Positions 1 to 64,000 of a stretch of 64,000 bases of DNA are shown one piece after another. A model generated the notes under the pieces. The model had not been told where the DNA came from, made no database searches, and was given only the letters and a program-made list of their open reading frames with translations. Numbering within the stretch: position 1 is the stretch's first letter; each line of letters starts with the position of its first letter. The stretch spans positions 310,001-374,000 of the forward strand of contig NZ_JAJFZN010000003.1 of assembly GCF_020731145.1 (NCBI RefSeq), in the 5' to 3' direction. The DNA comes from Sneathiella sp. HT1-7 (lineage in GTDB: Bacteria; Pseudomonadota; Alphaproteobacteria; Sneathiellales; Sneathiellaceae). Both the position numbers and the translations under genes were made by a program.

Positions 1-821
1 TCATCGGCCTTATGCAGCCGGTCCGTGATATCGAAATGATTATCGGTGCCAAGCTCGAAATATTCGCATGGAAGGCCCGCGGCTCGGCATTTCTCGGCAA
101 ATTCCTTTGATTGCTGATGAAAAGAGGCGCTCTCCCCTCCGCCAACCGCGCATAGCACAGGGCATTGGGCGGTGAGGGGGAGATATTGCGGACTGTTGGC
201 CGCCGCCTCCGCCTCGGTGAGGCGGATGTCGGCCTGCAACTCGGTATGGCGATGAGGCTCAATATCAAAGAGGCCGCTTAACGGTGTCGCACCTTTCAGG
301 ATATCGGCAGGGAGTTCCATGGCCTGCCAATCCGTTGCCATCATCATCCCGGTAAGATGCCCGCCCGCCGAGTGGCCGGAAAGATAGATTTTGTCCGGGG
401 CGCCATTGTAGTCGGCGATATTTTTGTAAACCCACGCGAGGGCCGCTCGCATTTGCTGGACGATATCCGTAATGGTGACCACGGGGCAGAGATCATAATT
501 GGGAAGGACGACCGTCGCGCCGGCCGCGACAAAGGGCTCGGCAATTTCGCTATAGGTGCTTTTATCCTGCGCCCGCCAATACCCGCCATGAATAAAGACA
601 AGAACGGGCGCGCCGGGGTTGGATGCAGGGAAAATATCCACGCATTGCAAATCTGTGTTGCCGTAGGAGATATCATACTCTCCGGACAGCTTTTCACGAG
701 CCTTGGCACTCCGACCTGCGGCATCCTCGAAATAGCGCATCATATCCGGGACCGTATGGCGCGGCAGATACTCGATGTTCAGCTGGTCAATCTCTTGTTC
801 CGTTATACTTTCTTTCACCAT
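1..821 (-). CDS. alpha/beta hydrolase, kynurenine formamidase-like (3' end cut by window)
   Basis: The reading frame runs from an ATG at 821 to the window edge without a stop, giving 273 residues. It carries the oxyanion-hole motif HGGYW at residues 78-82 and the nucleophile elbow GHSAG with Ser151, followed by a likely catalytic His in NHFD near residue 262. This HGGYW type is known from arylformamidases and related small esterases, so hydrolysis of N-formylkynurenine or another ester or amide is plausible; the substrate cannot be fixed. There is no signal peptide, so it acts in the cytoplasm. It is divergent from the TAXI gene, and no other kynurenine-pathway gene is visible beside it. Confidence 0.8.
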   Translation of the reverse strand, partial: MVKESITEQEIDQLNIEYLPRHTVPDMMRYFEDAAGRSAKAREKLSGEYDISYGNTDLQCVDIFPASNPGAPVLVFIHGGYWRAQDKSTYSEIAEPFVAAGATVVLPNYDLCPVVTITDIVQQMRAALAWVYKNIADYNGAPDKIYLSGHSAGGHLTGMMMATDWQAMELPADILKGATPLSGLFDIEPHRHTELQADIRLTEAEAAANSPQYLPLTAQCPVLCAVGGGESASFHQQSKEFAEKCRAAGLPCEYFELGTDNHFDITDRLHKAD

Positions 822-905
822 GCCGTATTTTTACCCTGATCTTATTTTGAGTTGTTTACCGCTCATTAATTTGCAGATGCTACCATTTGCTGAGAATTGG
901 AGCAT

Positions 906-934
906 TTGACGTCGATGGTTTGTGAAAATAAAGC
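906..934 (+). promoter_or_regulatory. candidate promoter of the TAXI-kinase operon
   Basis: TTGACG at 906-911 and TAAAGC at 929-934 are separated by 17 bases and lie about 35 bases before the TAXI start codon. The -35 box matches the vegetative consensus well and the -10 box weakly. This is inference from pattern only. Confidence 0.3.
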
Positions 935-968
935 ACAAAACCCGCGGTAATTAAAGGATCAGGGAACT

Positions 969-1988
969 ATGCGGTTCAAATTTACGCATATTGCTGTCTT
1001 GTGTGTGGCGTTATTCGTGCCCGTTAACACAGCAATCGCGGAAGAAGTAAGTCTGTTCCGGATCGGTACTGGCGGCGTCGGGGGAACCTATTATCCTGTC
1101 GGCAAGACAATTGCCCGGATGCTTTCAAATCCTTTGGGTAAAGAGGACTGTACGCCCGATCCTTGTGGCGTTCCCTATCTTCTGTCTCTTGCCCAGACTG
1201 CAAACGGATCTGTTTCAAATATTGAAGATATTCAGTCAGGCAAGATCGAAAGCGGCCTGGCACAGTCCGATATTGTTTATTGGGCGCGAACGGGCACCGG
1301 CATTTTCGATGAAACCGGCCCATTTCAGGATATCACGGCGATTGCCAGCCTGTATCGGGAGGATATTCATCTGGTTGCCCGTAAGGATGCCGACATCAGA
1401 AGCGTCAGTGACTTGCGCGGTAAACGTGTGTCCCTGGACGATCCTGGATCCGGAACGCTCGTCGATGCAAGGCTGATCCTCGATGCCTTCGGCGTCCGGG
1501 AAAGTGAATTTGAAGCTCAATATATCAAGGCGGCGGATGCCATTAAGAAAATGCGCGCCGGACAACTGGACGCCTTCTTTCTTGTGGCGGGCAGCCCATC
1601 GAAAGCGATTGCAGAGCTCAGCGAAGAAGGTCTGATCACCCTCGTACCGATTGACGGACCGACAGCAACGATGCTGTCTCGGGAAAATACCTTTTTCTCT
1701 ACATCGGTCATAAAGGCAGGGAGCTATAAAGGCGTCGATATGGTGCGCACATTATGTGTGACGGCCCTCTGGATCGTCGATAGACGGCAGAGTGAAGAGG
1801 AAGTTTATGAGATTACCAAAACATTCTGGCGTAATCTGCCAGCAATCAAGAAAATGAACCTTCATCCGAAGCTATCCAAAATCTCAATGGGAACAACCTT
1901 TGCGTCAATGAGTGTTGCGCTGCATCCGGGCGCACAGAAATACTATCGCGAAATTCGGGAGAATGTCGCCGATACCAGGACGAACTAG
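969..1988 (+). CDS. TAXI-family TRAP transporter solute-binding protein
   Basis: The 339-residue product has a signal peptide (residues 1-24, cleavage after AIA) and the TAXI hallmark GTGGVGGTYYPVG just after it, then the typical NIEDIQSGKIESGLAQSD segment. Two nearby cysteines (EDCTPDPC) could form a disulfide in the periplasm. TAXI proteins bind small organic acids or amino acids and normally feed a fused TRAP permease, but no permease gene is next to it. Instead a membrane sensor kinase starts 12 bases after its stop, so the protein may present ligand to the kinase. An AGGGA ribosome site precedes the ATG. The ligand is unknown. Confidence 0.88.
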   Translation: MRFKFTHIAVLCVALFVPVNTAIAEEVSLFRIGTGGVGGTYYPVGKTIARMLSNPLGKEDCTPDPCGVPYLLSLAQTANGSVSNIEDIQSGKIESGLAQSDIVYWARTGTGIFDETGPFQDITAIASLYREDIHLVARKDADIRSVSDLRGKRVSLDDPGSGTLVDARLILDAFGVRESEFEAQYIKAADAIKKMRAGQLDAFFLVAGSPSKAIAELSEEGLITLVPIDGPTATMLSRENTFFSTSVIKAGSYKGVDMVRTLCVTALWIVDRRQSEEEVYEITKTFWRNLPAIKKMNLHPKLSKISMGTTFASMSVALHPGAQKYYREIRENVADTRTN

Positions 1989-2000
1989 GTACAGATTGAA

Positions 2001-3818
2001 ATGCTAGCCTCCTCCATCTCCCGTAAAAACGGGAAAATAAATTTTAAAGGACTGCTCACACGACAGAACAGTTATGTCATCGCGATTCTGGCACTCACCT
2101 TGTTTGTCATTGGAACTATTCGTTATGTACAGGAGACGCTTTCCGGTATTGAGGAGTCTATCCCGGTCCAGGTTATTGAAGATTCTCAGGCAATGGCCTC
2201 GATCCTTTTTGATGTTGAAGATGTCATCCAGATAGTAGCCGTAGCCAAAATTGCGCAGGGTGAGGAACGGGCCGAAGGTATCGAGTTAGCTCAGCAGAAA
2301 CTACAAGAAGTCAGCATTGTTCTGGAGCAGAAGCGCATCAAATATGGGTTCGATAACCTGATTGGAACAGCTGCCATTTATGGTATCTTGAGACCGGCAT
2401 TATTCGACCTTGAGGGATGGCTTGAAAACGGGGTCGGCGGGTTGCCGCCAACATCAGATATAGTGCTGAAGGCAGCTCTGGATAGAGGGCGTACGGCTCT
2501 TACTAAAGCCGATAGTCTCCATGCGCAATCCAATAATACCGCAGTCGAGTTACTGAGGGTACAAGCGGAAAAGATCAGTGTCTTTCGGGATGCTGTTCTG
2601 CTCGTCCTGATTGGTCTCGCAGGGCTTGCGGCCGTGCTGATCTATTATATCTATAATCGTCGGGCGTCTGAAATGGCGTTGGAACAGAGTGAACTAAAGC
2701 ACCGTAGAATTTATGAAAATGCCACAGAAGGCATTTTTCAGGCGGATACGAGTGGTGCTTTTATTATTAACGCCAATCCGGCGATGGCTGACATTCTGGG
2801 ATATAGCTCATCTTCAGAGCTTGTTGACGAAGTCTCTTCGTTTATCGATGAAGTATATTTAGACCCGTCGATTGCCGAGAAGCATCTCATGCTTGTCTCC
2901 AAGGGGCAGTTTTTGATAGACCAGATTTACCAATGGCGTCGAAAGGACGGCTCTTTGACCTGGGCTGCGCTTAACGCACATGGCGTGTTTGATAGCGACG
3001 GTAAGATGCTGTATCTCGAGGGTACGCTTACGGATATGAATGACCGTGTGCGAGCCGAGGTAAATTTGCGCAAAGCGAAAGAAATGGCCGAACTTGCGAA
3101 CCGCACCAAATCGGAATTTCTAGCTAATATGAGTCATGAGCTTCGTACACCGCTTAACGCCATTATCGGTTTCTCCGAATTGCTAACGTCGGAGGCGTTC
3201 GGGCAGCTTGGCCATCCCAACTATAAGGAATATGCGTCGGATATCCATGGCGCGGGGCGGCATTTGCTGGGCCTGATCAATGACGTGTTGGATGTAGCGA
3301 AGGTTGAGGCGGGTCAGCTGCAGTTGTCGGAGCGGAAAATTGATCTTGCGTCTGTCATACAGTCTTGTTTCCGCATGCTCTCAGTTCGTGCAGCAGAGGC
3401 CGGGGTCAGCTTGCAGACGGAACTTCCCAAGGAACTCCCGGTATTCTTCGGCGATGAGACCCGTATCAAACAAATCCTCGCAAATCTTGTCTCTAACGCG
3501 GTTAAATTTACGAACCAGGAAGGTTTTGTGACGGTGGGGGTTGAAATTCGCTCAGACAATGGGATCAATCTTCGGGTTGAGGATACCGGCATTGGAATTG
3601 AGCAGTCGGATATTCCTCGCGTCCTTGATCGGTTTGGCCAGGTGCAGACCAACTATGCCCGCAATAACGATGGAACAGGTCTTGGCCTGACGCTCGTTCA
3701 GATGCTTTGTGATGTTCACGATGCTCGATTTACACTGGAAAGTGAAGTCGGGGTTGGAACCGTTTGTACCGTGATCTTCCCGCCTGCGCGGACTGTGCAA
3801 CTCAAAGAAGCGGGTTAG
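2001..3818 (+). CDS. membrane PAS-domain sensor histidine kinase
   Basis: The 605-residue protein has transmembrane segments at about 24-42 and 198-218 enclosing a periplasmic domain of about 150 residues. A PAS domain follows at about 230-345, then the dimerization/phosphoacceptor helix with MSHELRTPLN (His379). The ATP-binding domain shows N495/N499, DTGIGI at 528-533 and GTGLGL at 558-563. No receiver domain is attached and no response regulator gene is adjacent, so the partner lies elsewhere. Co-transcription with the TAXI binding protein suggests that the periplasmic loop senses the liganded binding protein, but this is inferred. The stop overlaps the convergent lysE-like stop by four bases. 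Confidence 0.9.
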   Translation: MLASSISRKNGKINFKGLLTRQNSYVIAILALTLFVIGTIRYVQETLSGIEESIPVQVIEDSQAMASILFDVEDVIQIVAVAKIAQGEERAEGIELAQQKLQEVSIVLEQKRIKYGFDNLIGTAAIYGILRPALFDLEGWLENGVGGLPPTSDIVLKAALDRGRTALTKADSLHAQSNNTAVELLRVQAEKISVFRDAVLLVLIGLAGLAAVLIYYIYNRRASEMALEQSELKHRRIYENATEGIFQADTSGAFIINANPAMADILGYSSSSELVDEVSSFIDEVYLDPSIAEKHLMLVSKGQFLIDQIYQWRRKDGSLTWAALNAHGVFDSDGKMLYLEGTLTDMNDRVRAEVNLRKAKEMAELANRTKSEFLANMSHELRTPLNAIIGFSELLTSEAFGQLGHPNYKEYASDIHGAGRHLLGLINDVLDVAKVEAGQLQLSERKIDLASVIQSCFRMLSVRAAEAGVSLQTELPKELPVFFGDETRIKQILANLVSNAVKFTNQEGFVTVGVEIRSDNGINLRVEDTGIGIEQSDIPRVLDRFGQVQTNYARNNDGTGLGLTLVQMLCDVHDARFTLESEVGVGTVCTVIFPPARTVQLKEAG

Positions 3819-4447
3819 GCCTGTATCGAGGCGAGCAAAGGCTTCAAAACATCTGCTTGAAAGAGAGCAACTCCAACAGCCACGAGCATTAATACAGCCA
3901 GAGTGACATTGATCGCGCGCAAAACTTGGTGCGACTTGACCATCCGCCGCAATAAATTGCCGCCATAGCACCATAGGGAATTAAACGGCAGGCTGACCAG
4001 TAGAAATATCATAATGATGATGAAGACCTGCGACGTATAGCTTTCTTCCGGTGTAACAAACTGTGAAAAGGCAGCGACAATCGTCACCCAGGCCTTTGGG
4101 TTTAGGGGATGCAGGATTAAACCGGCGAGATAACCCGGCCGGTCTGAACTCTCCGTAAGGGTTGGGTTGGCGGTGGCCACCCGATAAGCGAGATACAGGA
4201 TATAAAAAAGCGACGCGCAGAGGAAGACAAGCTGTAAGACGGGGGAGGTCGTGAACAACGTGCCAAGCCCTAGCGCAGTCGCTATGCAGACAAGCAAAAA
4301 TCCCGATATGCTTCCGATCAGGAAGGGAAACGAGCGCCAGTAACCAAAATTGGCTCCCGACGCCATCAGGAGCATATTCACAGGACCCGGCGAGCCCACC
4401 ATCGACATTGCGAACAATGCAACCAAAGCCATTTTTCCGTAATCCAT
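3815..4447 (-). CDS. LysE/RhtB family amino-acid exporter
   Basis: The product is 210 residues and highly hydrophobic, with about six membrane segments and the LysE-family motif GSPGPVN near residues 18-24. Such proteins export amino acids or related metabolites through the inner membrane. I chose the ATG at 4447 because AAGGTG sits seven bases ahead of it; the frame stays open to 4480 but has no better start. It is divergent from a MocR-type regulator, a common pairing in which the regulator controls the exporter. The shared intergenic region holds two palindromes. The substrate is not determined. Confidence 0.85.
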   Translation of the reverse strand: MDYGKMALVALFAMSMVGSPGPVNMLLMASGANFGYWRSFPFLIGSISGFLLVCIATALGLGTLFTTSPVLQLVFLCASLFYILYLAYRVATANPTLTESSDRPGYLAGLILHPLNPKAWVTIVAAFSQFVTPEESYTSQVFIIIMIFLLVSLPFNSLWCYGGNLLRRMVKSHQVLRAINVTLAVLMLVAVGVALFQADVLKPLLASIQA

Positions 4448-4480
4448 GGGACACCTTGCGAGCTGCAAAAGGAATATCAA

Positions 4481-4550
4481 GACAATTTACATTGTCTCAA
4501 TATTGTTATAATAATGTCCCCGTCAAATTCTATATTGTCACAATGACAAT
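4481..4550. promoter_or_regulatory. two palindromic operators between lysE-like and mocR-like genes
   Basis: The half-site GACAAT and its complement ATTGTC form two palindromes: GACAAT-N4-ATTGTC at 4481-4496 and ATTGTC-N5-GACAAT at 4534-4550. Their centres are about 53 bases apart, close to five helical turns. A TATAAT lies between them at 4507-4512, reading toward the regulator gene. MocR-type regulators are known to bind paired repeats in such divergent regions, so these are probably its binding sites for both genes. The binding itself is inferred. Confidence 0.6.
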
Positions 4551-4564
4551 TTAAGGGAAATCGA

Positions 4565-5950
4565 ATGAAGAAATTCGAGGAAATTGTCGCCCTGTTTATC
4601 GAGAAGATAGAGGATGGGACGTTCCAGCCGGGTGATCGGTTGCCGACCCATCGGGACCTTGCTTATGACTATGGCTGCTCCATCGGCACAGCCAGTCGCG
4701 CCTACGCTGAGTTGGAAAGGCGAGGGGTTTGCTATGGCCGGATCGGGCAGGGAACCTTTGTCTACGGGACACCTCGTGATGAGGCAGGAATCGGTAAAGG
4801 CGCAATATTTCCCAAGGAAAGTTGGAGCGAGGGGCAGCGCGGCCTGACGGACCTTTCAAAGAATAGCTATTTTCATCACGAGACGGAAAATCGGTTGCGC
4901 GATGCCGCGCAGCGACTGTTTCGGCGGAACGAACCGGGGGCGTATTTTTCATACTCCGACAGCCGCGGGCGACCGCGCGACAGAGAAGTCGCCGCAACCT
5001 GGCTTTCGACAATGCTTCAATCTGTTGATCTGGATAATATTATTATCACACAGGGGGCTCAATCCGGCCTTTATCTGGCGATGGCAACCTTGGCAAGTGC
5101 CGGGGAGACAGTTGCGACGGAAGCGCTTGGCTATCCCGGCATCCGCGCCGCAGCTTATGAGCTTGACTTGCGGCTGGCGCCTGTTGCAATGGATGAAGAG
5201 GGACTAGTACCGGAGGCCTTCGCGGATATTTGCCGGCGGGGCAATGTGAAAATACTAGTGACCGTGCCGACCAACCATAATCCAACGGGTGCAACACAGT
5301 CTCTGGTCCGGCGGAAACAGATTATCGATATCGCACGCCGCTATAGCGTTACCATCGTTGAGGACGGCGTCTATGCCCCGCTGCAGAACTGGGGGGTTCC
5401 AACTTATCGCGATCTTGCGCCGGATATCTCGTTATTTCTCACCACCTGTTCCAAAGTCATGAGCCCGGCACTTCGTCTTGGGTACATGGTGGCGCCGGAT
5501 AATCTGGTGCCGCGGTTGGCGACCAAAATGACGACGATGACCTGGATGACGTCGCCCCTAATTCTGGATATGGCGAACTTTCTTTTTCAATCTGGTCAGG
5601 TTGCTGAACAGGGGCGTCAGCTTGTTGAAGTCTGTTTTAGGCGCGAGAGGCTGGCGCATGACATATTGGGGCGCTGGCTCGACAGGCCACTCTCTCCATC
5701 TCATTCACCGCTTTCGCATATTTGGATCAGGCTACCTGACGAGCAATCGATGAACGATTTTGTTTCGTCCGCCCGTCGAGAGAACATCGTTGTCGTTGCG
5801 GGTGATACCTTCGCTATGAACAAGTCCGTTGATGTTGACCATGTCCGGATATGCCTGATGGCGGAACCGCGTGAGGATAAGCTGGTGAAAGCGCTGGAGC
5901 GTCTGGCGACTTTGCTCGCCCATGAAAATTCCCCTGTCATGATGGTGTGA
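4565..5950 (+). CDS. MocR-type transcriptional regulator (GntR HTH + aminotransferase fold)
   Basis: The 461-residue protein has an N-terminal GntR winged-helix domain (about 1-70; PGDRLPTHRDLA, GTASRAYAELERRG) joined to a fold-type I PLP domain. In the latter, NHNPTG (237-242), Asp267, Tyr270 and the probable PLP lysine Lys297 in TTCSKVMSPALRLGY are all present, so cofactor binding is expected. MocR-family members use PLP chemistry to sense amino acids or amines rather than for metabolism. Its position divergent from the LysE exporter, with shared palindromes, points to local control of that exporter and of itself. Confidence 0.88.
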   Translation: MKKFEEIVALFIEKIEDGTFQPGDRLPTHRDLAYDYGCSIGTASRAYAELERRGVCYGRIGQGTFVYGTPRDEAGIGKGAIFPKESWSEGQRGLTDLSKNSYFHHETENRLRDAAQRLFRRNEPGAYFSYSDSRGRPRDREVAATWLSTMLQSVDLDNIIITQGAQSGLYLAMATLASAGETVATEALGYPGIRAAAYELDLRLAPVAMDEEGLVPEAFADICRRGNVKILVTVPTNHNPTGATQSLVRRKQIIDIARRYSVTIVEDGVYAPLQNWGVPTYRDLAPDISLFLTTCSKVMSPALRLGYMVAPDNLVPRLATKMTTMTWMTSPLILDMANFLFQSGQVAEQGRQLVEVCFRRERLAHDILGRWLDRPLSPSHSPLSHIWIRLPDEQSMNDFVSSARRENIVVVAGDTFAMNKSVDVDHVRICLMAEPREDKLVKALERLATLLAHENSPVMMV

Positions 5951-5964
5951 AGCAGGAGTGGCGC

Positions 5965-6357
5965 TTACGGCGTTTCTTTTTCTTTTGGGCGGCTGGGCCG
6001 GGAGAGAATGAAACCGGCTCCGATCCCCATCAGTATAAGCATAGCGGTCAGGCCATACCAAGGCGTGCTTGAAAACAGAATAACCAGTGCTGCACTTATT
6101 GCCATGGTCGATAGCGCAATAATCTTGGCGCGAAGCGGTATCACCCCGTATTTCGACCAGTCCTGCAACGGTGGACCGAATATCCGGTGATGGTAGAGCC
6201 AATCGTGAAACCGTTCGGAACTTTGCGAAAAGGCCCAGAGGGAAATCAGCAGGAAAGGGGTTGTCGGAAGAACGGGCAAAAATATCCCGATCGCTCCGAC
6301 AATGACAAAAAGCCAGCCGATCAGCAGCAGAACAATTTTCTTGGTGTGCGCCGTCAT
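5965..6357 (-). CDS. DUF454 (YbaN-like) inner-membrane protein
   Basis: The 130-residue protein begins with a membrane segment followed by the family signature GIFLPVLPTTPFLL, then a conserved WSKYGVIP stretch and two further membrane segments near the C-terminus. Length and motifs fit the DUF454/YbaN family, whose function is not established. It converges with the mocR-like gene, whose stop lies 14 bases away. Nothing around it suggests a role. Confidence 0.85.
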   Translation of the reverse strand: MTAHTKKIVLLLIGWLFVIVGAIGIFLPVLPTTPFLLISLWAFSQSSERFHDWLYHHRIFGPPLQDWSKYGVIPLRAKIIALSTMAISAALVILFSSTPWYGLTAMLILMGIGAGFILSRPSRPKEKETP

Positions 6358-6753
6358 TCGTCTAGCTGTCTTTCCTGAAGGAGTTTATCTTAGGGTGGTC
6401 ATACACATTTATTCAGAGAATATAGCCAAAAAAATGAAAGTCCGATTAAAATAAACATTGCTCTCCTGTGTGAATTCCCGGAATAGCTAGGAAGTGGGGC
6501 GGTTTATTGAATATCTCTCTATCCGGGTCTGAATGGCATGCGGGTTTCGCTTGATATTAGGTGTCCATGCCGACAGGATGCGAAATAATTCCAGATTTTT
6601 TCGTTGATCTTCCGGGCAATCTGGGCTTTCATAAAAAATGAAAGAAAGCATTTGCTAAACTTTCAGCGTTGCCGTGCCCCGTGCAAAAAAAAATTTACAA
6701 CAGGAATGCGGCGTAACGTTACATATAGATCAATTTAGTTCTGGGAGGATAAA
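6358..6753. other. long leader/promoter region of the liv-ior operon
   Basis: About 400 bases without a convincing gene. It holds a hairpin or operator CTTTCAT-N5-ATGAAAG at 6626-6644, an A-rich run near 6685-6694, and a perfect ten-base palindrome GTAACGTTAC at 6713-6722 that ends 31 bases before the start codon. Either palindrome could bind a regulator of the transport operon. I see no small ORF with a good ribosome site. Confidence 0.45.
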
Positions 6754-8004
6754 TTGAAACTCAAATCGACGATACTCGTAGGTGCGGCGATCGCTGCGCT
6801 ATCTGCGTTCACAGCGCAAGCTGCCGATACCATTAAAATTGCTTTTATTGATCCGTTATCCGGTCCCTTCGCGGCGACGGGAACGAGCGGCTATAAACAG
6901 GCGCAGTTCGCGGCTGATATGCTTGTAAACCAGAAGGGCGGCGTTGTTGGCGGACAGATGTTTGAAGTTGTCGGTTTTGACAACAAGATCAGCCCGAAGG
7001 AAAGCCTGGTTCAACTGAAAAGAGCCATCGGTGATGGTATTCACTATATCATGCAGGGAAACAGCTCAGGCGTGGCAAACGCGCTGACCGATGCCGTGAA
7101 AAAGCATAACAGCCGGAACCCGGACGAACTTGTCCTGTTTATGAACTACTCGGCTGTTGATCCGGCATTGACCAACGAGAAATGTAATTTCTGGCATTTC
7201 CGTTTCGATGCCAATGCAAACATCAAGATGAACGCGTTGACGGACGTGATTGCGGAAGATGAATCGATCAAGAAGGTCTATATCATTGGTCAGGATTATT
7301 CCTTTGGTAAGGCTGTTGCCGCCGGTGCTGTGAAATATCTTGGCGAAAAGCGCCCGGATATCGAGATTGTTGGCAATGAACTCCACCCGATTGGCAAAGT
7401 GAAGGATTTTACGCCTTATGCCACCAAAATCAGGGCATCAGAGGCGGATGCTATCATCACAGGTAACTGGGGTGCGGATATGGTCGGACTTGCCAAGGCG
7501 ATTGGCGATGCCGGAATCGATGCGCCGGTCTATACTTACTATGCGGCGAATGATGGTATTACGAAAACCATCGGGGCCTCAGGCAAGAACAAGATCCGGC
7601 TGGTTCATGAAGGTCGCGTAAACCCTCCACCGACAGAAGAATACAAGACCTATCACATGGCCTTTAAAGAGAAATATCCGGAAGCTGATATTTCCCAGTT
7701 CCGTATCGCCAACGCGCTGGTCATGCTGGCCAACGCGATGAACGAGACCGACAGCACGGACCCGGCGAAAGTTGCCATGGCTCTGGAAGGCATGGAATAT
7801 ACGACTATTCAGGGTGACAAGGTGGTTATGCGGGCTGAAGATCATCAGTTGATGCAGCCAATCAGCATTTCTGTTCATACAGACGAAAATATCGTTCTGG
7901 ATGCGGATAATTCGGGGTATGGCTTGGTGACCGAAAAGACCATTTCGGCAGCCGATGCGGATATCCCGCCGAGTGGTTGTTCCATGGAACGCCCTGCCAG
8001 CTAG
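6754..8004 (+). CDS. LivK-type ABC transporter substrate-binding protein
   Basis: The 416-residue product has a signal peptide (cleavage after AQA at about 23) and the start of a type I periplasmic-binding fold (IKIAFIDPLSGPFAATG). This is the branched-chain amino acid / amide family that delivers ligand to LivHM permeases, encoded next. The start is a TTG: GGGAGG lies five bases before it and no ATG competes. The downstream oxidoreductase suggests a ligand that ends as a 2-oxo acid, perhaps an aromatic amino acid or arylpyruvate precursor; this is inference. Confidence 0.88.
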   Translation: MKLKSTILVGAAIAALSAFTAQAADTIKIAFIDPLSGPFAATGTSGYKQAQFAADMLVNQKGGVVGGQMFEVVGFDNKISPKESLVQLKRAIGDGIHYIMQGNSSGVANALTDAVKKHNSRNPDELVLFMNYSAVDPALTNEKCNFWHFRFDANANIKMNALTDVIAEDESIKKVYIIGQDYSFGKAVAAGAVKYLGEKRPDIEIVGNELHPIGKVKDFTPYATKIRASEADAIITGNWGADMVGLAKAIGDAGIDAPVYTYYAANDGITKTIGASGKNKIRLVHEGRVNPPPTEEYKTYHMAFKEKYPEADISQFRIANALVMLANAMNETDSTDPAKVAMALEGMEYTTIQGDKVVMRAEDHQLMQPISISVHTDENIVLDADNSGYGLVTEKTISAADADIPPSGCSMERPAS

Positions 8005-8023
8005 GCAACATTCTGAACGAAAT

Positions 8024-8049
8024 ACTGGCCGGGCATTTGTCCGGCCAGT
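8024..8049 (+). other. intercistronic stem-loop after the binding-protein gene
   Basis: ACTGGCCGG (8024-8032) and CCGGCCAGT (8041-8049) form a perfect nine-pair stem with an eight-base loop, just after the stop of the binding-protein gene. No long T run follows, so it is not a classical terminator. Such hairpins between binding protein and permease genes often shield the upstream transcript and raise binding-protein yield; that role is inferred. Confidence 0.6.
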
Positions 8050-8115
8050 TAGTTTCGAGCCGGATTGTATCTGGCCAACAACCAAAATTCACTGTGTAAA
8101 AAAGAGATTCAGCCG

Positions 8116-9066
8116 ATGCTCGAATTGATCTTCTTTTCCCTGTTGAACGGCATTGTGACGGGACTGCTGCTGTTCATGCTGGCGAGCGGACTTACGCTTA
8201 TTTTCTCGATGATGGGTGTCCTTAACTTCGCTCATGCCAGCTTCTATATGCTTGGCGCCTATTTTGCCTATACCATCAGTATCTATCTTGGATTCTGGAT
8301 CGGCTTGATCGTGGCGCCCATTCTGGTTGGCCTGCTGGGGGCGGTGGTGGAGCGATATGGTCTTCGCTACGTTCATCGCTGGGGCCATGTGGCAGAGCTT
8401 ATCTTCACCTTCGGCCTGGCCTTCCTGATTGAAGAAGTGGTGCAGTTCATCTGGGGCAAGGATACCAAGGCCTATCACGAGCCGGAAATTCTGCAATTCC
8501 CACTCTTTACTTTTTTTGGACAGAATTTTCCCGCCTACAAGGCGTTCATGCTGCTGATTTCAATCGGTATCTTCATCATGTTGCTTCTGATCCTGACCCG
8601 TTCGCGTGTCGGATTGATTATTCAGGCGGCTATTCACAAGCCGAATATGACGGCCATGCTTGGCCATAATGTGCCGTTGGTCTTTATGGGCGTGTTCGGT
8701 GTTGGCTGTGCGTTGGCCGGGCTGGCCGGGGTCATTGCCGGGCCGGCACTCGGAACTTTTCCCGGAATGGCATTTGTTCTCGGAAGTATTGTCTTTGTGA
8801 TCGTCGTTGTCGGCGGCTTAGGGTCCCTGACGGGTGCCTTTGTCGCGTCCCTTCTTATCGGGTTATTGCAGACTTTCGCCATCGCCCTTGACTATTCCGT
8901 GAATGACCTGCTTCAGCTTTTTAATATCTCGTTTGATGCGGATAGTGCGTTCCGCGATCTCTGGACGCTATCGCTTCCGCAGATTGCGCCGATACTGCCG
9001 TATCTGTTGTTGATCCTGATCCTTATTTTCCGCCCGACGGGCCTGTTCGGGAATCGCGAAACATGA
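8116..9066 (+). CDS. LivH-type ABC transporter permease
   Basis: The 316-residue, highly hydrophobic protein starts MLELIFFSLLNGIVTGLLLF and shows the family stretch MGVLNFAHASFYMLGAY. It is one of the two membrane subunits of the branched-chain-type importer. The ATG at 8116 follows AAAGAG; the frame is open to a TTG at 8065, which would add a polar leader atypical for the family. Its stop overlaps the LivM start in ATGA. Confidence 0.88.
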   Translation: MLELIFFSLLNGIVTGLLLFMLASGLTLIFSMMGVLNFAHASFYMLGAYFAYTISIYLGFWIGLIVAPILVGLLGAVVERYGLRYVHRWGHVAELIFTFGLAFLIEEVVQFIWGKDTKAYHEPEILQFPLFTFFGQNFPAYKAFMLLISIGIFIMLLLILTRSRVGLIIQAAIHKPNMTAMLGHNVPLVFMGVFGVGCALAGLAGVIAGPALGTFPGMAFVLGSIVFVIVVVGGLGSLTGAFVASLLIGLLQTFAIALDYSVNDLLQLFNISFDADSAFRDLWTLSLPQIAPILPYLLLILILIFRPTGLFGNRET

Positions 9067-10361
9067 GTGAAATTACAAAAACTGCTTCGCCGGTGGCAAG
9101 CCGGCCTCTATTGAAAACCCTGACCCCTTGGATCGGTTTCCTGATCTTGCTGTTGGCATTGCCGAATATTTTCTCGTCAAACGTCGGACTCTATACGATG
9201 AACCTGATGGGGATTTTTATCATTTTTGCCCTGTCCTATAATATGCTGCTCGGGCAGGGGGGGATGCTGTCCTTTGGCCATGCCGTTTATTTCGGCCTTG
9301 GCGGGTTCATGTCGGTTCATTTCATGAATTATATCGAGGATGGAGATTTTACCTTCCCGATGTACTTGATCCCGATATTCGGGGGCCTGATCGGGCTGGT
9401 CTTCGGTATTATAATTGGGAGCTTCTCGACCCGACGGGCCGGGACAGTCTTTGCGATGATCTCCCTCGGTGTCGGGGAATTGATGGCCGCCAGTTCTCTT
9501 ATCTTCGTTGCGTTCTTCGGCGGCGAGGAGGGTGTAAGCGGGGACCGCACCACTGGCCCTGAGCTGATGGGGATTAATTTTGGGCAGGATATCCATATCT
9601 ATTACCTGATCGCTGGCTGGGTCTTTGTAACCGTCGCCCTGATGTATCTTTTTTCACGTACACCGGCTGGACGGATGGCCAACGCGGTCCGCGACAATGC
9701 GGAGCGGGCGGAGTTTGTTGGCTACAGCCAGCGTAAAGTACGCTTCGTCTCCTTCTGTGCCTCGGGCTTTTTTGCGGGGATTGCTGGCGGGTTGTTCGCT
9801 CTGAATTTTGAGATTGTGACGGAAGAGAACCTGAATGCGCTGACTTCGGGCACGGTGTTGCTGATGGCCTATATTGGCGGGGTCGGATTTTTCATTGGTC
9901 CGATTGTCGGCGCGGTTGTCTTTACTCTCCTGCAAAGCATCCTCAGCAACTACACGGATATCTGGCAGCTTTATGTTGGTATCCTTTTTGTCCTGACGGT
10001 CATGTATGTGCCGCAAGGGCTGACGGGCATTATTGTGATGCATACGGCGGCGTGGCGCATGAGACGGATCGGCTTGCTTGTGCTGCCGTATCTGCGCGCG
10101 GGAATTCCGGCGCTGGCCATGCTGACGGGGATCGCCACCTTTCTGGAGACCATTCATCATATGCGCAGCTCTGTTGAAGGCGAAACGGCAATGAGTTTGA
10201 TGGGGGTCGATTTTGACAGCCATGGCATTGTGACCTGGATCGTCATTCTGGCGTTGGTCGTTGTTGGGGGTTATCTGACGCGGAGTCAATTGCCGCAGCT
10301 CAGGGACGCATGGGAAATGGCGAATAAACCTCCTGCTAAGGCAGAAGGAGCGGGATCATGA
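9063..10361 (+). CDS. LivM-type ABC transporter permease with C-terminal extension
   Basis: The 432-residue membrane protein carries the LivM landmark GQGGMLSFGHAVYFGLGG and pairs with LivH to form the channel. Typical members end soon after the VPQGLTGII segment; here about 100 more residues follow, with two further hydrophobic stretches (around LVLPYLRAGIPALAML and WIVILALVVVGGYL). Start and stop both overlap neighbours by four bases, so translation is coupled through the operon. The role of the extension is unknown. Confidence 0.86.
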   Translation: MSEITKTASPVASRPLLKTLTPWIGFLILLLALPNIFSSNVGLYTMNLMGIFIIFALSYNMLLGQGGMLSFGHAVYFGLGGFMSVHFMNYIEDGDFTFPMYLIPIFGGLIGLVFGIIIGSFSTRRAGTVFAMISLGVGELMAASSLIFVAFFGGEEGVSGDRTTGPELMGINFGQDIHIYYLIAGWVFVTVALMYLFSRTPAGRMANAVRDNAERAEFVGYSQRKVRFVSFCASGFFAGIAGGLFALNFEIVTEENLNALTSGTVLLMAYIGGVGFFIGPIVGAVVFTLLQSILSNYTDIWQLYVGILFVLTVMYVPQGLTGIIVMHTAAWRMRRIGLLVLPYLRAGIPALAMLTGIATFLETIHHMRSSVEGETAMSLMGVDFDSHGIVTWIVILALVVVGGYLTRSQLPQLRDAWEMANKPPAKAEGAGS

Positions 10362-11110
10362 CTGCCGCGATTGAGCTTACGGATCTGCGCAAGAGTTTCG
10401 GTCCGACAGAAATTATCCGTGGCGTCAACCTGACGATAGAAAAGGGGGAACGGCATGCGATAATTGGCCCCAATGGCGCCGGAAAATCTACATTGTTTCA
10501 CCTTATCAGTGGTCGATATAACGTCAGTGGCGGTTCGGTTAAGCTGCATGGTGAGAATATCAGTAATTTGCCGCCCTATGAGATTTACCGCAAAGGGCTT
10601 TCCAGAAGCTTTCAGGTCACTAATATTTTCCCGAATATGAGCGTGTTCGAGAATGTCCGTTGCGGTCTAATGTGGGTTAAGGATTATAAATATTCATTCT
10701 GGCATCTGGTTGATCGGCAACGGGAGTTGAACGAGAGAACAGCGGAAGTGATCGAGGAGATCGGTCTCACGTCCCGGCAGCATATTCCGGCTGGCGTTCT
10801 GACTTATGCCGAGCAGCGGGCGCTGGAGATCGGAATCTCGGCGGCAGGGGGCGCAGATGCCATTATGCTTGACGAACCGACAGCAGGCATGAGCCATAGC
10901 GAGACCGATCAGGCAATAGAGCTGATCCGCAAGATCACAGATGGAAAAACACTGGTTATGGTGGAGCATGACATGGGTGTTGTCTTCGATCTCGCGGACC
11001 GGATTTCTGTCCTGGTCTATGGTGAAATCATTGCTACCGACACACCGGAAAATATCAGGAATTCCAAGGCGGTGCAGGAAGCCTATCTCGGAGCGGAGGC
11101 AGAAGAGTGA
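10358..11110 (+). CDS. LivG-type ABC transporter ATPase
   Basis: The 250-residue ATPase has Walker A GPNGAGKS (37-44), a Q-loop in SRSFQVTNIFP, a signature LTYAEQRALEIG replacing the usual LSGGQ as in many LivG proteins, Walker B AIMLDEPTAGM and a switch His in VMVEHDMG. It energises uptake from the cytoplasmic face together with LivF. It overlaps LivM by four bases. Confidence 0.9.
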   Translation: MTAAIELTDLRKSFGPTEIIRGVNLTIEKGERHAIIGPNGAGKSTLFHLISGRYNVSGGSVKLHGENISNLPPYEIYRKGLSRSFQVTNIFPNMSVFENVRCGLMWVKDYKYSFWHLVDRQRELNERTAEVIEEIGLTSRQHIPAGVLTYAEQRALEIGISAAGGADAIMLDEPTAGMSHSETDQAIELIRKITDGKTLVMVEHDMGVVFDLADRISVLVYGEIIATDTPENIRNSKAVQEAYLGAEAEE

Positions 11111-11805
11111 TGCTTGAAGTAAATGATTTACATGCCTTCTACGGAAAAAGCCATATTCTGCAAGGCGTTAACTTTCATGTTGGCGAGGGGGAGATCGTCT
11201 CGCTTCTCGGCCGCAATGGTGTGGGCCGCTCAACGACGATCAAGGCAATCATGGGTGAAGTGCCGCCACATGGATCAATAAAGTTTCGTGGGAAGGAAAT
11301 TTCCGGCCTAAGGGAGCATGAAATTGCCCATCTCGGCCTTGGTTATGTTCCGGAAAATCGAGATGTCTTTCCCGGCATGACGGTGCGTCAGAATCTGATC
11401 ATGGGCATCAAAAACATGAAAAAGAAGGGCCGCTGGGCAATGGAGGATATGTTCGACATGTTCCCTAACTTACGGGAGCGGGCCGATGTTGACGCTGGCG
11501 TCCTTTCTGGCGGAGAGCAACAGATGCTGACCATGTGCCGGACTTTGATGGGGGACCCGGACCTGGTGATGATCGACGAGCCGACAGAAGGTCTGGCCCC
11601 CAAGATTGTGACACAGGTAGGGGATCTGTTAAGCGAAATTGCCAAGCGCGGCGTTTCCATCCTTCTTGTAGAGCAAAAGCTTGCCATTGCTCTTCGTATA
11701 TCACATCGCTTGTATGTCATGGGCCATGGGCATATGGTGTATGAAGGAACCCCGGATGAGTTGAAGGCCAACGAGCAGATCCGCAAAGAGTGGCTGGAGG
11801 TTTAG
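11110..11805 (+). CDS. LivF-type ABC transporter ATPase with Lys-to-Arg Walker A
   Basis: The 231-residue ATPase has a signature LSGGEQQML and Walker B LVMIDEPTEGLAP as in LivF. Its Walker A reads GRNGVGRST, with Arg at residue 40 where Lys normally contacts the ATP phosphates; the codon is CGC. Arg-type P-loops may exist in parts of this family, but the change could make this site slow or non-catalytic beside a normal LivG. The start is ATG at 11110 (TGATG overlap) or GTG at 11107; GGAGG serves either. Confidence 0.88.
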   Translation: MLEVNDLHAFYGKSHILQGVNFHVGEGEIVSLLGRNGVGRSTTIKAIMGEVPPHGSIKFRGKEISGLREHEIAHLGLGYVPENRDVFPGMTVRQNLIMGIKNMKKKGRWAMEDMFDMFPNLRERADVDAGVLSGGEQQMLTMCRTLMGDPDLVMIDEPTEGLAPKIVTQVGDLLSEIAKRGVSILLVEQKLAIALRISHRLYVMGHGHMVYEGTPDELKANEQIRKEWLEV

Positions 11806-11853
11806 GCGGCTCCATTTGACCAAATGATCCCGGGGCGCGGGGGAATAAGAAAA

Positions 11854-14800
11854 ATGAGTGAAGCGGCTAAAATCAGCCTTGATGACAAATATGAGCTTGA
11901 AAGCGGGCAGGTGTTTATTACCGGCACGCAGGCACTTGTGCGCATACCGATTATGCAGCGACAGCGCGATGCGGCGGCGGGCCTGAAAACTGGCGGATTT
12001 ATTTCCGGCTATCGCGGTTCCCCTCTCGGCCTCTATGATCAGAGTCTATGGAAAGCGAAGCCTTTTCTTCAGAATAATGATATTCACTTTCAGCCAGGTG
12101 TGAACGAGGATCTTGCGGCAACAAGCATCTGGGGCTCGCAGCAGCTTCCCATGTTCGGCAAGACGGATTTCGATGGTGTCTTCGGCATCTGGTACGGAAA
12201 AGGGCCAGGCGTTGACCGCTCCGGGGATGCGTTCAAGCATGGCAATATGGCGGGCACATCAGAAAATGGCGGTGTTCTCGTCCTGATGGGCGATGATCAT
12301 ATGTCGAAGTCCTCGACTGTTGCGCATCAGAGTGAACAGGCGCTGATGGCATCGATGATCCCGGTACTCAATCCCGCGACAGTACAAGAATATCTCGATT
12401 ACGGCCTCTATGGCATTGCGATGTCCCGCTATAGTGGCGCTTGGGTAGGCATGAAATGCCTGACCGACACGGTCGAAAGTTCGGCAACTGCCTATGTCGG
12501 GCCGGATCGCGTGGATATTGTCATTCCTGACGATATTGATCCGCCTGCGGATGGCGTGCATATTCGCTGGCCCGATACTCCGCTCGCTCAGGAAACGCGC
12601 CTGTTGCGGCATAAGATCCCGATGGTCAAGGCGTTTGTCCGGGCCAACCGGCTTGATAAAATAACCACTGATTCAAACGAGCGACGGTTCGGTATTGTGA
12701 CCACCGGAAAATCCTGGTTGGATGTGGAGCAGGCGCTCAGCGATCTCGGTATCCATGAGAAGGAGATCGAGGAAATTGGCTTGTCCGTTTATAAGGTCGC
12801 CTGCCCCTGGCCGCTGGAGCCTGAAGGACTGATTGAATTTGCCGTTGGACTGGATGAAATTCTGGTCATCGAGGAAAAGCGTAGCCTGATCGAGGATCAG
12901 ATCGCAAGGATCCTCTACGGGATGGAAGTGCATCCGATGCTGATCGGCAAGGAAGATGAGGAAGGCGAGATGTTGCTCCCTTCCGACGGGGAACTTACCC
13001 CGGCACTGGTTGCCCGGGCGATTGCGTCTCGCCTCAAGCTTCGTGATTTGCCCGATAGCGTGATGGAGGGGATCAGCGTTGCCGAAGCTCGAGAAAGCGG
13101 TAATGCGATGCCTGCCGCACCGGTCACGCGTTCACCCTGGTTCTGTTCGGGCTGTCCGCATAATTCCTCCACCAATGTGCCGGAAGGAAGTCGCGCGATG
13201 GCGGGGATTGGTTGTCACACCATGACAATTCACATGCCAAACCGGAGAACCGAAACCTATACCCATATGGGAGCGGAGGGAGCCAACTGGATTGGCCAGT
13301 CTCCCTTCACGAATGAAAAACATATCTTCCAGAATTTGGGCGATGGTACCTATTATCATTCTGGCTTACTTGCTATTCGGGCGGCCTGTGCTGCGGATGT
13401 GAATATCACCTATAAAATCCTGTTCAACGATGCAGTGGCATTGACCGGCGGTCAGCCTTTTGACGGGCCGCTCTCGCCTTGGCTAATCAGTCAGCAAGTA
13501 CATGCGGAAGGGGTCAAGCAGGTTGTCGTCGTAACAGATGAGCCGGACAAATACGCCAGCGATACGAAATGGGCACCGGGCGTCAAGATTTTCCACCGCG
13601 ACGACCTTGACAAGGTACAGCGCGACCTTCGTGAAGTTGAGGGTGTGACGGCACTGATCTATGACCAGACTTGCGCCGCCGAAAAACGCCGCCGTCGCAA
13701 GCGCGGCACTTTCCCTGATCCTGCGAAGCGCGCTTTTATCAATGAGCTGGTCTGCGAGGGCTGCGGTGATTGCGGTGTGGTTTCCAACTGCGTGTCAGTA
13801 AAACCGCTGGAAACAGATTTTGGCCGCAAACGTGTGATCGATCAGTCGAACTGTAACAAGGACTTCTCCTGCGTGAAGGGATTCTGCCCGAGCTTTGTGA
13901 CCGTCGAAGGCGGTGGTCTCAAAAAGCCGGAGAAGAAGGAAGTATCAACCACCGAGATAGATATGATGAACCCGGCGGCGGGCTTGCCGGAACCAGCGAC
14001 TCCTCCGATCAATGGAACCTACAATATTCTGGTGACCGGCATTGGCGGCACCGGCGTGATCACTGTCGGCGCATTGCTTGGCATGGCGGCGCATGTGGAA
14101 GGGAAGGGTGCTTCTATCCTTGACCAGACGGGCCTCGCGCAGAAGAACGGCGCGGTGATGAGCCATGTGCGTATTGCAAAATCAGCTTCCGAACTTGCGG
14201 GAACTCGCATTCCCAGCCGTCAGACAGACGTTGTTGTCGGTTGTGATTTGGTGGTTGCCGCAAGTCAGGACGCGTTGCAAACCTATCACCTTGGCCGAAC
14301 CAAGGCGATCATCAATGATTATGTTGTGCCGGTCGCAGCCTTTACGCTCATCCCGGACCTTGCAATGGATCGGGAGACTCTGACCGACCTGTTAAGCCAG
14401 AGCCTCGGTCGGGAGCAGACGGAGTTTATCGACAGCACGACACTTGCGACGGCCTTGATGGGCGATTCCATTGCGGCGAACCTGTTCCTTTTAGGGTACG
14501 CGTTTCAGCAGGGAACAATACCGCTTTCGCTCAAATCCATTGAAACAGCGATAGAGCTTAATGGCATCGCGGTTGACGCCAACAAGCGAAGCTTCGCTTG
14601 GGGCCGTAAGGCCGCCGCCAGCCGGAAAGAGGTCGAAAAAATCGCTTTGCCGGAATCCTCGGCAGACGTCATCGAGATTGAAACTCTGGATAACATGATT
14701 GAAAAGCGCAGCGACTTCCTGAAAGGGTATCAGAATAGTCGCTACGCCAAACGCTATCTGAAGCTGATCGAGGCGGTCGGCAAGGCGGAGGCGGCAGTTA

Positions 14801-15342
14801 AGCCCGGCTCCACGGTGCTGACCGAGGCTGTCGCGCGCTACTATTTCAAGCTGATGGCCTACAAGGATGAATATGAGGTTGCACGGCTCTATACGGATGG
14901 CAGCTTTACGAAAAAGCTGAATGACCAGTTTGAGGGGGACTTCAAGCTCAAGTTCCATCTCGCCCCGCCGATCTTTGCCAAGAAGAACCCGGAAAATGGC
15001 CATCTCATCAAGCAGGAGTTCGGCCCCTGGATGATGAAGGCTTTTGGCCTGCTAGCCAAGTTCAAGGGTTTGCGCGGGACGCCGCTCGATCCGTTTGGCA
15101 ACACCGAGGAGCGAAAATCCGAACGCGCGCTGATCACGGAATATGCCGACACGATGACCGATATCGCCGCGAAGCTCACCAAGAACAATCTTGCGCTTGC
15201 CGTCGAGATAGCCTCGGTGCCAGAGCATATTCGTGGCTTTGGTCATGTGAAGGAGCAGCATCTGAAAACCGCGAAGGCCGAGCGGGAAAACCTGCTTGAT
15301 CGCTTCGAAAAAGGGGACGTGGAAGCCCTCGCCGCGGAATAG
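11854..15342 (+). CDS. fused indolepyruvate:ferredoxin oxidoreductase family protein
   Basis: The 1,162-residue protein joins the alpha and beta subunits of thiamin-dependent 2-oxoacid oxidoreductases. An N-terminal pyrimidine-binding domain (SGYRGSPLG) precedes a TPP/Mg region with CSGCPHNSS near 433, a cysteine-rich Fe-S region (CEGCGDCG near 634, then CVKGFC), a gamma-type domain with GIGGTGVITVGALLG near 727, and a C-terminal domain. Family members convert indolepyruvate or other aryl- or branched 2-oxo acids plus CoA to the acyl-CoA and reduced electron carrier. The ATG at 11854 has GGGGGA ahead. It follows livF by 48 bases and likely uses the imported compound. Confidence 0.9.
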   Translation: MSEAAKISLDDKYELESGQVFITGTQALVRIPIMQRQRDAAAGLKTGGFISGYRGSPLGLYDQSLWKAKPFLQNNDIHFQPGVNEDLAATSIWGSQQLPMFGKTDFDGVFGIWYGKGPGVDRSGDAFKHGNMAGTSENGGVLVLMGDDHMSKSSTVAHQSEQALMASMIPVLNPATVQEYLDYGLYGIAMSRYSGAWVGMKCLTDTVESSATAYVGPDRVDIVIPDDIDPPADGVHIRWPDTPLAQETRLLRHKIPMVKAFVRANRLDKITTDSNERRFGIVTTGKSWLDVEQALSDLGIHEKEIEEIGLSVYKVACPWPLEPEGLIEFAVGLDEILVIEEKRSLIEDQIARILYGMEVHPMLIGKEDEEGEMLLPSDGELTPALVARAIASRLKLRDLPDSVMEGISVAEARESGNAMPAAPVTRSPWFCSGCPHNSSTNVPEGSRAMAGIGCHTMTIHMPNRRTETYTHMGAEGANWIGQSPFTNEKHIFQNLGDGTYYHSGLLAIRAACAADVNITYKILFNDAVALTGGQPFDGPLSPWLISQQVHAEGVKQVVVVTDEPDKYASDTKWAPGVKIFHRDDLDKVQRDLREVEGVTALIYDQTCAAEKRRRRKRGTFPDPAKRAFINELVCEGCGDCGVVSNCVSVKPLETDFGRKRVIDQSNCNKDFSCVKGFCPSFVTVEGGGLKKPEKKEVSTTEIDMMNPAAGLPEPATPPINGTYNILVTGIGGTGVITVGALLGMAAHVEGKGASILDQTGLAQKNGAVMSHVRIAKSASELAGTRIPSRQTDVVVGCDLVVAASQDALQTYHLGRTKAIINDYVVPVAAFTLIPDLAMDRETLTDLLSQSLGREQTEFIDSTTLATALMGDSIAANLFLLGYAFQQGTIPLSLKSIETAIELNGIAVDANKRSFAWGRKAAASRKEVEKIALPESSADVIEIETLDNMIEKRSDFLKGYQNSRYAKRYLKLIEAVGKAEAAVKPGSTVLTEAVARYYFKLMAYKDEYEVARLYTDGSFTKKLNDQFEGDFKLKFHLAPPIFAKKNPENGHLIKQEFGPWMMKAFGLLAKFKGLRGTPLDPFGNTEERKSERALITEYADTMTDIAAKLTKNNLALAVEIASVPEHIRGFGHVKEQHLKTAKAERENLLDRFEKGDVEALAAE

Positions 15343-15347
15343 AAGAG

Positions 15348-15674
15348 ATGGCCGTCGATCCACATCTCGTGGAACAGCTTCGGGATGTGCTGGGCGATCA
15401 TCCCGGCCTTTCCGAGAAAAAAATGTTCGGCGGCATCTGTTTTATGCTCAATGGGAATATGCTCTGTGCAACGCGTGTGGGACGCTTTATGTTCCGCGTC
15501 GGTAAAGAGCGTGAAGCTGAAGCGCTGGACATGCCCGGCGCGGAACCGATGCAGCATGGCGCGCGCAGGATGCCGGGTTTCATCTGGGTGGACGCGGGCG
15601 AGGCGATCGAGACCGGGCTGGATCGCTGGACCTCGCTTGCGCTTCGCTATGTCGGCGGAATGCCGCCGAAATAG
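15348..15674 (+). CDS. TfoX/Sxy N-terminal domain protein
   Basis: The 108-residue protein contains the TfoX_N pattern KKMFGGICFMLNGNMLCA and a C-terminal AEALDMPGAEPM...GFIWVDAG stretch usual for stand-alone TfoX_N proteins. Full TfoX/Sxy regulates competence in gammaproteobacteria; the short alphaproteobacterial forms have no settled role. It starts five bases after the oxidoreductase stop and is probably co-transcribed. No competence genes are near. Confidence 0.82.
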   Translation: MAVDPHLVEQLRDVLGDHPGLSEKKMFGGICFMLNGNMLCATRVGRFMFRVGKEREAEALDMPGAEPMQHGARRMPGFIWVDAGEAIETGLDRWTSLALRYVGGMPPK

Positions 15675-15747
15675 CCCTCCATGATTGACCAGCGCGTCTG
15701 CAAGAGGTAGGAAGAAACCTCCAGTACAATAATAAGGTAAGCGCTAA

Positions 15748-16713
15748 ATGGCTGAAATTGCCGGGCTTGTTTTTCCCCTGTTCGGGCTGATTCTGCTCGG
15801 TTATCTGGCGGCGCGGATCACCAAACAGCCGGCCGAGGCCATGGGCTGGCTCAACACCTTTATCATTTACGTCGCGTTGCCCTGCCTGTTCTTCAAGCTC
15901 TTGTCGAAGACGCCGATTGAAAAGCTGACGAGCTGGGAATTCATCACCACTAATATCTCGACCACCTTCGTGATTTTCCTTGCCGTCTATGCTATTGCCC
16001 GGCTGATGACGAAGGCCACAACACCGGAGGCAACCATACAGGGCCTTGCGGGTGCTTATGGCAACATCGGCTATATGGGGCCCGGAATTGCACTGCTCAC
16101 TTTCGGCGAAGAGGCCGCCGTTCCCCTCGCGCTGATCTTCTGTTTTGAGAATATCCTGCATTTCATCGTCGCGCCGACGATGATGGCGCTGAGCAGCGGG
16201 AAGGAGCAACATGTCGGCGCCCTGCTTGGCCAAATCGCGAAGAAAGTCTTCCTGCATCCCTTTATCATTGCGACTATTGTCGGCGTTGCCGCGGCGATTG
16301 TGCAATTCACGCCGCCGCTGCCCATCGAGCGACTGATCGACTATCTCGCGCAGGCCGCCGCGCCCTGCGCCCTCTTCGCCATGGGGGTGACGCTCGCGCT
16401 CCGGCCGTTGAAGCGCGTGCCGGGGGAACTTTCCTTCATCATCCCCTTCAACCTCGTGGTGCATCCGATTGCGATGTATCTCTCGCTTAGCTTCTTTGGC
16501 GATTTTGATCCGCTCTGGGTCTATACAGCCGTGCTGCTCGCGGCGCTACCGACCGCGACGAACGTCTTCGTCATCGCCCAGCAATATGGCGTCTGGGTCG
16601 AGCGTGCCTCCGCCACCATCCTGCTCACCACCATGATCTCCGTCGTCACCGTGACGCTGCTGCTCTACGCCATGACCACCGGCCTGATGCCCGCGGATTT
16701 ATTTGTGAATTAG
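15748..16713 (+). CDS. AEC-family (auxin efflux carrier) permease
   Basis: The 321-residue membrane protein has about ten hydrophobic segments and the AEC features GYLAARITKQP near the start, YGNIGYMGPGIALL in the middle and LAALPTATNVFVIAQQYG near the end. Bacterial members move malonate, malate or other organic acids. AAGG lies ten bases ahead of the ATG. Its stop at 16711-16713 directly abuts the stop of the AT-rich KAP gene on the other strand. The substrate is unknown. Confidence 0.85.
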   Translation: MAEIAGLVFPLFGLILLGYLAARITKQPAEAMGWLNTFIIYVALPCLFFKLLSKTPIEKLTSWEFITTNISTTFVIFLAVYAIARLMTKATTPEATIQGLAGAYGNIGYMGPGIALLTFGEEAAVPLALIFCFENILHFIVAPTMMALSSGKEQHVGALLGQIAKKVFLHPFIIATIVGVAAAIVQFTPPLPIERLIDYLAQAAAPCALFAMGVTLALRPLKRVPGELSFIIPFNLVVHPIAMYLSLSFFGDFDPLWVYTAVLLAALPTATNVFVIAQQYGVWVERASATILLTTMISVVTVTLLLYAMTTGLMPADLFVN

Positions 16714-18339
16714 TTAGTCTTCATCTCTACTAAGGTCTACTAACTGCCCAGCCGAACTAATTAATCTAGGATACTGTGCTATTTTGCTGAGACCGCTGTA
16801 ATTGTGTGAGTAATGCTCAAGATTGAATTCATCATTTAAGATTTTTATGCTCCATTGATCTTCAATGCTGGGAAAATTAGAAGGTCCATAGAATTCCGCC
16901 TTAGTATCAAAGAAGTTTTTATTTCCATTGTTCCAAACGAGATTCAGAAGGCCTGAAAACTCAATATTTTTATTGGACTTAAATGATTTATTATTGAATA
17001 ATTCTTGCTTGGGAGATGGAAGTTTATAGATAAAGCTCCAAGCATTTTCGGAACGTAGTTCTTTTAGATGGCTAGGTAAACTTTGAGAAGCCAATTGATT
17101 AAAAGTTCTTTTTTGCTGGTATAGAATAATCAATGGAACCATTACAATAAGTTCTATTTTCGCGGAATTGCGCCATACCGTAATTACATTTCGAAGCAAT
17201 TCGAAGCATTGTTCAATATCACGAAGTTCTAGCAAAAACGCATTAAATGTACACTGGAGAAATTTCAGATCAAGCTGATCATCATCCGTAAATTCCTCGA
17301 AAGGTGACGACAAATTATTAACATCTGAAAGATGTAGTTTATAGAGATGTTCAACAAACTGACTTATCTCCGGACTTTCAAAAACATAGGGGCGATCGAA
17401 AAAGCGATTTAAATACCGTTTTGCATCAAACTCACTTCCGTAAACAGCTTTGATTGAATGTTGAAGTTGGTCTGTATCCGTTGCCAAAATGAATACGACA
17501 TTGTCAACATTGAATAGATGTTTGACCCTTTCAAGCAATTCAATTGCATATGTCGGGCGGCATCGATCCAGCTCATCTACAAGTACAAAAAGCGGGATAT
17601 TTACAGTTTTATTTTCCTCGATACCGATTAGCAGTTTAGTCAGGCTTTTGCGAAATTTCGTGGTGACTTCTTTTGTTTTTAGGAAACTTCTTAATAAATC
17701 TTCCGCATGTTTATTCGTGAGTTTTTCTACAGTTTCACTGACTGCTTTTTCAATAGATGCTTCGTCTACTACCTGTTCTGTGGAATCTTGCTCTACAGAG
17801 TCTGAGATAAGTTCTGTGATTTCAGAAAGACCTCCACCAACTACTTTTTTACTACCAGTTATTGCTGCATGCTTCAAACCTGTGGTGAGGATTTGCAGCC
17901 CAGATTTTTTCGTAACATTTAAAAGGTTCTGTAGTTTGCGTTTACCCTTAAAGTAAGGGCATAGTGTATTGTTGATTTCTGCAATTATTGGGATTAACGG
18001 ATCTTCTGCATGATCATCTTCCCAAGCATTAATATAAACTACCAAATGGTTATCGAGTCTCAACTGCTCGGCAAATCGCTCCAGAAAAAACGTTTTCCCT
18101 CCACCCCATTTTGCATCAAGGTTTATAACATATGATCCTGATCGTTTCTCATTGGTGCGCTCCTTCATTCGTTCTGTCAAAAATCTAAATAAAAAGTCGG
18201 CGTCTTTCCATCGCTCCAGATGATCGCCTATCCATATCTCTTTGAGCTTTTCTTTCCGAATGATCAGTTCTTCCGTCAATTTCATCTCCCTCTCGTATTT
18301 CGAGAAAGATATCACATCATATTCCTCTATCCTTGTCAT
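16714..18339 (-). CDS. KAP-family P-loop NTPase, AT-rich (probable foreign gene)
   Basis: The protein (541 residues from this ATG) has a KAP-type Walker A in DAKWGGGKTFF and a Walker B with the family pattern FVLVDELDRCRPTYAIELLERVKHLF, followed by FILATDTDQLQHSIKAVYG. KAP NTPases include F-plasmid PifA, which blocks phage T7, and many proteins of unknown function. Base use differs strikingly from both neighbours: the 60 bases at 16921-16980 hold only 20 G+C. No integrase or partner gene is present. Other starts are TTG 18363 and ATG 18285, the latter with GAGAGG close by. A defence role is only a possibility. Confidence 0.82.
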   Translation of the reverse strand: MTRIEEYDVISFSKYEREMKLTEELIIRKEKLKEIWIGDHLERWKDADFLFRFLTERMKERTNEKRSGSYVINLDAKWGGGKTFFLERFAEQLRLDNHLVVYINAWEDDHAEDPLIPIIAEINNTLCPYFKGKRKLQNLLNVTKKSGLQILTTGLKHAAITGSKKVVGGGLSEITELISDSVEQDSTEQVVDEASIEKAVSETVEKLTNKHAEDLLRSFLKTKEVTTKFRKSLTKLLIGIEENKTVNIPLFVLVDELDRCRPTYAIELLERVKHLFNVDNVVFILATDTDQLQHSIKAVYGSEFDAKRYLNRFFDRPYVFESPEISQFVEHLYKLHLSDVNNLSSPFEEFTDDDQLDLKFLQCTFNAFLLELRDIEQCFELLRNVITVWRNSAKIELIVMVPLIILYQQKRTFNQLASQSLPSHLKELRSENAWSFIYKLPSPKQELFNNKSFKSNKNIEFSGLLNLVWNNGNKNFFDTKAEFYGPSNFPSIEDQWSIKILNDEFNLEHYSHNYSGLSKIAQYPRLISSAGQLVDLSRDED

Positions 18340-18475
18340 AAATGATGTATGCTCTCTGACCAAGGCTACATCTCAATAATTCCCAGCCCTAGGGTGTCAC
18401 AACAATTGCGTTCCCCGCTTGGCTTCGGTAAAAGGGGCGCAGCGAATTAATTGTGGATCAGGAGCGGAAATCCCT

Positions 18476-20155
18476 ATGGCGTCTTATCAGTATATCTATG
18501 TGATGAATGGTCTGTCGAAGACCTATCCGGGCGGCAAGCAGGTTCTTAAAGACATTCGGCTTTCCTTCTTCCCAGGCGCGAAGATTGGTGTGCTGGGCCT
18601 GAACGGCTCGGGTAAGTCGACGCTCTTGAAAATCATGGCCGGGATCGAGACGGAATTCACCGGGGAGGCCTGGGCCGCCGATGGCGTAAAGGTCGGCTAT
18701 CTGGCGCAGGAGCCGGAGCTGGACCCGGCAAAGGACGTCCTTGGCAATGTCATGGATGGCGTGCATGAGAAGAAAGCGCTCCTCGATAAATTCAACGAGA
18801 TATCAGCCCGGTTTGCGGAAGACCTCACCGATGATGAGATGAATGACCTGATCGCGGAGCAGGGCGAGTTGCAGGAGCAGATCGACGCGCAGAACCTCTG
18901 GGATCTAGATCGGGAAGTGGAAATTGCAATGGATGCCCTCCGTTGTCCTGCGGGCGATGCCGATGTCACCAAGCTCTCGGGCGGGGAACGTCGCCGCGTC
19001 GCGCTCTGCCGCTTGCTCCTCTCCCAGCCCGATATGCTCCTGCTTGATGAGCCGACCAACCATCTCGACGCCGAAAGCGTCGCCTGGCTGGAGCGCTTCC
19101 TGCATGACTATTCCGGCACTGTTGTTGCCGTGACCCATGACCGTTACTTCCTTGATAACGTCGCGGGCTGGATTTTGGAACTCGATCGCGGCCATGGTAT
19201 CCCGTGGGAAGGCAATTATTCAAGCTGGCTGGAGCAGAAGGAAAAACGCCTCGCCCAGGAAGGAAAATCCGAGGATGCGCGGCGGAAAACGCTGGATCGG
19301 GAGCTGGAATGGATCCGGCAGGGACCGAAGGGGCGTCAGACGAAATCAAAAGCGCGTATCAGTGCCTATGAGGATCTGCTTGCCGAGCAGAATTCGAAGC
19401 AGGCCGACGCCATGCAGATTTACATCCCGGCCGGTCAGCGGCTCGGCGATCTGGTGGTGGAGGCGGAGCATGTCACCAAGGGGTATGGCGACAAGCTGCT
19501 GATTGATGATCTCTCCTTCAAACTCCCGGCGGGGGCAATTGTCGGCGTAATCGGACCGAACGGCGCGGGTAAAACGACGTTATTCAAGCTTATGACGGGT
19601 AAGGAACAGCCCGATTCTGGCAGCTTCAAGGTTGGTCCGACGGTGCAGCTTGGCTATGTCGATCAGGATCGTGACACCCTCGATCCGAACAAGAATGTCT
19701 GGGAGGAAATCTCCGAGGGGAACGAGGTGATCTCCTTGGGTAAAAAGGAAATCAACAGCCGCGCCTATGTCTCGGGCTTCAATTTCAAGGGCTCCGACCA
19801 GCAGAAGAAGGTCGGCCAGCTCTCGGGCGGGGAGCGAAACCGTGTCAATCTCGCAAAGATGCTGAAATCCGGCTCCAACTTCCTCCTCCTTGACGAACCA
19901 ACCAACGACCTCGATGTCGATACGCTTCGCGCACTCGAAGAAGCCTTGCTGCAATTCGCCGGTTGCGCCGTGGTCATCAGCCATGATCGCTGGTTCCTTG
20001 ATCGCGTGGCGACCCATATGCTCGCCTATGAGGGCGACAGTCATGTCGAATGGTTCGAAGGTAACTTTGAGGCTTATGAGGAAGACAAGCGTCGTCGTCT
20101 GGGCAAGGAAGCGACCGAACCCCACCGCATCAAATACAAGCCTATAACCCGCTAG
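18476..20155 (+). CDS. ettA: energy-dependent translational throttle EttA (ABC-F ATPase)
   Basis: The 559-residue protein has two ABC domains and no membrane segment: Walker [10 protein letters not shown] and GPNGAGKTT, signatures [13 protein letters not shown] and [13 protein letters not shown], and Walker [12 protein letters not shown] and [11 protein letters not shown]. The start [26 protein letters not shown] and the end [21 protein letters not shown] are characteristic of EttA, which binds the ribosomal E site and gates early elongation when energy is low. The ATG at 18476 was chosen because the family begins there. It converges with the GST gene, three bases between stops. Confidence 0.93.
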
Positions 20156-20158
20156 GGG

Positions 20159-20788
20159 TTATTTAGCGGCATGTTCGGCTATGACCCGTGCGACGGCGGG
20201 GCGGGCCAGCATGGCCTTACGATGAGCCAGCAGTTTAGGGAAGTCCGCAGGGTCAACGCCGTCACCTTCCATCCATTGAGTGATGGTGAAGAGATAGATA
20301 TCGGCGATACTGTAATTCTCTCCCATCACCCAGGGCCCTTCGAACATCTCATCCTCAATCAGGTGAAAGCATTCTTCCATATTGCTTTTGACCTTGCTTG
20401 CGATCGCCTCGATAGCGGCTGTGTTCTGCTCGTCCACCCAGCGCCGTCCGCGCTTGCGGTGGGCATGATTGACATGCACAGTGGAGCAGAGATAGTTGTT
20501 GAAGGACTGGAGCTGCGCTAGATCGTAGGGATCTTCTGGCGGCGGAAAAGCGGAGGCGCCACAAACTTGCGCGGTATAGAGCAGGATTGCCGGAGTTTCC
20601 GTCAGGATGCCACGATCCGTCACCAATGCGGGCACGCGACCTTTGGGGTTGATTGCCAGATATTCAGGTTTGGTATGCTCCATTATCGCGGCATTTAGCT
20701 TTTTTGCCTCGTAGTCTGTCCCGCTTTCTTCAAGTGCAATGTGAGGTGCGAGCGCGATGGTTCCGGGATTATAGTAAAGTTTCAGCAT
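20159..20788 (-). CDS. glutathione S-transferase family protein
   Basis: The 209-residue protein starts MLKLYYNPGTIALAPHIALEESG, a thioredoxin-like GST N-terminal domain, with the cis-Pro/Ser region KGRVPALVTDRGILTETPAIL for glutathione binding and an all-helical C-terminal domain (NYSIADIYLFTITQWM). It would conjugate or reduce small electrophiles in the cytoplasm; the substrate is unknown. The ATG at 20788 follows AGGA closely, while the frame extends to 20818 without a better start. Confidence 0.87.
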   Translation of the reverse strand: MLKLYYNPGTIALAPHIALEESGTDYEAKKLNAAIMEHTKPEYLAINPKGRVPALVTDRGILTETPAILLYTAQVCGASAFPPPEDPYDLAQLQSFNNYLCSTVHVNHAHRKRGRRWVDEQNTAAIEAIASKVKSNMEECFHLIEDEMFEGPWVMGENYSIADIYLFTITQWMEGDGVDPADFPKLLAHRKAMLARPAVARVIAEHAAK

Positions 20789-20940
20789 TTCCTGTCCTTG
20801 TGATTTATTTTCGGTCACATTACCCGTTAATTTGCCGGAGGGGGATTATTTTATTTGAGATAATGACGATGGCAATTAATGGATGAAGAAACGGAAAAGA
20901 CTTCTATACTATGCGTCATGCCCCTAACAGCAGAGGTGAC

Positions 20941-21822
20941 ATGAGAGCGTTTGTTTGCCTGATCATGATGATGGGTCTCGCCGCCTGTACAGGCACGGTA
21001 CGGCAGGCGGAGAATAATATCTGGCCCGCAGATCCGCAAGAGAGATCCGCGGCGCAGCGTGTCGTTGCGAAGATGGAGGGAAATGTTCTTCTCGCAACGC
21101 CGCCCGGCATGGAATTTTCTCATCGACGGCTGGTGGGCAATATCATCCAAGATTACTATACCTATCGTCTCGACCGGCTTCAGGGCCTGGATCTGCTGAA
21201 CGCCATTCGCCGGAACATGGCCAGCAACTATGTGCGGGAGCAAGGGTATCGCGCTTGCCGTGACCGCGACATTCGCTATCTGCTCGATAAGGGATACGTC
21301 CATGAATTTCGGGTGGCAATCTTTGGCACCAAAAAATCGGGTGTTGAAACAGATAAAATCAGCAAGGGATTTTGCATCGCGAATGAAGTGCCGCTTATCG
21401 ACCAAAATGCTATCGATGCGCGCTACAGCAAGATTCGGTATTGGCCAAATGGCGACCGGATAGATCCGCGCTTGATCGAGCAAGTCATGGGCTCCTTTCG
21501 GGTGGCAACAGCGAAGTATCAGCCATCCGACCTAGGTAAGTTCACCATTAGAACCGTCAGCACTGAGGCTGATGGCTTGATGCTGACTCGAAACATGGAA
21601 AAAGAACAAAAAATCACCATAAAGGGGAGCAAATATTGGCCGCAGCATATCAAGGGTCAAGCGCTGGAGAAGAGTTGTACAAACAAGGCTTCTCTAACGG
21701 CTTTGATGGTGGGGGGAGTCTATCGGTTTCAGGTGGACGTCAAGGTTAAGCAAGAAATTATTGAAGATGGTGCGTTTACAATTAGCTATCCGGACTGTTT
21801 ACTTTATAACAAAAAGCCTTGA
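20941..21822 (+). CDS. predicted lipoprotein of unknown function
   Basis: The 293-residue product begins with a lipoprotein signal ending in the lipobox LAAC (MRAFVCLIMMMGLAAC), so it should be anchored in the envelope. I do not recognise the rest. It contains many basic and aromatic residues and several cysteines, with a C-terminal part rich in Lys (KVKQEIIEDG). The ATG at 20941 has AGAGGTG five bases ahead; the frame is open 30 bases further. It precedes the rfb genes by about 50 bases but a shared function is not evident. Confidence 0.72.
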   Translation: MRAFVCLIMMMGLAACTGTVRQAENNIWPADPQERSAAQRVVAKMEGNVLLATPPGMEFSHRRLVGNIIQDYYTYRLDRLQGLDLLNAIRRNMASNYVREQGYRACRDRDIRYLLDKGYVHEFRVAIFGTKKSGVETDKISKGFCIANEVPLIDQNAIDARYSKIRYWPNGDRIDPRLIEQVMGSFRVATAKYQPSDLGKFTIRTVSTEADGLMLTRNMEKEQKITIKGSKYWPQHIKGQALEKSCTNKASLTALMVGGVYRFQVDVKVKQEIIEDGAFTISYPDCLLYNKKP

Positions 21823-21874
21823 CGACAATATGCCAGAGTTTCCGGCAGCGTGGTGTGTGAGGACGTGATTGAGC

Positions 21875-22444
21875 ATGCAGATTGAAGAGACGGCAATTGC
21901 AGACGTAAAAATCCTGTGTCCAAAAAAATTTGGAGATGACAGGGGCTTCTTTTCCGAGGTCTGGAATGCTCAGACGCTGAAAGAAGCGGGACTGGACCTT
22001 ACTTTCGTGCAGGATAATCATGCCCATAACGCCGAGGCGGGGGTCGTGCGGGGTTTGCACTATCAACTAGCACCGAAGGCACAGGGAAAACTCGTGAGGG
22101 CTCTGCGCGGTGCTATTATCGATGTTGCGGTGGATATCCGGGTGGGCTCCCCGACCTTTGGACAGCATGTTGCTGTGGAATTATCTGCGGAAAACTGGCG
22201 TCAACTCTGGGTTCCAGCCGGCTTCGCGCATGGCTACTGTACATTGCAGCCGGATACCGAGATCGTCTACAAAGTAACCGACTATTACAGTCCAGAGCAT
22301 GACTGCGGCATTTTCTGGAATGATCCAGATTTGAATATTAATTGGTCTGTATCGGCAGAAAAGGCAATTCTTTCAGAAAAAGATAAGATTTTGCCTTTAT
22401 TAAAAGATCAGACAAGATTATTCGAATTCAAGGAAACCAGATGA
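21875..22444 (+). CDS. rfbC: dTDP-4-dehydrorhamnose 3,5-epimerase
   Basis: The 189-residue cupin enzyme shows FFSEVWNA, the catalytic-His region [19 protein letters not shown] and the [13 protein letters not shown] segment of RmlC. It epimerises dTDP-4-keto-6-deoxyglucose at C3 and C5 on the way to dTDP-L-rhamnose. The first ATG is at 21875; a TTG two codons earlier is less likely. It overlaps rfbB by four bases (ATGA) and opens a three-gene set lacking rfbA. Confidence 0.92.
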
Positions 22445-23493
22445 CTGTTTTTGTCACAGGGGGGGCGGGCTTTATTGGTTCCGCACTTGCCCGCGACCTG
22501 ATTAATCAGGGCAAAGAAGATGTAATGATTATCGACAAGCTGACCTATGCCGGATCGCTTGAAAGCCTGAAACCTGTCAGCAATAGCCCACATTATCATT
22601 TTTCACAGACTGATATCTGTGATCGCGATGGCATCGGGGAGTTGTTCAGTAAATACAAACCAACGGCGGTTTATCATTTGGCCGCAGAATCCCATGTGGA
22701 CAGGTCGATCGATGGCCCTGCGGATTTTGTCCAGACTAATCTTGTAGGCACTTTCACCATGCTGGATGCAGCCTATCAATTTTGGCGCGCGCTCGATGGA
22801 TCGGCGAAAGATGATTTCCGGTTCCTGCATGTCTCGACAGATGAAGTCTATGGGGAACTCGGACCCGAAGGGTTGTTTTCGGAAACCAGCGCGTATGATC
22901 CCAATTCTCCATACTCCGCGAGCAAAGCCGGATCCGACCATCTGGCGCGGGCATGGCATCGCACCTTTGGCCTGCCGGTTTTGGTGACTAACTGTTCCAA
23001 CAATTACGGTCCATACCAGTTTCCGGAAAAACTTCTTCCGGTGATTATCCTGAACTGCCTAAAAGGCAAGGAATTGCCAGTCTACGGCAAAGGGGAAAAT
23101 ATCCGCGATTGGCTTTATGTGGAAGATCATGCTGCTGCCCTGCAACAGGTTGTCACCTCTGGCAAGATCGGGGAGACTTACATGATCGGCGGCCGGGCAG
23201 AGCGGACAAATATTGATATTGTACGCAGCATCTGCCGGATCATGGATAAAAAATTCCCGGAAAAGGCCCCGCATGAAGACTTGATCCGCTTTGTCACCGA
23301 CCGGCCGGGGCATGATGCCCGCTACGCGGTGGATTGCTCTAAAATAGAGGCGGAGCTTGGCTGGTCCCAATCTCTCAATCTGGAAACCGGTTTGGAAAAG
23401 ACCGTCGACTGGTATCTTGAAAATCTTGATTGGGTGAAGGCAGTTGCCGCGGATTACACTCAGGAACGTCTCGGCCTGGGAACGAGCGGCTGA
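22441..23493 (+). CDS. rfbB: dTDP-glucose 4,6-dehydratase
   Basis: The 350-residue extended SDR enzyme has the NAD motif GGAGFIG (7-13), catalytic Thr133-Asp134-Glu135 in [10 protein letters not shown], and the YSASK motif with Tyr158 and Lys162. It makes dTDP-4-keto-6-deoxyglucose from dTDP-glucose, the step before RfbC. Its stop overlaps the rfbD start in TGATG, showing translational coupling. Confidence 0.94.
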
Positions 23494-24344
23494 TGAAGAT
23501 ACTGGTCACGGGCGCAGGCGGGCAGGTGGGGCAGGCGCTGCAAAATCTTGCCTCTTCTCATGAGATTAACGTCATTGCTCTTGATCGACAGGCACTCGAT
23601 ATTACAGATCAATCCGCTGTCCGGGAGCAGGTTCGCAATCTCTCCCCGGATGCGGTGATCAACTCCGCTGCTTATACTGCCGTGGACAAAGCGGAAGAGG
23701 ACGTAGACGCAGCTTTCGCGATTAATGCCGAGGGAGCGGAAAACTTGGCTCTTGCTTGCGCCGATGCGGATATTCCGTTTCTGCATATTTCCACGGATTT
23801 TGTCTTCGATGGTAAAAAGGATGGCGCCTATCTTGAAGATGATGCTATTGCACCGCTCAGTGTGTATGGCAAAAGCAAAGGCGACGGAGAAGCGCGCGTC
23901 GCGGCAGCATCCACAAAGTACATTATCCTGCGGACAGCGTGGGTGTTTGGTGGTGCGCAGAATTTTGTCACCACCATGCTTCGTCTCGCGCAAACCCATA
24001 AGGAATTGAATATTGTCGATGATCAGACCGGCGGACCGACTGCGGCGAATGATATCGCGGCAAGCCTTCTAAAGATTGCCAAACATACCCATAAGGCCGG
24101 GTTTCAGTCTTGGGGAGTATACCATTATTGTGGTGCACCCGCCGTTACCTGGTTTGGTTTTGCAAAAGCCATTTTCGCTCACTCATCTGTCGTCCCGGCT
24201 CTCAACCCCATCCCGACAGAAGACTATCCGGTTCCCGCGGAGCGACCAAAGAATTCCGTGCTCGACTGTACAAAAATCAAACAGGTTTTTGGCATTGACC
24301 AGCCTGATTGGCAAAAGGCATTATCGGATATATTGGGAAAATAA
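23493..24344 (+). CDS. rfbD: dTDP-4-dehydrorhamnose reductase
   Basis: The 283-residue SDR protein has GAGGQVG at the N-terminus, HISTDFVFDG and the catalytic YGKSK motif in SVYGKSKGDGE, as in RmlD. It reduces dTDP-4-keto-rhamnose to dTDP-L-rhamnose for surface polysaccharide. The ATG at 23493 was chosen because it overlaps the rfbB stop and begins [10 protein letters not shown]; an earlier in-frame start at 23430 would lie inside rfbB. Confidence 0.93.
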   Translation: MKILVTGAGGQVGQALQNLASSHEINVIALDRQALDITDQSAVREQVRNLSPDAVINSAAYTAVDKAEEDVDAAFAINAEGAENLALACADADIPFLHISTDFVFDGKKDGAYLEDDAIAPLSVYGKSKGDGEARVAAASTKYIILRTAWVFGGAQNFVTTMLRLAQTHKELNIVDDQTGGPTAANDIAASLLKIAKHTHKAGFQSWGVYHYCGAPAVTWFGFAKAIFAHSSVVPALNPIPTEDYPVPAERPKNSVLDCTKIKQVFGIDQPDWQKALSDILGK

Positions 24345-24365
24345 ATCAAAACAAGGACACCCCCC

Positions 24366-24797
24366 ATGGATCGGCAGGATTTCAACTTCTTTCATCCATT
24401 TCGTGTGCGCTATTCGGAAATTGATGCGCAGAGTGTGGTATTTAATGCCCACTATCTGACCTATTTCGATACAGCAATTTCGGAATATTTTCGCCATCTG
24501 GGCTATGATCATCAGGACTATGTGAAACGGACCGGGCTTGATTTTCATCTCGTGAAATCACTGGTTCTGTACGAGAAACCTATCCTGTTTGACGCTGAGA
24601 TCGAGGTGGGGTGCCGGGTTGAAAAAATTGGCCGCACCTCCATCACCTTCGTGCTCGCGATATTCGCAAAAGGGGAAGATACCCGCTATTGCACGGGCGA
24701 AATTATTTGGGTCAACACTAACCAGACGACCCACAAAACCGAACCTGTCGATGACACTATCCGTGAGATGTTCGAGAAATTTGAGATCAAAGAGTAA
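24366..24797 (+). CDS. hot-dog fold acyl-CoA thioesterase (YbgC/4HBT-like)
   Basis: The 143-residue protein has the 4HBT-type active-site pattern RVRYSEIDAQSVVFNAHYLTYFD, with the Asp and the NAHY segment expected for hydrolysis of an acyl-CoA thioester. It lies 21 bases after rfbD with AAGGA eight bases ahead of the start and may be co-transcribed, though a link with rhamnose is not obvious. Its acyl substrate cannot be told. A second YbgC-type gene occurs in the tol cluster at 51330. Confidence 0.84.
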   Translation: MDRQDFNFFHPFRVRYSEIDAQSVVFNAHYLTYFDTAISEYFRHLGYDHQDYVKRTGLDFHLVKSLVLYEKPILFDAEIEVGCRVEKIGRTSITFVLAIFAKGEDTRYCTGEIIWVNTNQTTHKTEPVDDTIREMFEKFEIKE

Positions 24798-24846
24798 TAG
24801 CGTAGTGCTTCAACCCTAATTCAGTGAAGATGAGTTACGGGTTGCC

Positions 24847-25426
24847 TTACTTTACCTTCTTGAAACGCATGCCGATGATCCCATGACATTGCCCATAAAG
24901 TCCGCCGCCACTGGGTGACTCGGCCCTGAAAAATTTATCTGGCCCATCAAGTACAAAGCGCTCAGTCCATTTCCACTGGCTGCCGCCCGTTGGGTAATCA
25001 AAATGGAGATCGACGTAATCATCTGAATTTTCGCCGGAAACGAGTAGCCCGTATCGGTCGCCCCAAACTGTCTGGCTGATTTTTCCTCGTTTAAGATCAA
25101 GAATAAAGTTCCAGGTTTTTCCACTACCGCACCAACTTGAATTTCCGTTTCCAGCTTTATATGTGGCGGAAACTTGGCAGAGCCCTGTGGGTTCGAATTC
25201 TAAAAACGCCGTCTATTTGGCCGGGTCCTGCGTCTGTCATACTCCAGTTCTGACTGGCACCTGCCTGTTTGATTAAAGTGCCAACTTCCTCCAGCGACGT
25301 GAAAGACAGGCTTTTTGGAATGGGAACATTTGTCGGATTATAAAATGGTTGTGTTCGTTGCTCGCAGGCATTTACAACAAAAGCAATAAGGGCAAGAGTC
25401 GCAAGGCGAATTAATAATTTCAACAA
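24847..25426 (-). pseudogene. lipoprotein gene apparently split by a +1 frameshift
   Basis: A second coding-like frame runs from about 25205 down to a TAA at 24847. It is rich in Trp, Gly, Tyr and Asp (WCGSGKTWNF, YPTGGSQWKW, YGQCHGIIGMRF) but has an in-frame TAG just upstream and no ATG, GTG or TTG before its last codons, so it cannot start alone. It would join the 89-residue lipoprotein frame (stop 25157) if one base were skipped between about 25160 and 25207, where a run of five T occurs. A decayed gene, a sequencing error or programmed frameshifting would all fit. Confidence 0.5.
25157..25426 (-). CDS. small predicted lipoprotein (N-terminal part of the split gene)
   Basis: The 89-residue frame starts MLKLLIRLATLALIAFVVNAC, a lipoprotein signal with Cys21 as the acylation site. 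It continues with a segment (LIKQAGASQNWSMTDAGPGQIDGVFRIRTHRAL) resembling a known group of small secreted lipoproteins in which a W..M..PG.I motif leads into R.H.A and then a beta hairpin. Here the hairpin is missing and the frame stops at RHI, supporting a frameshift. It may still yield a short anchored product. Confidence 0.6.
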   Translation of the reverse strand: MLKLLIRLATLALIAFVVNACEQRTQPFYNPTNVPIPKSLSFTSLEEVGTLIKQAGASQNWSMTDAGPGQIDGVFRIRTHRALPSFRHI

Positions 25427-25505
25427 TCCATTCCTTAAATCAACCGAAGGTTAAGCCATCACAATAGCGGCTTCGCATGACATGATAAAGCCTTAAGGGC
25501 ATATT

Positions 25506-26105
25506 TTATGTTATATCTGTAGGGGTGTTGGTCAGGATATAGAGGCCGACGCCGATCAGCAGGAAGGGAAAGGCCTTTGGCGCGTATCGCTCCAGAAAGG
25601 ACTTCGTTTTTGGATGATCGACCGCTTTTTGGGCGCCGAAGGTGAGGATTACCGCAGTAGCGATGATACTTGTAACCATCCAGCCGATTAGGCCGGGGCG
25701 GGTATCAGAGAGAAGCGGGGCCAATATCGCGATGGAATCCCAGCTATGAGTGATCATGATCAGCGCAACGGTGAGAAAGCTCCCGCCTTCTTTCAGCGTT
25801 ACATTGAGGCCAGCAAGCTCTGTAGACTTGCTCCGCCGCAAAAGCTGCCACAACTCGATAATACCAATCCCCAAAGGAACCAGGCCAATATAGGGGATGA
25901 ATTCAATGGGTAATTGCTGAATACCTTGGGCAAAAAGCAGGCAAATTCCGATCATCACCAGTACGGCTAGAAGATATCCCTGCCGGACCTTGGCAACCCC
26001 GTATTTCGGATGTAGCGACAAGGTGACAAGCAGGAAGAGATTATCGATACTGGTCGAAGCAAAGGCCATAAAGCTGATGGCGATGGCTAGAAGAATGTCA
26101 TGCAT
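25506..26105 (-). CDS. CadD-like cadmium resistance/transport family membrane protein
   Basis: The 199-residue protein has about six membrane segments and the CadD-family motif FASTSIDNLFLLV in the first third and PYIGLVPLGIGI in the middle. CadD proteins of Gram-positive bacteria export cadmium; alphaproteobacterial relatives are poorly known, so the substrate is uncertain. The ATG at 26105 has GGAAAG six bases ahead. It is 35 bases downstream of the aspartoacylase-like gene and may share its transcript. Confidence 0.78.
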   Translation of the reverse strand: MHDILLAIAISFMAFASTSIDNLFLLVTLSLHPKYGVAKVRQGYLLAVLVMIGICLLFAQGIQQLPIEFIPYIGLVPLGIGIIELWQLLRRSKSTELAGLNVTLKEGGSFLTVALIMITHSWDSIAILAPLLSDTRPGLIGWMVTSIIATAVILTFGAQKAVDHPKTKSFLERYAPKAFPFLLIGVGLYILTNTPTDIT

Positions 26106-26140
26106 GACCAACTTTCCAATATCGCCCTCTTCCCGGCTAG

Positions 26141-27133
26141 TTAGTTTTTCTCTTCGCCTTGCCCAATATGAAACAGGCAATCCCCGCGAACGACCCTTGC
26201 GCCTTGCCGCTTTGCGAGAATGACTCCGTCATCCTCAAAACACAGCTCGATTGGGTCGCGGCCAGGGGTTTCGGTGCGGTGGATCAACGCGGCGGGCTGG
26301 CCCGCGCGGACATCCTCTCCCGGATCAGCGAGAGGTTCATACACACCTGGCTCTGTCGCGAAAATACTGCCTTCCGCATTAAATATCCGGCTCTTCTTGG
26401 GGGCGGGATCCGGCGCAGTAGTTATTGCGCCAATTTTATGCAAGGAGCGGAGCAGACCATCACCGGCAAGTTTGGGCAGTCCCTTGGATACTGTCCCGCC
26501 GCCGGCAAGTTCGGTCAGAATGCTGCAAACCCCGTTGCGAAAAGCCGCTGAAGAGGAAAAACTGCCTGCATCGCTGCGTCCGAAATATAGAGTGTGGGGC
26601 AGGCTGAAAGCTTCCGCAATTTCCCGCTTCAACGCGAGGTGCGGATCATCGGAAGTGACAGAAAAGAGCAATGTTGGCGTGTAAAAGAGCGAACTACCAC
26701 CTGAATGAAGGTCAAATAGAAAATCTGCGCGTTTCAGCAAAGTATGCTCGATATAATGCGCGATCTGTTGTGTCGGGGTGCCGGTATCGCTACCAGGAAA
26801 GGAGCGATTGAGATTTCCTTGATCAATCGGGGATGTACGAAGTCCTGCCTCTGCCGCCGGAAAATTTGCCATCGGAAGTATGATGAGTTGGCCGCGTATC
26901 TGATCAAGCGGCAGGGTCCGGATCATGTTGGAGAGGATTACTTGCCCTTCATATTCGTCCCCATGATTTCCCGCCATCAGAAGGACTGTTGGGCCGTCTC
27001 CATTTTTCATGCTGGCGATCGGGATCGGGATGTAGCCGTAGGCGGATCGATGAACGGAATGGAGCAGCTGTAGATATCCATGTTGGATACCATCTTTATC
27101 GAAATCAATTTTGGTAGAGATAAGCGAGGACAT
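26141..27133 (-). CDS. succinylglutamate desuccinylase/aspartoacylase family metallohydrolase
   Basis: The 330-residue protein has the zinc site of the family: GNHGDEYEG with His and Glu ligands, then FDLHSGG with the second His, and PAAEAGLRTSPID...NLNRSFPG for substrate carboxylate binding. It is close in layout to DoeB (N-acetyl-diaminobutyrate deacetylase of ectoine breakdown), but no ectoine genes are nearby. It would remove an acyl group from an amino acid in the cytoplasm. The ATG at 27133 starts a natural N-terminus; a TTG at 27184 is possible but adds an atypical leader. Confidence 0.82.
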   Translation of the reverse strand: MSSLISTKIDFDKDGIQHGYLQLLHSVHRSAYGYIPIPIASMKNGDGPTVLLMAGNHGDEYEGQVILSNMIRTLPLDQIRGQLIILPMANFPAAEAGLRTSPIDQGNLNRSFPGSDTGTPTQQIAHYIEHTLLKRADFLFDLHSGGSSLFYTPTLLFSVTSDDPHLALKREIAEAFSLPHTLYFGRSDAGSFSSSAAFRNGVCSILTELAGGGTVSKGLPKLAGDGLLRSLHKIGAITTAPDPAPKKSRIFNAEGSIFATEPGVYEPLADPGEDVRAGQPAALIHRTETPGRDPIELCFEDDGVILAKRQGARVVRGDCLFHIGQGEEKN

Positions 27134-27230
27134 AGACGGGCACCCGGAACAAATGAAAAATATTGTCTTACTATATCCATCCAATTAGATAGGCCCAAGA
27201 AAGAAGTGCCGGAGTGTCAGGGAAAAGGCA

Positions 27231-27261
27231 TAAAAATAGCCCGCCACTGGGGCGGGCTATT
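27231..27261 (-). terminator. rho-independent terminator of the hsp20 gene
   Basis: On the minus strand AATAGCCCGCC (27261-27251) pairs with GGCGGGCTATT (27245-27235) over a five-base loop, and T residues follow (TTTTTA). It lies about 20 bases after the hsp20 stop. Confidence 0.8.
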
Positions 27262-27282
27262 CCTGATTAGAGAAGGATCAGA

Positions 27283-27729
27283 TTAGGCGGCTTTACTTTC
27301 GAGAAGCTTGCCCTTGTTGATCTCAATGGTGCGCGGTTTGAGCTCCTCCGGAATTTCACGGACGAGGTCAATATGAAGCAGGCCATTTTCCATGGCGGCA
27401 CCGACGACCTTGACCGTTTCTGCAAGCTCGAATTTCTGGACGAAAGAACGGGCTGCGAGGCCGCGATGCAGATATTCTGCTTCTTCCTTGTCCTCTACGG
27501 ACTTACCACTGATTTTCAGGGTGTTCTGATTGGCGACCACTTCGAGCTGATCTTCCGTAAAGCCAGCCACTGCCATCGTGATCCGGAAATGATCCGCATC
27601 GGTTTTTACGATATTATAGGGCGGAAATCCGTTGTCGGCCGACGCTCTTTCCAAGCCATTGAAAAGTTGCTCTATCCGGTCGAAACCAACGGTTGAACGC
27701 ATCAGGGGTGAAAAATCATAGCTACGCAT
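27283..27729 (-). CDS. small heat-shock protein, Hsp20/IbpA family
   Basis: The 148-residue protein has a short N-terminal arm (MRSYDFSPLMRSTVGFDRIEQLF, as in IbpA), an alpha-crystallin domain with ITMAVAGF and EYLHRGLAARSFVQKFEL, and a C-terminal tail. Such proteins hold unfolding clients as ATP-independent oligomers in the cytoplasm. The upstream 130 bases contain a sigma-32-like promoter and a ROSE-like leader hairpin, so it is probably heat-regulated at both transcription and translation. A strong terminator follows. Confidence 0.92.
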   Translation of the reverse strand: MRSYDFSPLMRSTVGFDRIEQLFNGLERASADNGFPPYNIVKTDADHFRITMAVAGFTEDQLEVVANQNTLKISGKSVEDKEEAEYLHRGLAARSFVQKFELAETVKVVGAAMENGLLHIDLVREIPEELKPRTIEINKGKLLESKAA

Positions 27730-27800
27730 TTGTATATTCTCCTATGAAGCAATATATATCCGGGCCCCCCAATCTGGGGCAAACCCTTGTTATCAGACCC
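27730..27800 (-). promoter_or_regulatory. ROSE-like RNA thermometer in the hsp20 leader
   Basis: On the minus strand UUGCU (27752-27748) faces the ribosome site AGGAG (27743-27739) across a UCAU loop, giving the ROSE-type pairing with a G-G mismatch. The stem is continued by an A-A mismatch and five A-U pairs (27758-27754 with 27737-27733). A GC-rich hairpin (GCCCC/GGGGC near 27762-27780) precedes it. ROSE elements are known upstream of hsp20 genes in alphaproteobacteria; melting frees the ribosome site. Assignment is by pattern and hand pairing. Confidence 0.7.
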
Positions 27801-27823
27801 AAAATCGGCATCCGATGCACTGT

Positions 27824-27851
27824 ATATGAGGTGCATTTTTATAGATTCAAG
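27824..27851 (-). promoter_or_regulatory. sigma-32-like heat-shock promoter of hsp20
   Basis: Minus strand CTTGAA (27851-27846) and CCTCATAT (27831-27824) are separated by 14 bases, close to the RpoH consensus CTTGAA / CCCCATnT. Transcription would start near 27817 and give a leader of about 88 bases containing the ROSE-like hairpin. Confidence 0.65.
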
Positions 27852-27944
27852 GCCTCTAAATATGGAAAATTAACTTTTGGAGGCTAGATTTTTCCTGCAA
27901 ACCCACGAATAATTCCCGTTCACTAACGCAACAAAGGATAGCCG

Positions 27945-28391
27945 ATGGGCGTCAGCGATGATGATGGAACGCAGATCAAGGCGCAGACCATCTTTTTCAC
28001 CCGTACCTATGATGAAACATTGGATCTGGTGAAAGAGGCTCGTAGCTATCTTGCCGGTCCAGGACAGGTTGCCGCAAAAGCCATGCCGGCGGAGGCAAGT
28101 TTCGGCTATGCGGCAGAATCATTGCGGCTCACCACGCGGCTGACAGAAAGCATGTCTTGGCTGCTATTTCAGCGCGCCCTGCAAGAGGGGGAGATTACGT
28201 TGGAAGAATCGCAAGAAGAGGAATGTCATCTACAGCATATGGATGTATGCCTCGCGGAGGACACCGCTTGCGACCCCAGGATGCTGCCGGAGGAGCTGCA
28301 ATCCTTACTGGAGCGAAGTGAGCGCCTTTACCAGAGGCTGGTTCGGCTGGATGAGCAGGGAAAACACGCCTTTATGCGCGCCCAGCTTTAA
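27945..28391 (+). CDS. DUF1465 protein, RcdA-like
   Basis: The 148-residue helical protein matches the DUF1465 layout: TIFFTRTYDETLDLVKEARSYL near the start, SLRLTTRLTESMSWLLFQRAL in the middle and SERLYQRLVRLDEQ near the end. In Caulobacter the family member RcdA is an adaptor that helps ClpXP degrade CtrA. AAGGA lies six bases ahead of the ATG. It is divergent from hsp20 and converges with rpmE. Whether this host uses it in cell-cycle proteolysis is inferred from the family. Confidence 0.85.
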   Translation: MGVSDDDGTQIKAQTIFFTRTYDETLDLVKEARSYLAGPGQVAAKAMPAEASFGYAAESLRLTTRLTESMSWLLFQRALQEGEITLEESQEEECHLQHMDVCLAEDTACDPRMLPEELQSLLERSERLYQRLVRLDEQGKHAFMRAQL

Positions 28392-28422
28392 ACGCATCAT
28401 CAGAATTTGTGAAACCGGCAAC

Positions 28423-28446
28423 AAAAAAGGCGCTCAAATGAGCGCC
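28423..28446 (-). terminator. rho-independent terminator of rpmE
   Basis: GGCGCTCA (28429-28436) and TGAGCGCC (28439-28446) form an eight-pair stem with a two-base gap that would open slightly in RNA. On the minus strand six T residues follow (28428-28423), so it ends rpmE transcription; it lies 34 bases after the rpmE stop. From the plus side there is no T run. Confidence 0.8.
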
Positions 28447-28479
28447 TGATCCGCAAACCCGTGTGGGTTCAGATTCTCT

Positions 28480-28707
28480 TTAGCTTGATTTGATGCCGAA
28501 ATTCGCAAAACGCTTGTTGAATTTCGCGACCTGGCCATCATCACGCAGATGCTGCTGGCCACCAGTCCATGCCGGATGCGTTTTCACGTCGATGTCCAGC
28601 TTCAAAACATCGCCTTCCTTACCGTAAGTAGAACGGGTTTCAAAGGTTGATCCGTCGGTCATTTCGACGGTGATCATGTGGTAATCTGGATGTATTTCTT
28701 TTTTCAT
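28480..28707 (-). CDS. rpmE: 50S ribosomal protein L31
   Basis: The 75-residue protein starts [20 protein letters not shown] and ends with [11 protein letters not shown], the normal L31 pattern. It lacks the CxxC zinc cysteines, so it is the cysteine-free form found in many alphaproteobacteria. A well-spaced promoter and a terminator frame it, so it is a single-gene unit. Confidence 0.96.
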
Positions 28708-28750
28708 GTCGGTTCACCCTTTGGGGGACGCTAAAATTCGCTCAGCGGGC

Positions 28751-28779
28751 CTTATATTAAAGCTGAGACATTATGGCAA
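28751..28779 (-). promoter_or_regulatory. promoter of rpmE
   Basis: Minus strand TTGCCA (28779-28774) and TATAAG (28756-28751) are separated by exactly 17 bases, each one base off the vegetative consensus. Transcription would begin near 28743, about 36 bases before the start codon. Confidence 0.6.
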
Positions 28780-28878
28780 GCAAAGATATGTTTTTTGGCA
28801 TTTTTTCTTGCATTCCTGGCTATGACCGTTACACCCAAGAACTGGAATTTAAGACATAATAAAGGCAGGTATAGCTGC

Positions 28879-30687
28879 GTGACTGATGTAAACGGAATCG
28901 CTCCTGACGTGGATGAGAAGGAAAAGTCTAAACAGGTGGTAACGCACCTTTGGCAACTTTGGCGATTCGTCAAGCCCTACAAGCTACAGGTCTTTGGTGC
29001 CTTGATCGCGCTTATCGTTGCAGCGGGAACCACTTTGTGGATAGGGCAGGCGATCCGCAATCTTCTGGATAAGGGATTTACTGCCGGCCCGGAAAGCCTT
29101 GATCGGGTTTTTATCGGCTTGATGGGCGTGATCACTTTACTCGCTTTCGCTACTTTTGGTCGCTACTTTTTGGTTTCCTGGATAGGAGAGCGGGTCATCT
29201 CGGATGTCCGAAAGGCAGTTTTTAACCACGTATTGACCCTCAGCCCGGCCTTTTTCGAAATTACCCGCACAGGTGAGGTGCTTTCGCGCCTGACAACCGA
29301 TACAACGCTGATCCAGACGGTTATCGGGTCATCAATTTCTGTGGCGCTTCGGAACTTTCTTCTGTTTATCGGCGGCCTCGCGTTTCTGATCTATACGAGC
29401 CCGGCGCTCTCGGGGATGGTTTTGATGGTGGTCCCCATCGTGTTGATACCCATAATCGTCTTTGGTCGGATAGTGCGTAAGCTCAGCCGGTCCAATCAGG
29501 ATAGTATCGCGGCAGTCAGTTCGCGCGCGGATGAGACTTTACGCGCGATTCAGACATCGCAGGCCTACACCCACGAAGACCATGATCGCGCACAATTCAG
29601 TAAGGATGTCGAAACCAGCTTTCGTATCGCCGTAAAACGTATCACCGCCCGCGCCTGGTTGACGGCGCTGGTCATTCTGCTGATCTTCGGCGCGATTGAT
29701 TTTGTCCTCTCCAGAGGGGCAACGGCTGTCGTTGACGGCAGCATGACCGGCGGGACATTGGGTGCCTTTGTCTTTTATGCGGTAATTGTCGCGGGTTCGA
29801 TGGGATCGCTCAGTGAAGTCTGGGGTGAGTTGCAACGGGCGGCAGGCGCGTCAGAACGGCTCATGGAACTGCTCGTGGAAGAGCCCTCTGTCACCGTCTC
29901 GGCGAATCCACTTCCTCTTGGGGCAACGATTGAAAAGAATATCCATTTCGATGATGTCACTTTTCATTATCCGTCTCGGCCGGATCAGGCGGCGCTCAAT
30001 GACTTCTCGCTTGAAATTCGAAAAGGCGAAACTGTTGCGCTGGTCGGACCGAGTGGGGCAGGCAAGACCACAATATTTCAGCTCCTGCTGCGATTTTATG
30101 ATCCGCAGTCGGGCTGTATTACCATCGATGGCACAAATATCGCCAAGGTCGATCCGGTCTACCTCCGGGCGCTGATGGGGCTGGTGCCACAGGATGCGGT
30201 CATTTTCGCCGATACCGCCATGGAGAATATCCGGTACGGTAGACCGGAGGCGAGCGATGATGAAGTGCGTGCCGCCGCCGAAGCCGCCGTCGCCACCGAA
30301 TTTATCGATGCCATGCCTGAAGGATTTCACACGGAATTCGGCGAGCGGGGGATCAAGCTCTCTGGCGGTCAGAAACAGCGTATTGCGATTGCGCGGGCAA
30401 TCTTGCGCGATCCGGAGATTCTCCTGCTGGACGAAGCCACATCCGCGCTCGATGCGGAAAGCGAGCGTCAGGTGCAGATCGCTCTTGAGCATCTCATGGA
30501 GAACCGAACGACCCTGGTTATCGCGCATCGGCTCGCTACTGTGCTTAACGCCGACCGGATTATCGTGCTGGAAAATGGCCGTATCGTTAATCAGGGTACT
30601 CATGAGGAATTGATGGCTGAGGACGGGCTTTACGCCAAGCTTGCCAAGCTGCAATTCGACGTGGGTCGGAACGCACTATCCGCATAA
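28879..30687 (+). CDS. MsbA-like ABC exporter (fused membrane and ATPase half-transporter)
   Basis: The 602-residue protein has a six-helix membrane domain followed by an ATPase domain with Walker A GPSGAGKTT, signature LSGGQKQRIAIARA and Walker B ILLLDEATSALD. Homodimers of this type flip lipids, lipid A precursors or drugs. The GTG at 28879 gives a normal length; the frame is open to 28795 but that leader lies over the rpmE promoter. The 3' end overlaps the convergent glycosyltransferase gene by 12 bases. Closeness to envelope glycosyltransferases favours a lipid substrate, not proven. Confidence 0.87.
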   Translation: MTDVNGIAPDVDEKEKSKQVVTHLWQLWRFVKPYKLQVFGALIALIVAAGTTLWIGQAIRNLLDKGFTAGPESLDRVFIGLMGVITLLAFATFGRYFLVSWIGERVISDVRKAVFNHVLTLSPAFFEITRTGEVLSRLTTDTTLIQTVIGSSISVALRNFLLFIGGLAFLIYTSPALSGMVLMVVPIVLIPIIVFGRIVRKLSRSNQDSIAAVSSRADETLRAIQTSQAYTHEDHDRAQFSKDVETSFRIAVKRITARAWLTALVILLIFGAIDFVLSRGATAVVDGSMTGGTLGAFVFYAVIVAGSMGSLSEVWGELQRAAGASERLMELLVEEPSVTVSANPLPLGATIEKNIHFDDVTFHYPSRPDQAALNDFSLEIRKGETVALVGPSGAGKTTIFQLLLRFYDPQSGCITIDGTNIAKVDPVYLRALMGLVPQDAVIFADTAMENIRYGRPEASDDEVRAAAEAAVATEFIDAMPEGFHTEFGERGIKLSGGQKQRIAIARAILRDPEILLLDEATSALDAESERQVQIALEHLMENRTTLVIAHRLATVLNADRIIVLENGRIVNQGTHEELMAEDGLYAKLAKLQFDVGRNALSA

Positions 30688-31734
30688 AACCTTCTTCAGA
30701 ACGGCTTCAAGCTGGCTATGGATGGTCTGCAAGCTGAAATGCTGCTCATAGTAGGTCCTCGCGGCGGCGCCACGCGCCTCTAGCCGGTTTGGCGCAAGAG
30801 CAAGCCGCTTCACGTTTTCTGCGAGTGCATGTGCGTCCCCCGCCGGAATTTCGACCAGACCCTCGCTCTTCGGGGCGGGATAGGCGGTGGATTCGCGTGT
30901 GATCACAACCCGACCACAAGCGAGCGCTTGATAGACTTTATTGGGGATCACCCGCGCGGCCTTACCGCTTTTCCCGAAAACACCAAGCAATATATCTGCT
31001 TTATGGATGCGAGCGGGTAGGTCTTCATAGGGCGTATAGCTCTCGAATGTGATCGCGGGGTGATCTCCGGCTGCTTCTTCACATATGGCTTTCAGTGGGC
31101 CATCACCAAGCAAGGTCCAGCGGATAGGGGCGTCACAGAGCTTCGCCGCCTCGACAATGACCTCCGGTGCCTGCAGGCTAATAAAACTGCCATAGAAGAG
31201 CGCCTCAGAAGGTTCCTGAGGGCGTCTCTCAGTGAGTGGGGCGGGGCAGAACAGGCTCTCTTCCGCTCCAACCGCGACGACGTGAATTTTTTCAGGAGAA
31301 AGGCCAAATGTATCCGCAAAAAATTCCGCATGGCCCGCTGTATCGGCGACGATCTGGTCGGCGGATGAAAAGATGGAGCGTTCTTTTTCAAGAAGCTTTG
31401 CCGCCTGAGGACTGTCCGCCGTAAACTTCCGTCGTTCAAACACCTGTTTATCATAGGCGGAGATCATTGGATCGAAGACAAGCGGCACGTTATGTCGCCG
31501 GGCCCATCTTGCCGCGGCAGCCATATCGCGCTGACGAAAGGCAGGCAACCAAAGAATATCCGGTTTCTTTATGCCTTTCAGGGTTGCTTCCAGATCACCA
31601 AGCGAACTGAGGCGAGGTCGAAAATCAATAATCTTCCAGCCGAACGCGGAAAAGGCCTGACGTAGGATTCGGTTGCGGGAATAGTCAGGATCAAAACGGC
31701 CCCACCAGAGAACAGTTCCTGCGGCTTTGCTCAT
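30676..31734 (-). CDS. glycosyltransferase, GT-B fold (GT4-like)
   Basis: The 352-residue protein has a two-domain GT-B pattern: LWLPAFRQRDMAAAARWARRHNVPLVFDP in the acceptor half and ALFYGSFISLQAPEVIVEAA, LLGDGPL and IPNKVYQALACGRVVITRES in the nucleotide-sugar half. It would add a sugar to a lipid or polysaccharide at the inner membrane face. It is last in an operon that begins with the OmpA-like gene at 36270 and overlaps the GT9 gene by four bases. Donor and acceptor are unknown. Confidence 0.82.
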   Translation of the reverse strand: MSKAAGTVLWWGRFDPDYSRNRILRQAFSAFGWKIIDFRPRLSSLGDLEATLKGIKKPDILWLPAFRQRDMAAAARWARRHNVPLVFDPMISAYDKQVFERRKFTADSPQAAKLLEKERSIFSSADQIVADTAGHAEFFADTFGLSPEKIHVVAVGAEESLFCPAPLTERRPQEPSEALFYGSFISLQAPEVIVEAAKLCDAPIRWTLLGDGPLKAICEEAAGDHPAITFESYTPYEDLPARIHKADILLGVFGKSGKAARVIPNKVYQALACGRVVITRESTAYPAPKSEGLVEIPAGDAHALAENVKRLALAPNRLEARGAAARTYYEQHFSLQTIHSQLEAVLKKVLCG

Positions 31735-32666
31735 GACACCAGATCCAACTCTCCGATCACATGCCCTAACGAAAGATCGGCAAGATCATCCTTGCGCAGA
31801 ACCCGCACATCCGGGCCGCGTGGGCGGGACATATTCGGATCGGACGCGCGGGAGAAAAGCACCACCGTCTTGCAGCCCACAGCGGAAATAAGATGCAGCG
31901 GCCCTGTATCATTGCCAACCGCGAGAACCGCTCCCGCGCCAAGAGAGGCAATATCACCGAAATCTGTCTTGGAGGAAAGATCAAGGGTGTTGGGGCAGGC
32001 ATTGGTGATCGTTGCAATCGCCTCGGCTTCCGCCTTGCCGCCAATCAAAACGGGTGTAATGCCTTTTTCATCCAAATACTCGGCAAGTTCGGCAAAACGA
32101 ATAGCAGGCCAGCGTTTTTCCGGCCGGTGCGCCGAGCCGCCGGGCACGAGCAATGCGTATTTTGCGGGCAGGTTGAACTTGGAAATATTTGTCATTGCCC
32201 AGGAAAAATCAGGCGTTGGAACGGTCTTTATCCCTGCGACCTTCAACTGATCGATATGCCGTTCGATTGTGTGGATTTTAGTGCGAAGCGGGCTATCATG
32301 TGGGTGGGAGCAGCCCTTTGCTACGCCGCACCACTCCGGTTTTCGCCGTTTTGGAAAGAAATTGAAGTAGCTATTTGTCCGGGTCGAGGTTTGCAGATCA
32401 TAGACCCGGTCGAATTTTCCGCCGCGCAGCTTCCAGATTAGGGGAATGAGCTTGGAAAGTTGCCAGATCTTCGGCCGTTCGTCGATCCAGATTTCATCAA
32501 ACAGGCCGGATTTCTCAAGGAAGGCAGCGAAGGGACGGGTGGTCAGCAATACAATGCGCGCGTCCCCATGATGGGCGCGGATAGCCTGAAACGGACCCTG
32601 TGCGAGGATCACGTCGCCAAGCGCGCCATGCTTGATGACAAGGATATTCCGGCCCTTTCCCGCCAT
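31731..32666 (-). CDS. glycosyltransferase family 9 (heptosyltransferase-like)
   Basis: The 311-residue protein shows the GT9 signs ILVIKHGALGDVILAQGPFQAIR at the start, ALLVPGGSAHRPEKRWP in the middle and VGNDTGPLHLISAVGCKTVVLFS near the end. Family members add heptose to the lipopolysaccharide core. Its start abuts the MotB-like stop with no gap, so it is translated from the same transcript. The exact sugar is not deducible. Confidence 0.87.
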   Translation of the reverse strand: MAGKGRNILVIKHGALGDVILAQGPFQAIRAHHGDARIVLLTTRPFAAFLEKSGLFDEIWIDERPKIWQLSKLIPLIWKLRGGKFDRVYDLQTSTRTNSYFNFFPKRRKPEWCGVAKGCSHPHDSPLRTKIHTIERHIDQLKVAGIKTVPTPDFSWAMTNISKFNLPAKYALLVPGGSAHRPEKRWPAIRFAELAEYLDEKGITPVLIGGKAEAEAIATITNACPNTLDLSSKTDFGDIASLGAGAVLAVGNDTGPLHLISAVGCKTVVLFSRASDPNMSRPRGPDVRVLRKDDLADLSLGHVIGELDLVS

Positions 32667-34028
32667 CTAGCGTTCCGTCAGCTTCAGCTCGATCCGCCGG
32701 TTGCGAAGATAGCCGATCTCGTCATCGCGGTTGTCAATCGGTTGAAACTCGCCAAATCCGGTTGGTGCGAGACGCTTGGCAGGAACCCCCTGACTGATCA
32801 GAAATTTTGTCACGGAAAGAGCGCGGGCGACAGAAAGTTCCCAGTTGGAGGGGAAGCGCGCCGTACTGATGGGCTGACTATCCGTGTGTCCATCAACGCG
32901 GAGGATCCAGTCGATATCCGTTGGGATGTCTTTCGCAATTTCGAGCAGGGTTGCAGCAAATTTCGCCATATCTTGTTTGCCTTCGGGCCCAAGCTCCGCC
33001 TGTCCGGCATCAAAGAGGACTTCCGATTGGAAGACGAAGCGGTCACCGACAATGCTGATGCCGGGACGGTTTTTAAGCACCTCCCGAAGTTTTCCGAAGA
33101 ACTCGGAGCGATACTGTTGCAACTCCTGTACTTTTGCAGCGAGCGCCTGATTAAGACGTTTGCCAAGATCGGCGATCTGTGCCTGTTGTTCCACGTCTTT
33201 GGCCTCGCTCGCATCCAGTGCCTGATTTAGTTTGGCAAGTTCATTTCGGAGCGCGCTGATCTGGGCGTTGAGGGTCGCGACCTGTGCCCGCGCTGCGGCG
33301 GAAAGTTCTTCTTCTTCGGTCAGCTTATCTTGCGTCTGTAAGTAAAGTGTTTGTAATTCGGCAAGGCGAATTTCGCGCTCCTCAATATCTTTCTGCGCGA
33401 GATTTGTCCGTTCCTCTTCATCCGCGATACGAGCCTCCAGCTCCTTGCTGCGATCGCGCAGGCTACCGATCTCGGTATCTTTATCCTCGATCGTGGCGGC
33501 GAGTTTGCCGACTTCTTCTTCAAGCTTTTTGCGTGTTTCCTCAAGTGCCGTAATATCGCGTTTCAGGCTTTCAAGTTCGGCAAGATTGGCCTTCAGACTT
33601 GCTTCGCTTACGTCCAGCTTGCCTTCCACCTCGGCGGTTTTATCCTTTTCCTCGCGCAAGAGGACCGTCAGGCGGTCCCGATCTTCTTCAGCGGAGAGCG
33701 CGCGGCTGGTCAGGGTGTCAAGTTGGATGATAACGTTGTCGCGTTCTTCCGCGAGCTTTGTCATATCGATATTAAGTTGGGCGATCTGGCCTTCCAAGTT
33801 TGCGCTGGTTCGCCGTTCAATCGCCAGAAGATCGGCTAACTCATTGACCTGCTGATTGAGTTTTTCGAGCGCAGCATCGCGGCCGGAAAGGGCTTGCGAG
33901 AGGAAAAACTGTGCGAGCACGAAGACGACCAACAGGAAGATAATTACCAGCAAGAGAGTGGTCAGCGCATCGACGAAGCCCGGCCAAATCTCGTAAGGGG
34001 CGCGTTGTCCGCGGCGTCTACGAGCCAT
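32667..34028 (-). CDS. MotB-like protein with long coiled coil and OmpA domain
   Basis: The 453-residue protein has a basic start (MARRRRGQRAPYEIWPGFVDAL), one membrane helix with the MotB-type Asp (FVDALTTLLLVIIFLLVVFVLAQF), about 230 residues of coiled coil, and an OmpA-type peptidoglycan domain with RVDGHTDSQP and SVARALSVTKFL, keeping the Asp and Arg that contact diaminopimelate. With the MotA-like gene it forms a predicted proton-driven unit anchored to the wall. No flagellar gene is near. Confidence 0.85.
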   Translation of the reverse strand: MARRRRGQRAPYEIWPGFVDALTTLLLVIIFLLVVFVLAQFFLSQALSGRDAALEKLNQQVNELADLLAIERRTSANLEGQIAQLNIDMTKLAEERDNVIIQLDTLTSRALSAEEDRDRLTVLLREEKDKTAEVEGKLDVSEASLKANLAELESLKRDITALEETRKKLEEEVGKLAATIEDKDTEIGSLRDRSKELEARIADEEERTNLAQKDIEEREIRLAELQTLYLQTQDKLTEEEELSAAARAQVATLNAQISALRNELAKLNQALDASEAKDVEQQAQIADLGKRLNQALAAKVQELQQYRSEFFGKLREVLKNRPGISIVGDRFVFQSEVLFDAGQAELGPEGKQDMAKFAATLLEIAKDIPTDIDWILRVDGHTDSQPISTARFPSNWELSVARALSVTKFLISQGVPAKRLAPTGFGEFQPIDNRDDEIGYLRNRRIELKLTER

Positions 34029-34060
34029 AACTTACTCCGTCCTTAGTGGCAGGCACGATC

Positions 34061-35260
34061 TCAACCACGACGGCTTTCTTCCGCAATGGCGGCGATTGTC
34101 CGGGTCAGAAGCTTGATATCGCTGCGAATTTCCTGAACCACCTGTTCGCGGCCATCGGCGCTTTCTTCCATCAGGCGGACCATATGCACATCCAGATTAC
34201 GAAGGTGATTGCGGCTTGCTTGATCAAGCCCGGCGCTCTCAGCGGATTTCGCAAGCCGCTCAAAGAGCGGTTTCAGTTCCGTCTGGCCTTCGGCAAGCTT
34301 GATCAGCAGATCCTGCTCTGTTCGCATTTGATCGGTGAGGGCCGCGAGACGCTCGCTGAGATTAATGAGGGAGTTTTCCGCCGATCCGCGCTTGTCTTCA
34401 TTCCGGGAGAGGGTGCGTTGGAGGTTGTTTAAACTTTCCGCCGTTTGCTCAAGCAGCGCCTGGACATAGGCGGGAACGCTTTGGTCACCTTCGGTAATGG
34501 TGCCGGAGCCGGAACTTGTAAAGCGGGTAATGGATGTCAGCCATTCTTCCAGATCGCCGTAAAACCGGTTCTGTGCCTGCCCCGCTTGCATATCGAGGAA
34601 GCCGAGAACCAGCGATCCGGAAAGCCCGAAGAGCGAGGAGGAAAAGGCGATCGACATACCAGAAAGTGGTTTTTCCAGGCCGACCTTTAATTCATCAAAA
34701 ATGGCAACAAAATCTCCACCGCCGCCAACATTGAGCGTGGAAATGGCATCTCCGACAGACGCCACAGTCTCCAGCAGGCCCCAGAAAGTGCCGAGTAGAC
34801 CAAGGAATACCAGCACATTGATTAGGTAGCGCGAAATGTCGCGGCCTTCATCAAGGCGGGCGCTGACACTGTCGAGCAGTGTGTTCATTGTAACGGCGGT
34901 CAGCCGGACGGGGCCATTGCTGTCGCTGAAAATCGTATAGAGCGGCGCCAGCAGACGCGGGGGCCTGACCGTCGGTTGCGATGATTCAAGGCGGCGCAAG
35001 CTATGGGTCCAGTTGATTTCCCCGGTTAGCATGAACACCTGACGGAAGATAAACAGAACGCCGAAAAGCAGGACCAGAAGGATAAGACCGTTTAACAGCT
35101 GATTTGCAAAAAAAGCGATCTGAAGCTGTGGATAGAGAAAGGCGGAAATGGCAATGGCAACGCCGATAAAAATCGTCATACGGATCAGGTAGCGCCGTGG
35201 TTTCTTGATATTCGGCGTACCGGCTAGACTGTGGGTTTCGACATTGGGAATAGTTGACAT
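34061..35260 (-). CDS. MotA/TolQ/ExbB-type proton channel protein
   Basis: The 399-residue protein has two membrane helices near residues 27-80, then the ExbB/TolQ pair of helices with YLINVLVFLGLLGTFWGLLETV and GMSIAFSSSLFGLSGSLVLGF, and a cytoplasmic tail of about 150 residues with coiled-coil character (LAALTDQMRTEQDLLIKLAEG). It should pair with the MotB-like product encoded 32 bases downstream. The long tail distinguishes it from TolQ in the same window. Confidence 0.84.
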   Translation of the reverse strand: MSTIPNVETHSLAGTPNIKKPRRYLIRMTIFIGVAIAISAFLYPQLQIAFFANQLLNGLILLVLLFGVLFIFRQVFMLTGEINWTHSLRRLESSQPTVRPPRLLAPLYTIFSDSNGPVRLTAVTMNTLLDSVSARLDEGRDISRYLINVLVFLGLLGTFWGLLETVASVGDAISTLNVGGGGDFVAIFDELKVGLEKPLSGMSIAFSSSLFGLSGSLVLGFLDMQAGQAQNRFYGDLEEWLTSITRFTSSGSGTITEGDQSVPAYVQALLEQTAESLNNLQRTLSRNEDKRGSAENSLINLSERLAALTDQMRTEQDLLIKLAEGQTELKPLFERLAKSAESAGLDQASRNHLRNLDVHMVRLMEESADGREQVVQEIRSDIKLLTRTIAAIAEESRRG

Positions 35261-35262
35261 GG

Positions 35263-36270
35263 CTACCTTGTAATCATGAGGAGATCAACACGGTCAGATG
35301 GCCCGTTGCCTTCCGGCTCGCCCAGCGCCCGCACTTCAATTTGTCGGTTATCAATACCCAGTTCCATCAGCTTTGAACGAACCGCAAGCGCCCGACCGAG
35401 TGAGAGACGTCGCGCCGCGCTGACGCTATTGCCACTACCATAGGCAAGGAGTTGGACATTCCGCCGGTCGCCGTCCTTCACCTGATCGGCGATGACTTGC
35501 AGGGTGGTTTGCGCCTCCGTCGACAGATCCACCGCACCTTCGGTAAAGAGAATGCGCGTGAGATTGTCAGTAATATCAGATGACGTGGTCGATGCGGGTG
35601 TTCCTGCATCAGGCGCAATAGCAGCAAGCTTGATTTCTTCCTCAGTCGCAGCCTCTGGTTCTGTCACATCGACGCTGGTCGCAGCCACAGTTTCAACTGA
35701 TGAAGAGGTGGTCTCAGTCTCTGCGGGGTTCGCGTTAGCAGTTTCGGCAAGGGGGACATCAGTCGTTTTGACAATTTTTTCTGCCGCAATGTCCGCGACT
35801 TTTGCTTTGGATTCCTCAACAATTTCAGGTGTTGGGATCGGTGCGGTATCCATCTTGACGACGGGGATAGCCACATCCTCAAACTTCGCTTCTTCCGTGG
35901 GTTCCGGCAGTTTAGACGGATTGACCCGCGGGACCGGGATGGGCTTTGCCTCTGCGACAGTCGTTTCAGGAAGCGTCAGTTCCGGCTTGGTAAGCGGCTT
36001 GACGATTTTTTGAGACGGCGCGGAGGAGGTGCTTTTCTTGAGGGACGGCGGGGTCAGTACGATCACTGAATTGCCATCAATAATCCGGGTCGGAAGCTTG
36101 AGTTGCGGACTTGAATATTTTAGTGCATCCAGGTTGACCTCAACCGCCGGTCGCGTTGAATTGCTCGTTTCCGCGTAGGCCGGGGCAGTATGGATGCCGA
36201 TAAGGGGAATGGATACTGCAAGAGAGGCAAGCAGGGAAAACGAGTAAGTTGCCGTTGGCAATTTGGTCAC
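35263..36270 (-). CDS. secreted OmpA-domain protein with Pro/Thr-rich linker
   Basis: The 335-residue product has a signal peptide (cleavage near AYAE), a long low-complexity Pro, Glu, Thr and Val-rich stretch (about 45-235), and a C-terminal OmpA-like domain (LFTEGAVDLSTEAQTTLQVIAD; ARRLSLGRALAVRSKL). The usual HTD triad position reads AYGSG, so the Asp that contacts peptidoglycan is absent while the Arg remains. It is first in the operon, two bases ahead of the MotA-like gene. The start is GTG with AAGG and GGGAG ahead. Confidence 0.8.
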   Translation of the reverse strand: MTKLPTATYSFSLLASLAVSIPLIGIHTAPAYAETSNSTRPAVEVNLDALKYSSPQLKLPTRIIDGNSVIVLTPPSLKKSTSSAPSQKIVKPLTKPELTLPETTVAEAKPIPVPRVNPSKLPEPTEEAKFEDVAIPVVKMDTAPIPTPEIVEESKAKVADIAAEKIVKTTDVPLAETANANPAETETTSSSVETVAATSVDVTEPEAATEEEIKLAAIAPDAGTPASTTSSDITDNLTRILFTEGAVDLSTEAQTTLQVIADQVKDGDRRNVQLLAYGSGNSVSAARRLSLGRALAVRSKLMELGIDNRQIEVRALGEPEGNGPSDRVDLLMITR

Positions 36271-36572
36271 TGGCTCCCTTCCTTTCCTTTTAACCGATAA
36301 CTAACATCAAATTCACGCGAACTTTACGTCCGAGGCTCATATCTGCCAATTGAAATTGTCAACTTTACGACAGGCGAATGAACCGCTTTGCACCATAACT
36401 TAGCGCGCGCGCGCCCACAATCCCTTAGTTTGCATTCAAATCGACCGGTTGACATAATTTTCGGCAACTCTCTGGTGTTTAGCTTTATGAAAGGATTTTT
36501 TGCTATTATTGATTTACTTAATGGCGAAAAGATACAATTTAATGGAGCTTTCTGAAAGAAGGATCTGATTTA
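36271..36572. other. divergent intergenic region before the motor operon
   Basis: About 300 bases with no gene. It contains TTGACA on the minus strand (36362-36357), TTGACA on the plus strand (36449-36454) and twelve alternating G and C at 36403-36414. Neither TTGACA has a convincing -10 at standard spacing. It should hold the promoters for the minus-strand operon and for the small membrane protein. Confidence 0.4.
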
Positions 36573-36785
36573 ATGAAACTTGATACCATAGCGCTGATAC
36601 TGGCTGTCTTTGCCGGCGCGGTTTATCTATTCTTTCTGATTTTTGCCGGTGCAACAGCCTCATTTCCTTTCGGAGCAATCCTCTTCATCGTGTTGGCCTG
36701 TTTCTTCTACTTGCTGGCGCGTGTCTTGTGGCAGCGGAAAGCCAGTGACGAAGATGATTATTATGAACGAAATATCGATAAGTAA
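36573..36785 (+). CDS. small two-helix membrane protein
   Basis: The 70-residue protein has two hydrophobic helices (about 6-27 and 30-51) and an acidic tail (ASDEDDYYERNIDK). I do not recognise the family. AAGGA lies nine bases ahead of the ATG, and its stop is 12 bases before the YbjQ start, so the two are co-transcribed. Confidence 0.72.
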   Translation: MKLDTIALILAVFAGAVYLFFLIFAGATASFPFGAILFIVLACFFYLLARVLWQRKASDEDDYYERNIDK

Positions 36786-36797
36786 GTGAGAGTAACG

Positions 36798-37121
36798 ATG
36801 ATTGTAGCGACCACAGAAGAAATTGAAGGTCAGGAAATTGCCGAAGTGCTTGGTCTGGTTAGGGGGAATGTGATTCGCGCTAAGCATATTGGCACGGACA
36901 TTATTGCGGCACTGCGTAACCTTGTTGGCGGCGAAGTTCGGGAATACACAAAACTGATGGGAGAGGCCCGCGAGCAGGCGACAGATCGCATGATCACCGA
37001 AGCCAAGCTGAAAGGAGCGGATGCCGTCATCGGGATGCGCTTCACAACTTCCATGGTGATGGCAGGCTCTGCGGAAATCCTTGCCTATGGCACAGCAGTG
37101 CGGCTGGTTCCGAAGACATGA
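36798..37121 (+). CDS. YbjQ/UPF0145 family protein
   Basis: The 107-residue protein matches the YbjQ family: MIVATTEEIEGQEIAEVLGLVRGNVIRAKH, then REYTKLMGEAREQATDRMITEA and GADAVIGMRF. The fold is described as a putative heavy-metal-binding pentamer; function is unknown. The ATG at 36798 is preferred over GTG 36786 as homologues begin MIVTT. Confidence 0.88.
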   Translation: MIVATTEEIEGQEIAEVLGLVRGNVIRAKHIGTDIIAALRNLVGGEVREYTKLMGEAREQATDRMITEAKLKGADAVIGMRFTTSMVMAGSAEILAYGTAVRLVPKT

Positions 37122-37148
37122 GCCGCGACTGCCATAGAATAGAACCGG

Positions 37149-38165
37149 TTAGTAGTCTTTTTCGCCGATTTCGATAACGCATTTGCCGTCGACTTTGCGA
37201 TCAATTACGGCATCAAGTGCATCAACGAATTGGTCAAGAGAAAAACGGGCGCCGATCTCGGGCTTGATGAGGCCTTTTGAGTATAAATCAAGGACACCAG
37301 CCGCCATTTCGTCGAGGGCATCGATATATTGCTTTCGGTTACCGCCGGGCGACCAGCCGAAGAAATGGCCAAGGTTGAAGCCCATAGCTGATGCGTTTTT
37401 CAGCAAGAGTGTATTGGCCGCGATTTTGGGAATCTCCCCGCAGGCATAACCGATGGTCAGCAATCGCCCTTCCCACGCGAGGGAGCGGATGGACTGGATT
37501 GTCACATCGCCACCGATGCTGTCATAGACAAGATCAACCCCGCGACCGTTGGTTAGGTCCATTACGACATCGCGAAAATTGGATTCCCGGTGATCGATGA
37601 CGTGGTCCGCGCCGTGATGGCGGGCTGTCTCGCAATGATTTTTTCCGCCGGCGACAGCAATCACCGTTGCGCCAAGGGCCTTGCCGATCTCGACAGCTGC
37701 CGTTCCAACAGCTCCGGCTGCACCGTGAACGAGCAATGTCTCTCCGCTTTGCAAGTTGGCCCGGCGGATGAGCGCCCCGTAAGACGTGTTGTAGGAGGTG
37801 ATCAGCGCGGAGCCAACGGCGGGGTCCATTTCCTTCGGTATCTTGAAGCAGGCGACATCTTCAATTTTACAGAAACCGGCTGCACCACCGTGATCGACGC
37901 TGCACATGACATGATCGCCAACGGCAACGCGACTTACATTCTCTCCCACGGCGTGAACGATACCGGCGGCCTCTGTCGAGGGAATGTAGGGGAGGGGCGC
38001 CTTGCGCTGGTACTTTCCTGCAATGTTGAGGGAGGCAGCGAAACTTACCCCGGCCGCTTTATTGCGGACAACAACTTCGCCAGGGCCGGGCTCTGGAACG
38101 GGGAGGGTTTCGAGTTTGGCAACATCTCTATAGTTGCCGAATTCATGGATGACGATAGCGCGCAT
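37149..38165 (-). CDS. MDR-family NAD(P)H:quinone oxidoreductase
   Basis: The 338-residue protein has the GroES-like half (MRAIVIHEFG...EPGPGEVVVRNKAAGVSF) and a Rossmann half with LLVHGAAGAVGTAAVEIGKALGA. It lacks the zinc-binding cysteines of alcohol dehydrogenases, so it belongs to the zinc-free quinone oxidoreductase branch using NADPH. The substrate is unknown. It converges with ybjQ and is about 90 bases from the suhB-like gene. Confidence 0.87.
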   Translation of the reverse strand: MRAIVIHEFGNYRDVAKLETLPVPEPGPGEVVVRNKAAGVSFAASLNIAGKYQRKAPLPYIPSTEAAGIVHAVGENVSRVAVGDHVMCSVDHGGAAGFCKIEDVACFKIPKEMDPAVGSALITSYNTSYGALIRRANLQSGETLLVHGAAGAVGTAAVEIGKALGATVIAVAGGKNHCETARHHGADHVIDHRESNFRDVVMDLTNGRGVDLVYDSIGGDVTIQSIRSLAWEGRLLTIGYACGEIPKIAANTLLLKNASAMGFNLGHFFGWSPGGNRKQYIDALDEMAAGVLDLYSKGLIKPEIGARFSLDQFVDALDAVIDRKVDGKCVIEIGEKDY

Positions 38166-38255
38166 GTCACGTTGATCCTGACTTATTATTGATTGAAAAA
38201 CAGGGCCTTACTATAGCCGAGCTATCATCTGGAACAAGCTGTGATCGAGTGTTTT

Positions 38256-39059
38256 TTATCGCCCGAGGCGGATTTTCCGGAATATTTCCATCATCTGGCT
38301 ATTGATCCCGCTGTTGGTGGCGAGGATATCGCCTTTTTCCAGCATCTTCTCGCCGCCATCAAGTTGTGAGACAAGAGCGCCAGCCTCGCGCGCGATGATA
38401 ATGCCAGCGGCAATATCCCATTCAGCGAGATTTCGCTCCCAAAAACCATCATACCGGCCAGCAGCAACATAGGCGAGATCGAGGGCGGCAGACCCGAACC
38501 GGCGCACTCCAGCGGAAACGGACATGACCTGCTCAAGTTCCTGCAGAAATTTTCCGTGATCTGTCTTTCCCGTAAAGGGGATGCCGGTCGCCAGAATGCA
38601 ATCGGTCATCTTTGTCCGGCTGGAAACCCGAAGGCGGCGATCGTTCATATAGGCGCCACCGCCTTTTTCTGCCCAGAAAAGCTCGTCCTTCACTGGGTCG
38701 AGGATAATACCGGCAATGATTTCCTTGCCCGACTTAACGCCGATGGAAATGGAGAAATGGGGCAGGCCATGCAGGAAGTTTGTCGTGCCATCAAGAGGAT
38801 CGACAACCCAATAAGTCGTACCATCTTTTGCCTCGACAACGCCACCTTCTTCCAGGATAAAACCAAAATCAGGGCGCAGGCGGCCGAGTTCCTCACGTAG
38901 CGTCGCCTCGCAGGTCAGGTCTGCCTGGGAAACAAAATCCGCCGGGCCCTTGCGGGAAACTTGCAAATGCTCAACCTCGTTAAAGTCACGAAGCAGCTTG
39001 CGGGCCGCTTTGCGCGCGGAAAGCTCCATTGCGTTAATAATTGCGGATTTTCTCGCCAT
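38256..39059 (-). CDS. suhB: inositol monophosphatase family protein (SuhB-like)
   Basis: The 267-residue enzyme shows the Mg sites of the family: the EE pair in FILEEGG, DPLDGTTNFLHGLPHFSISIG and EWDIAAGIIIAREAG. It dephosphorylates inositol phosphate or similar sugar phosphates; SuhB of E. coli also binds RNA polymerase and ribosomal RNA antitermination complexes. The ATG at 39059 matches family starts (MARKSAIINAM). It is downstream of efp. Confidence 0.88.
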   Translation of the reverse strand: MARKSAIINAMELSARKAARKLLRDFNEVEHLQVSRKGPADFVSQADLTCEATLREELGRLRPDFGFILEEGGVVEAKDGTTYWVVDPLDGTTNFLHGLPHFSISIGVKSGKEIIAGIILDPVKDELFWAEKGGGAYMNDRRLRVSSRTKMTDCILATGIPFTGKTDHGKFLQELEQVMSVSAGVRRFGSAALDLAYVAAGRYDGFWERNLAEWDIAAGIIIAREAGALVSQLDGGEKMLEKGDILATNSGINSQMMEIFRKIRLGR

Positions 39060-39106
39060 CGGCTTTTGCCTTACAGTTAATCAGGAAGCGGGGATTGCTG
39101 CGGTCT

Positions 39107-39670
39107 TTAGTCCGCCCGCTTGAGATACTCGGATGTTTCCGTGTTGACAATGATTTTCTCGCCCGTCCCGCAAAATGGAGGCACCATCACCCGAATACCG
39201 TTCTCAAGTATAGCCGGTTTGTATGACGAGGCGGCGGTCTGCCCTTTGACGGTGGGCTCGGTTTCCGTAATTTCAAGCGTGACCTGCTCGGGCAGGATCA
39301 CGGTCAGCGGACTTTCCTCATGAAATTCAATCTCGACATCCATGCCGTCCTGCAGGAAGGCAGCACGTTCACCAACCATATCTTTTGAAATCGATACCTG
39401 TTCATAGTTGCTTGTATCCATGAAGGTCAGCAATTCGCCATCTTCAAACAAAAACTGATGCGGTTTCTGTTCCAGGCGGACCTTTTCGACGGATTCAGAG
39501 GCGCGGAAGCGCTCATTCAGCTTGGTGCCATCGCGGAGGTTTTTAAGCTCCACCTGCAGATAGGCGCCGCCCTTGCCGGGTTGCGTATGTTGAATCTTCA
39601 CGGCGACCCACAGGCCACCTTTATGCTCGATCACATTGCCCGGACGGACAGCATTTCCATTAATTTTCAT
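39107..39670 (-). CDS. efp: translation elongation factor P
   Basis: The 187-residue protein has the EF-P start [21 protein letters not shown] and the loop PGKGGAY with Lys33, the residue that is beta-lysylated in the EpmA pathway. It rescues ribosomes stalled on proline runs, which fits the Pro-rich TolA and the OmpA-like proteins encoded here. It lies 39 bases after thiE. Confidence 0.95.
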
Positions 39671-39709
39671 GATTTTTCATTGCTCTCGTCAAAAAATTCT
39701 GGGCGGAAC

Positions 39710-40372
39710 CTACCAGTTTGCCACGACCTTATCAATCACCCGATTAAAGGCAGTAACTGCTTCCTTCGGGCCGTCCTTGTAATCCCAGATACCACCAGCG
39801 ACAGCCAGAAAATCCGCACCGCTCTCTAAAAGGATATCCGCATTCTCCACCGTGATTCCACCAATGGCGACAGAGGGGATCAACGTTGTCTCCGACCACC
39901 AAGCCAGGAGCTCCGGTTCCGCCTTGACGGTGTTCGCCTTGGTGGAGGAGGGGAAGAACGCGCCAAAGGCCACATAATCGGCCCCATCGTCGCCGGCAAC
40001 CATCGCCAGATGCTTTGAGTTTTTGCAGGTCACCCCGATAATTGCATCAGGCCCCAGAATTTCGCGGGCCTGTTTATAGGGTGTATCATCCTGACCGATA
40101 TGAACACCGTCAACATGAAGCTCTTTTGCGAGGTCCACGTCGTCATTAAGAAGAAACGCTACGTCTGCCTCTTCTGCGATAGGAAAAAGACGTTTAGTCG
40201 CTGCAATAACTTCTTCGGCGGGACGATCTTTCAGGCGAAGCTGAAAACAGCCAACATCGCCGCCTTTAAGCGCATCACGGAATGCGATCTCGAAAGCATT
40301 GAGATCAATGACCGGCGGTGATATCAGGTAGAGGCGGGGACGTTCCCGACCTTCTTCAGACGTTGTCCCCAT
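39710..40372 (-). CDS. thiE: thiamine phosphate synthase
   Basis: The 220-residue TIM-barrel enzyme has FQLRLKDR for pyrophosphate binding, LNDDVDLAKELHVDGVHIGQDD and GADYVAFGAFFPSSTK, as in ThiE. It joins hydroxymethylpyrimidine pyrophosphate and thiazole phosphate. It starts six bases after the aldolase stop. ThiD, the kinase for its pyrimidine substrate, is encoded at the other end of the window; transketolase in the same operon uses the cofactor. Confidence 0.9.
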   Translation of the reverse strand: MGTTSEEGRERPRLYLISPPVIDLNAFEIAFRDALKGGDVGCFQLRLKDRPAEEVIAATKRLFPIAEEADVAFLLNDDVDLAKELHVDGVHIGQDDTPYKQAREILGPDAIIGVTCKNSKHLAMVAGDDGADYVAFGAFFPSSTKANTVKAEPELLAWWSETTLIPSVAIGGITVENADILLESGADFLAVAGGIWDYKDGPKEAVTAFNRVIDKVVANW

Positions 40373-40378
40373 AAAACC

Positions 40379-41389
40379 TTATTCCATATCCGAACTGTAT
40401 TCGCCGTCGCGGGCGGCGCTGGTCAGCTTGGCGCGATGCAGGAAGGCGTTCTGCGCAGCTTCCACATTCTCAGCCTTGCCCTGCCAGGTGGCAAGGGCGG
40501 AAGCCTGAAGTGCCCGGCCGAAGGAATAGCTGATTTCCCATGGGAACTTGCCCATTTTATTCATGGCATTGAGATGCTCAGTCGCCTGTTGCTCGCTCTG
40601 TCCGCCGGAGAGGAAGACAATACCCGGAACAGCGGCTGGCACGGTTTGCTCAAAACAGTAGAGGGTTTTCGTTGCAACTTCCTCGACACTGGCCTGCTCG
40701 GGGCAGTCTTTGCCGGAAATAACCATATTCGGTTTCAGCAACATCTGCTCAAGCACGACGCGCTGTTTGTATAGCTCGTCAAAAACGGTTTTTAGTGTCG
40801 TTTCCGTCACCGCATAGCATTCGTCAATATTATGATCGCCATCCATCATCACTTCCGGTTCGACGATCGGGACGATACCCGCTTCCTGACAAAGCGCCGC
40901 ATAGCGGGCAAGGGCGTGGGCGTTAGTATCGATACAATATTGGCTGGGCGCGCTGTCTCCGATGGAGATCACGGCGCGCCATTTGGCGAAACGTGCACCG
41001 AGTTTGTGATATTCATTGAGCCGGTCGCGGAGGCCGTCCAGCCCTTCGGTTACGAGTTCACCTTCAGAAAAGGCGAGAGGCTTCGCGCCTGTATCGACCT
41101 TGATGCCGGGGATAATGCCCTGCTTCATGATCAGATCGGTCAGCGGGCCGCCATTTTTCGACTGCTGACGGAGGGTTTCATCATAGAGGATCACACCACT
41201 GATATAGTCGCCGGCCCCCTTTGAGGAGAGCAGCAACTCGCGGTAATCGCGGCGGGTATCTTCCGTGCTGGGCGTGTTGATAGTATCAAGGCGTTTCTTG
41301 ATGGTTCCAGTGCTTTCATCCGCGGCAAGAATGCCCTTGCTGGGGGCGACAAGTGCTTTCGCAATATCTTCTAGGTCCATGTCATCCAT
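40379..41389 (-). CDS. class I fructose-bisphosphate aldolase
   Basis: The 336-residue enzyme resembles eukaryote-type class I aldolase: APSKGILAADESTGTIKKR at the start, VEPEVMMDGDH, the Schiff-base Lys region in LLKPNMV and GIVFLSGGQSEQQAT. It cleaves fructose 1,6-bisphosphate without a metal. The ATG at 41389 has AGAGG eight bases ahead; a GTG at 41398 is the alternative. Placed with pgk, gap and tkt it serves glycolysis, gluconeogenesis or the pentose pathway. Confidence 0.92.
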   Translation of the reverse strand: MDDMDLEDIAKALVAPSKGILAADESTGTIKKRLDTINTPSTEDTRRDYRELLLSSKGAGDYISGVILYDETLRQQSKNGGPLTDLIMKQGIIPGIKVDTGAKPLAFSEGELVTEGLDGLRDRLNEYHKLGARFAKWRAVISIGDSAPSQYCIDTNAHALARYAALCQEAGIVPIVEPEVMMDGDHNIDECYAVTETTLKTVFDELYKQRVVLEQMLLKPNMVISGKDCPEQASVEEVATKTLYCFEQTVPAAVPGIVFLSGGQSEQQATEHLNAMNKMGKFPWEISYSFGRALQASALATWQGKAENVEAAQNAFLHRAKLTSAARDGEYSSDME

Positions 41390-41419
41390 TTTCTTCACCT
41401 CTTAAAATTATTTGCCGGG

Positions 41420-42613
41420 TCAGCGGCTAAGCGCGGCAACCCCAGGAAGCGTCTTGCCTTCCATCCATTCGAGGAAGGCGCCGCCTGCTGTCGAGATATA
41501 GGTCAAACCCTCGGTAACGCCTGCTTTTGCGAGCGCTGAAACCGTATCGCCGCCACCTGCGACAGAAATAAGTGCGCCAGATTTTGTCAGTTTTTCAGCT
41601 TCCTTGGCGACAGCGGTTGTGCCGTCACCGAAAGGATCAATCTCGAAGGCGCCGAACGGGCCGTTCCAGATCAGCGTTTTTACTGTCGCAAGACGTTCTT
41701 TGAGCAAGGTAACAGATTCAGGTGCTATATCGAGAATCATTTCGTCCGCCTGTACATCATTGACATGCGCCGTCCGGTTGGCGGCCCCGGCCTTGAATTC
41801 CTTGGCTAGCACAACATGAGAGGGAAGCATTACATCGCAACCGACCTTCTCGGCCTTCGCAAGGATCTCGGAGGCTGTCTCGGCAAGATCATGCTCGCAG
41901 AGGGACGCGCCAACATTCACGCCCTTTGCATTGAGAAAGGTATTGGCCATACCGCCACCAATCACAAGCACATCCACCTTCTCGATCAGATTGAAGAGAA
42001 GTTCAAGTTTGCTGGAAATTTTTGCGCCGCCGACAACTGCCATAACCGGGCGAGCAGGTTTCTCAAGCGCTTTTGAAAGCGCAGTGAGCTCGGCTTCCAT
42101 ATTCCGGCCAGCGTAGGCGGGCAAGAGATGGGCGAGGGCCTCGGTCGATGCATGGGCACGGTGGGAACAGGAAAAGGCATCGTTCACGTAAACATCGCCA
42201 GCAGCGGCGAGTTCTTTTGCAAAATCCGCATCATTCTTTTCTTCACCCGCGTGATAGCGGACATTCTCGGCAAGCAGGATATCACCCGCCTTGGCCGAGG
42301 CGATAGCCGCCGCAACCGGTGTGCCAATGCAATCGTCAATAAAGGTAACCGGCCGCTTGATATGAGCGGCCAGCCCGTCGGCAATAGGACGGAGGGACAT
42401 TTCCGGGACGACCTTGCCTTTGGGGCGCCCGAAATGGCTGAGCAGAAGGACTTTCGCGCCCTTATCTGCAAGCTCGGTCAAAGTTGGCAGGATACGGTCA
42501 ATACGGGTGAAGTCGGCAATCTTGCCTTCCTCCACTGGCACATTGAGATCGACACGGACCAGAACCGTTTTTCCGCTGGCATCCAGATCATCGAGAGTTC
42601 TGAAATCAACCAT
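41420..42613 (-). CDS. pgk: phosphoglycerate kinase
   Basis: The 397-residue enzyme shows [34 protein letters not shown], the nucleotide stretch [14 protein letters not shown] and the C-terminal [17 protein letters not shown]. It transfers phosphate from 1,3-bisphosphoglycerate to ADP. The ATG at 42613 has GGAG ahead and matches the family start. It is 26 bases after gap. Confidence 0.96.
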
Positions 42614-42639
42614 GTTGTTACTCCGTCCCAGTTTGTGCG

Positions 42640-43647
42640 TTACTTGGCGTTTGCCATGGCAAGTGCCGTATCGCTCATCCGGTTGGAGAAGCCCCATTCG
42701 TTGTCGTACCAGCTCAGGACACGAACGAAGGTGCCGTCGATGACCTGAGTCTGGGTCAGATCGAAGGTGGAAGAGGCCGGGTTATGATTAAAGTCGATGG
42801 AGACAACTGGATCGCTGTTCGCGTCGAGGACACCTTTCAAGCGACCGTTTGCGGCCTCAGAGATGGCATCGTTGACTTCTTCCTTGGTGGTCGAACGACC
42901 GGCGACGAAGGTCAGGTCAATCATGGAAACATTCGGTGTTGGCACGCGAACCGAAGTTCCATCAAGCTTGCCAACCAGTTCCGGCAGCACGAGACCAACG
43001 GCCTTGGCAGCGCCAGTCGAGGTTGGGATCATTGACATACCGGCTGCCCGTGCGCGACGCGGATCGGAATGTAGCGTATCCAGAACCGGCTGATCGCCTG
43101 TAAAGGCATGAATAGTCGTCATGAAGCCATGAACCAGACCAACAGAGTCGTTCAATACTTGCGCAACCGGTGCCAGACAGTTTGTGGTGCAGGACGCGTT
43201 GGAAACGATCGTGTGATCTTTCGCCAGCTTGTCATGGTTGACGCCGTAAACGACGGTCAGGTCAACATCTGTTCCCGGAGCGGAGATAAGGACTTTCTTC
43301 GCACCTGCTTCGATATGCTTGGCGGCGGCTTCGCGCTTGGTAAAGATGCCAGTACATTCAAAGGCGATATCGACATTGAGGGCGCCCCAAGGCAGATCGG
43401 CAGGGTTACGCTCTGCGGTGACCTTGATTGGGCCACGGCCGAGATCGATGGTGTCGCCGTCAACCGTTACCGTGCCGGGATAGCGGCCATGCACGCTGTC
43501 ATATTTCAGAAGGTGGGCGTTGGCTTCAACCGAACCCAGATCATTGATTCCGACAACTTCAATATCGGTCCGGCCAGATTCATAGATTGCCCGAAGGATA
43601 TTCCGTCCAATCCGTCCAAAACCGTTAATTGCTACACGAACAGTCAT
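42640..43647 (-). CDS. gap: type I glyceraldehyde-3-phosphate dehydrogenase
   Basis: The 335-residue enzyme has [14 protein letters not shown] for NAD binding and the catalytic Cys in [12 protein letters not shown], with HAFTGDQ and [11 protein letters not shown] near the end. It oxidises and phosphorylates glyceraldehyde-3-phosphate. It lies between tkt and pgk, the common alphaproteobacterial order. Confidence 0.96.
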
Positions 43648-43702
43648 TTTCTTCTACTCCTGATTGCCGGTCTCTTAGTTTCTGCCGGCCTTTGCTCTTA
43701 AG

Positions 43703-45706
43703 TTAAAGCCTGTCTTTTGCCGATGCGACAATTGCCTCGGCGGTGATTCCAAAATGTTTATATAGTTCGCCCGCCGGAGCGGAGGCGCCAAAGCTGTCAA
43801 TGCCAACAAAACCGCCTTCCGTGCCGGTATATCTTTCCCAGCCCATGGAACAGCCCGCTTCAACAGCAATTCTTACAGTATCTGTATTAAGTGTTTCTTT
43901 TTTGTAAGCATCGTCCTGTTTTTCGAACAATTCCCAACATGGCATGGAAACAACCCGTGTGCCGATACCTTCGCTTTCCAGCATCTTCTGTGCTTTCAGG
44001 GCGAGGGATATTTCTGACCCGGTTGCAATAAGGGTGACTTTTGCGTCCAGATTGGCGGCGGCCAGCTCATATCCACCCTTGCCGCAGAGATTTTCTGCGG
44101 TGTGGGTTTTCCGAACCAACTCCAGACCCTGACGGCTGAGCGACAGGATGGATGGCGTGGATTTGGACTGAAGAGCTAGCTGCCAGCATTCTGCCGTTTC
44201 AATGGCGTCTGCAGGACGGAACACATTGACGTTTGGCATCGCCCGGAGGGCGGCCAGATGCTCAACTGGTTGATGCGTCGGGCCATCTTCGCCAAGTCCG
44301 ATGGAATCATGGGTCATCACATAGATAACCCGTTGCTCCATCAGCGCGGAGAGGCGGATTGCCGGGCGGGCATAGTCGGTGAAGACCATGAAGGTACCGC
44401 CATAGGGGATAAAGCCCCTGTGTAGCGCCATGCCGTTCATAATGGCGGACATGCCAAACTCGCGGACACCATAATAAATATAGCGGCCGGAGAAATCCTC
44501 CGCTGATATAGGTTTTAACTGCGGTGTCAGGGTGAGGTTCGATCCCGTCAGGTCGGCAGAGCCACCAACAGTGATATCAACCTTTTCGTTGATGACTTTC
44601 AGTGCTTCCTGACTTGATTTGCGGGTTGCCCAAGCCGGGGCATCTTCACTTAGCTGCCGCTTATACTCCAAAATGGCATCATCAAGATCCGATGGCAAAT
44701 CGCCGACCAAGCTATTGTTGAATTCTGAACGAACTTCTGCGGGCAGGGCGTTCAGGCTTTCTTCCCAGGCAGTGGAGTGCCGGGCACCCATTGTGCCGAC
44801 ACAACGCCATTTATCGAGGATGTCGTTGGGAATTTCAAACGGAGCGTACGGCCAGTTCAATTCCTTTCTTGCAAGCGCGATTTCTTCGTCCCCGAGCGGA
44901 GCGCCGTGAACACCGGAAGTACCCTGTTTGTTGGGAGCCCCGAAACCAATTGTCGTACGGCAGGCAATCATGGACGGTTTGTCCGTTTCCTTCGCCGCGG
45001 CAATGGCTTTTTCAATCTGCGCTGCATCATGGCCGTCAACGGACTGAACGTCCCATCCATGGGCCTCGAAGCGTTTAGCCTGATCATCGGAGACCGCCAG
45101 ATCGGTGGAACCGTCGATGCTGATGGCGTTATCGTCCCACAGCACGATCAACTTGTTCAGCTTGAGGTGACCGGCAAATGAGATCGCTTCATGGCTGATC
45201 CCCTCCATCAGGCAGCCGTCGCCGGCAATCACATATGTATGGTGATCGACAATGTCTTTATAGCGCGCGGCCTGCATCTTTTCGGCAAGCGCCATGCCGA
45301 CAGCCATGGCAAGACCCTGACCAAGCGGTCCGGTTGTTGTTTCTACGCCTTCCGCATGACCGAATTCCGGATGCCCTGCGGTTTTGGAGCCGAGCTGGCG
45401 GAAATTCTTGATTTCCTCCAGCGTCACATCCTTGTATCCGGTCAGATGAAGCACCGAATAAAGCAACATCGACCCATGGCCAGCAGACAGGACAAAACGA
45501 TCGCGGTCTGGCCAATTTGGTTTTGCCGGGTCGAATTTCAGGAATTTGGAAAACAGGACGGTCGCAACATCGGCCATCCCCATCGGCATGCCGGGATGCC
45601 CGGAATTTGCGGCCTGCACGGCATCCATGGACAGTGCCCGAATGGCGTTTGCCATATTATCATGTTTGCTTGAGTTCGGTGACGACTTAAGCCCGATCTT
45701 GTTCAT
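43703..45706 (-). CDS. tkt: transketolase
   Basis: The 667-residue thiamin enzyme has [25 protein letters not shown], the TPP motif [13 protein letters not shown]...[10 protein letters not shown], and [22 protein letters not shown]. It shuttles two-carbon units in the pentose phosphate pathway. The ATG at 45706 gives a normal N-terminus; a GTG at 45727 with AAGGAA six bases ahead is a real alternative. It heads the minus-strand tkt-gap-pgk-fba-thiE series. Confidence 0.95.
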
Positions 45707-45727
45707 ACTTGGCTCATCTCCATCCAC

Positions 45728-46110
45728 CAGCGGTTCCTTATACTACCCTTAATTTTGCGTGCCATACGCGATTGAAGGGACAAATGCACAGGGTGCATTT
45801 TCGGATTGCTGGTGCCCGTCTTCGGGGTGGTTTCAAAATGTATCCGTTCGTCAGATCATTCCGCTTTATCTGCTGACTTCGCGCATTGACGAGTCGGCGT
45901 CCGGAATGCAAAGCCAAAAGGGGTTCCTTTCGGAATCGGGGCGAAGATGCCGCCCAAACACCGGCACGTCAACCGCTTAGTTCACGGAAAAGGCGCGAAT
46001 CCCTACAAAATGCGTCTCAACCAATAAGGTTGACGAGCATTACAGCATGATCGTATTGTCAAAGGTGAGAGATTTCCGGTAACTGACCATAAACAGTGTG
46101 GAATAGTCTG
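45728..46110. other. divergent intergenic region between tkt and the zapA operon
   Basis: About 380 bases without a convincing gene; one open frame here (45759-45980) has poor composition. It holds a perfect palindrome AAATGCAC-AGG-GTGCATTT at 45782-45800, about 60 bases ahead of tkt, which may be an operator for the carbon genes, and a candidate promoter for the plus-strand genes at 46030-46059. Confidence 0.5.
46030..46059 (+). promoter_or_regulatory. candidate promoter of the zapA operon
   Basis: TTGACG at 46030-46035 and TATTGT at 46054-46059 with an 18-base spacer precede the first ORF by about 50 bases. Pattern evidence only. Confidence 0.4.
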
Positions 46111-46383
46111 ATGGGGAACGAGCAGGATAGCGAATCAAGGATGGAGGCGGCCTTAGCCAGGCTTGAGAAAGCCGCCACTACCCTGACGCAAGAGAAGCAG
46201 CAGGGGGAATTTGGTTCGGGCGGTGATGCCGTCGGATCTGACCTGGCCGCCGAGAATGAGGCACTGAAAAGCGAGCTTGAAGCTTTGCGTGGGAAATATG
46301 AAGCGTTGAAAAAGAAGACACAGGCAGTGTCCGGTCGCCTTGATCAGTCGATTGATCAACTCAGCATGATATTGGAGCAGTAG
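46111..46383 (+). CDS. small coiled-coil protein, DUF4164-like
   Basis: The 90-residue product is almost entirely helical, with heptads in LAAENEALKSELEALRGKYEALKKK. Such short coiled-coil proteins commonly precede zapA in alphaproteobacteria and are labelled DUF4164; the role may be in division but is not shown. The ATG at 46111 (MGNEQD) is preferred to GTG 46096. One base separates its stop from zapA. Confidence 0.68.
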   Translation: MGNEQDSESRMEAALARLEKAATTLTQEKQQGEFGSGGDAVGSDLAAENEALKSELEALRGKYEALKKKTQAVSGRLDQSIDQLSMILEQ

Positions 46384-46384
46384 C

Positions 46385-46696
46385 ATGGGATCACTGACAG
46401 TCAATGTGAACGGACGGTCCTATCCGATTGTCTGCGGCGACGGTGAGGAACCTCATCTGGAGTATCTGGCCGAGTTCGTTGATAAAAAGGTTCAGGATTT
46501 GACAGGGTCGGTCGGAAATGCGAGCGAGGGCCAGCTTCTGATGATGGCATGCCTGCTGATCGCCGATGACCTGTCGCAAGCTTATGAAACCATCGAGAAC
46601 CTCCGTGAAGGTACTGAAACAGCCGGGGACACTTCTGCGCAGGATACATGGGCAGAAAAAATTGAGGCTATTGCACTAAAGCTCGAAAATGCTTAA
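46385..46696 (+). CDS. zapA: cell division protein ZapA
   Basis: The 103-residue protein has the ZapA pattern LTVNVNGRSYPIVCGDGEEPHLEYLAEFVDKKV and LLMMACLLIADDLSQAYE, followed by a helical tail. ZapA crosslinks FtsZ filaments at the division ring. The following 6S RNA and 5-FTHF cyclo-ligase reproduce a gene order kept from gamma- to alphaproteobacteria. Confidence 0.9.
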   Translation: MGSLTVNVNGRSYPIVCGDGEEPHLEYLAEFVDKKVQDLTGSVGNASEGQLLMMACLLIADDLSQAYETIENLREGTETAGDTSAQDTWAEKIEAIALKLENA

Positions 46697-46738
46697 ATGG
46701 ACGATGTTGCACTGACTTGTGCGTTAGACGAATGATAT

Positions 46739-46888
46739 CCTGGGGCCAATAACGAAATCCCGGGAGCTGATCCCTGACTGGACCGTGGTCCTAATATATC
46801 GGCGCCCACCTGACTTGTCAGGCCACAGCGATTTCCACGCGTCGACGGCTATGCTGGTGCAGCATTTATTTATTTCCGGACCCTGCCG
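46739..46888 (+). ncRNA. ssrS: 6S RNA
   Basis: The gap between zapA and the 5-FTHF cyclo-ligase gene is the usual site of 6S RNA. The segment folds as one long hairpin: a closing stem GGGGCC...AAUAA with UUAUU...GGACCC (46742-46753 with about 46868-46883), a CGUGG/CCACG stem flanking a central bubble (near 46784 and 46835), and a top hairpin CCUGAC-UU-GUCAGG at 46809-46822. The stretch CGGGAGCUGAUCCCUGAC matches my memory of alphaproteobacterial 6S RNAs. It would bind housekeeping RNA polymerase. Ends are approximate. Confidence 0.75.
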
Positions 46889-46899
46889 AAAAGCTGCCT

Positions 46900-47472
46900 G
46901 TGACACTAAGCCTGAGAGACCAGAAACAGCAACAGCGCGACACCGCTTTTGCGCGCCGGGCGTCAATTGTCGCGGGCAATGCGGGGGTGCAGGCCGCACG
47001 CCACTTCATCAAAGCCTTTCCATCACTGGACTCTTTTACTGTTTCCCTTTACTGGCCCCTTGGGAGTGAATTGGATTCAAGGCCGCTCTTGCGGGTTCTT
47101 CATGAAATGGGTGCTGATTGCGCCCTGCCAGTGGTCGAGAAAAAGGATCATCCGCTGTTGTTTCGCCGCTGGACGCCGGAAACAGTGATGGAACCCGGCG
47201 CCTTTAATGTGATGGTTCCGGCGAAATCTGCCGACTATGTCATTCCCGGCCTTGTGATCACGCCGATGCTTGCCTTTGATGCGGCGGGCAATAGACTGGG
47301 CTATGGTGGTGGTTATTACGACCGGACGCTTGAAAAACTTCGCAATGAGGCAGGAAGCCGTGCGATCGGCTTAGCTTACGCTGCGCAAGAAGTAGAAAGG
47401 GTCGTGACTGATCGTTTTGACCAGCGGCTTGCCGGCATATTAACAGAAAAAGATTTTAGGATAATAGAATGA
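46900..47472 (+). CDS. 5-formyltetrahydrofolate cyclo-ligase
   Basis: The 190-residue enzyme has LYWPLGSELDSRPLL, VIPGLVITPMLAFDAAGNRLGYGGGYYDRTL with the ATP/substrate loop, as in the Fau/MTHFS family. It converts 5-formyl-THF to methenyl-THF using ATP. The start is GTG at 46900. It overlaps the next gene by four bases. Confidence 0.92.
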   Translation: MTLSLRDQKQQQRDTAFARRASIVAGNAGVQAARHFIKAFPSLDSFTVSLYWPLGSELDSRPLLRVLHEMGADCALPVVEKKDHPLLFRRWTPETVMEPGAFNVMVPAKSADYVIPGLVITPMLAFDAAGNRLGYGGGYYDRTLEKLRNEAGSRAIGLAYAAQEVERVVTDRFDQRLAGILTEKDFRIIE

Positions 47473-48287
47473 AAATCCTCTATTTCGGAGACGTGGTAGG
47501 CCGCTCAGGGCGCGACGTTCTGGTCGGTCAACTCCCTATAATTCGGGAACGTCTGTCACCGGATTTTGTTGTCGTTAATGGTGAGAATGCGGCGGGTGGC
47601 TTCGGGATAACCGAAAAAATTGCAGAGGAATTTTTTGGGGCCGGAACAGACTGTGTCGTGCTTGGGAACCACAGCTTCGACCAGAAAGAGATCATGCCGG
47701 TGCTGGAAAAAGATGCTCGTATTCTCAGGCCGGTAAATTATCCAAAAGATACGCCTGGGCGTGGTTTTAGTGCCTTCAAGACACGACGCGGGAAAACGAT
47801 CCTGGTCGTGCAGGTCATGGCGCGCCTCTTTATGGATCCGCTTGATGATCCATTCGCGGCAGTTGAAAAGATGCTTGCCGGAAATCCGCTGGGGAAGAAA
47901 TACGACGCCATTCTCATTGATATTCATGGGGAGATCACATCCGAGAAAATGTCCATGGGGCATTTTTGCGATGGCCGGGCCTCCATGGTGGTCGGTAGTC
48001 ATACTCACGTGCCGACGGCGGATGCTCAGATATTCCCGGGCGGCACAGCCTATCAGACCGATGCGGGCATGTGCGGTGATTATAATTCCGTGATCGGGAT
48101 GGACAAGGAAGAACCACTTCGCCGTTTTACCCGGAAAATCCCGGGTGGGCGGTTTTCTCCGGCGCTGGGCGAGGGAACAGCCTGTGGTGTTTTTGTTCAA
48201 ACGGACGACAAAACCGGCCTCGCAACCTATATTTCCCCGCTCCGGGTTGGGGGCCGCCTGCAGGAGATTTGGCCTGAGCTTTCCTGA
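47469..48287 (+). CDS. YmdB-type metallophosphoesterase (TIGR00282 family)
   Basis: The 272-residue protein begins MKILYFGDVVGRSGRD and carries VVVNGENAAGGFGITEKIAEEFF, LGNHSFDQKE and GSHTHVPTADAQIFPGGTAYQTDAGMCG, giving the metal ligands of the YmdB family. Some members hydrolyse 2',3'-cyclic nucleotides. Its tight coupling to the cyclo-ligase is common in alphaproteobacteria. The true substrate here is unknown. Confidence 0.9.
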   Translation: MKILYFGDVVGRSGRDVLVGQLPIIRERLSPDFVVVNGENAAGGFGITEKIAEEFFGAGTDCVVLGNHSFDQKEIMPVLEKDARILRPVNYPKDTPGRGFSAFKTRRGKTILVVQVMARLFMDPLDDPFAAVEKMLAGNPLGKKYDAILIDIHGEITSEKMSMGHFCDGRASMVVGSHTHVPTADAQIFPGGTAYQTDAGMCGDYNSVIGMDKEEPLRRFTRKIPGGRFSPALGEGTACGVFVQTDDKTGLATYISPLRVGGRLQEIWPELS

Positions 48288-48385
48288 AGCCTGTCAGAGT
48301 TGTAAAAAGGACGTGCCTCTTTAAGGCGGATCGGGTACAAACGGCAAAACAGTAACCAAACAGTATCAAGACCAAGAGACGGAAT

Positions 48386-49138
48386 ATGGCGGGACATTCA
48401 CAATTTAAGAACATCATGCACCGCAAGGGCGCGCAGGATAAAAAGCGGGCGAAGATTTTCGCCAAGCATATCAGGGAATTGACGGTGGCGGCGAAAACCG
48501 GTTTGCCCGATCCGGCGATGAACCCGCGCCTCAGAAGTGCTATTTCTGCCGCGCGTGGCGACAATATGCCGAACGACAATATCGACCGTGCGATCAAGCG
48601 TGCGTCGGGCGAGGCCGGTGCGGATAACTATGAAGAAATGCGTTATGAGGGCTATGGCCCCGGCGGCGTCGCCATCATTGTCGAAACCTTGACCGATAAC
48701 CGCAATCGTACCGCCGCCGATGTGCGCGCGGCCTTTGCCAAGGCAGGGGGAACAATGGGGGAGACGGGTTCCGTTGCCTTCATGTTTGACCGGATCGGGC
48801 AGGTCATCTATGCGGCGGACGCAATCGATGCGGATGACATGTTTGAAGCGGCGCTGGAAGCGGGCGCAGAGAATGTCGAGAGTGATGCGCAGATCCACGA
48901 TATCACCTGCGCGATGGAGGATTTTAATGATGTCCGCGACGCGCTGGAGGAGAAATTTGGCACCCCGCAGGAAGCGGGCATCGTCTGGAAGCCGCAGAAC
49001 TCCATTCCGGTAGAGACAGAGGATTTGGCCAACTCCCTCTTTAAGCTGGTGGATGTGCTTGAAGATAACGACGATGTGCAGAAGGTATCGGCCAATTTCG
49101 ATATTCCTGAAGAAATCATGGAGAAATTGGGCGACTAA
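48386..49138 (+). CDS. YebC/PmpR family DNA-binding or translation factor
   Basis: The 250-residue protein starts [25 protein letters not shown] and has [23 protein letters not shown], the family marks. YebC proteins were long called transcriptional regulators and some are now known to aid ribosomes on proline stretches. It stands immediately before ruvC, the usual place. Confidence 0.94.
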
Positions 49139-49164
49139 CTTTTTAGAAGGACAGTAATCTTATC

Positions 49165-49680
49165 ATGCGTTTATTGGGGCTGGATCCGGGTCTTCGCCAT
49201 ACCGGCTGGGGGATCATAGAGGCAGAGGGCAATACTCTCCGGCATCTGGCCAATGGCGCGATTTCTTCTGATGGCACACTGGATTTATCCCAGCGGCTGG
49301 TGCAGCTTTATGACGGCATTTCGAAAGTTATCGCGGACTGGCAACCCGCGGAAGCAGCGGTCGAGGAAACATTCGTTAACAAAAACCCGGTCTCTACCCT
49401 GAAACTCGGACAGGCGCGCGGAATTTCCTTGCTGGTCCCGTCGCTCAATGGCCTTCCGGTTGAGGAATACGCTCCCAATAAAATCAAAAAATCTGTCGTT
49501 GGCGCGGGTCATGCAGGTAAAGATCAGATTCATGCCATGGTCGGTATGTTGTTGCCCGGCTGCAAAATCACAAATGAACACGCCGCCGATGCACTTGCCG
49601 TTGCGATCTGTCATGCCCATTACGCGGGTAGCAATCGTAACCTTAAGAAAGCCACTATGATGGCGGGGCGGGCGTCATGA
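49165..49680 (+). CDS. ruvC: Holliday junction resolvase RuvC
   Basis: The 171-residue endonuclease retains its acidic site: LLGLDPGLRHTGWGI, VEETFVNKNPVSTLKLGQARG and HAADALAVAICHA. It cuts Holliday junctions together with RuvAB. Its stop overlaps the ruvA start by four bases. Confidence 0.96.
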   Translation: MRLLGLDPGLRHTGWGIIEAEGNTLRHLANGAISSDGTLDLSQRLVQLYDGISKVIADWQPAEAAVEETFVNKNPVSTLKLGQARGISLLVPSLNGLPVEEYAPNKIKKSVVGAGHAGKDQIHAMVGMLLPGCKITNEHAADALAVAICHAHYAGSNRNLKKATMMAGRAS

Positions 49681-50294
49681 TCGCAAAACTAACCGGAAAA
49701 CTTGATGAGGTTGGCGAAGACTGGATTGTGATTGATGTCGGGGGTGTCGGTTATCTCGTTTTCTGTTCCGGACGGGCACTTCGAAGTTTGCCGGAGACGG
49801 GCGGGATCGTCTCCCTCTATATCGAAACCCATGTGCGCGAAGATCATATCCATCTTTATGGGTTTGAGAGTGTGGCGGCGCGGGCCTGGTTCACCCTGTT
49901 ACAGACAGTGCAGGGCGTTGGCGCGAAAGTCGCGCTGGGCATTCTTTCGCTGTATAGCGGGGATGAACTCACGCAGATTGTCGCGGCGCAGGACAAGACG
50001 GCACTCACTCGCGTTTCCGGTGTCGGCCCGAAAGTTGCGGGTCGGATCGCGGCGGAACTCAAAGATAAAGTCGCAAAAATGGATTTGGGACCTGTTGCCT
50101 TTAACGCTGAAGTAAGCCAAGCGGCACCGAAGCCGGCACAAGCCGCCGCCGGAGATGCTGTTTCGGCACTGGTCAATCTCGGCTATGGCCGTGCGGAGGC
50201 CTTTGGCGCGGTTGCGGCGGCTTCGCGCAATCTTGGGCCCGAAGCTTCGGTTGAGACTCTGATCACCGCCGGATTGAAGGAGCTGGCCGCATGA
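49677..50294 (+). CDS. ruvA: Holliday junction branch-migration protein RuvA
   Basis: The 205-residue protein starts [28 protein letters not shown] (OB fold), with helix-hairpin-helix pairs in [17 protein letters not shown] and [17 protein letters not shown] and a C-terminal domain for RuvB contact. It overlaps ruvC and ruvB by four bases each. Confidence 0.96.
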
Positions 50295-51337
50295 GTGACG
50301 AAAGGCTTGTCAGTGCCGCGTCCAGCAATCAGGACGATATCGAAACCCAGTTTCGCCCGCAGGTTCTGGATGATTTTATCGGTCAGAAACAGGTACGGGA
50401 GAATTTGAGCGTTTTTATCCAGGCGGCGAAATCACGCGGTGAAGCCCTTGATCATGTTATGTTTTTTGGCCCGCCCGGTCTTGGCAAGACAACACTTTCC
50501 CAGATCGTTGCCCGCGAACTTGGCGTTAATTTTCGCGCAACAGCGGGCCCGGTGATTACCAAGGCCGGCGATCTGGCGGCGTTGCTCACCAATCTTGAAG
50601 AGAATGACGTTCTCTTTATTGATGAAATCCATCGGTTGAGTCCTGCCGTTGAGGAAATTCTTTATCCGGCGATGGAGGATTTCCATCTCGACCTTATTAT
50701 CGGAGAGGGGCCGGCGGCGCGCTCTGTGCGGATCGACCTGCCACCCTTCACGCTGGTGGGCGCAACGACCCGTTCCGGCCTGATCACGACTCCGCTTAGG
50801 GAGCGTTTCGGTATTCCGCTCCGGATGAATTTCTATGAACCGGATGAGCTTAAACTTATCGTCGCGCGGGGCGCCCGGGTTTTGGGCCTGAATTTGAGCG
50901 AGGATGGCGCGATAGAGATTGCACGGCGGAGCCGAGGGACACCGCGTGTAGCGGGCCGGCTTCTGCGCCGGGTGCGGGATTTCGCGGCTGTTGCCGGAGC
51001 TGATCTTGTGGATGCGGTCAAGGCCGACGCCGCGCTTAACCGTCTGGAAGTGGATAAACGCGGATTGGATAGCATGGATCGGCGCTATCTGGGGCGCATC
51101 GCCGATGATTTTGGCGGCGGCCCGGTTGGTGTCGAGACGCTTTCGGCGGCGTTGTCGGAACCCCGCGACGCGATTGAGGATATAATCGAACCTTATCTGA
51201 TCCAGCAGGGATTTCTGCAACGTACCCCCCGCGGGCGAATGCTGACCCGTGCGGCATTTGATCATTTGGGGAAGGCGTTTCCCAAAGTGATGAGCGAGCA
51301 GCTGACCTTGATCGATGAAGAGAACAGAGATGAGTGA
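50291..51337 (+). CDS. ruvB: Holliday junction helicase RuvB
   Basis: The 348-residue AAA+ motor has Walker [10 protein letters not shown] near residue 60, Walker [11 protein letters not shown], sensor GATTRSGLI and Arg finger region LRERFGI, then a winged-helix end with [13 protein letters not shown]. It drives branch migration with RuvA. Its 3' end overlaps the thioesterase gene by eight bases. Confidence 0.97.
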
Positions 51338-51818
51338 GGGCAAAATGCGCGGCCGGTTTGTGGCGGGCGAGGGCGGAACGCGACATATCTTTCCGGTCCC
51401 TGTTTACTGGGAAGATACGGATGCGGGCGGTATCGTTTATTACGCCAACTATCTCAAATTCACGGAACGGGCCCGAACTGACATGCTTCGGGGGCTAGGT
51501 ATTAATCAGCAGGCGATGATGGTAGAAGAGGGCGCGAATTTTGTCGTCCGCGCCTGTGAAATCGAATATCTTAAGCCAGCGAAGATGGAAGATGAGCTTG
51601 AAATAGTAACCATGGTAACAGATCTGCGCGGGGCATCCCTCCGGATGGCGCAGAATATTTATCGCGATGCGGACCTCCTCGTGGAGACGAAAGTCCGTGT
51701 CGCCTGCCTTGACAGAGAAGGAAAGCCACAGCGTCTTTCTTCTGCCATAAATGACAAGTTTAATGCGATTTTGGGCGATTCGGCTTTACATGCGAAGACT
51801 TTAGCCAGGGAAGAGTAA
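51330..51818 (+). CDS. ybgC: Tol-Pal-associated acyl-CoA thioesterase YbgC
   Basis: The 162-residue hot-dog enzyme has [30 protein letters not shown], the YbgC active-site stretch with Asp and YYANY. It hydrolyses acyl-CoA and is the usual first gene before tolQ. The ATG at 51330 overlaps ruvB; 51315 and 51345 are other options. Confidence 0.92.
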
Positions 51819-52538
51819 ATGGAAAACGAAGCAATTGTCGTCACCCAGATGGGCGGCGATGCTCACGACTTATCGATGATCGGCCTATTTGTTCAGGCGG
51901 ATATTGTTGTTCAGATAGTCATGATTGTTCTGGTGCTGGCCTCCTTTTGGAGTTGGGCAATTATTGTCGATAAAATCATTCGCTATCGCCGGATTACTGC
52001 CGACGCGGACGAATTCGAGAATGAATTCTGGTCCGGCGGAAATCTGGAGGATTTGCAGCGCCGGGTTGGCTCCAGCCCCGATAACCCGCTCGCCATGCTG
52101 TTCGCCGCCGCGATGAAGGAATGGTCTCGCTCCACCGAAAAGGGGCTCGGCAAGCATTCGCATACGGGTCTGCAGGCGCGTATTCATCAGGTGATGCGCG
52201 TAACTATCGACCGCGAGGTTGAGCGGCTGGAGAAATATCTGGGCTTTCTCGCAACTGTCGGTTCGACGGCCACTTTCCTTGGATTGTTCGGCACCGTCTG
52301 GGGTATCATGAACAGCTTCCAGTCGATCGCTGCCACCAAGGACACGAGTCTCGCCGTTGTTGCGCCGGGTATTGCGGAGGCGCTGTTCGCCACGGCCCTT
52401 GGCCTTGTTGCCGCCATCCCGGCGGTTGTCGCCTATAATAAATTCTCCAATGATCTGCAGCGGATTATTACGCGTCTTGAAGGCTTTGCCGGAGAATTTT
52501 CTGCTATTCTCTCTCGCCAGCTCGATCAGGACGATTGA
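51819..52538 (+). CDS. tolQ: Tol-Pal system protein TolQ
   Basis: The 239-residue inner-membrane protein has three membrane helices, the last two with LATVGSTATFLGLFGTVWGIMNSF and GIAEALFATALGLVAAIPAVVAYNKF, as in TolQ/ExbB. With TolR it forms a proton-driven motor that energises TolA. It begins right after the ybgC stop with no gap. Confidence 0.95.
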   Translation: MENEAIVVTQMGGDAHDLSMIGLFVQADIVVQIVMIVLVLASFWSWAIIVDKIIRYRRITADADEFENEFWSGGNLEDLQRRVGSSPDNPLAMLFAAAMKEWSRSTEKGLGKHSHTGLQARIHQVMRVTIDREVERLEKYLGFLATVGSTATFLGLFGTVWGIMNSFQSIAATKDTSLAVVAPGIAEALFATALGLVAAIPAVVAYNKFSNDLQRIITRLEGFAGEFSAILSRQLDQDD

Positions 52539-52539
52539 T

Positions 52540-53010
52540 ATGGATGCCAATAACTATAAGGCATTTACCGGCAAGGGCCGCCGGCGCCGTCATACGCAGA
52601 TGTCCGAAATCAACGTCACGCCCTTTGTTGACGTCATGCTCGTTCTGCTGATTGTCTTCATGGTGACCGCGCCGCTCTTGACCGTTGGCGTGCCGCTGGA
52701 ACTTCCCAGCAGCAAGGCGGCGACCGTACAGGGAAATGACGAACCGTTGGTCATCAGCGTTGATGGGGAAGGGCGGCTCTATCTTGAAGATGTTGAGATT
52801 GAGCTCGCTAACTTGGTGCCCAAGCTTCTGGCGGTAACTGGAGCGAAACAAGACCAGCGTATTTTCGTGCGCGGGGACACCAATGTAGCCTATGGCCGTG
52901 TCCTGTCAGTCATGGGGGAAATTCATAACGCGGGCTTCAAGCGTGTCGCGATGGTCTCTGCCGGTCCCGGCAAGGCGGCTTCCGACGCGCAACAAGACAG
53001 TAACGAGTAA
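52540..53010 (+). CDS. tolR: Tol-Pal system protein TolR
   Basis: The 156-residue protein has one membrane helix with the essential Asp in INVTPFVDVMLVLLIVFMV and a periplasmic domain. The ATG at 52540 starts MDANNYKAF one base after the tolQ stop; the frame is open far upstream but that part lies in tolQ. Confidence 0.94.
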   Translation: MDANNYKAFTGKGRRRRHTQMSEINVTPFVDVMLVLLIVFMVTAPLLTVGVPLELPSSKAATVQGNDEPLVISVDGEGRLYLEDVEIELANLVPKLLAVTGAKQDQRIFVRGDTNVAYGRVLSVMGEIHNAGFKRVAMVSAGPGKAASDAQQDSNE

Positions 53011-53025
53011 GGGGTCCTCCGACAG

Positions 53026-53931
53026 ATGAGAGTGCCTGCCCTAGCTTCGGCCGTTCTGCATATGCTGATCCTTGTGATCATGTATACCGGCCTGCCGTTG
53101 TTTACGGACCCGAAGCTGTATGAGCCGCCGGTCGTCATCAGTGTGGAAATTGTGGATGTGGCGGATATTACCAACTTGCCAAAGCCCGCGCCGGAGCCTG
53201 AGAAAGAGAAGAAACCGGAACCGGAGCCCGAACCCAAGCCAGCGCCGAAACCTGAGCCAAAGCCAGAACCAAAACCCGAGCCAACCCCGGAACCTGAACC
53301 AGCGCCAGAGCCGGAACCAGCGCCAGAGCCGGAACCGGCTCCTGAGCCAGAACCAGAACCTGAACCTGCGCCAAAGGCGGAACCGAAGCCCGTCCCCAAG
53401 CCGCCGGTTAAACCGAAACCAAAGCCCAAACCGAAACCAGAACCCAAGCCGGAGCCTAAGAAGCCAGAGCCGAAAAAGCCTGCATTCGATATGAACCAGA
53501 TGAAGGCGCTGCTTGATAAGAAGAAGCGGGAGCAGGCGGCGAAATCGCAGGATACGGCAGACATAAAAAAGCCCGATTCTGCTGAAAAAGTGCCGAACTC
53601 GTCAAGCAAGGCGATGGACAGATCCCTGCCGTTGACATTGGGAGAAGAGGATGCGTTGCGGCAACAGGTCCAGAAATGCTGGAATGTGCCGACGGGGGCA
53701 GTGGATGCGGAAGAACTGGTTGTATCAATTCGAATTCGGTTGAATCAGGACGGCTCATTGAACGGATCTCCAGAAATTGTTAGTGGTGGACTGGATGACC
53801 CATATGTTTTGGCGGCGGCAGACAGTGCGCGGCGAGCAGTTTTGCAATGTCAGCCCTATAAACTGCCAGCAGAAAAATACGAAAGTTGGCGTGAAGTTAC
53901 AATGAACTTCAATCCGAAGGACATGTTCTAG
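53026..53931 (+). CDS. tolA: Tol-Pal system protein TolA with Pro/Glu/Lys-rich linker
   Basis: The 301-residue protein has an N-terminal membrane helix ([17 protein letters not shown]), a middle of about 110 residues built of alternating Pro with Glu or Lys in place of the usual Ala/Lys helix, and a TolA C-terminal domain ([27 protein letters not shown]). The Pro run should be an extended rod reaching across the periplasm and needs EF-P for smooth translation. Confidence 0.92.
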
Positions 53932-53943
53932 GCGATAGGAAGA

Positions 53944-55293
53944 ATGATGATTGGTAGAGTACAGAAAATCTTTGCATTCATGACAGGCTTGATGGTGGCC
54001 CTGTCGGTTATGAGTGCAGCCCGGGCGGAGTTGGTCATCGATATCACGCAGGGCAATATCGAGCCGATGCCGATCGCGATAACGGATTTTTATGCGGATA
54101 ACGAGGCGACGGCGAAAATCGGCAAGCAGATGGCCGATGTCATCCGCGCCGATCTGGAGCGCTCCGGATTGTTTACACCGATCGATCAGCGGGCCTATCT
54201 GCAGCAGCCAAAAGATCTGCAGGCAGTTCCTGTCTTCGCTAACTGGCGCAAAATTGCTGCGCAAGCGCTTTCCACGGGGCTTGTTCAGGCGCTCGGCGAT
54301 GGACAGATCAACGTACAGTTCCGCCTCTGGGACGTCTTCGCTGAGCAATATCTGACCGGCATCCAATACACTACCCCACCGTCGAACTGGCGTCTGACGG
54401 CCCATCTGATCGCCGATGAAATATATAAACGGCTTACGGGTGAGGATGGTTATTTCTCTACCCGTATGGTCTATGTGTCGGAAAGCGGCCCGGCGGATCG
54501 GCGGGTGAAGCGTCTTGCAATCATGGATCAGGACGGAGAAAATCATCAGTTCCTGACCAGCGGAAATGAACTAGTGCTTACCCCGCGCTATTCGCCAACG
54601 CAGCAGGTGCTGACATATCTTTCTTACTTCAACAACAAGCCGCGGGTATATCTCTATAACCTTGATACCGGACAGCAGGAAATCCTTGGGGAATTTCCTG
54701 GCATGACCTTCGCGCCGCGTTTCTCGCCATCGGGAAATCAGGTGGTGATGAGCATGGCGCAGGACGGCAACTCTGAAATATATTTGATGGATCTGCGGAC
54801 CCGGGAACTCAAACGTCTGACCAATCATCCGGGCATCGATACGGCGCCGTCCTTCTCGCCAGACGGCACCCAGATTACCTTTGAATCGGACCGGGGCGGA
54901 CGTCAGCAGATCTATGTCATGAATGCAGATGGCTCAAATGTGAACCGGATCAGCTTCGGTAGTGGTAATTATGGCACACCAGTCTGGTCTCCGCGCGGTG
55001 ATTTGATTGCCTTCACCAAGCTAACCGGCGGACAGTTTTCCATTGGCGTTATGCGCACTGATGGCTCGCAGGAACGGATTTTGACGGAAGGCTTCCATAA
55101 TGAAGGGCCCACTTGGGCGCCAAATGGGCGTGTTTTGATGTTTTTCCGCCAGATTCCGGGAAAAAATGATGGCACGGGTGATAAAGTTCGCTTGTGGTCC
55201 ATTGACCTAACAGGATATAACGAACGGGAGGTTATCACGCCTGGTGACGGGTCAGATCCGGCTTGGTCGCCACCGTATAACTTGAACAGGTGA
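53944..55293 (+). CDS. tolB: Tol-Pal system periplasmic protein TolB
   Basis: The 449-residue protein has a signal peptide (cleavage after ARA near 28), a TolB N-terminal domain, and a six-bladed propeller with repeated [22 protein letters not shown] motifs. It docks Pal and responds to TolA. The first of two in-frame ATG codons is used; the second starts one codon later. Confidence 0.96.
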
Positions 55294-55430
55294 GATCAAA
55301 CCACTATAGTTTGCGAGATTACAATATTCGGGGGACCATCTTTACCAGTTTCTCATAGATACATACTGTATCCTTGTTTGACGTGAGATACCCATAGTTC
55401 AGAGATTTCCAGAGGATGGGAGTTAAGTAA

Positions 55431-55970
55431 ATGCGGCTCAATCTAGGTCTTAAAACCTTAAGTATTTTCACAGCGTTGCTGCTGGTTGCGGCTTGCGAAA
55501 CGGCACCTACTGAAACCGGTGACAGCTCAGGTGGGGGCGCGACGACCCAGACGAGCGGAACGTCCGGCTCAACAACAACTGTTGTTACCGAAACCACTAC
55601 GACCACGGTACAGCCCGGCAGCCAGGAAGACCTGGTTCTGAATGTTGGCGACCGCGTCTTCTTCGGATTTGATAAATATGACCTGTCTGACGAAGCACAA
55701 GGCACGTTGCAGCGGCAGGCCGCTTGGTTGAAGGCGAACCCAACGGTTACGCTCGTAATCGAAGGCAACTGCGATGAGCGCGGTACGCGCGAATATAACC
55801 TTGCTCTTGGCGAACGTCGGGCAACAGCGGTAAAGAACTACTTGGTAACACTGGGTATTTCGGCAAACCGTTTGTCCACGATTTCCTACGGCAAGGAACG
55901 TCCGGTTGCTCTCGGTCATAACGAAGCAGCTTGGGCTCAGAACAGACGTTCGGTTTCGGTTGTAAATTAA
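55431..55970 (+). CDS. pal: peptidoglycan-associated lipoprotein Pal
   Basis: The 179-residue lipoprotein has the lipobox LLVAAC with Cys22, a Thr/Ser/Gly-rich linker, and an OmpA domain with FFGFDKYDLSD and IEGNCDERGTREYNLALGERRA, keeping the peptidoglycan-binding Asp and Arg. It anchors the outer membrane to the wall. A strong terminator follows directly. Confidence 0.96.
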   Translation: MRLNLGLKTLSIFTALLLVAACETAPTETGDSSGGGATTQTSGTSGSTTTVVTETTTTTVQPGSQEDLVLNVGDRVFFGFDKYDLSDEAQGTLQRQAAWLKANPTVTLVIEGNCDERGTREYNLALGERRATAVKNYLVTLGISANRLSTISYGKERPVALGHNEAAWAQNRRSVSVVN

Positions 55971-55989
55971 CCCGAGGCTAGAATTCAGG

Positions 55990-56039
55990 CGCCCGTTGCC
56001 GCACTAACATGCTTAGTGACGGGAACGGGCGTTTTTTTT
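55990..56039 (+). terminator. rho-independent terminator after pal
   Basis: CGCCCGTT (55990-55997) pairs with AACGGGCG (56024-56031), and CACTAA (56002-56007) with TTAGTG (56013-56018) around a CATGC loop; eight T residues follow (56032-56039). It separates tolQRAB-pal from cpoB, which therefore needs read-through or its own promoter. Confidence 0.88.
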
Positions 56040-56160
56040 GAGTCAATCGAGGTGCCCAGAAACGGAGCGACCAGGCATTGACCATAAAATTGCCAATATT
56101 CTGAACAAGTTTGATATCTTTGAGGAAAAACCCCACGGATCGAGGAAAGGGTTCGCCGCG

Positions 56161-57282
56161 ATGATTTGGAATGTATCAAAGACCGGAATTGGAAAGTCTG
56201 AGCATTCTCGACATGGGAAATTGCTGATTTCCTGTCTGGTATTGGCTATGGCGGCTCTTATTGCACCGACTCTGGCACAAGCTCAAAGCAACAGTGAAGT
56301 TCGGGCACTGGCCGATCGGATCAACCGGCTGGAGCAGGATATCACGGATATGCAGCGTACGGTCTATAGCGGTGCAGCGCCCGCGCCCCGACCCGCCGCG
56401 CCCAGTGGTTCCTCTGCCTTACCCGCAACATCCGGTGGCTCCATCAGTCAAGATGGGCTCGCGCTTCTTTTGCAGCGTATTAGTGCCCTGGAAGATGAGC
56501 AGCGCCGCCTGACGGGTGCGCAGGAAGAAGCCCGCTTCAAGATTACCCAGATGTCGACCCGGCTCGATAAGCTGGTAAAAGATGTCGATTTTCGGCTGAC
56601 CGATATTGAACGGCGTCTTGGCACGTCAGGTGCTCCAGTTGGAACTTCCGATAATTCTACGGGCGCAATCACATCTCCCACGTCACTTACATCCGGGGCG
56701 GTGACGAACTCAGGAACGACCGGGAGCACGTCATCGACAGCCCCTGTTGTAGTAGGGGGTGAAAGTCTGCCCACCGGTAGTAAGGTTCTGGGAACACTCC
56801 CAGCAAATAACAACGGCACGCCCGCGGCGGCGAGCTCTACGGGAACCGGATCGGCAGTTGCCTCTACGGCTCCTGCTGGCGGCGGACTACCCGCCGGTTC
56901 AGCCTCCGATCAGTATAACTACGCCATTTCTCTCGTGCGGGAAGACCGCTACGACGATGCGGAAGTCGCTTTTACGGAATTCCTCAAGCTCCATAAAGAC
57001 AACGATCTCGCCGGTAACGCGCAATATTGGCTCGGGGAAACTTTTTATGTACGCGGCGATTTTCCGAATGCAGCCTCGGCCTTTTTTGAAGGGTACCAGA
57101 ACTATCCCGACAGCACCAAAGCGGCGGATAACTTACTGAAGCTGGCCATGACTCTTGGACGGATGGACCAGAAGGAGGAGGCCTGCGCCACTTTCGCCCA
57201 AATGGATAAGCAGTTTAATCAGGTGCCCGCCAGATTGCGGCAGACCGCAGATCGGGAAAAGCAGAAATTCGGCTGCAAATGA
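56161..57282 (+). CDS. cpoB: Tol-Pal cell division coordinator CpoB (YbgF)
   Basis: The 373-residue protein has a signal peptide with a long basic head (hydrophobic core LLISCLVLAMAALIAPTLAQAQ), a coiled coil for trimer formation (EVRALADRINRLEQDITDMQ), a Ser/Thr/Gly-rich middle, and C-terminal TPR repeats (YNYAISLVREDRYDDAEVAFTEFLKLH). The ATG at 56161 follows GAGGAAAGG; the frame is open to 56038 inside the terminator, which is unlikely. CpoB links Tol to peptidoglycan synthesis. Confidence 0.9.
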   Translation: MIWNVSKTGIGKSEHSRHGKLLISCLVLAMAALIAPTLAQAQSNSEVRALADRINRLEQDITDMQRTVYSGAAPAPRPAAPSGSSALPATSGGSISQDGLALLLQRISALEDEQRRLTGAQEEARFKITQMSTRLDKLVKDVDFRLTDIERRLGTSGAPVGTSDNSTGAITSPTSLTSGAVTNSGTTGSTSSTAPVVVGGESLPTGSKVLGTLPANNNGTPAAASSTGTGSAVASTAPAGGGLPAGSASDQYNYAISLVREDRYDDAEVAFTEFLKLHKDNDLAGNAQYWLGETFYVRGDFPNAASAFFEGYQNYPDSTKAADNLLKLAMTLGRMDQKEEACATFAQMDKQFNQVPARLRQTADREKQKFGCK

Positions 57283-57291
57283 GGCACTGCC

Positions 57292-58632
57292 GTGCCTGAA
57301 CTTCTAAGCGTTTCCCGACTTCCTGAATTTTTTAGTGACACCCTTCAAGGTATGTTGCCGGAAGGCCCGCCAAACCGGTTGGCGGTCGCGGTTTCCGGTG
57401 GTTCGGATAGTATGGCGCTCGTGCTCTTGGCCAAGGACTGGGCGGATCGAAACGGAATTTCTCTGACAGCTTTGACAGTTGATCATGGTTTGCGCACCAG
57501 TTCTGCGGATGAAGCAATTCAAGTCAAAGACTGGCTTGAGGCGCGAGGAATAGAGACACGCATCCTCCACTGGACCGGGCCCTATCCCAAAACCGGTGTT
57601 CAAGAAGCCGCTCGCAACGCCCGCTATCAATTGATGGAAGAGACCTGCTTACTGGCGGGGATCGGCGCGCTGTTGCTTGGGCATCAGCTGGAAGATCAGC
57701 TTGAAACCCTGTTGATGAGACTCTCTAAGGGGAGCGGGTTGGAGGGGCTTACCGCCATGCAGAGAGTGAGGGAGCGGGGACGGCTCCGTCTAATGCGTCC
57801 GCTTTTAACCGTGCGCCGTGAAATATTGCGCAACTATCTTCAGGCCGAGAAGCAGGGCTGGATCGACGATCCCAGCAATGAAAATCCTATCTACACCCGG
57901 ACCCGAGTCGGGGCCGTACTGACGGAGATGCAGCAACTCCCAGGGAGTAATATCGAAGCAATTGCGCTTTCTCTTGCGCGGTTGCAACGTGCCTGTGAAA
58001 GCCTTGACATATTGGCCCGACAAAAGATTGATGCGCACTGTGAGGTCAGTCCACTCGGCTTTATCCGGATGCCGGAAATGGCACTCGATGACTGCCCGGA
58101 TGAACTGGCGCTTCGAATTCTTTCCGCTTCTCTCAGCTGCGTCGGGGGTGGACAGCGGATCAAGCTCTCTGCGCTTGAACAACTCTATCAGCGGCTTTTT
58201 AAAGATCGGTCCAACAAAAGCGGCACAATATCGGGCGCGCAAATCCATAAAACCGGGATGGGTTGGTTGTTCTGTCGGGAGCCGGGCCGTGCAGGTCTTC
58301 CCGTGATTGACCTTAATACGGGTCAATGGGAATGGTTTTGGGATAACCGCTTTATCGTGAGCGACACCACGCCGGGCACACCATTGCCGACCGGGCTGTC
58401 ACTTCGTGCAATGGGGGTAGATGGATGGCGGCAATTGCAGGAAGATGCCGATTCCAAGCTTTTCTCGGATATTCCCGCCCGCGTCCGCCATAGCCTGCCC
58501 GCGCTCTGGTCCGAGGGAGAAATTGTCGCGGCGCCGCTGTTGTTTTCGGAGAAAAGCTCGGAATTCGGGCATAATCAGAGGTTTAACATGCAATTTCGGG
58601 CATTTTACTGGATGACCGACCCGAATTTGTGA
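57292..58632 (+). CDS. tilS: tRNA(Ile)-lysidine synthetase
   Basis: The 446-residue enzyme has the PP-loop SGGSDSMAL near residue 35, VDHGLRTSSADEA and LLGHQLEDQLETLLMRLSKGSGLEGL. It converts C34 of the minor tRNA-Ile to lysidine so that it reads AUA. The start is GTG at 57292 with GAGG seven bases ahead, ten bases after cpoB. Confidence 0.94.
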   Translation: MPELLSVSRLPEFFSDTLQGMLPEGPPNRLAVAVSGGSDSMALVLLAKDWADRNGISLTALTVDHGLRTSSADEAIQVKDWLEARGIETRILHWTGPYPKTGVQEAARNARYQLMEETCLLAGIGALLLGHQLEDQLETLLMRLSKGSGLEGLTAMQRVRERGRLRLMRPLLTVRREILRNYLQAEKQGWIDDPSNENPIYTRTRVGAVLTEMQQLPGSNIEAIALSLARLQRACESLDILARQKIDAHCEVSPLGFIRMPEMALDDCPDELALRILSASLSCVGGGQRIKLSALEQLYQRLFKDRSNKSGTISGAQIHKTGMGWLFCREPGRAGLPVIDLNTGQWEWFWDNRFIVSDTTPGTPLPTGLSLRAMGVDGWRQLQEDADSKLFSDIPARVRHSLPALWSEGEIVAAPLLFSEKSSEFGHNQRFNMQFRAFYWMTDPNL

Positions 58633-58661
58633 TAATTATCGTCGATTGGCTAAATGCCCTA

Positions 58662-58689
58662 TTGGAACTTGACGTTAACAGATTATATC
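58662..58689 (+). promoter_or_regulatory. candidate promoter of ftsH
   Basis: TTGGAA (58662-58667) and TATATC (58684-58689) have a 16-base spacer and lie about 80 bases ahead of ftsH. The overlapping CTTGACG could hint at heat-shock control but no matching -10 is seen. Confidence 0.35.
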
Positions 58690-58767
58690 TAGAACTAATC
58701 CATACTATCGGATGAATATTACGACGAACGGATCGGACTTAGTCCGAAGTGGGAAGGAAATAATTTC

Positions 58768-60693
58768 GTGAATCTTTTTGGCAAGAACATAGTGCTCTGG
58801 GTAATCATCGCATTACTCGTTGTGGCGCTTTTCAATATTTTCAATGATCCTTCCCCGAGGAATGCCGGTTTATCGATGCCTTATTCGACGTTCCTCGATG
58901 AAGTTGAAAACGGCCGGGTGAAAAATGTCACCATTCAGGGGCCGAATATCAAGGGCGTTACCGATGATGGCCGCGCCTTCACAACCTACGCACCTGAAGA
59001 CAGCACGCTTGTCAGTAAGTTAAGCGAGCATGGGGTTATCATCAACGCGGCCCCGAAGGAAGAGGGAAGCGTGCTGATGGCGACGTTGCTGTCCTGGTTC
59101 CCGATGCTGCTCCTGATCGGGGTGTGGATATTCTTTATGCGCCAGATGCAGGGCGGCGGCGGCAAGGCCATGGGCTTTGGCAAGTCGAAAGCGAAGCTGC
59201 TGACTGAGAAACATGGCCGTGTGACATTTGAAGATGTCGCCGGGATTGAGGAAGCGAAGGAAGAACTTGAAGAAGTAGTCGACTTCCTGAAAAACCCGCA
59301 GAAATATCAGCGCCTTGGCGGCAAGATTCCGAAAGGCGTTCTGTTGATCGGGCCTCCCGGTACGGGTAAGACGCTGCTGGCTCGTTCTGTCGCAGGTGAG
59401 GCGAATGTCCCGTTCTTCACGATATCCGGCTCCGACTTTGTCGAAATGTTCGTTGGTGTCGGCGCAAGCCGTGTCCGCGACATGTTCGAACAGGGCAAGA
59501 AAAACGCCCCCTGCATTATCTTCATTGACGAAATTGACGCCGTTGGCCGTCATCGTGGCGCCGGTCTTGGCGGCGGGAATGACGAACGCGAACAGACCCT
59601 CAACCAGATGCTGGTGGAGATGGATGGCTTTGAAGCCAACGAAGGTGTGATCCTGTTGGCCGCGACCAACCGTCCGGACGTACTTGATCCGGCACTGTTG
59701 CGCCCCGGTCGTTTTGACCGTCAGGTTGTGGTGCCGAATCCGGATATCATCGGCCGTGAGAAAATTCTCAAAGTACATATGCGCAAAGTTCCTCTGGCGC
59801 AGGATGTAAATGCTCGCACAATCGCGCGCGGTACACCGGGCTTCTCGGGCGCTGACCTTGCCAACCTCGTGAATGAGGCGGCGCTTCTTGCGGCGCGTAA
59901 ATCACGCCGGCTGGTGACACAGCAGGAGTTTGAGGAAGCCAAAGACAAGGTCATGATGGGCACCGAGCGTCGCTCAATGGTCATGTCCGAAGATGAGAAA
60001 AAACTGACCGCCTATCATGAAGGCGGCCATGCACTCGTCGGCATGCATATGAAGGCATCTGACCCGATCCATAAGGCGACAATCATTCCGCGTGGTCGTG
60101 CGCTTGGTATGGTCATGCGCCTGCCGGAAAAGGACAGTTACTCGCTACGTCGGGATCAATGTCTGGCCCATCTTGCGGTTGCCATGGGTGGCCGGGTGGC
60201 TGAGGAAATGATCTTTGGTCATGATGCTGTTACAACCGGTGCCTCAGGCGATATCAAGATGGCGACCGACATGGCCCGCCGGATGGTTACTGAATGGGGT
60301 CTTTCCGACAAGCTTGGCCCACTTCTCTATGGTGCTAATCAGGAAGAGGTTTTCCTCGGTCATTCGGTGTCGCAGCAGAAGAATATGTCTGACGCAACGG
60401 CAGATGTCATTGATCAGGAAGTCCGCCGCTTTGTTGAGGAAGGCGAGGCAACTGCCCGCAAGATCCTGAATGAGCATGTGGATCAACTGCACCGGATCGC
60501 TAAAGGCCTTCTGGAGTATGAAACGCTCAGTGGGGATGAAATCAAGATTCTGATGGATGGCGGCGATATCAACCGTCCGGAAGATGTTGATACCCCTGCC
60601 GACAGCGGACCGAGTTCAACCGTACCCGAAGCCGATGGCCATAAGAAGCCCGGCGGACCGGGTCTGGAACCGGAACCGCAACCTGGCTCATAA
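58768..60693 (+). CDS. ftsH: ATP-dependent zinc metalloprotease FtsH
   Basis: The 641-residue membrane protease has two membrane helices (about 6-24 and 110-127), an AAA module with Walker A GPPGTGKT near 195, Walker [13 protein letters not shown] and the second region of homology, then the zinc site HEGGH near 417. It degrades membrane and regulatory proteins. The tail (about the last 40 residues) is rich in Pro, Gly and Asp. The start is GTG with AAGGAA ahead. Confidence 0.97.
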
Positions 60694-60703
60694 GGACAGT
60701 TTA

Positions 60704-61570
60704 ATGAGTGAGACGAATAAGGGCTCCGCTTCATCGCGGGGCCTTTCTTCTATGACAGCCAATGACGCGTCGCGCCCCTTAATCATGGGGATCGTGAACG
60801 TTACGCCTGACAGCTTCTCTGACGGCGGGCAGCATTCAAGCATTGATGCTGCAATCGCCCATGCCCGCCAGTTGGTTTCGGAAGGGGCGGATATCCTTGA
60901 TATCGGGGGGGAGAGCACCCGACCCGGCGCCAATGCGATTAGTGTGCAGGAAGAATGTGCGCGTGTTGTGCCGGTGATCGACGGCTGCCGCGATCTTGGT
61001 GTCACGATCTCCATCGATAGCCGGAAAGCAGATGTAATGGCCGCGGCGGTCGCGGCGGGCGCCACTTTAATTAACGACGTCAGCGCCCTTGAATATGATC
61101 CTAGCAGTCTCAATTTCGTGGCGGAAAGCGGCCTGCCGGTTTGCCTGATGCATAGCCTTGCAGACCCCAAGGTCATGCAGGACAATCCCAGCTACGACGA
61201 CGTGGTTGCCGATGTCATGGCTTACTTGCGCGGGCGGGTTGAGGTTTGCGAAGCGGCGGGTATTGCGCGGGGTAATATTATTGTCGATCCGGGCATCGGC
61301 TTTGGCAAAACGGTCGATCATAATCTTCTGCTGATCAAGTCGCTGTCAGCGTTTCAGGCACTTGGCTGTGATATTCTGCTCGGGGCATCACGAAAATCTT
61401 TTATTGGACGTATAACACACGAACCGGAGGCATCTAAACGCATCATCGGATCGGTCGCTGTTGCCCTTCATGGCGCACAAGCAGGCGCCCGGATTTTGCG
61501 GGTTCATGACGTTAAGGAAACCCGCCAGGCTCTTGAAATATGGCGGGCAATTGATAACGCCTCTTTTTAG
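60704..61570 (+). CDS. folP: dihydropteroate synthase
   Basis: The 288-residue enzyme has IMGIVNVTPDSFSDGGQH, DIGGESTRPGA and ASRKSFIGRI of FolP. It joins p-aminobenzoate to the pterin and is the sulfonamide target. The ATG at 60704 follows AAGGACAG, ten bases after ftsH; the frame upstream lies inside ftsH. About 25 residues precede the core, slightly longer than usual. Confidence 0.95.
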   Translation: MSETNKGSASSRGLSSMTANDASRPLIMGIVNVTPDSFSDGGQHSSIDAAIAHARQLVSEGADILDIGGESTRPGANAISVQEECARVVPVIDGCRDLGVTISIDSRKADVMAAAVAAGATLINDVSALEYDPSSLNFVAESGLPVCLMHSLADPKVMQDNPSYDDVVADVMAYLRGRVEVCEAAGIARGNIIVDPGIGFGKTVDHNLLLIKSLSAFQALGCDILLGASRKSFIGRITHEPEASKRIIGSVAVALHGAQAGARILRVHDVKETRQALEIWRAIDNASF

Positions 61571-61627
61571 ACATGTTTTAAGGGTTTTCTGTTAGGGTGT
61601 TGCCGAATTTTATTTAGAGACAGAGCC

Positions 61628-62977
61628 ATGACACGAAAATATTTTGGAACTGACGGCATTCGCGGCACGGCGAATAAGGAGCCGATGACCGCAGAGATCG
61701 CCCTCAAAGTGGGTAAATCCGCAGGCAAGAAATTCGCCGGGCGTGGCGATTTTCGTCATCGTGTCGTGATCGGCAAGGATACCCGTCTCTCGGGCTATAT
61801 GGTGGAGCCTGCTTTGACCGCCGGCTTTACCTCGGTCGGGATGGATGTGATTCTTGTCGGACCGCTCCCCACGCCAGCGATCGCCATGCTGACCCGCTCG
61901 CTCCGGGCGGATATCGGGGTGATGATTTCCGCGTCCCATAACTCATTCGAGGATAACGGCATCAAGCTTTTCGGCCCCGATGGCTATAAGTTATCCGACG
62001 AAGTAGAAAAAAGCATAGAAGCCGACATCATTGACGACAGCAATATTGTGCTGGCGGATCCGGCGAAGCTAGGTAGAGCGCAGCGTCTCGATGACGCGCG
62101 TGGTCGCTATATCGAATTTGCCAAAAGCAGTTTCCCCCGAAACCAACTCCTGAAGGGGCTTAAAATCGTTGTCGATTGCGCGAACGGCGCAGCCTATAAG
62201 GTGGCGCCGACAGTGCTCTGGGAGTTGGAGGCAGATGTCATCTCCATGGGTGTCTCTCCCAACGGATTTAATATCAATGATGGCTGTGGTTCAACCTCGA
62301 CGGATGCTATGTGCGCCCGTGTCGTTGAAGAAGGGGCCGATCTCGGCATTGCCCTTGATGGGGATGCAGATCGGTTGTTGATCTGCGATGAGAAGGGGCG
62401 ACTGATTGACGGAGACCAGCTCATGGCGCTGATCGCCCGAACCTGGCAACGTCGCGAAAAGCTTCAGGGTGGCGGTATCGTATCAACGGTTATGTCCAAT
62501 ATGGGGCTTGAGAAATTCTTGGAGGATCGCGGCCTGATCCTCGCGCGGACCAATGTTGGCGATCGTTATGTTGTTGAACATATGCGTGAGCATGGTTTTA
62601 ACGTCGGCGGAGAGCAGTCGGGACATATTGTCCTCAATGATTATAGCACAACGGGTGACGGCCTGATTGCCGCGCTTCAAGTCCTGTCCGTGATCGTAGA
62701 AGAGGGCCGACCGGTCAGCGAGGTATGCCATAATTTTGATCCTTGGCCGCAGATTCTCAAGAATGTGCGGTATGGGACAGGGGATCCACTCTCCGGCGAC
62801 GCTGTGCAGAAGGCAATCCGGGACGGGGAAATCCGACTCGGAAATGAAGGACGGCTCTTAATCCGAAAATCCGGGACGGAACCGCTGATCCGCGTGATGG
62901 GCGAGGGAACGAACGACAGCCTGGTTAATGAGATTGTCGATAATATAGTCAATGAGGTTACTGCCTCAGTTGGCTGA
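61628..62977 (+). CDS. glmM: phosphoglucosamine mutase
   Basis: The 449-residue enzyme has [13 protein letters not shown], the phosphoserine loop [14 protein letters not shown], the Mg loop [16 protein letters not shown] and [19 protein letters not shown]. It makes glucosamine-1-phosphate for wall and lipopolysaccharide. It follows folP in the standard ftsH-folP-glmM order. Confidence 0.96.
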
Positions 62978-63002
62978 TAAAAATAAGACATAAGAGGGTA
63001 GT

Positions 63003-63806
63003 ATGCAGGGGCGTGTATTGATTATCGCCGGATCGGATTCCGGCGGTGGGGCAGGTATTCAGGCGGATATTAAGACGGTAACGGCCCTTGGTGGCTATGC
63101 GGCGACGGCGATAACCGCGCTGACGGCACAAAATACCCTTGGTGTTGAGGAGATTGAGGCGGTTTCTGCTCCCTTCGTCGCGCAGCAGATTGACGTTGTC
63201 TTAAGAGATATTGGTGCAGATGCCATCAAAATCGGTATGCTCCATCGAAAAGAAGTGGTGGATGCCGTCGCGGGTCTGTTTGATCATCTCGATAAATTGC
63301 CGCCGGTCGTGCTCGATCCGGTAATGATTGCCAAAGGCGGCGCGAGTCTGATCGCAGAAGAGGCGAGCGACGCCATAAAAAAACGCCTGATCGGGCCGCA
63401 TACTCTTGTTCTCACCCCGAATATTCCGGAGGCTGAACAGCTTACCGGCATGAAGATCAACAATCTGACCGATATGGAAAAGGCGGGCCGTCTTCTGCTC
63501 GATATGGGTCCCGTCGCTGTATTAATGAAGGGCGGGCATAGCGAAGGGGCTGAAATTGTCGATCTTCTTGTTTCACCAGAAGGGGTCCAGACTTTTTCAC
63601 ATCGACGGATTGAGACGCCCCATACTCATGGCACGGGCTGCACACTGTCATCGGCTATTGCAACAGGCATTGCGCAAGGTCTATCGGTCCCGGCGGCCGT
63701 TGCCCGTGCCATTCGCTATGTGGAAAACGCGATCTTTGAGGCACCCGGCATCGGCGCCGGTCACGGACCGCTCAATCACGGGCATACAGTGGGGCGGTTT
63801 GAATAG
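63003..63806 (+). CDS. thiD: hydroxymethylpyrimidine/phosphomethylpyrimidine kinase
   Basis: The 267-residue ribokinase-fold enzyme has IAGSDSGGGAGIQADIKTVTALGGYAATAITALTAQNT and DPVMIAKGGASLI, with GTGCTLSSAIATGIAQG near the end. It phosphorylates HMP and HMP-P for thiamine synthesis, supplying ThiE. It is 25 bases after glmM. Confidence 0.94.
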   Translation: MQGRVLIIAGSDSGGGAGIQADIKTVTALGGYAATAITALTAQNTLGVEEIEAVSAPFVAQQIDVVLRDIGADAIKIGMLHRKEVVDAVAGLFDHLDKLPPVVLDPVMIAKGGASLIAEEASDAIKKRLIGPHTLVLTPNIPEAEQLTGMKINNLTDMEKAGRLLLDMGPVAVLMKGGHSEGAEIVDLLVSPEGVQTFSHRRIETPHTHGTGCTLSSAIATGIAQGLSVPAAVARAIRYVENAIFEAPGIGAGHGPLNHGHTVGRFE

Positions 63807-63882
63807 CTTTAGCTATTCTTTGAAAACACCTTTTGATAGTATTGATGTGGTAAAATAATTACTCATTCGATAGGAATAAGGC

Positions 63883-64000
63883 ATGGCTTATTTTAAACAC
63901 GCTTTATTGGGCGTTGGCTTGATATTTTTTGTTGGATCTGGTGCCGTGCATGGAGCGGAGTCCACAGCAAAAATTGAAGCCATCGATGAACTCCTGAGAG
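63883..64000 (+). CDS. start of a secreted protein (cut by window end)
   Basis: Thirty-nine codons are visible from the ATG at 63883. They encode a signal peptide (MAYFKHALLGVGLIFFVGSG, likely cleavage near VHGAE) and the beginning of a mature region (STAKIEAIDELLR). AGGAATAAGGC precedes the start. The family cannot be told from this fragment. Confidence 0.6.
   Translation, partial: MAYFKHALLGVGLIFFVGSGAVHGAESTAKIEAIDELLR

What the first reader, a model, noticed from the sequence alone, without database searches (positions are those of the whole stretch)
16714..18363. Lone AT-rich KAP NTPase inserted between AEC and ettA genes
The gene is far richer in A+T than either neighbour (20 G+C in the 60 bases at 16921-16980) and its stop touches the AEC stop with no spacer. 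KAP NTPases include PifA, a phage-exclusion protein. There is no integrase, tRNA or repeat at the borders, so it looks like a single-gene transfer, possibly a solitary defence gene.
Basis: partly seen in the sequence, partly recalled or inferred. Interest (0 to 1): 0.52.

Follow-up and report, generated by a model that had tools for sequence, protein, structure and literature searches.

The report
Swappable single-gene slot holding KAP ATPase
A lone, foreign-looking ATPase gene sits in a small chromosomal slot whose contents differ from one related bacterium to the next, apparently because the genes on either side recombine between species; the ATPase belongs to a family suspected of blocking viruses, but that has not been tested.

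Summary
An intact AT-rich KAP NTPase gene (37% G+C; 58 other window genes 54 ± 2%) lies between an AEC transporter and ettA, stop touching stop, with no integrase, tRNA or border repeat found. It is not a one-off insertion. In 21 of 24 genus genomes where the AEC-ettA junction could be judged, 8 are empty (91-131 bp) and 13 hold cargo: KAP in 3 (nowhere else in the genus), elsewhere a BglII-type restriction-modification pair, a PDDEXK-motif protein of unknown family (2), or TPR, AAA_28, histidine kinase or solute-binding genes. AEC and ettA have the lowest or nearly lowest fourfold-site divergence of the genes compared (ranks 1-2 of 21, 1-2 of 17, 2-3 of 44), and the AEC tree rejects the neighbourhood tree (AU 2e-5). 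This fits exchange by homologous recombination through the flanking genes. KAP itself is far more diverged than its flanks but near the background of other genes, so old vertical descent of KAP in the three carriers is not excluded. KAP matches PADLOC's candidate defence family PDC-S20 (E 8e-86); relatives occur in prophages; the best structural match is RdrA of RADAR. Phage exclusion is the best guess, untested.

The parts
16714..18363 (-). KAP-family NTPase, slot cargo; start uncertain (TTG 18363, ATG 18339, or more likely ATG 18285)
15748..16713 (+). AEC-type transporter (Mem_trans PF03547), left flank of the slot, with reduced fourfold-site divergence and an incongruent tree
18396..18478 (+). 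conserved ettA leader, promoter-like by eye; it marks the right border of the slot
   Evidence: alignment of 10 genomes; motif found once in the window with one mismatch, (18 of 100 shuffles also hold one)
16714..18395 (.). the variable slot: in relatives empty or filled with other genes

Best explanation
The KAP gene is one of several interchangeable cargo genes in a small chromosomal slot between the AEC transporter stop codon and the ettA leader. Cargo is swapped between species by homologous recombination in the conserved flanking genes, with no integrase. [Shown: different contents at one site; flanks with reduced divergence and conflicting trees. Suggested only: mosaic KAP alleles. Inferred: RecA-type recombination; the vehicle is unknown, and whether KAP itself arrived this way or is an old resident is open.] The encoded protein is an AAA+-type KAP ATPase of the PDC-S20 family, with a long helical insert between Walker A and Walker B and a C-terminal domain. 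It most likely protects the cell against phages by an ATP-dependent, probably oligomeric, infection-triggered mechanism, as is recalled for PifA and the RdrA ring. [Inferred from family, prophage distribution, a co-slotted restriction-modification pair and fold; untested.]
For: Slot survey: 21 of 24 genus genomes judged, 8 empty, 13 occupied. KAP of this type is in 3 of 24 genomes, all three in the slot. G002 has a BglII-type endonuclease plus MT-A70 methylase there. Of 53 window junctions with data, 7 vary by more than 400 bp; AEC-ettA was measured in 8 of 8 comparators and is empty in only one. All fourfold changes, genes of 150 aa or more without KAP: AEC and ettA rank 1-2 of 21 (G000-G015), 1-2 of 17 (G000/G001/G019) and 2-3 of 44 (G000/G017/G021); 1 and 3 of 17 for G000-G001. 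Fourfold transversions: AEC is 0.91-1.08 of YDL or rfbB across clades but 0.77-0.78 within the close clade. AEC tree against the YDL+rfb tree: AU p 1.6e-5; ettA p 0.0066. By dN G015 is nearer to G000 than G021 is in 3 of 24 genes, AEC being one. PDC-S20 E 7.8e-86. 112 of 181 pattern-matched viral stretches encode relatives; in 4 of 7 loci looked at, a tape-measure or head gene is near. Walker residues are invariant in all 42 aligned sequences. RdrA is the top fold match: Z 17.6, rmsd 5.1, 277 aligned; next family 13.3.
Against: No phenotype exists. Several cargoes (histidine kinase, solute-binding protein, TPR, AAA_28) have no evident link to defence. KAP's own synonymous divergence is background-like for G000-G015 (fourfold 0.544, rank 14 of 22; 19 non-flank genes 0.462-0.615) and only near the top for G000-G001 (0.703, 17 of 18) and top for G015-G001 (0.645, 9 of 9), so KAP need not be a recent import. 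For G015-G001 AEC is only 4th of 8. The reference tree comes from the same neighbourhood and places G013 and G015 weakly (61, 65). By dS G015 is nearer than G021 in 8 of 24 genes, so AEC is less special by that count, and ettA is not nearer by dN. ettA is somewhat slow across clades (0.80-0.95). AEC shows no gradient towards the slot; the mostly empty clade is near saturation. G015 is a metagenome bin and several genomes are drafts. The fold match covers the ATPase core only (Foldseek TM 0.36).
Confidence: 0.55

Rival explanations
1. The KAP gene was present at this locus in the ancestor of the close clade and descended vertically in G000, G015 and G001, evolving fast in protein sequence; it was lost or replaced in the other members. 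The slot turns over, but KAP itself is an old resident.
For: Same site and orientation in three species; low G+C kept in all three alleles; fourfold divergence of KAP for G000-G015 equals the background of 19 non-flank genes; another window gene, 20911-21822, shows comparable dN (0.53 and 0.46 against 0.34 and 0.53 for KAP).
Against: In the YDL+rfb tree the carriers are scattered among G021, G017, G019 and G013, which hold other contents or none, so several losses or replacements are needed. For pairs with G001, KAP is among the most diverged at fourfold sites. Patchy similarity to two different alleles, not formally tested. The two flanks look exchanged while KAP does not, which simple descent of the block does not give.
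Confidence: 0.3
2. The slot is an integration site of unseen mobile elements (prophage, transposon or recombinase), and single genes are what remains after element decay.
For: KAP relatives occur in prophages and plasmids, and in one Sphingopyxis record a resolvase gene lies just upstream of KAP.
Against: No recombinase among the 11 other-cargo proteins scanned; no tRNA in the window part or in the 21 relatives' stretches scanned; no border repeat beyond shuffles in 12 occupied sites. The flank signature is that of homologous recombination.
Confidence: 0.12
3. The cargo moves, but KAP serves membrane, DNA-maintenance or stress functions rather than phage defence.
For: KAP NTPases are functionally broad (recalled); other slot cargoes include a sensor kinase, a solute-binding protein and a TPR protein.
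Against: Strong match to a candidate defence family, location near prophage structural genes in 4 of 7 loci looked at, a restriction-modification pair in the same slot, and RdrA as top fold match.
Confidence: 0.3
4. The low flank divergence is not recombination but strong synonymous constraint or codon bias in AEC and ettA.
For: ettA is 0.80-0.95 of the control genes even across clades, and 0.84 within the mostly empty clade.
Against: AEC is not slow across clades (0.91-1.08 of the controls) yet is 0.77-0.78 within the close clade, and its tree conflicts with its neighbours'.
Confidence: 0.13

Closest known systems
PDC-S20, PADLOC candidate defence family (KAP NTPase)
   Same: KAP ATPase; profile match E 7.8e-86 over residues 34-429.
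   Different: Nothing found that separates it; the part beyond residue 429 lies outside the match. A search of the held paper library for the name gave no paper.
Integrase-less hotspots of horizontal transfer with recombining flanking core genes (Oliveira et al. 2017, PMC5635113; abstract and passages read)
   Same: Conserved flanks, high turnover, no mobility genes found, signs of recombination in the flanking core genes.
   Different: Here the slot takes only about 0.7-2.5 kb, one or two genes; turnover is seen between species of one genus; the genome-wide hotspot statistic was not run.
Core defence hotspots cDHS1/2 of Pseudomonas aeruginosa (PMC10250203; passages read)
   Same: Variable, partly defence-like content between fixed core genes; no single element type explains it.
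   Different: cDHS1 ranges from 1 to 224 kb (median 26 kb), and only 29% of cDHS1 sites lack a detectable mobile gene; this slot carries one or two genes and none was found.
PifA of plasmid F and QatA of the Qat system
   Same: Share the KAP ATPase core.
   Different: Much weaker matches (1.7e-13 and 1.5e-15); QatA is 61.9 bits against an NCBIfam cut-off of 600; the adjoining genes are AEC and ettA.
RdrA of RADAR
   Same: Best solved-structure match of the predicted ATPase core: Z 17.6, rmsd 5.1, 277 residues.
   Different: 14% identity; the solved chains are 781-852 residues long; the adjoining genes are AEC and ettA (no search for RdrB was run).

Membership tests
KAP NTPase (Pfam PF07693) | Profile score above the curated cut-off | tested here: met
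   128.9 bits against 20
KAP NTPase (Pfam PF07693) | Intact Walker A and Walker B motifs | tested here: met
   W78 G79 G81 K82 and D255 E256 (numbered from ATG 18339) invariant in all 42 aligned sequences
KAP NTPase (Pfam PF07693) | Transmembrane helices in the insert between Walker A and B (recalled as common, not universal) | not tested
   The model shows long helices at 134-242, with low confidence at 166-172 and 185-191; no membrane prediction was run
PDC-S20 (PADLOC) | Match to a family profile | tested here: met
   PDLC04959, 7.8e-86; the three other S20 models listed also match
PDC-S20 (PADLOC) | Anti-phage activity | not testable with these tools
   No bench data; one search found no paper holding the name
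PifA | Best match to the PifA profile over most of its length | tested here: not met
   48 bits, profile positions 34-247 of 720 only; S20 is far better
QatABCD | QatA score above the curated cut-off | tested here: not met
   61.9 against 600 bits
QatABCD | qatBCD genes beside it | not tested
   The adjoining genes are Mem_trans and ABC_tran by Pfam; no profile search for QatB, C or D was run
Integrase-less recombination hotspot | Same core-gene borders with different content in relatives | tested here: met
   13 occupied and 8 empty of 21 judged, of 24 genomes
Integrase-less recombination hotspot | No mobility genes in the slot | tested here: met
   None among the window KAP and 11 other-cargo proteins scanned; the 26 residues seen in G012 and a broken frame in G020 were not scanned
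Integrase-less recombination hotspot | Excess recombination in the flanking core genes | tested here: met
   Divergence ranks and AU tests, with the caveats given
Integrase-less recombination hotspot | Genome-wide statistical definition of a hotspot | not tested
   Only junctions of one 64 kb window were compared
Core defence hotspot | Several distinct defence systems occupy the site across strains | tested here: inconclusive
   One clear restriction-modification pair, one candidate family, one nuclease-like unknown; the other cargoes have no strong defence match

The most novel reading that the evidence does not exclude
A genus-wide, integrase-free slot in Sneathiella-like bacteria lets cells exchange one immunity gene at a time through recombination of two unrelated housekeeping flanks. 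The KAP alleles within it also diversify by recombination among themselves. If so, the unknown cargo families (the PDDEXK-motif protein of G019/G012 and the 349-residue protein of G013) would be new single-gene defence systems.
Probability: 0.3. Interest if true: 0.68.

Novelty: new member of a known kind. Interest (0 to 1): 0.48.

Why it matters
It gives a compact test case for how lone defence-type genes spread without a mobile element. A very small site, the same borders in many species, empty sites and several cargoes allow recombination tracts to be mapped directly. It also points to unannotated candidate defence genes that lie alone on chromosomes and would be missed by searches for defence islands. 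The Pseudomonas hotspot paper leaves open whether such core hotspots are common in other clades (passage read); this may be a small one in an alphaproteobacterial genus.

Tried and rejected
Gene transfer agent as vehicle: GTA_TIM (PF13547) was found in 0 of 24 genus genomes, while the control rang in Caulobacter, so there is no support for an RcGTA-type agent. Only this one family was tried.

A border repeat or att site: words of 5-9 bases shared by the borders of 12 occupied sites, none longer than the longest of 60 shuffles (mean 6.5-7.2; shuffles of the direct comparison only).

A phage carrying the AEC flank: 6 stretches of viral contigs matched a pattern and none was confirmed; a single-sequence query finds close relatives only.

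A solved structure by sequence: none for KAP at E 1 or for the G019 cargo at E 10. Most plasmid relatives listed for the G019 cargo are annotated 'TerD family protein', which Pfam does not support.

Promoter and terminator scans at the slot gave no more hits than shuffles.

KAP divergence as proof of import: my first reading was that KAP alleles are older than the species. The check does not bear this out for G000-G015 (KAP rank 14 of 22 genes), so the claim was withdrawn, confidence in the best explanation lowered from 0.62 to 0.55, the novel case from 0.35 to 0.30, and the rival of vertical descent raised from 0.17 to 0.30.

Not followed: the neighbours of most of the 80 viral loci (7 loci looked at, 10 proteins). 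The place of KAP in viral contigs was counted for 42 of 80 loci only, of which 36 lie on contigs of at least 25 kb: 16 within 5 kb of an end, 9.0 expected if uniform. Of six neighbourhoods fetched none was analysed further.

Literature: searches; for most papers only the search listing was seen. Abstract and passages were read of PMC5635113 and passages of PMC10250203.

Full report
WHAT IS THERE. The minus-strand ORF 16714-18363 (549 aa from TTG) is an intact KAP NTPase. Its G+C (0.371) and GC3 (0.335) lie 6.8 and 5.4 standard deviations below 58 other window genes of 100 aa or more. Its stop abuts the AEC stop. No tRNA lies within 10000-27000 of the window or in 21 stretches from relatives, and no border repeat beats the longest of 60 shuffles in this or 11 other occupied sites.

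WHERE IT IS. A contig of the same-genus genome G015 has the length and match of a record titled Sneathiella sp. SAT66, a metagenome bin (34,234 bases), so the genus is Sneathiella or close to it (inference).

THE SLOT. Of 23 same-genus relatives searched, 20 have a close AEC match. I fetched that place from all 20 and read the AEC-ettA junction beside the window's. G007 ends inside AEC and cannot be judged, which leaves 19 relatives and the window. G012 adds one more, because the 403 bases before its ettA carry the start of a G019-type cargo (26 aa, 73%). So 21 of 24 are judged; G007, G009 and G016 are not. Eight are empty, with 91-131 bp from the last aligned AEC codon to the ettA start: G017, G014, G010, G004, G008, G006, G023, G018. 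Thirteen are occupied: KAP in G000, G015 and G001; a 454-residue protein with a conserved PDG...E-x-K motif in G019 and, only its first 26 residues seen, G012; a TPR protein in G021; a BglII-type endonuclease with an MT-A70 methylase in G002; AAA_28 in G022; AAA_28 plus a 349-residue unknown in G013; a histidine kinase in G005; a kinase plus a solute-binding protein in G003; a solute-binding protein in G011; a short broken frame in G020. In the ten genomes aligned the right border is the same conserved ettA leader and the left border lies at or just after the AEC stop. The PDDEXK reading of the motif is mine, by eye; neither Pfam, PADLOC nor PHROGs names that family.

HOW UNUSUAL THE JUNCTION IS. 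Of 59 junctions between neighbouring window genes, 53 could be measured in at least one of eight relatives, and 7 vary by more than 400 bp. AEC-ettA was measured in all eight and is empty in only one. Other variable junctions lie nearby (YDL-AEC, ettA-GST, and four between 24.8 and 37.1 kb), so the region as a whole is somewhat plastic. KAP has a hit in 2 of the 8 relatives; the small TfoX-like gene before AEC in 3 of 8. YDL is my short name for the long gene 11824-15342, rfbC and rfbB for 21869-22444 and 22441-23493 (labels by eye).

SIGNS OF RECOMBINATION. Counting all fourfold changes in genes of 150 aa or more without KAP, AEC and ettA are the two least diverged of 21 genes between G000 and G015 and of 17 among G000/G001/G019; they rank second and third of 44 among G000/G017/G021. 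For single pairs with G001 the ranks are 1 and 3 of 17 (G000-G001) and, for G015-G001, 4 (AEC) and 1 (ettA) of 8. As fourfold transversions relative to YDL or rfbB, AEC is 0.91-1.08 and ettA 0.80-0.95 across clades; within the close clade they are 0.77-0.78 and 0.75-0.76; within the three mid genomes 0.84-1.03 for both; within the other clade 0.98 and 0.84. So the drop is not intrinsic for AEC and partly intrinsic for ettA. Within ettA the 5' quarter, nearest the slot, is lowest (pS 0.335 against 0.42-0.49); AEC shows no gradient. In ten-genome trees AEC pairs G000 with G015 (support 88) and rejects the YDL+rfb tree, in which G000 joins G021 and G017 (support 99): AU p 1.6e-5; ettA also rejects it, p 0.0066. 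By dN, G015 is closer to G000 than G021 is in 3 of 24 genes (AEC, the GST and one marginal gene); by dS in 8 of 24. Against a strong claim stand the weak placement of G013 and G015 in the reference tree (61 and 65), its origin in the same neighbourhood, draft and binned genomes, and near-saturation in the other clade.

THE KAP ALLELES. KAP is 53-56% identical between G000 and G015 and 41-44% between G000 and G001, while AEC is 96-97 and 89-90%. KAP dS is about 1.8 for G000-G015 and saturated for G001, the flanks 0.5-0.8. At fourfold sites of conserved residues KAP differs at 54-72%, the flanks at 28-42%. But other genes of the region are as diverged: for G000-G015 KAP (0.544) ranks 14 of 22 genes, inside the 0.462-0.615 of 19 non-flank genes; for G000-G001 it is 17 of 18, and for G015-G001 9 of 9. 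So what stands out is that the flanks are unusually alike, not that KAP is unusually old, and vertical descent of KAP from the ancestor of the close clade, with loss or replacement elsewhere, is not excluded. Similarity along KAP is patchy: the C-terminal columns of G000 and G015 have pS 0.43 (other columns 0.49-0.88), near that of the adjoining AEC (0.35), whereas the 5' end and leader of G000 are closer to G001 (0.74 against 0.53 identity in that window). This suggests recombination inside the gene, but with three alleles it is not a formal test.

THE PROTEIN. Best family match is PADLOC's PDC-S20, E 7.8e-86, then QatA and PifA far weaker. Walker residues are invariant in all 42 aligned sequences. 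The AlphaFold2 model (mean pLDDT 82.7, pTM 0.78) shows an AAA+-like core, a helical insert (poor at 166-172 and 185-191) and a C-terminal domain. By fold the top solved relative is RdrA of RADAR: Z 17.6, rmsd 5.1, 277 aligned residues, the next family at 13.3; Foldseek gives E 3e-5 but TM only 0.36, so the core alone matches. BrxC of BREX is listed at Z 12.2, tied with many ordinary AAA+ proteins.

ITS RELATIVES. In 385 genomes of the class, 10 have a match at 1e-20, G000 and G001 among them. In plasmids 82 records and in phage records 5 match, none over 80% of the query. In IMG/VR 112 of 181 pattern-matched stretches encode relatives, of which 80 were kept. In the 7 loci whose neighbours I scanned (10 proteins), two have a tail tape-measure gene near, two a head or DNA-pilot gene next to it, one an invertase/integrase, one a late activator; the rest had no match of named function. 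In G299 a relative lies between a ClpB-type gene and a PNPase-like gene, and in G288 one abuts a convergent TetR gene stop to stop, as here. The 454-residue cargo family likewise lies alone and AT-richer than its neighbours in G018 (0.39 against 0.42-0.52) and G023 (0.42 against 0.48-0.52), between other chromosomal genes. Solitary chromosomal placement of such genes therefore recurs.

MECHANISM. Most likely, donor DNA carrying AEC-cargo-ettA recombines with the resident flanks and replaces one cargo, or an empty site, by another, leaving both flanking genes intact. The vehicle is unknown; a gene transfer agent of the RcGTA type is not supported. The KAP product most likely acts as an ATP-driven, probably ring-forming sensor or effector that stops phage infection; this step is inference.

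VERDICT. Real, and more informative than a single transfer: a new member of two known kinds, the integrase-less recombination hotspot and the PDC-S20 candidate defence gene.

Noticed in passing
L046 (G002) 1950-3375: The same slot holds a BglII-type endonuclease and an MT-A70 methylase, overlapping by 47 bases: a type II restriction-modification pair.
   Followed up: partly
L042:6548-7912 (G019); L189:8610-9968 (G018); L190:723-2045 (G023); L182 (G012): A family of about 450 residues without a Pfam or PADLOC match (G019 member scanned) and with a PDDEXK-like motif; in the slot in two species, and alone between other chromosomal genes in two others.
   Followed up: partly
L049:6502-7551 (G013): An AT-rich 349-residue protein without a Pfam match in the slot; one plasmid relative in Paracoccus (38%).
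   Followed up: partly
15348-15674: A small TfoX-like gene (label by eye) between the ferredoxin oxidoreductase-like gene and AEC is patchy (3 of 8 relatives), and in G020 this junction holds a further 327-codon open frame.
   Followed up: partly
20155-20159 and L041, L049, L050: In G015, G013 and G022 an open frame of 354-365 codons, membrane-like by eye, lies between ettA and the GST gene; it is absent in the window.
   Followed up: no
20911-21822: A 303-residue protein evolving very fast (34-56% identity) beside well conserved genes.
   Followed up: no
L048 (G020), slot: The slot content looks like a broken open reading frame, perhaps decaying cargo.
   Followed up: no
L081:769-2949 (G288): A KAP relative abuts a convergent TetR gene stop to stop with no spacer, the same geometry as in the window.
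   Followed up: partly
G002:C82:4959-5810: A different KAP protein (open frame 708 aa) elsewhere in G002.
   Followed up: no
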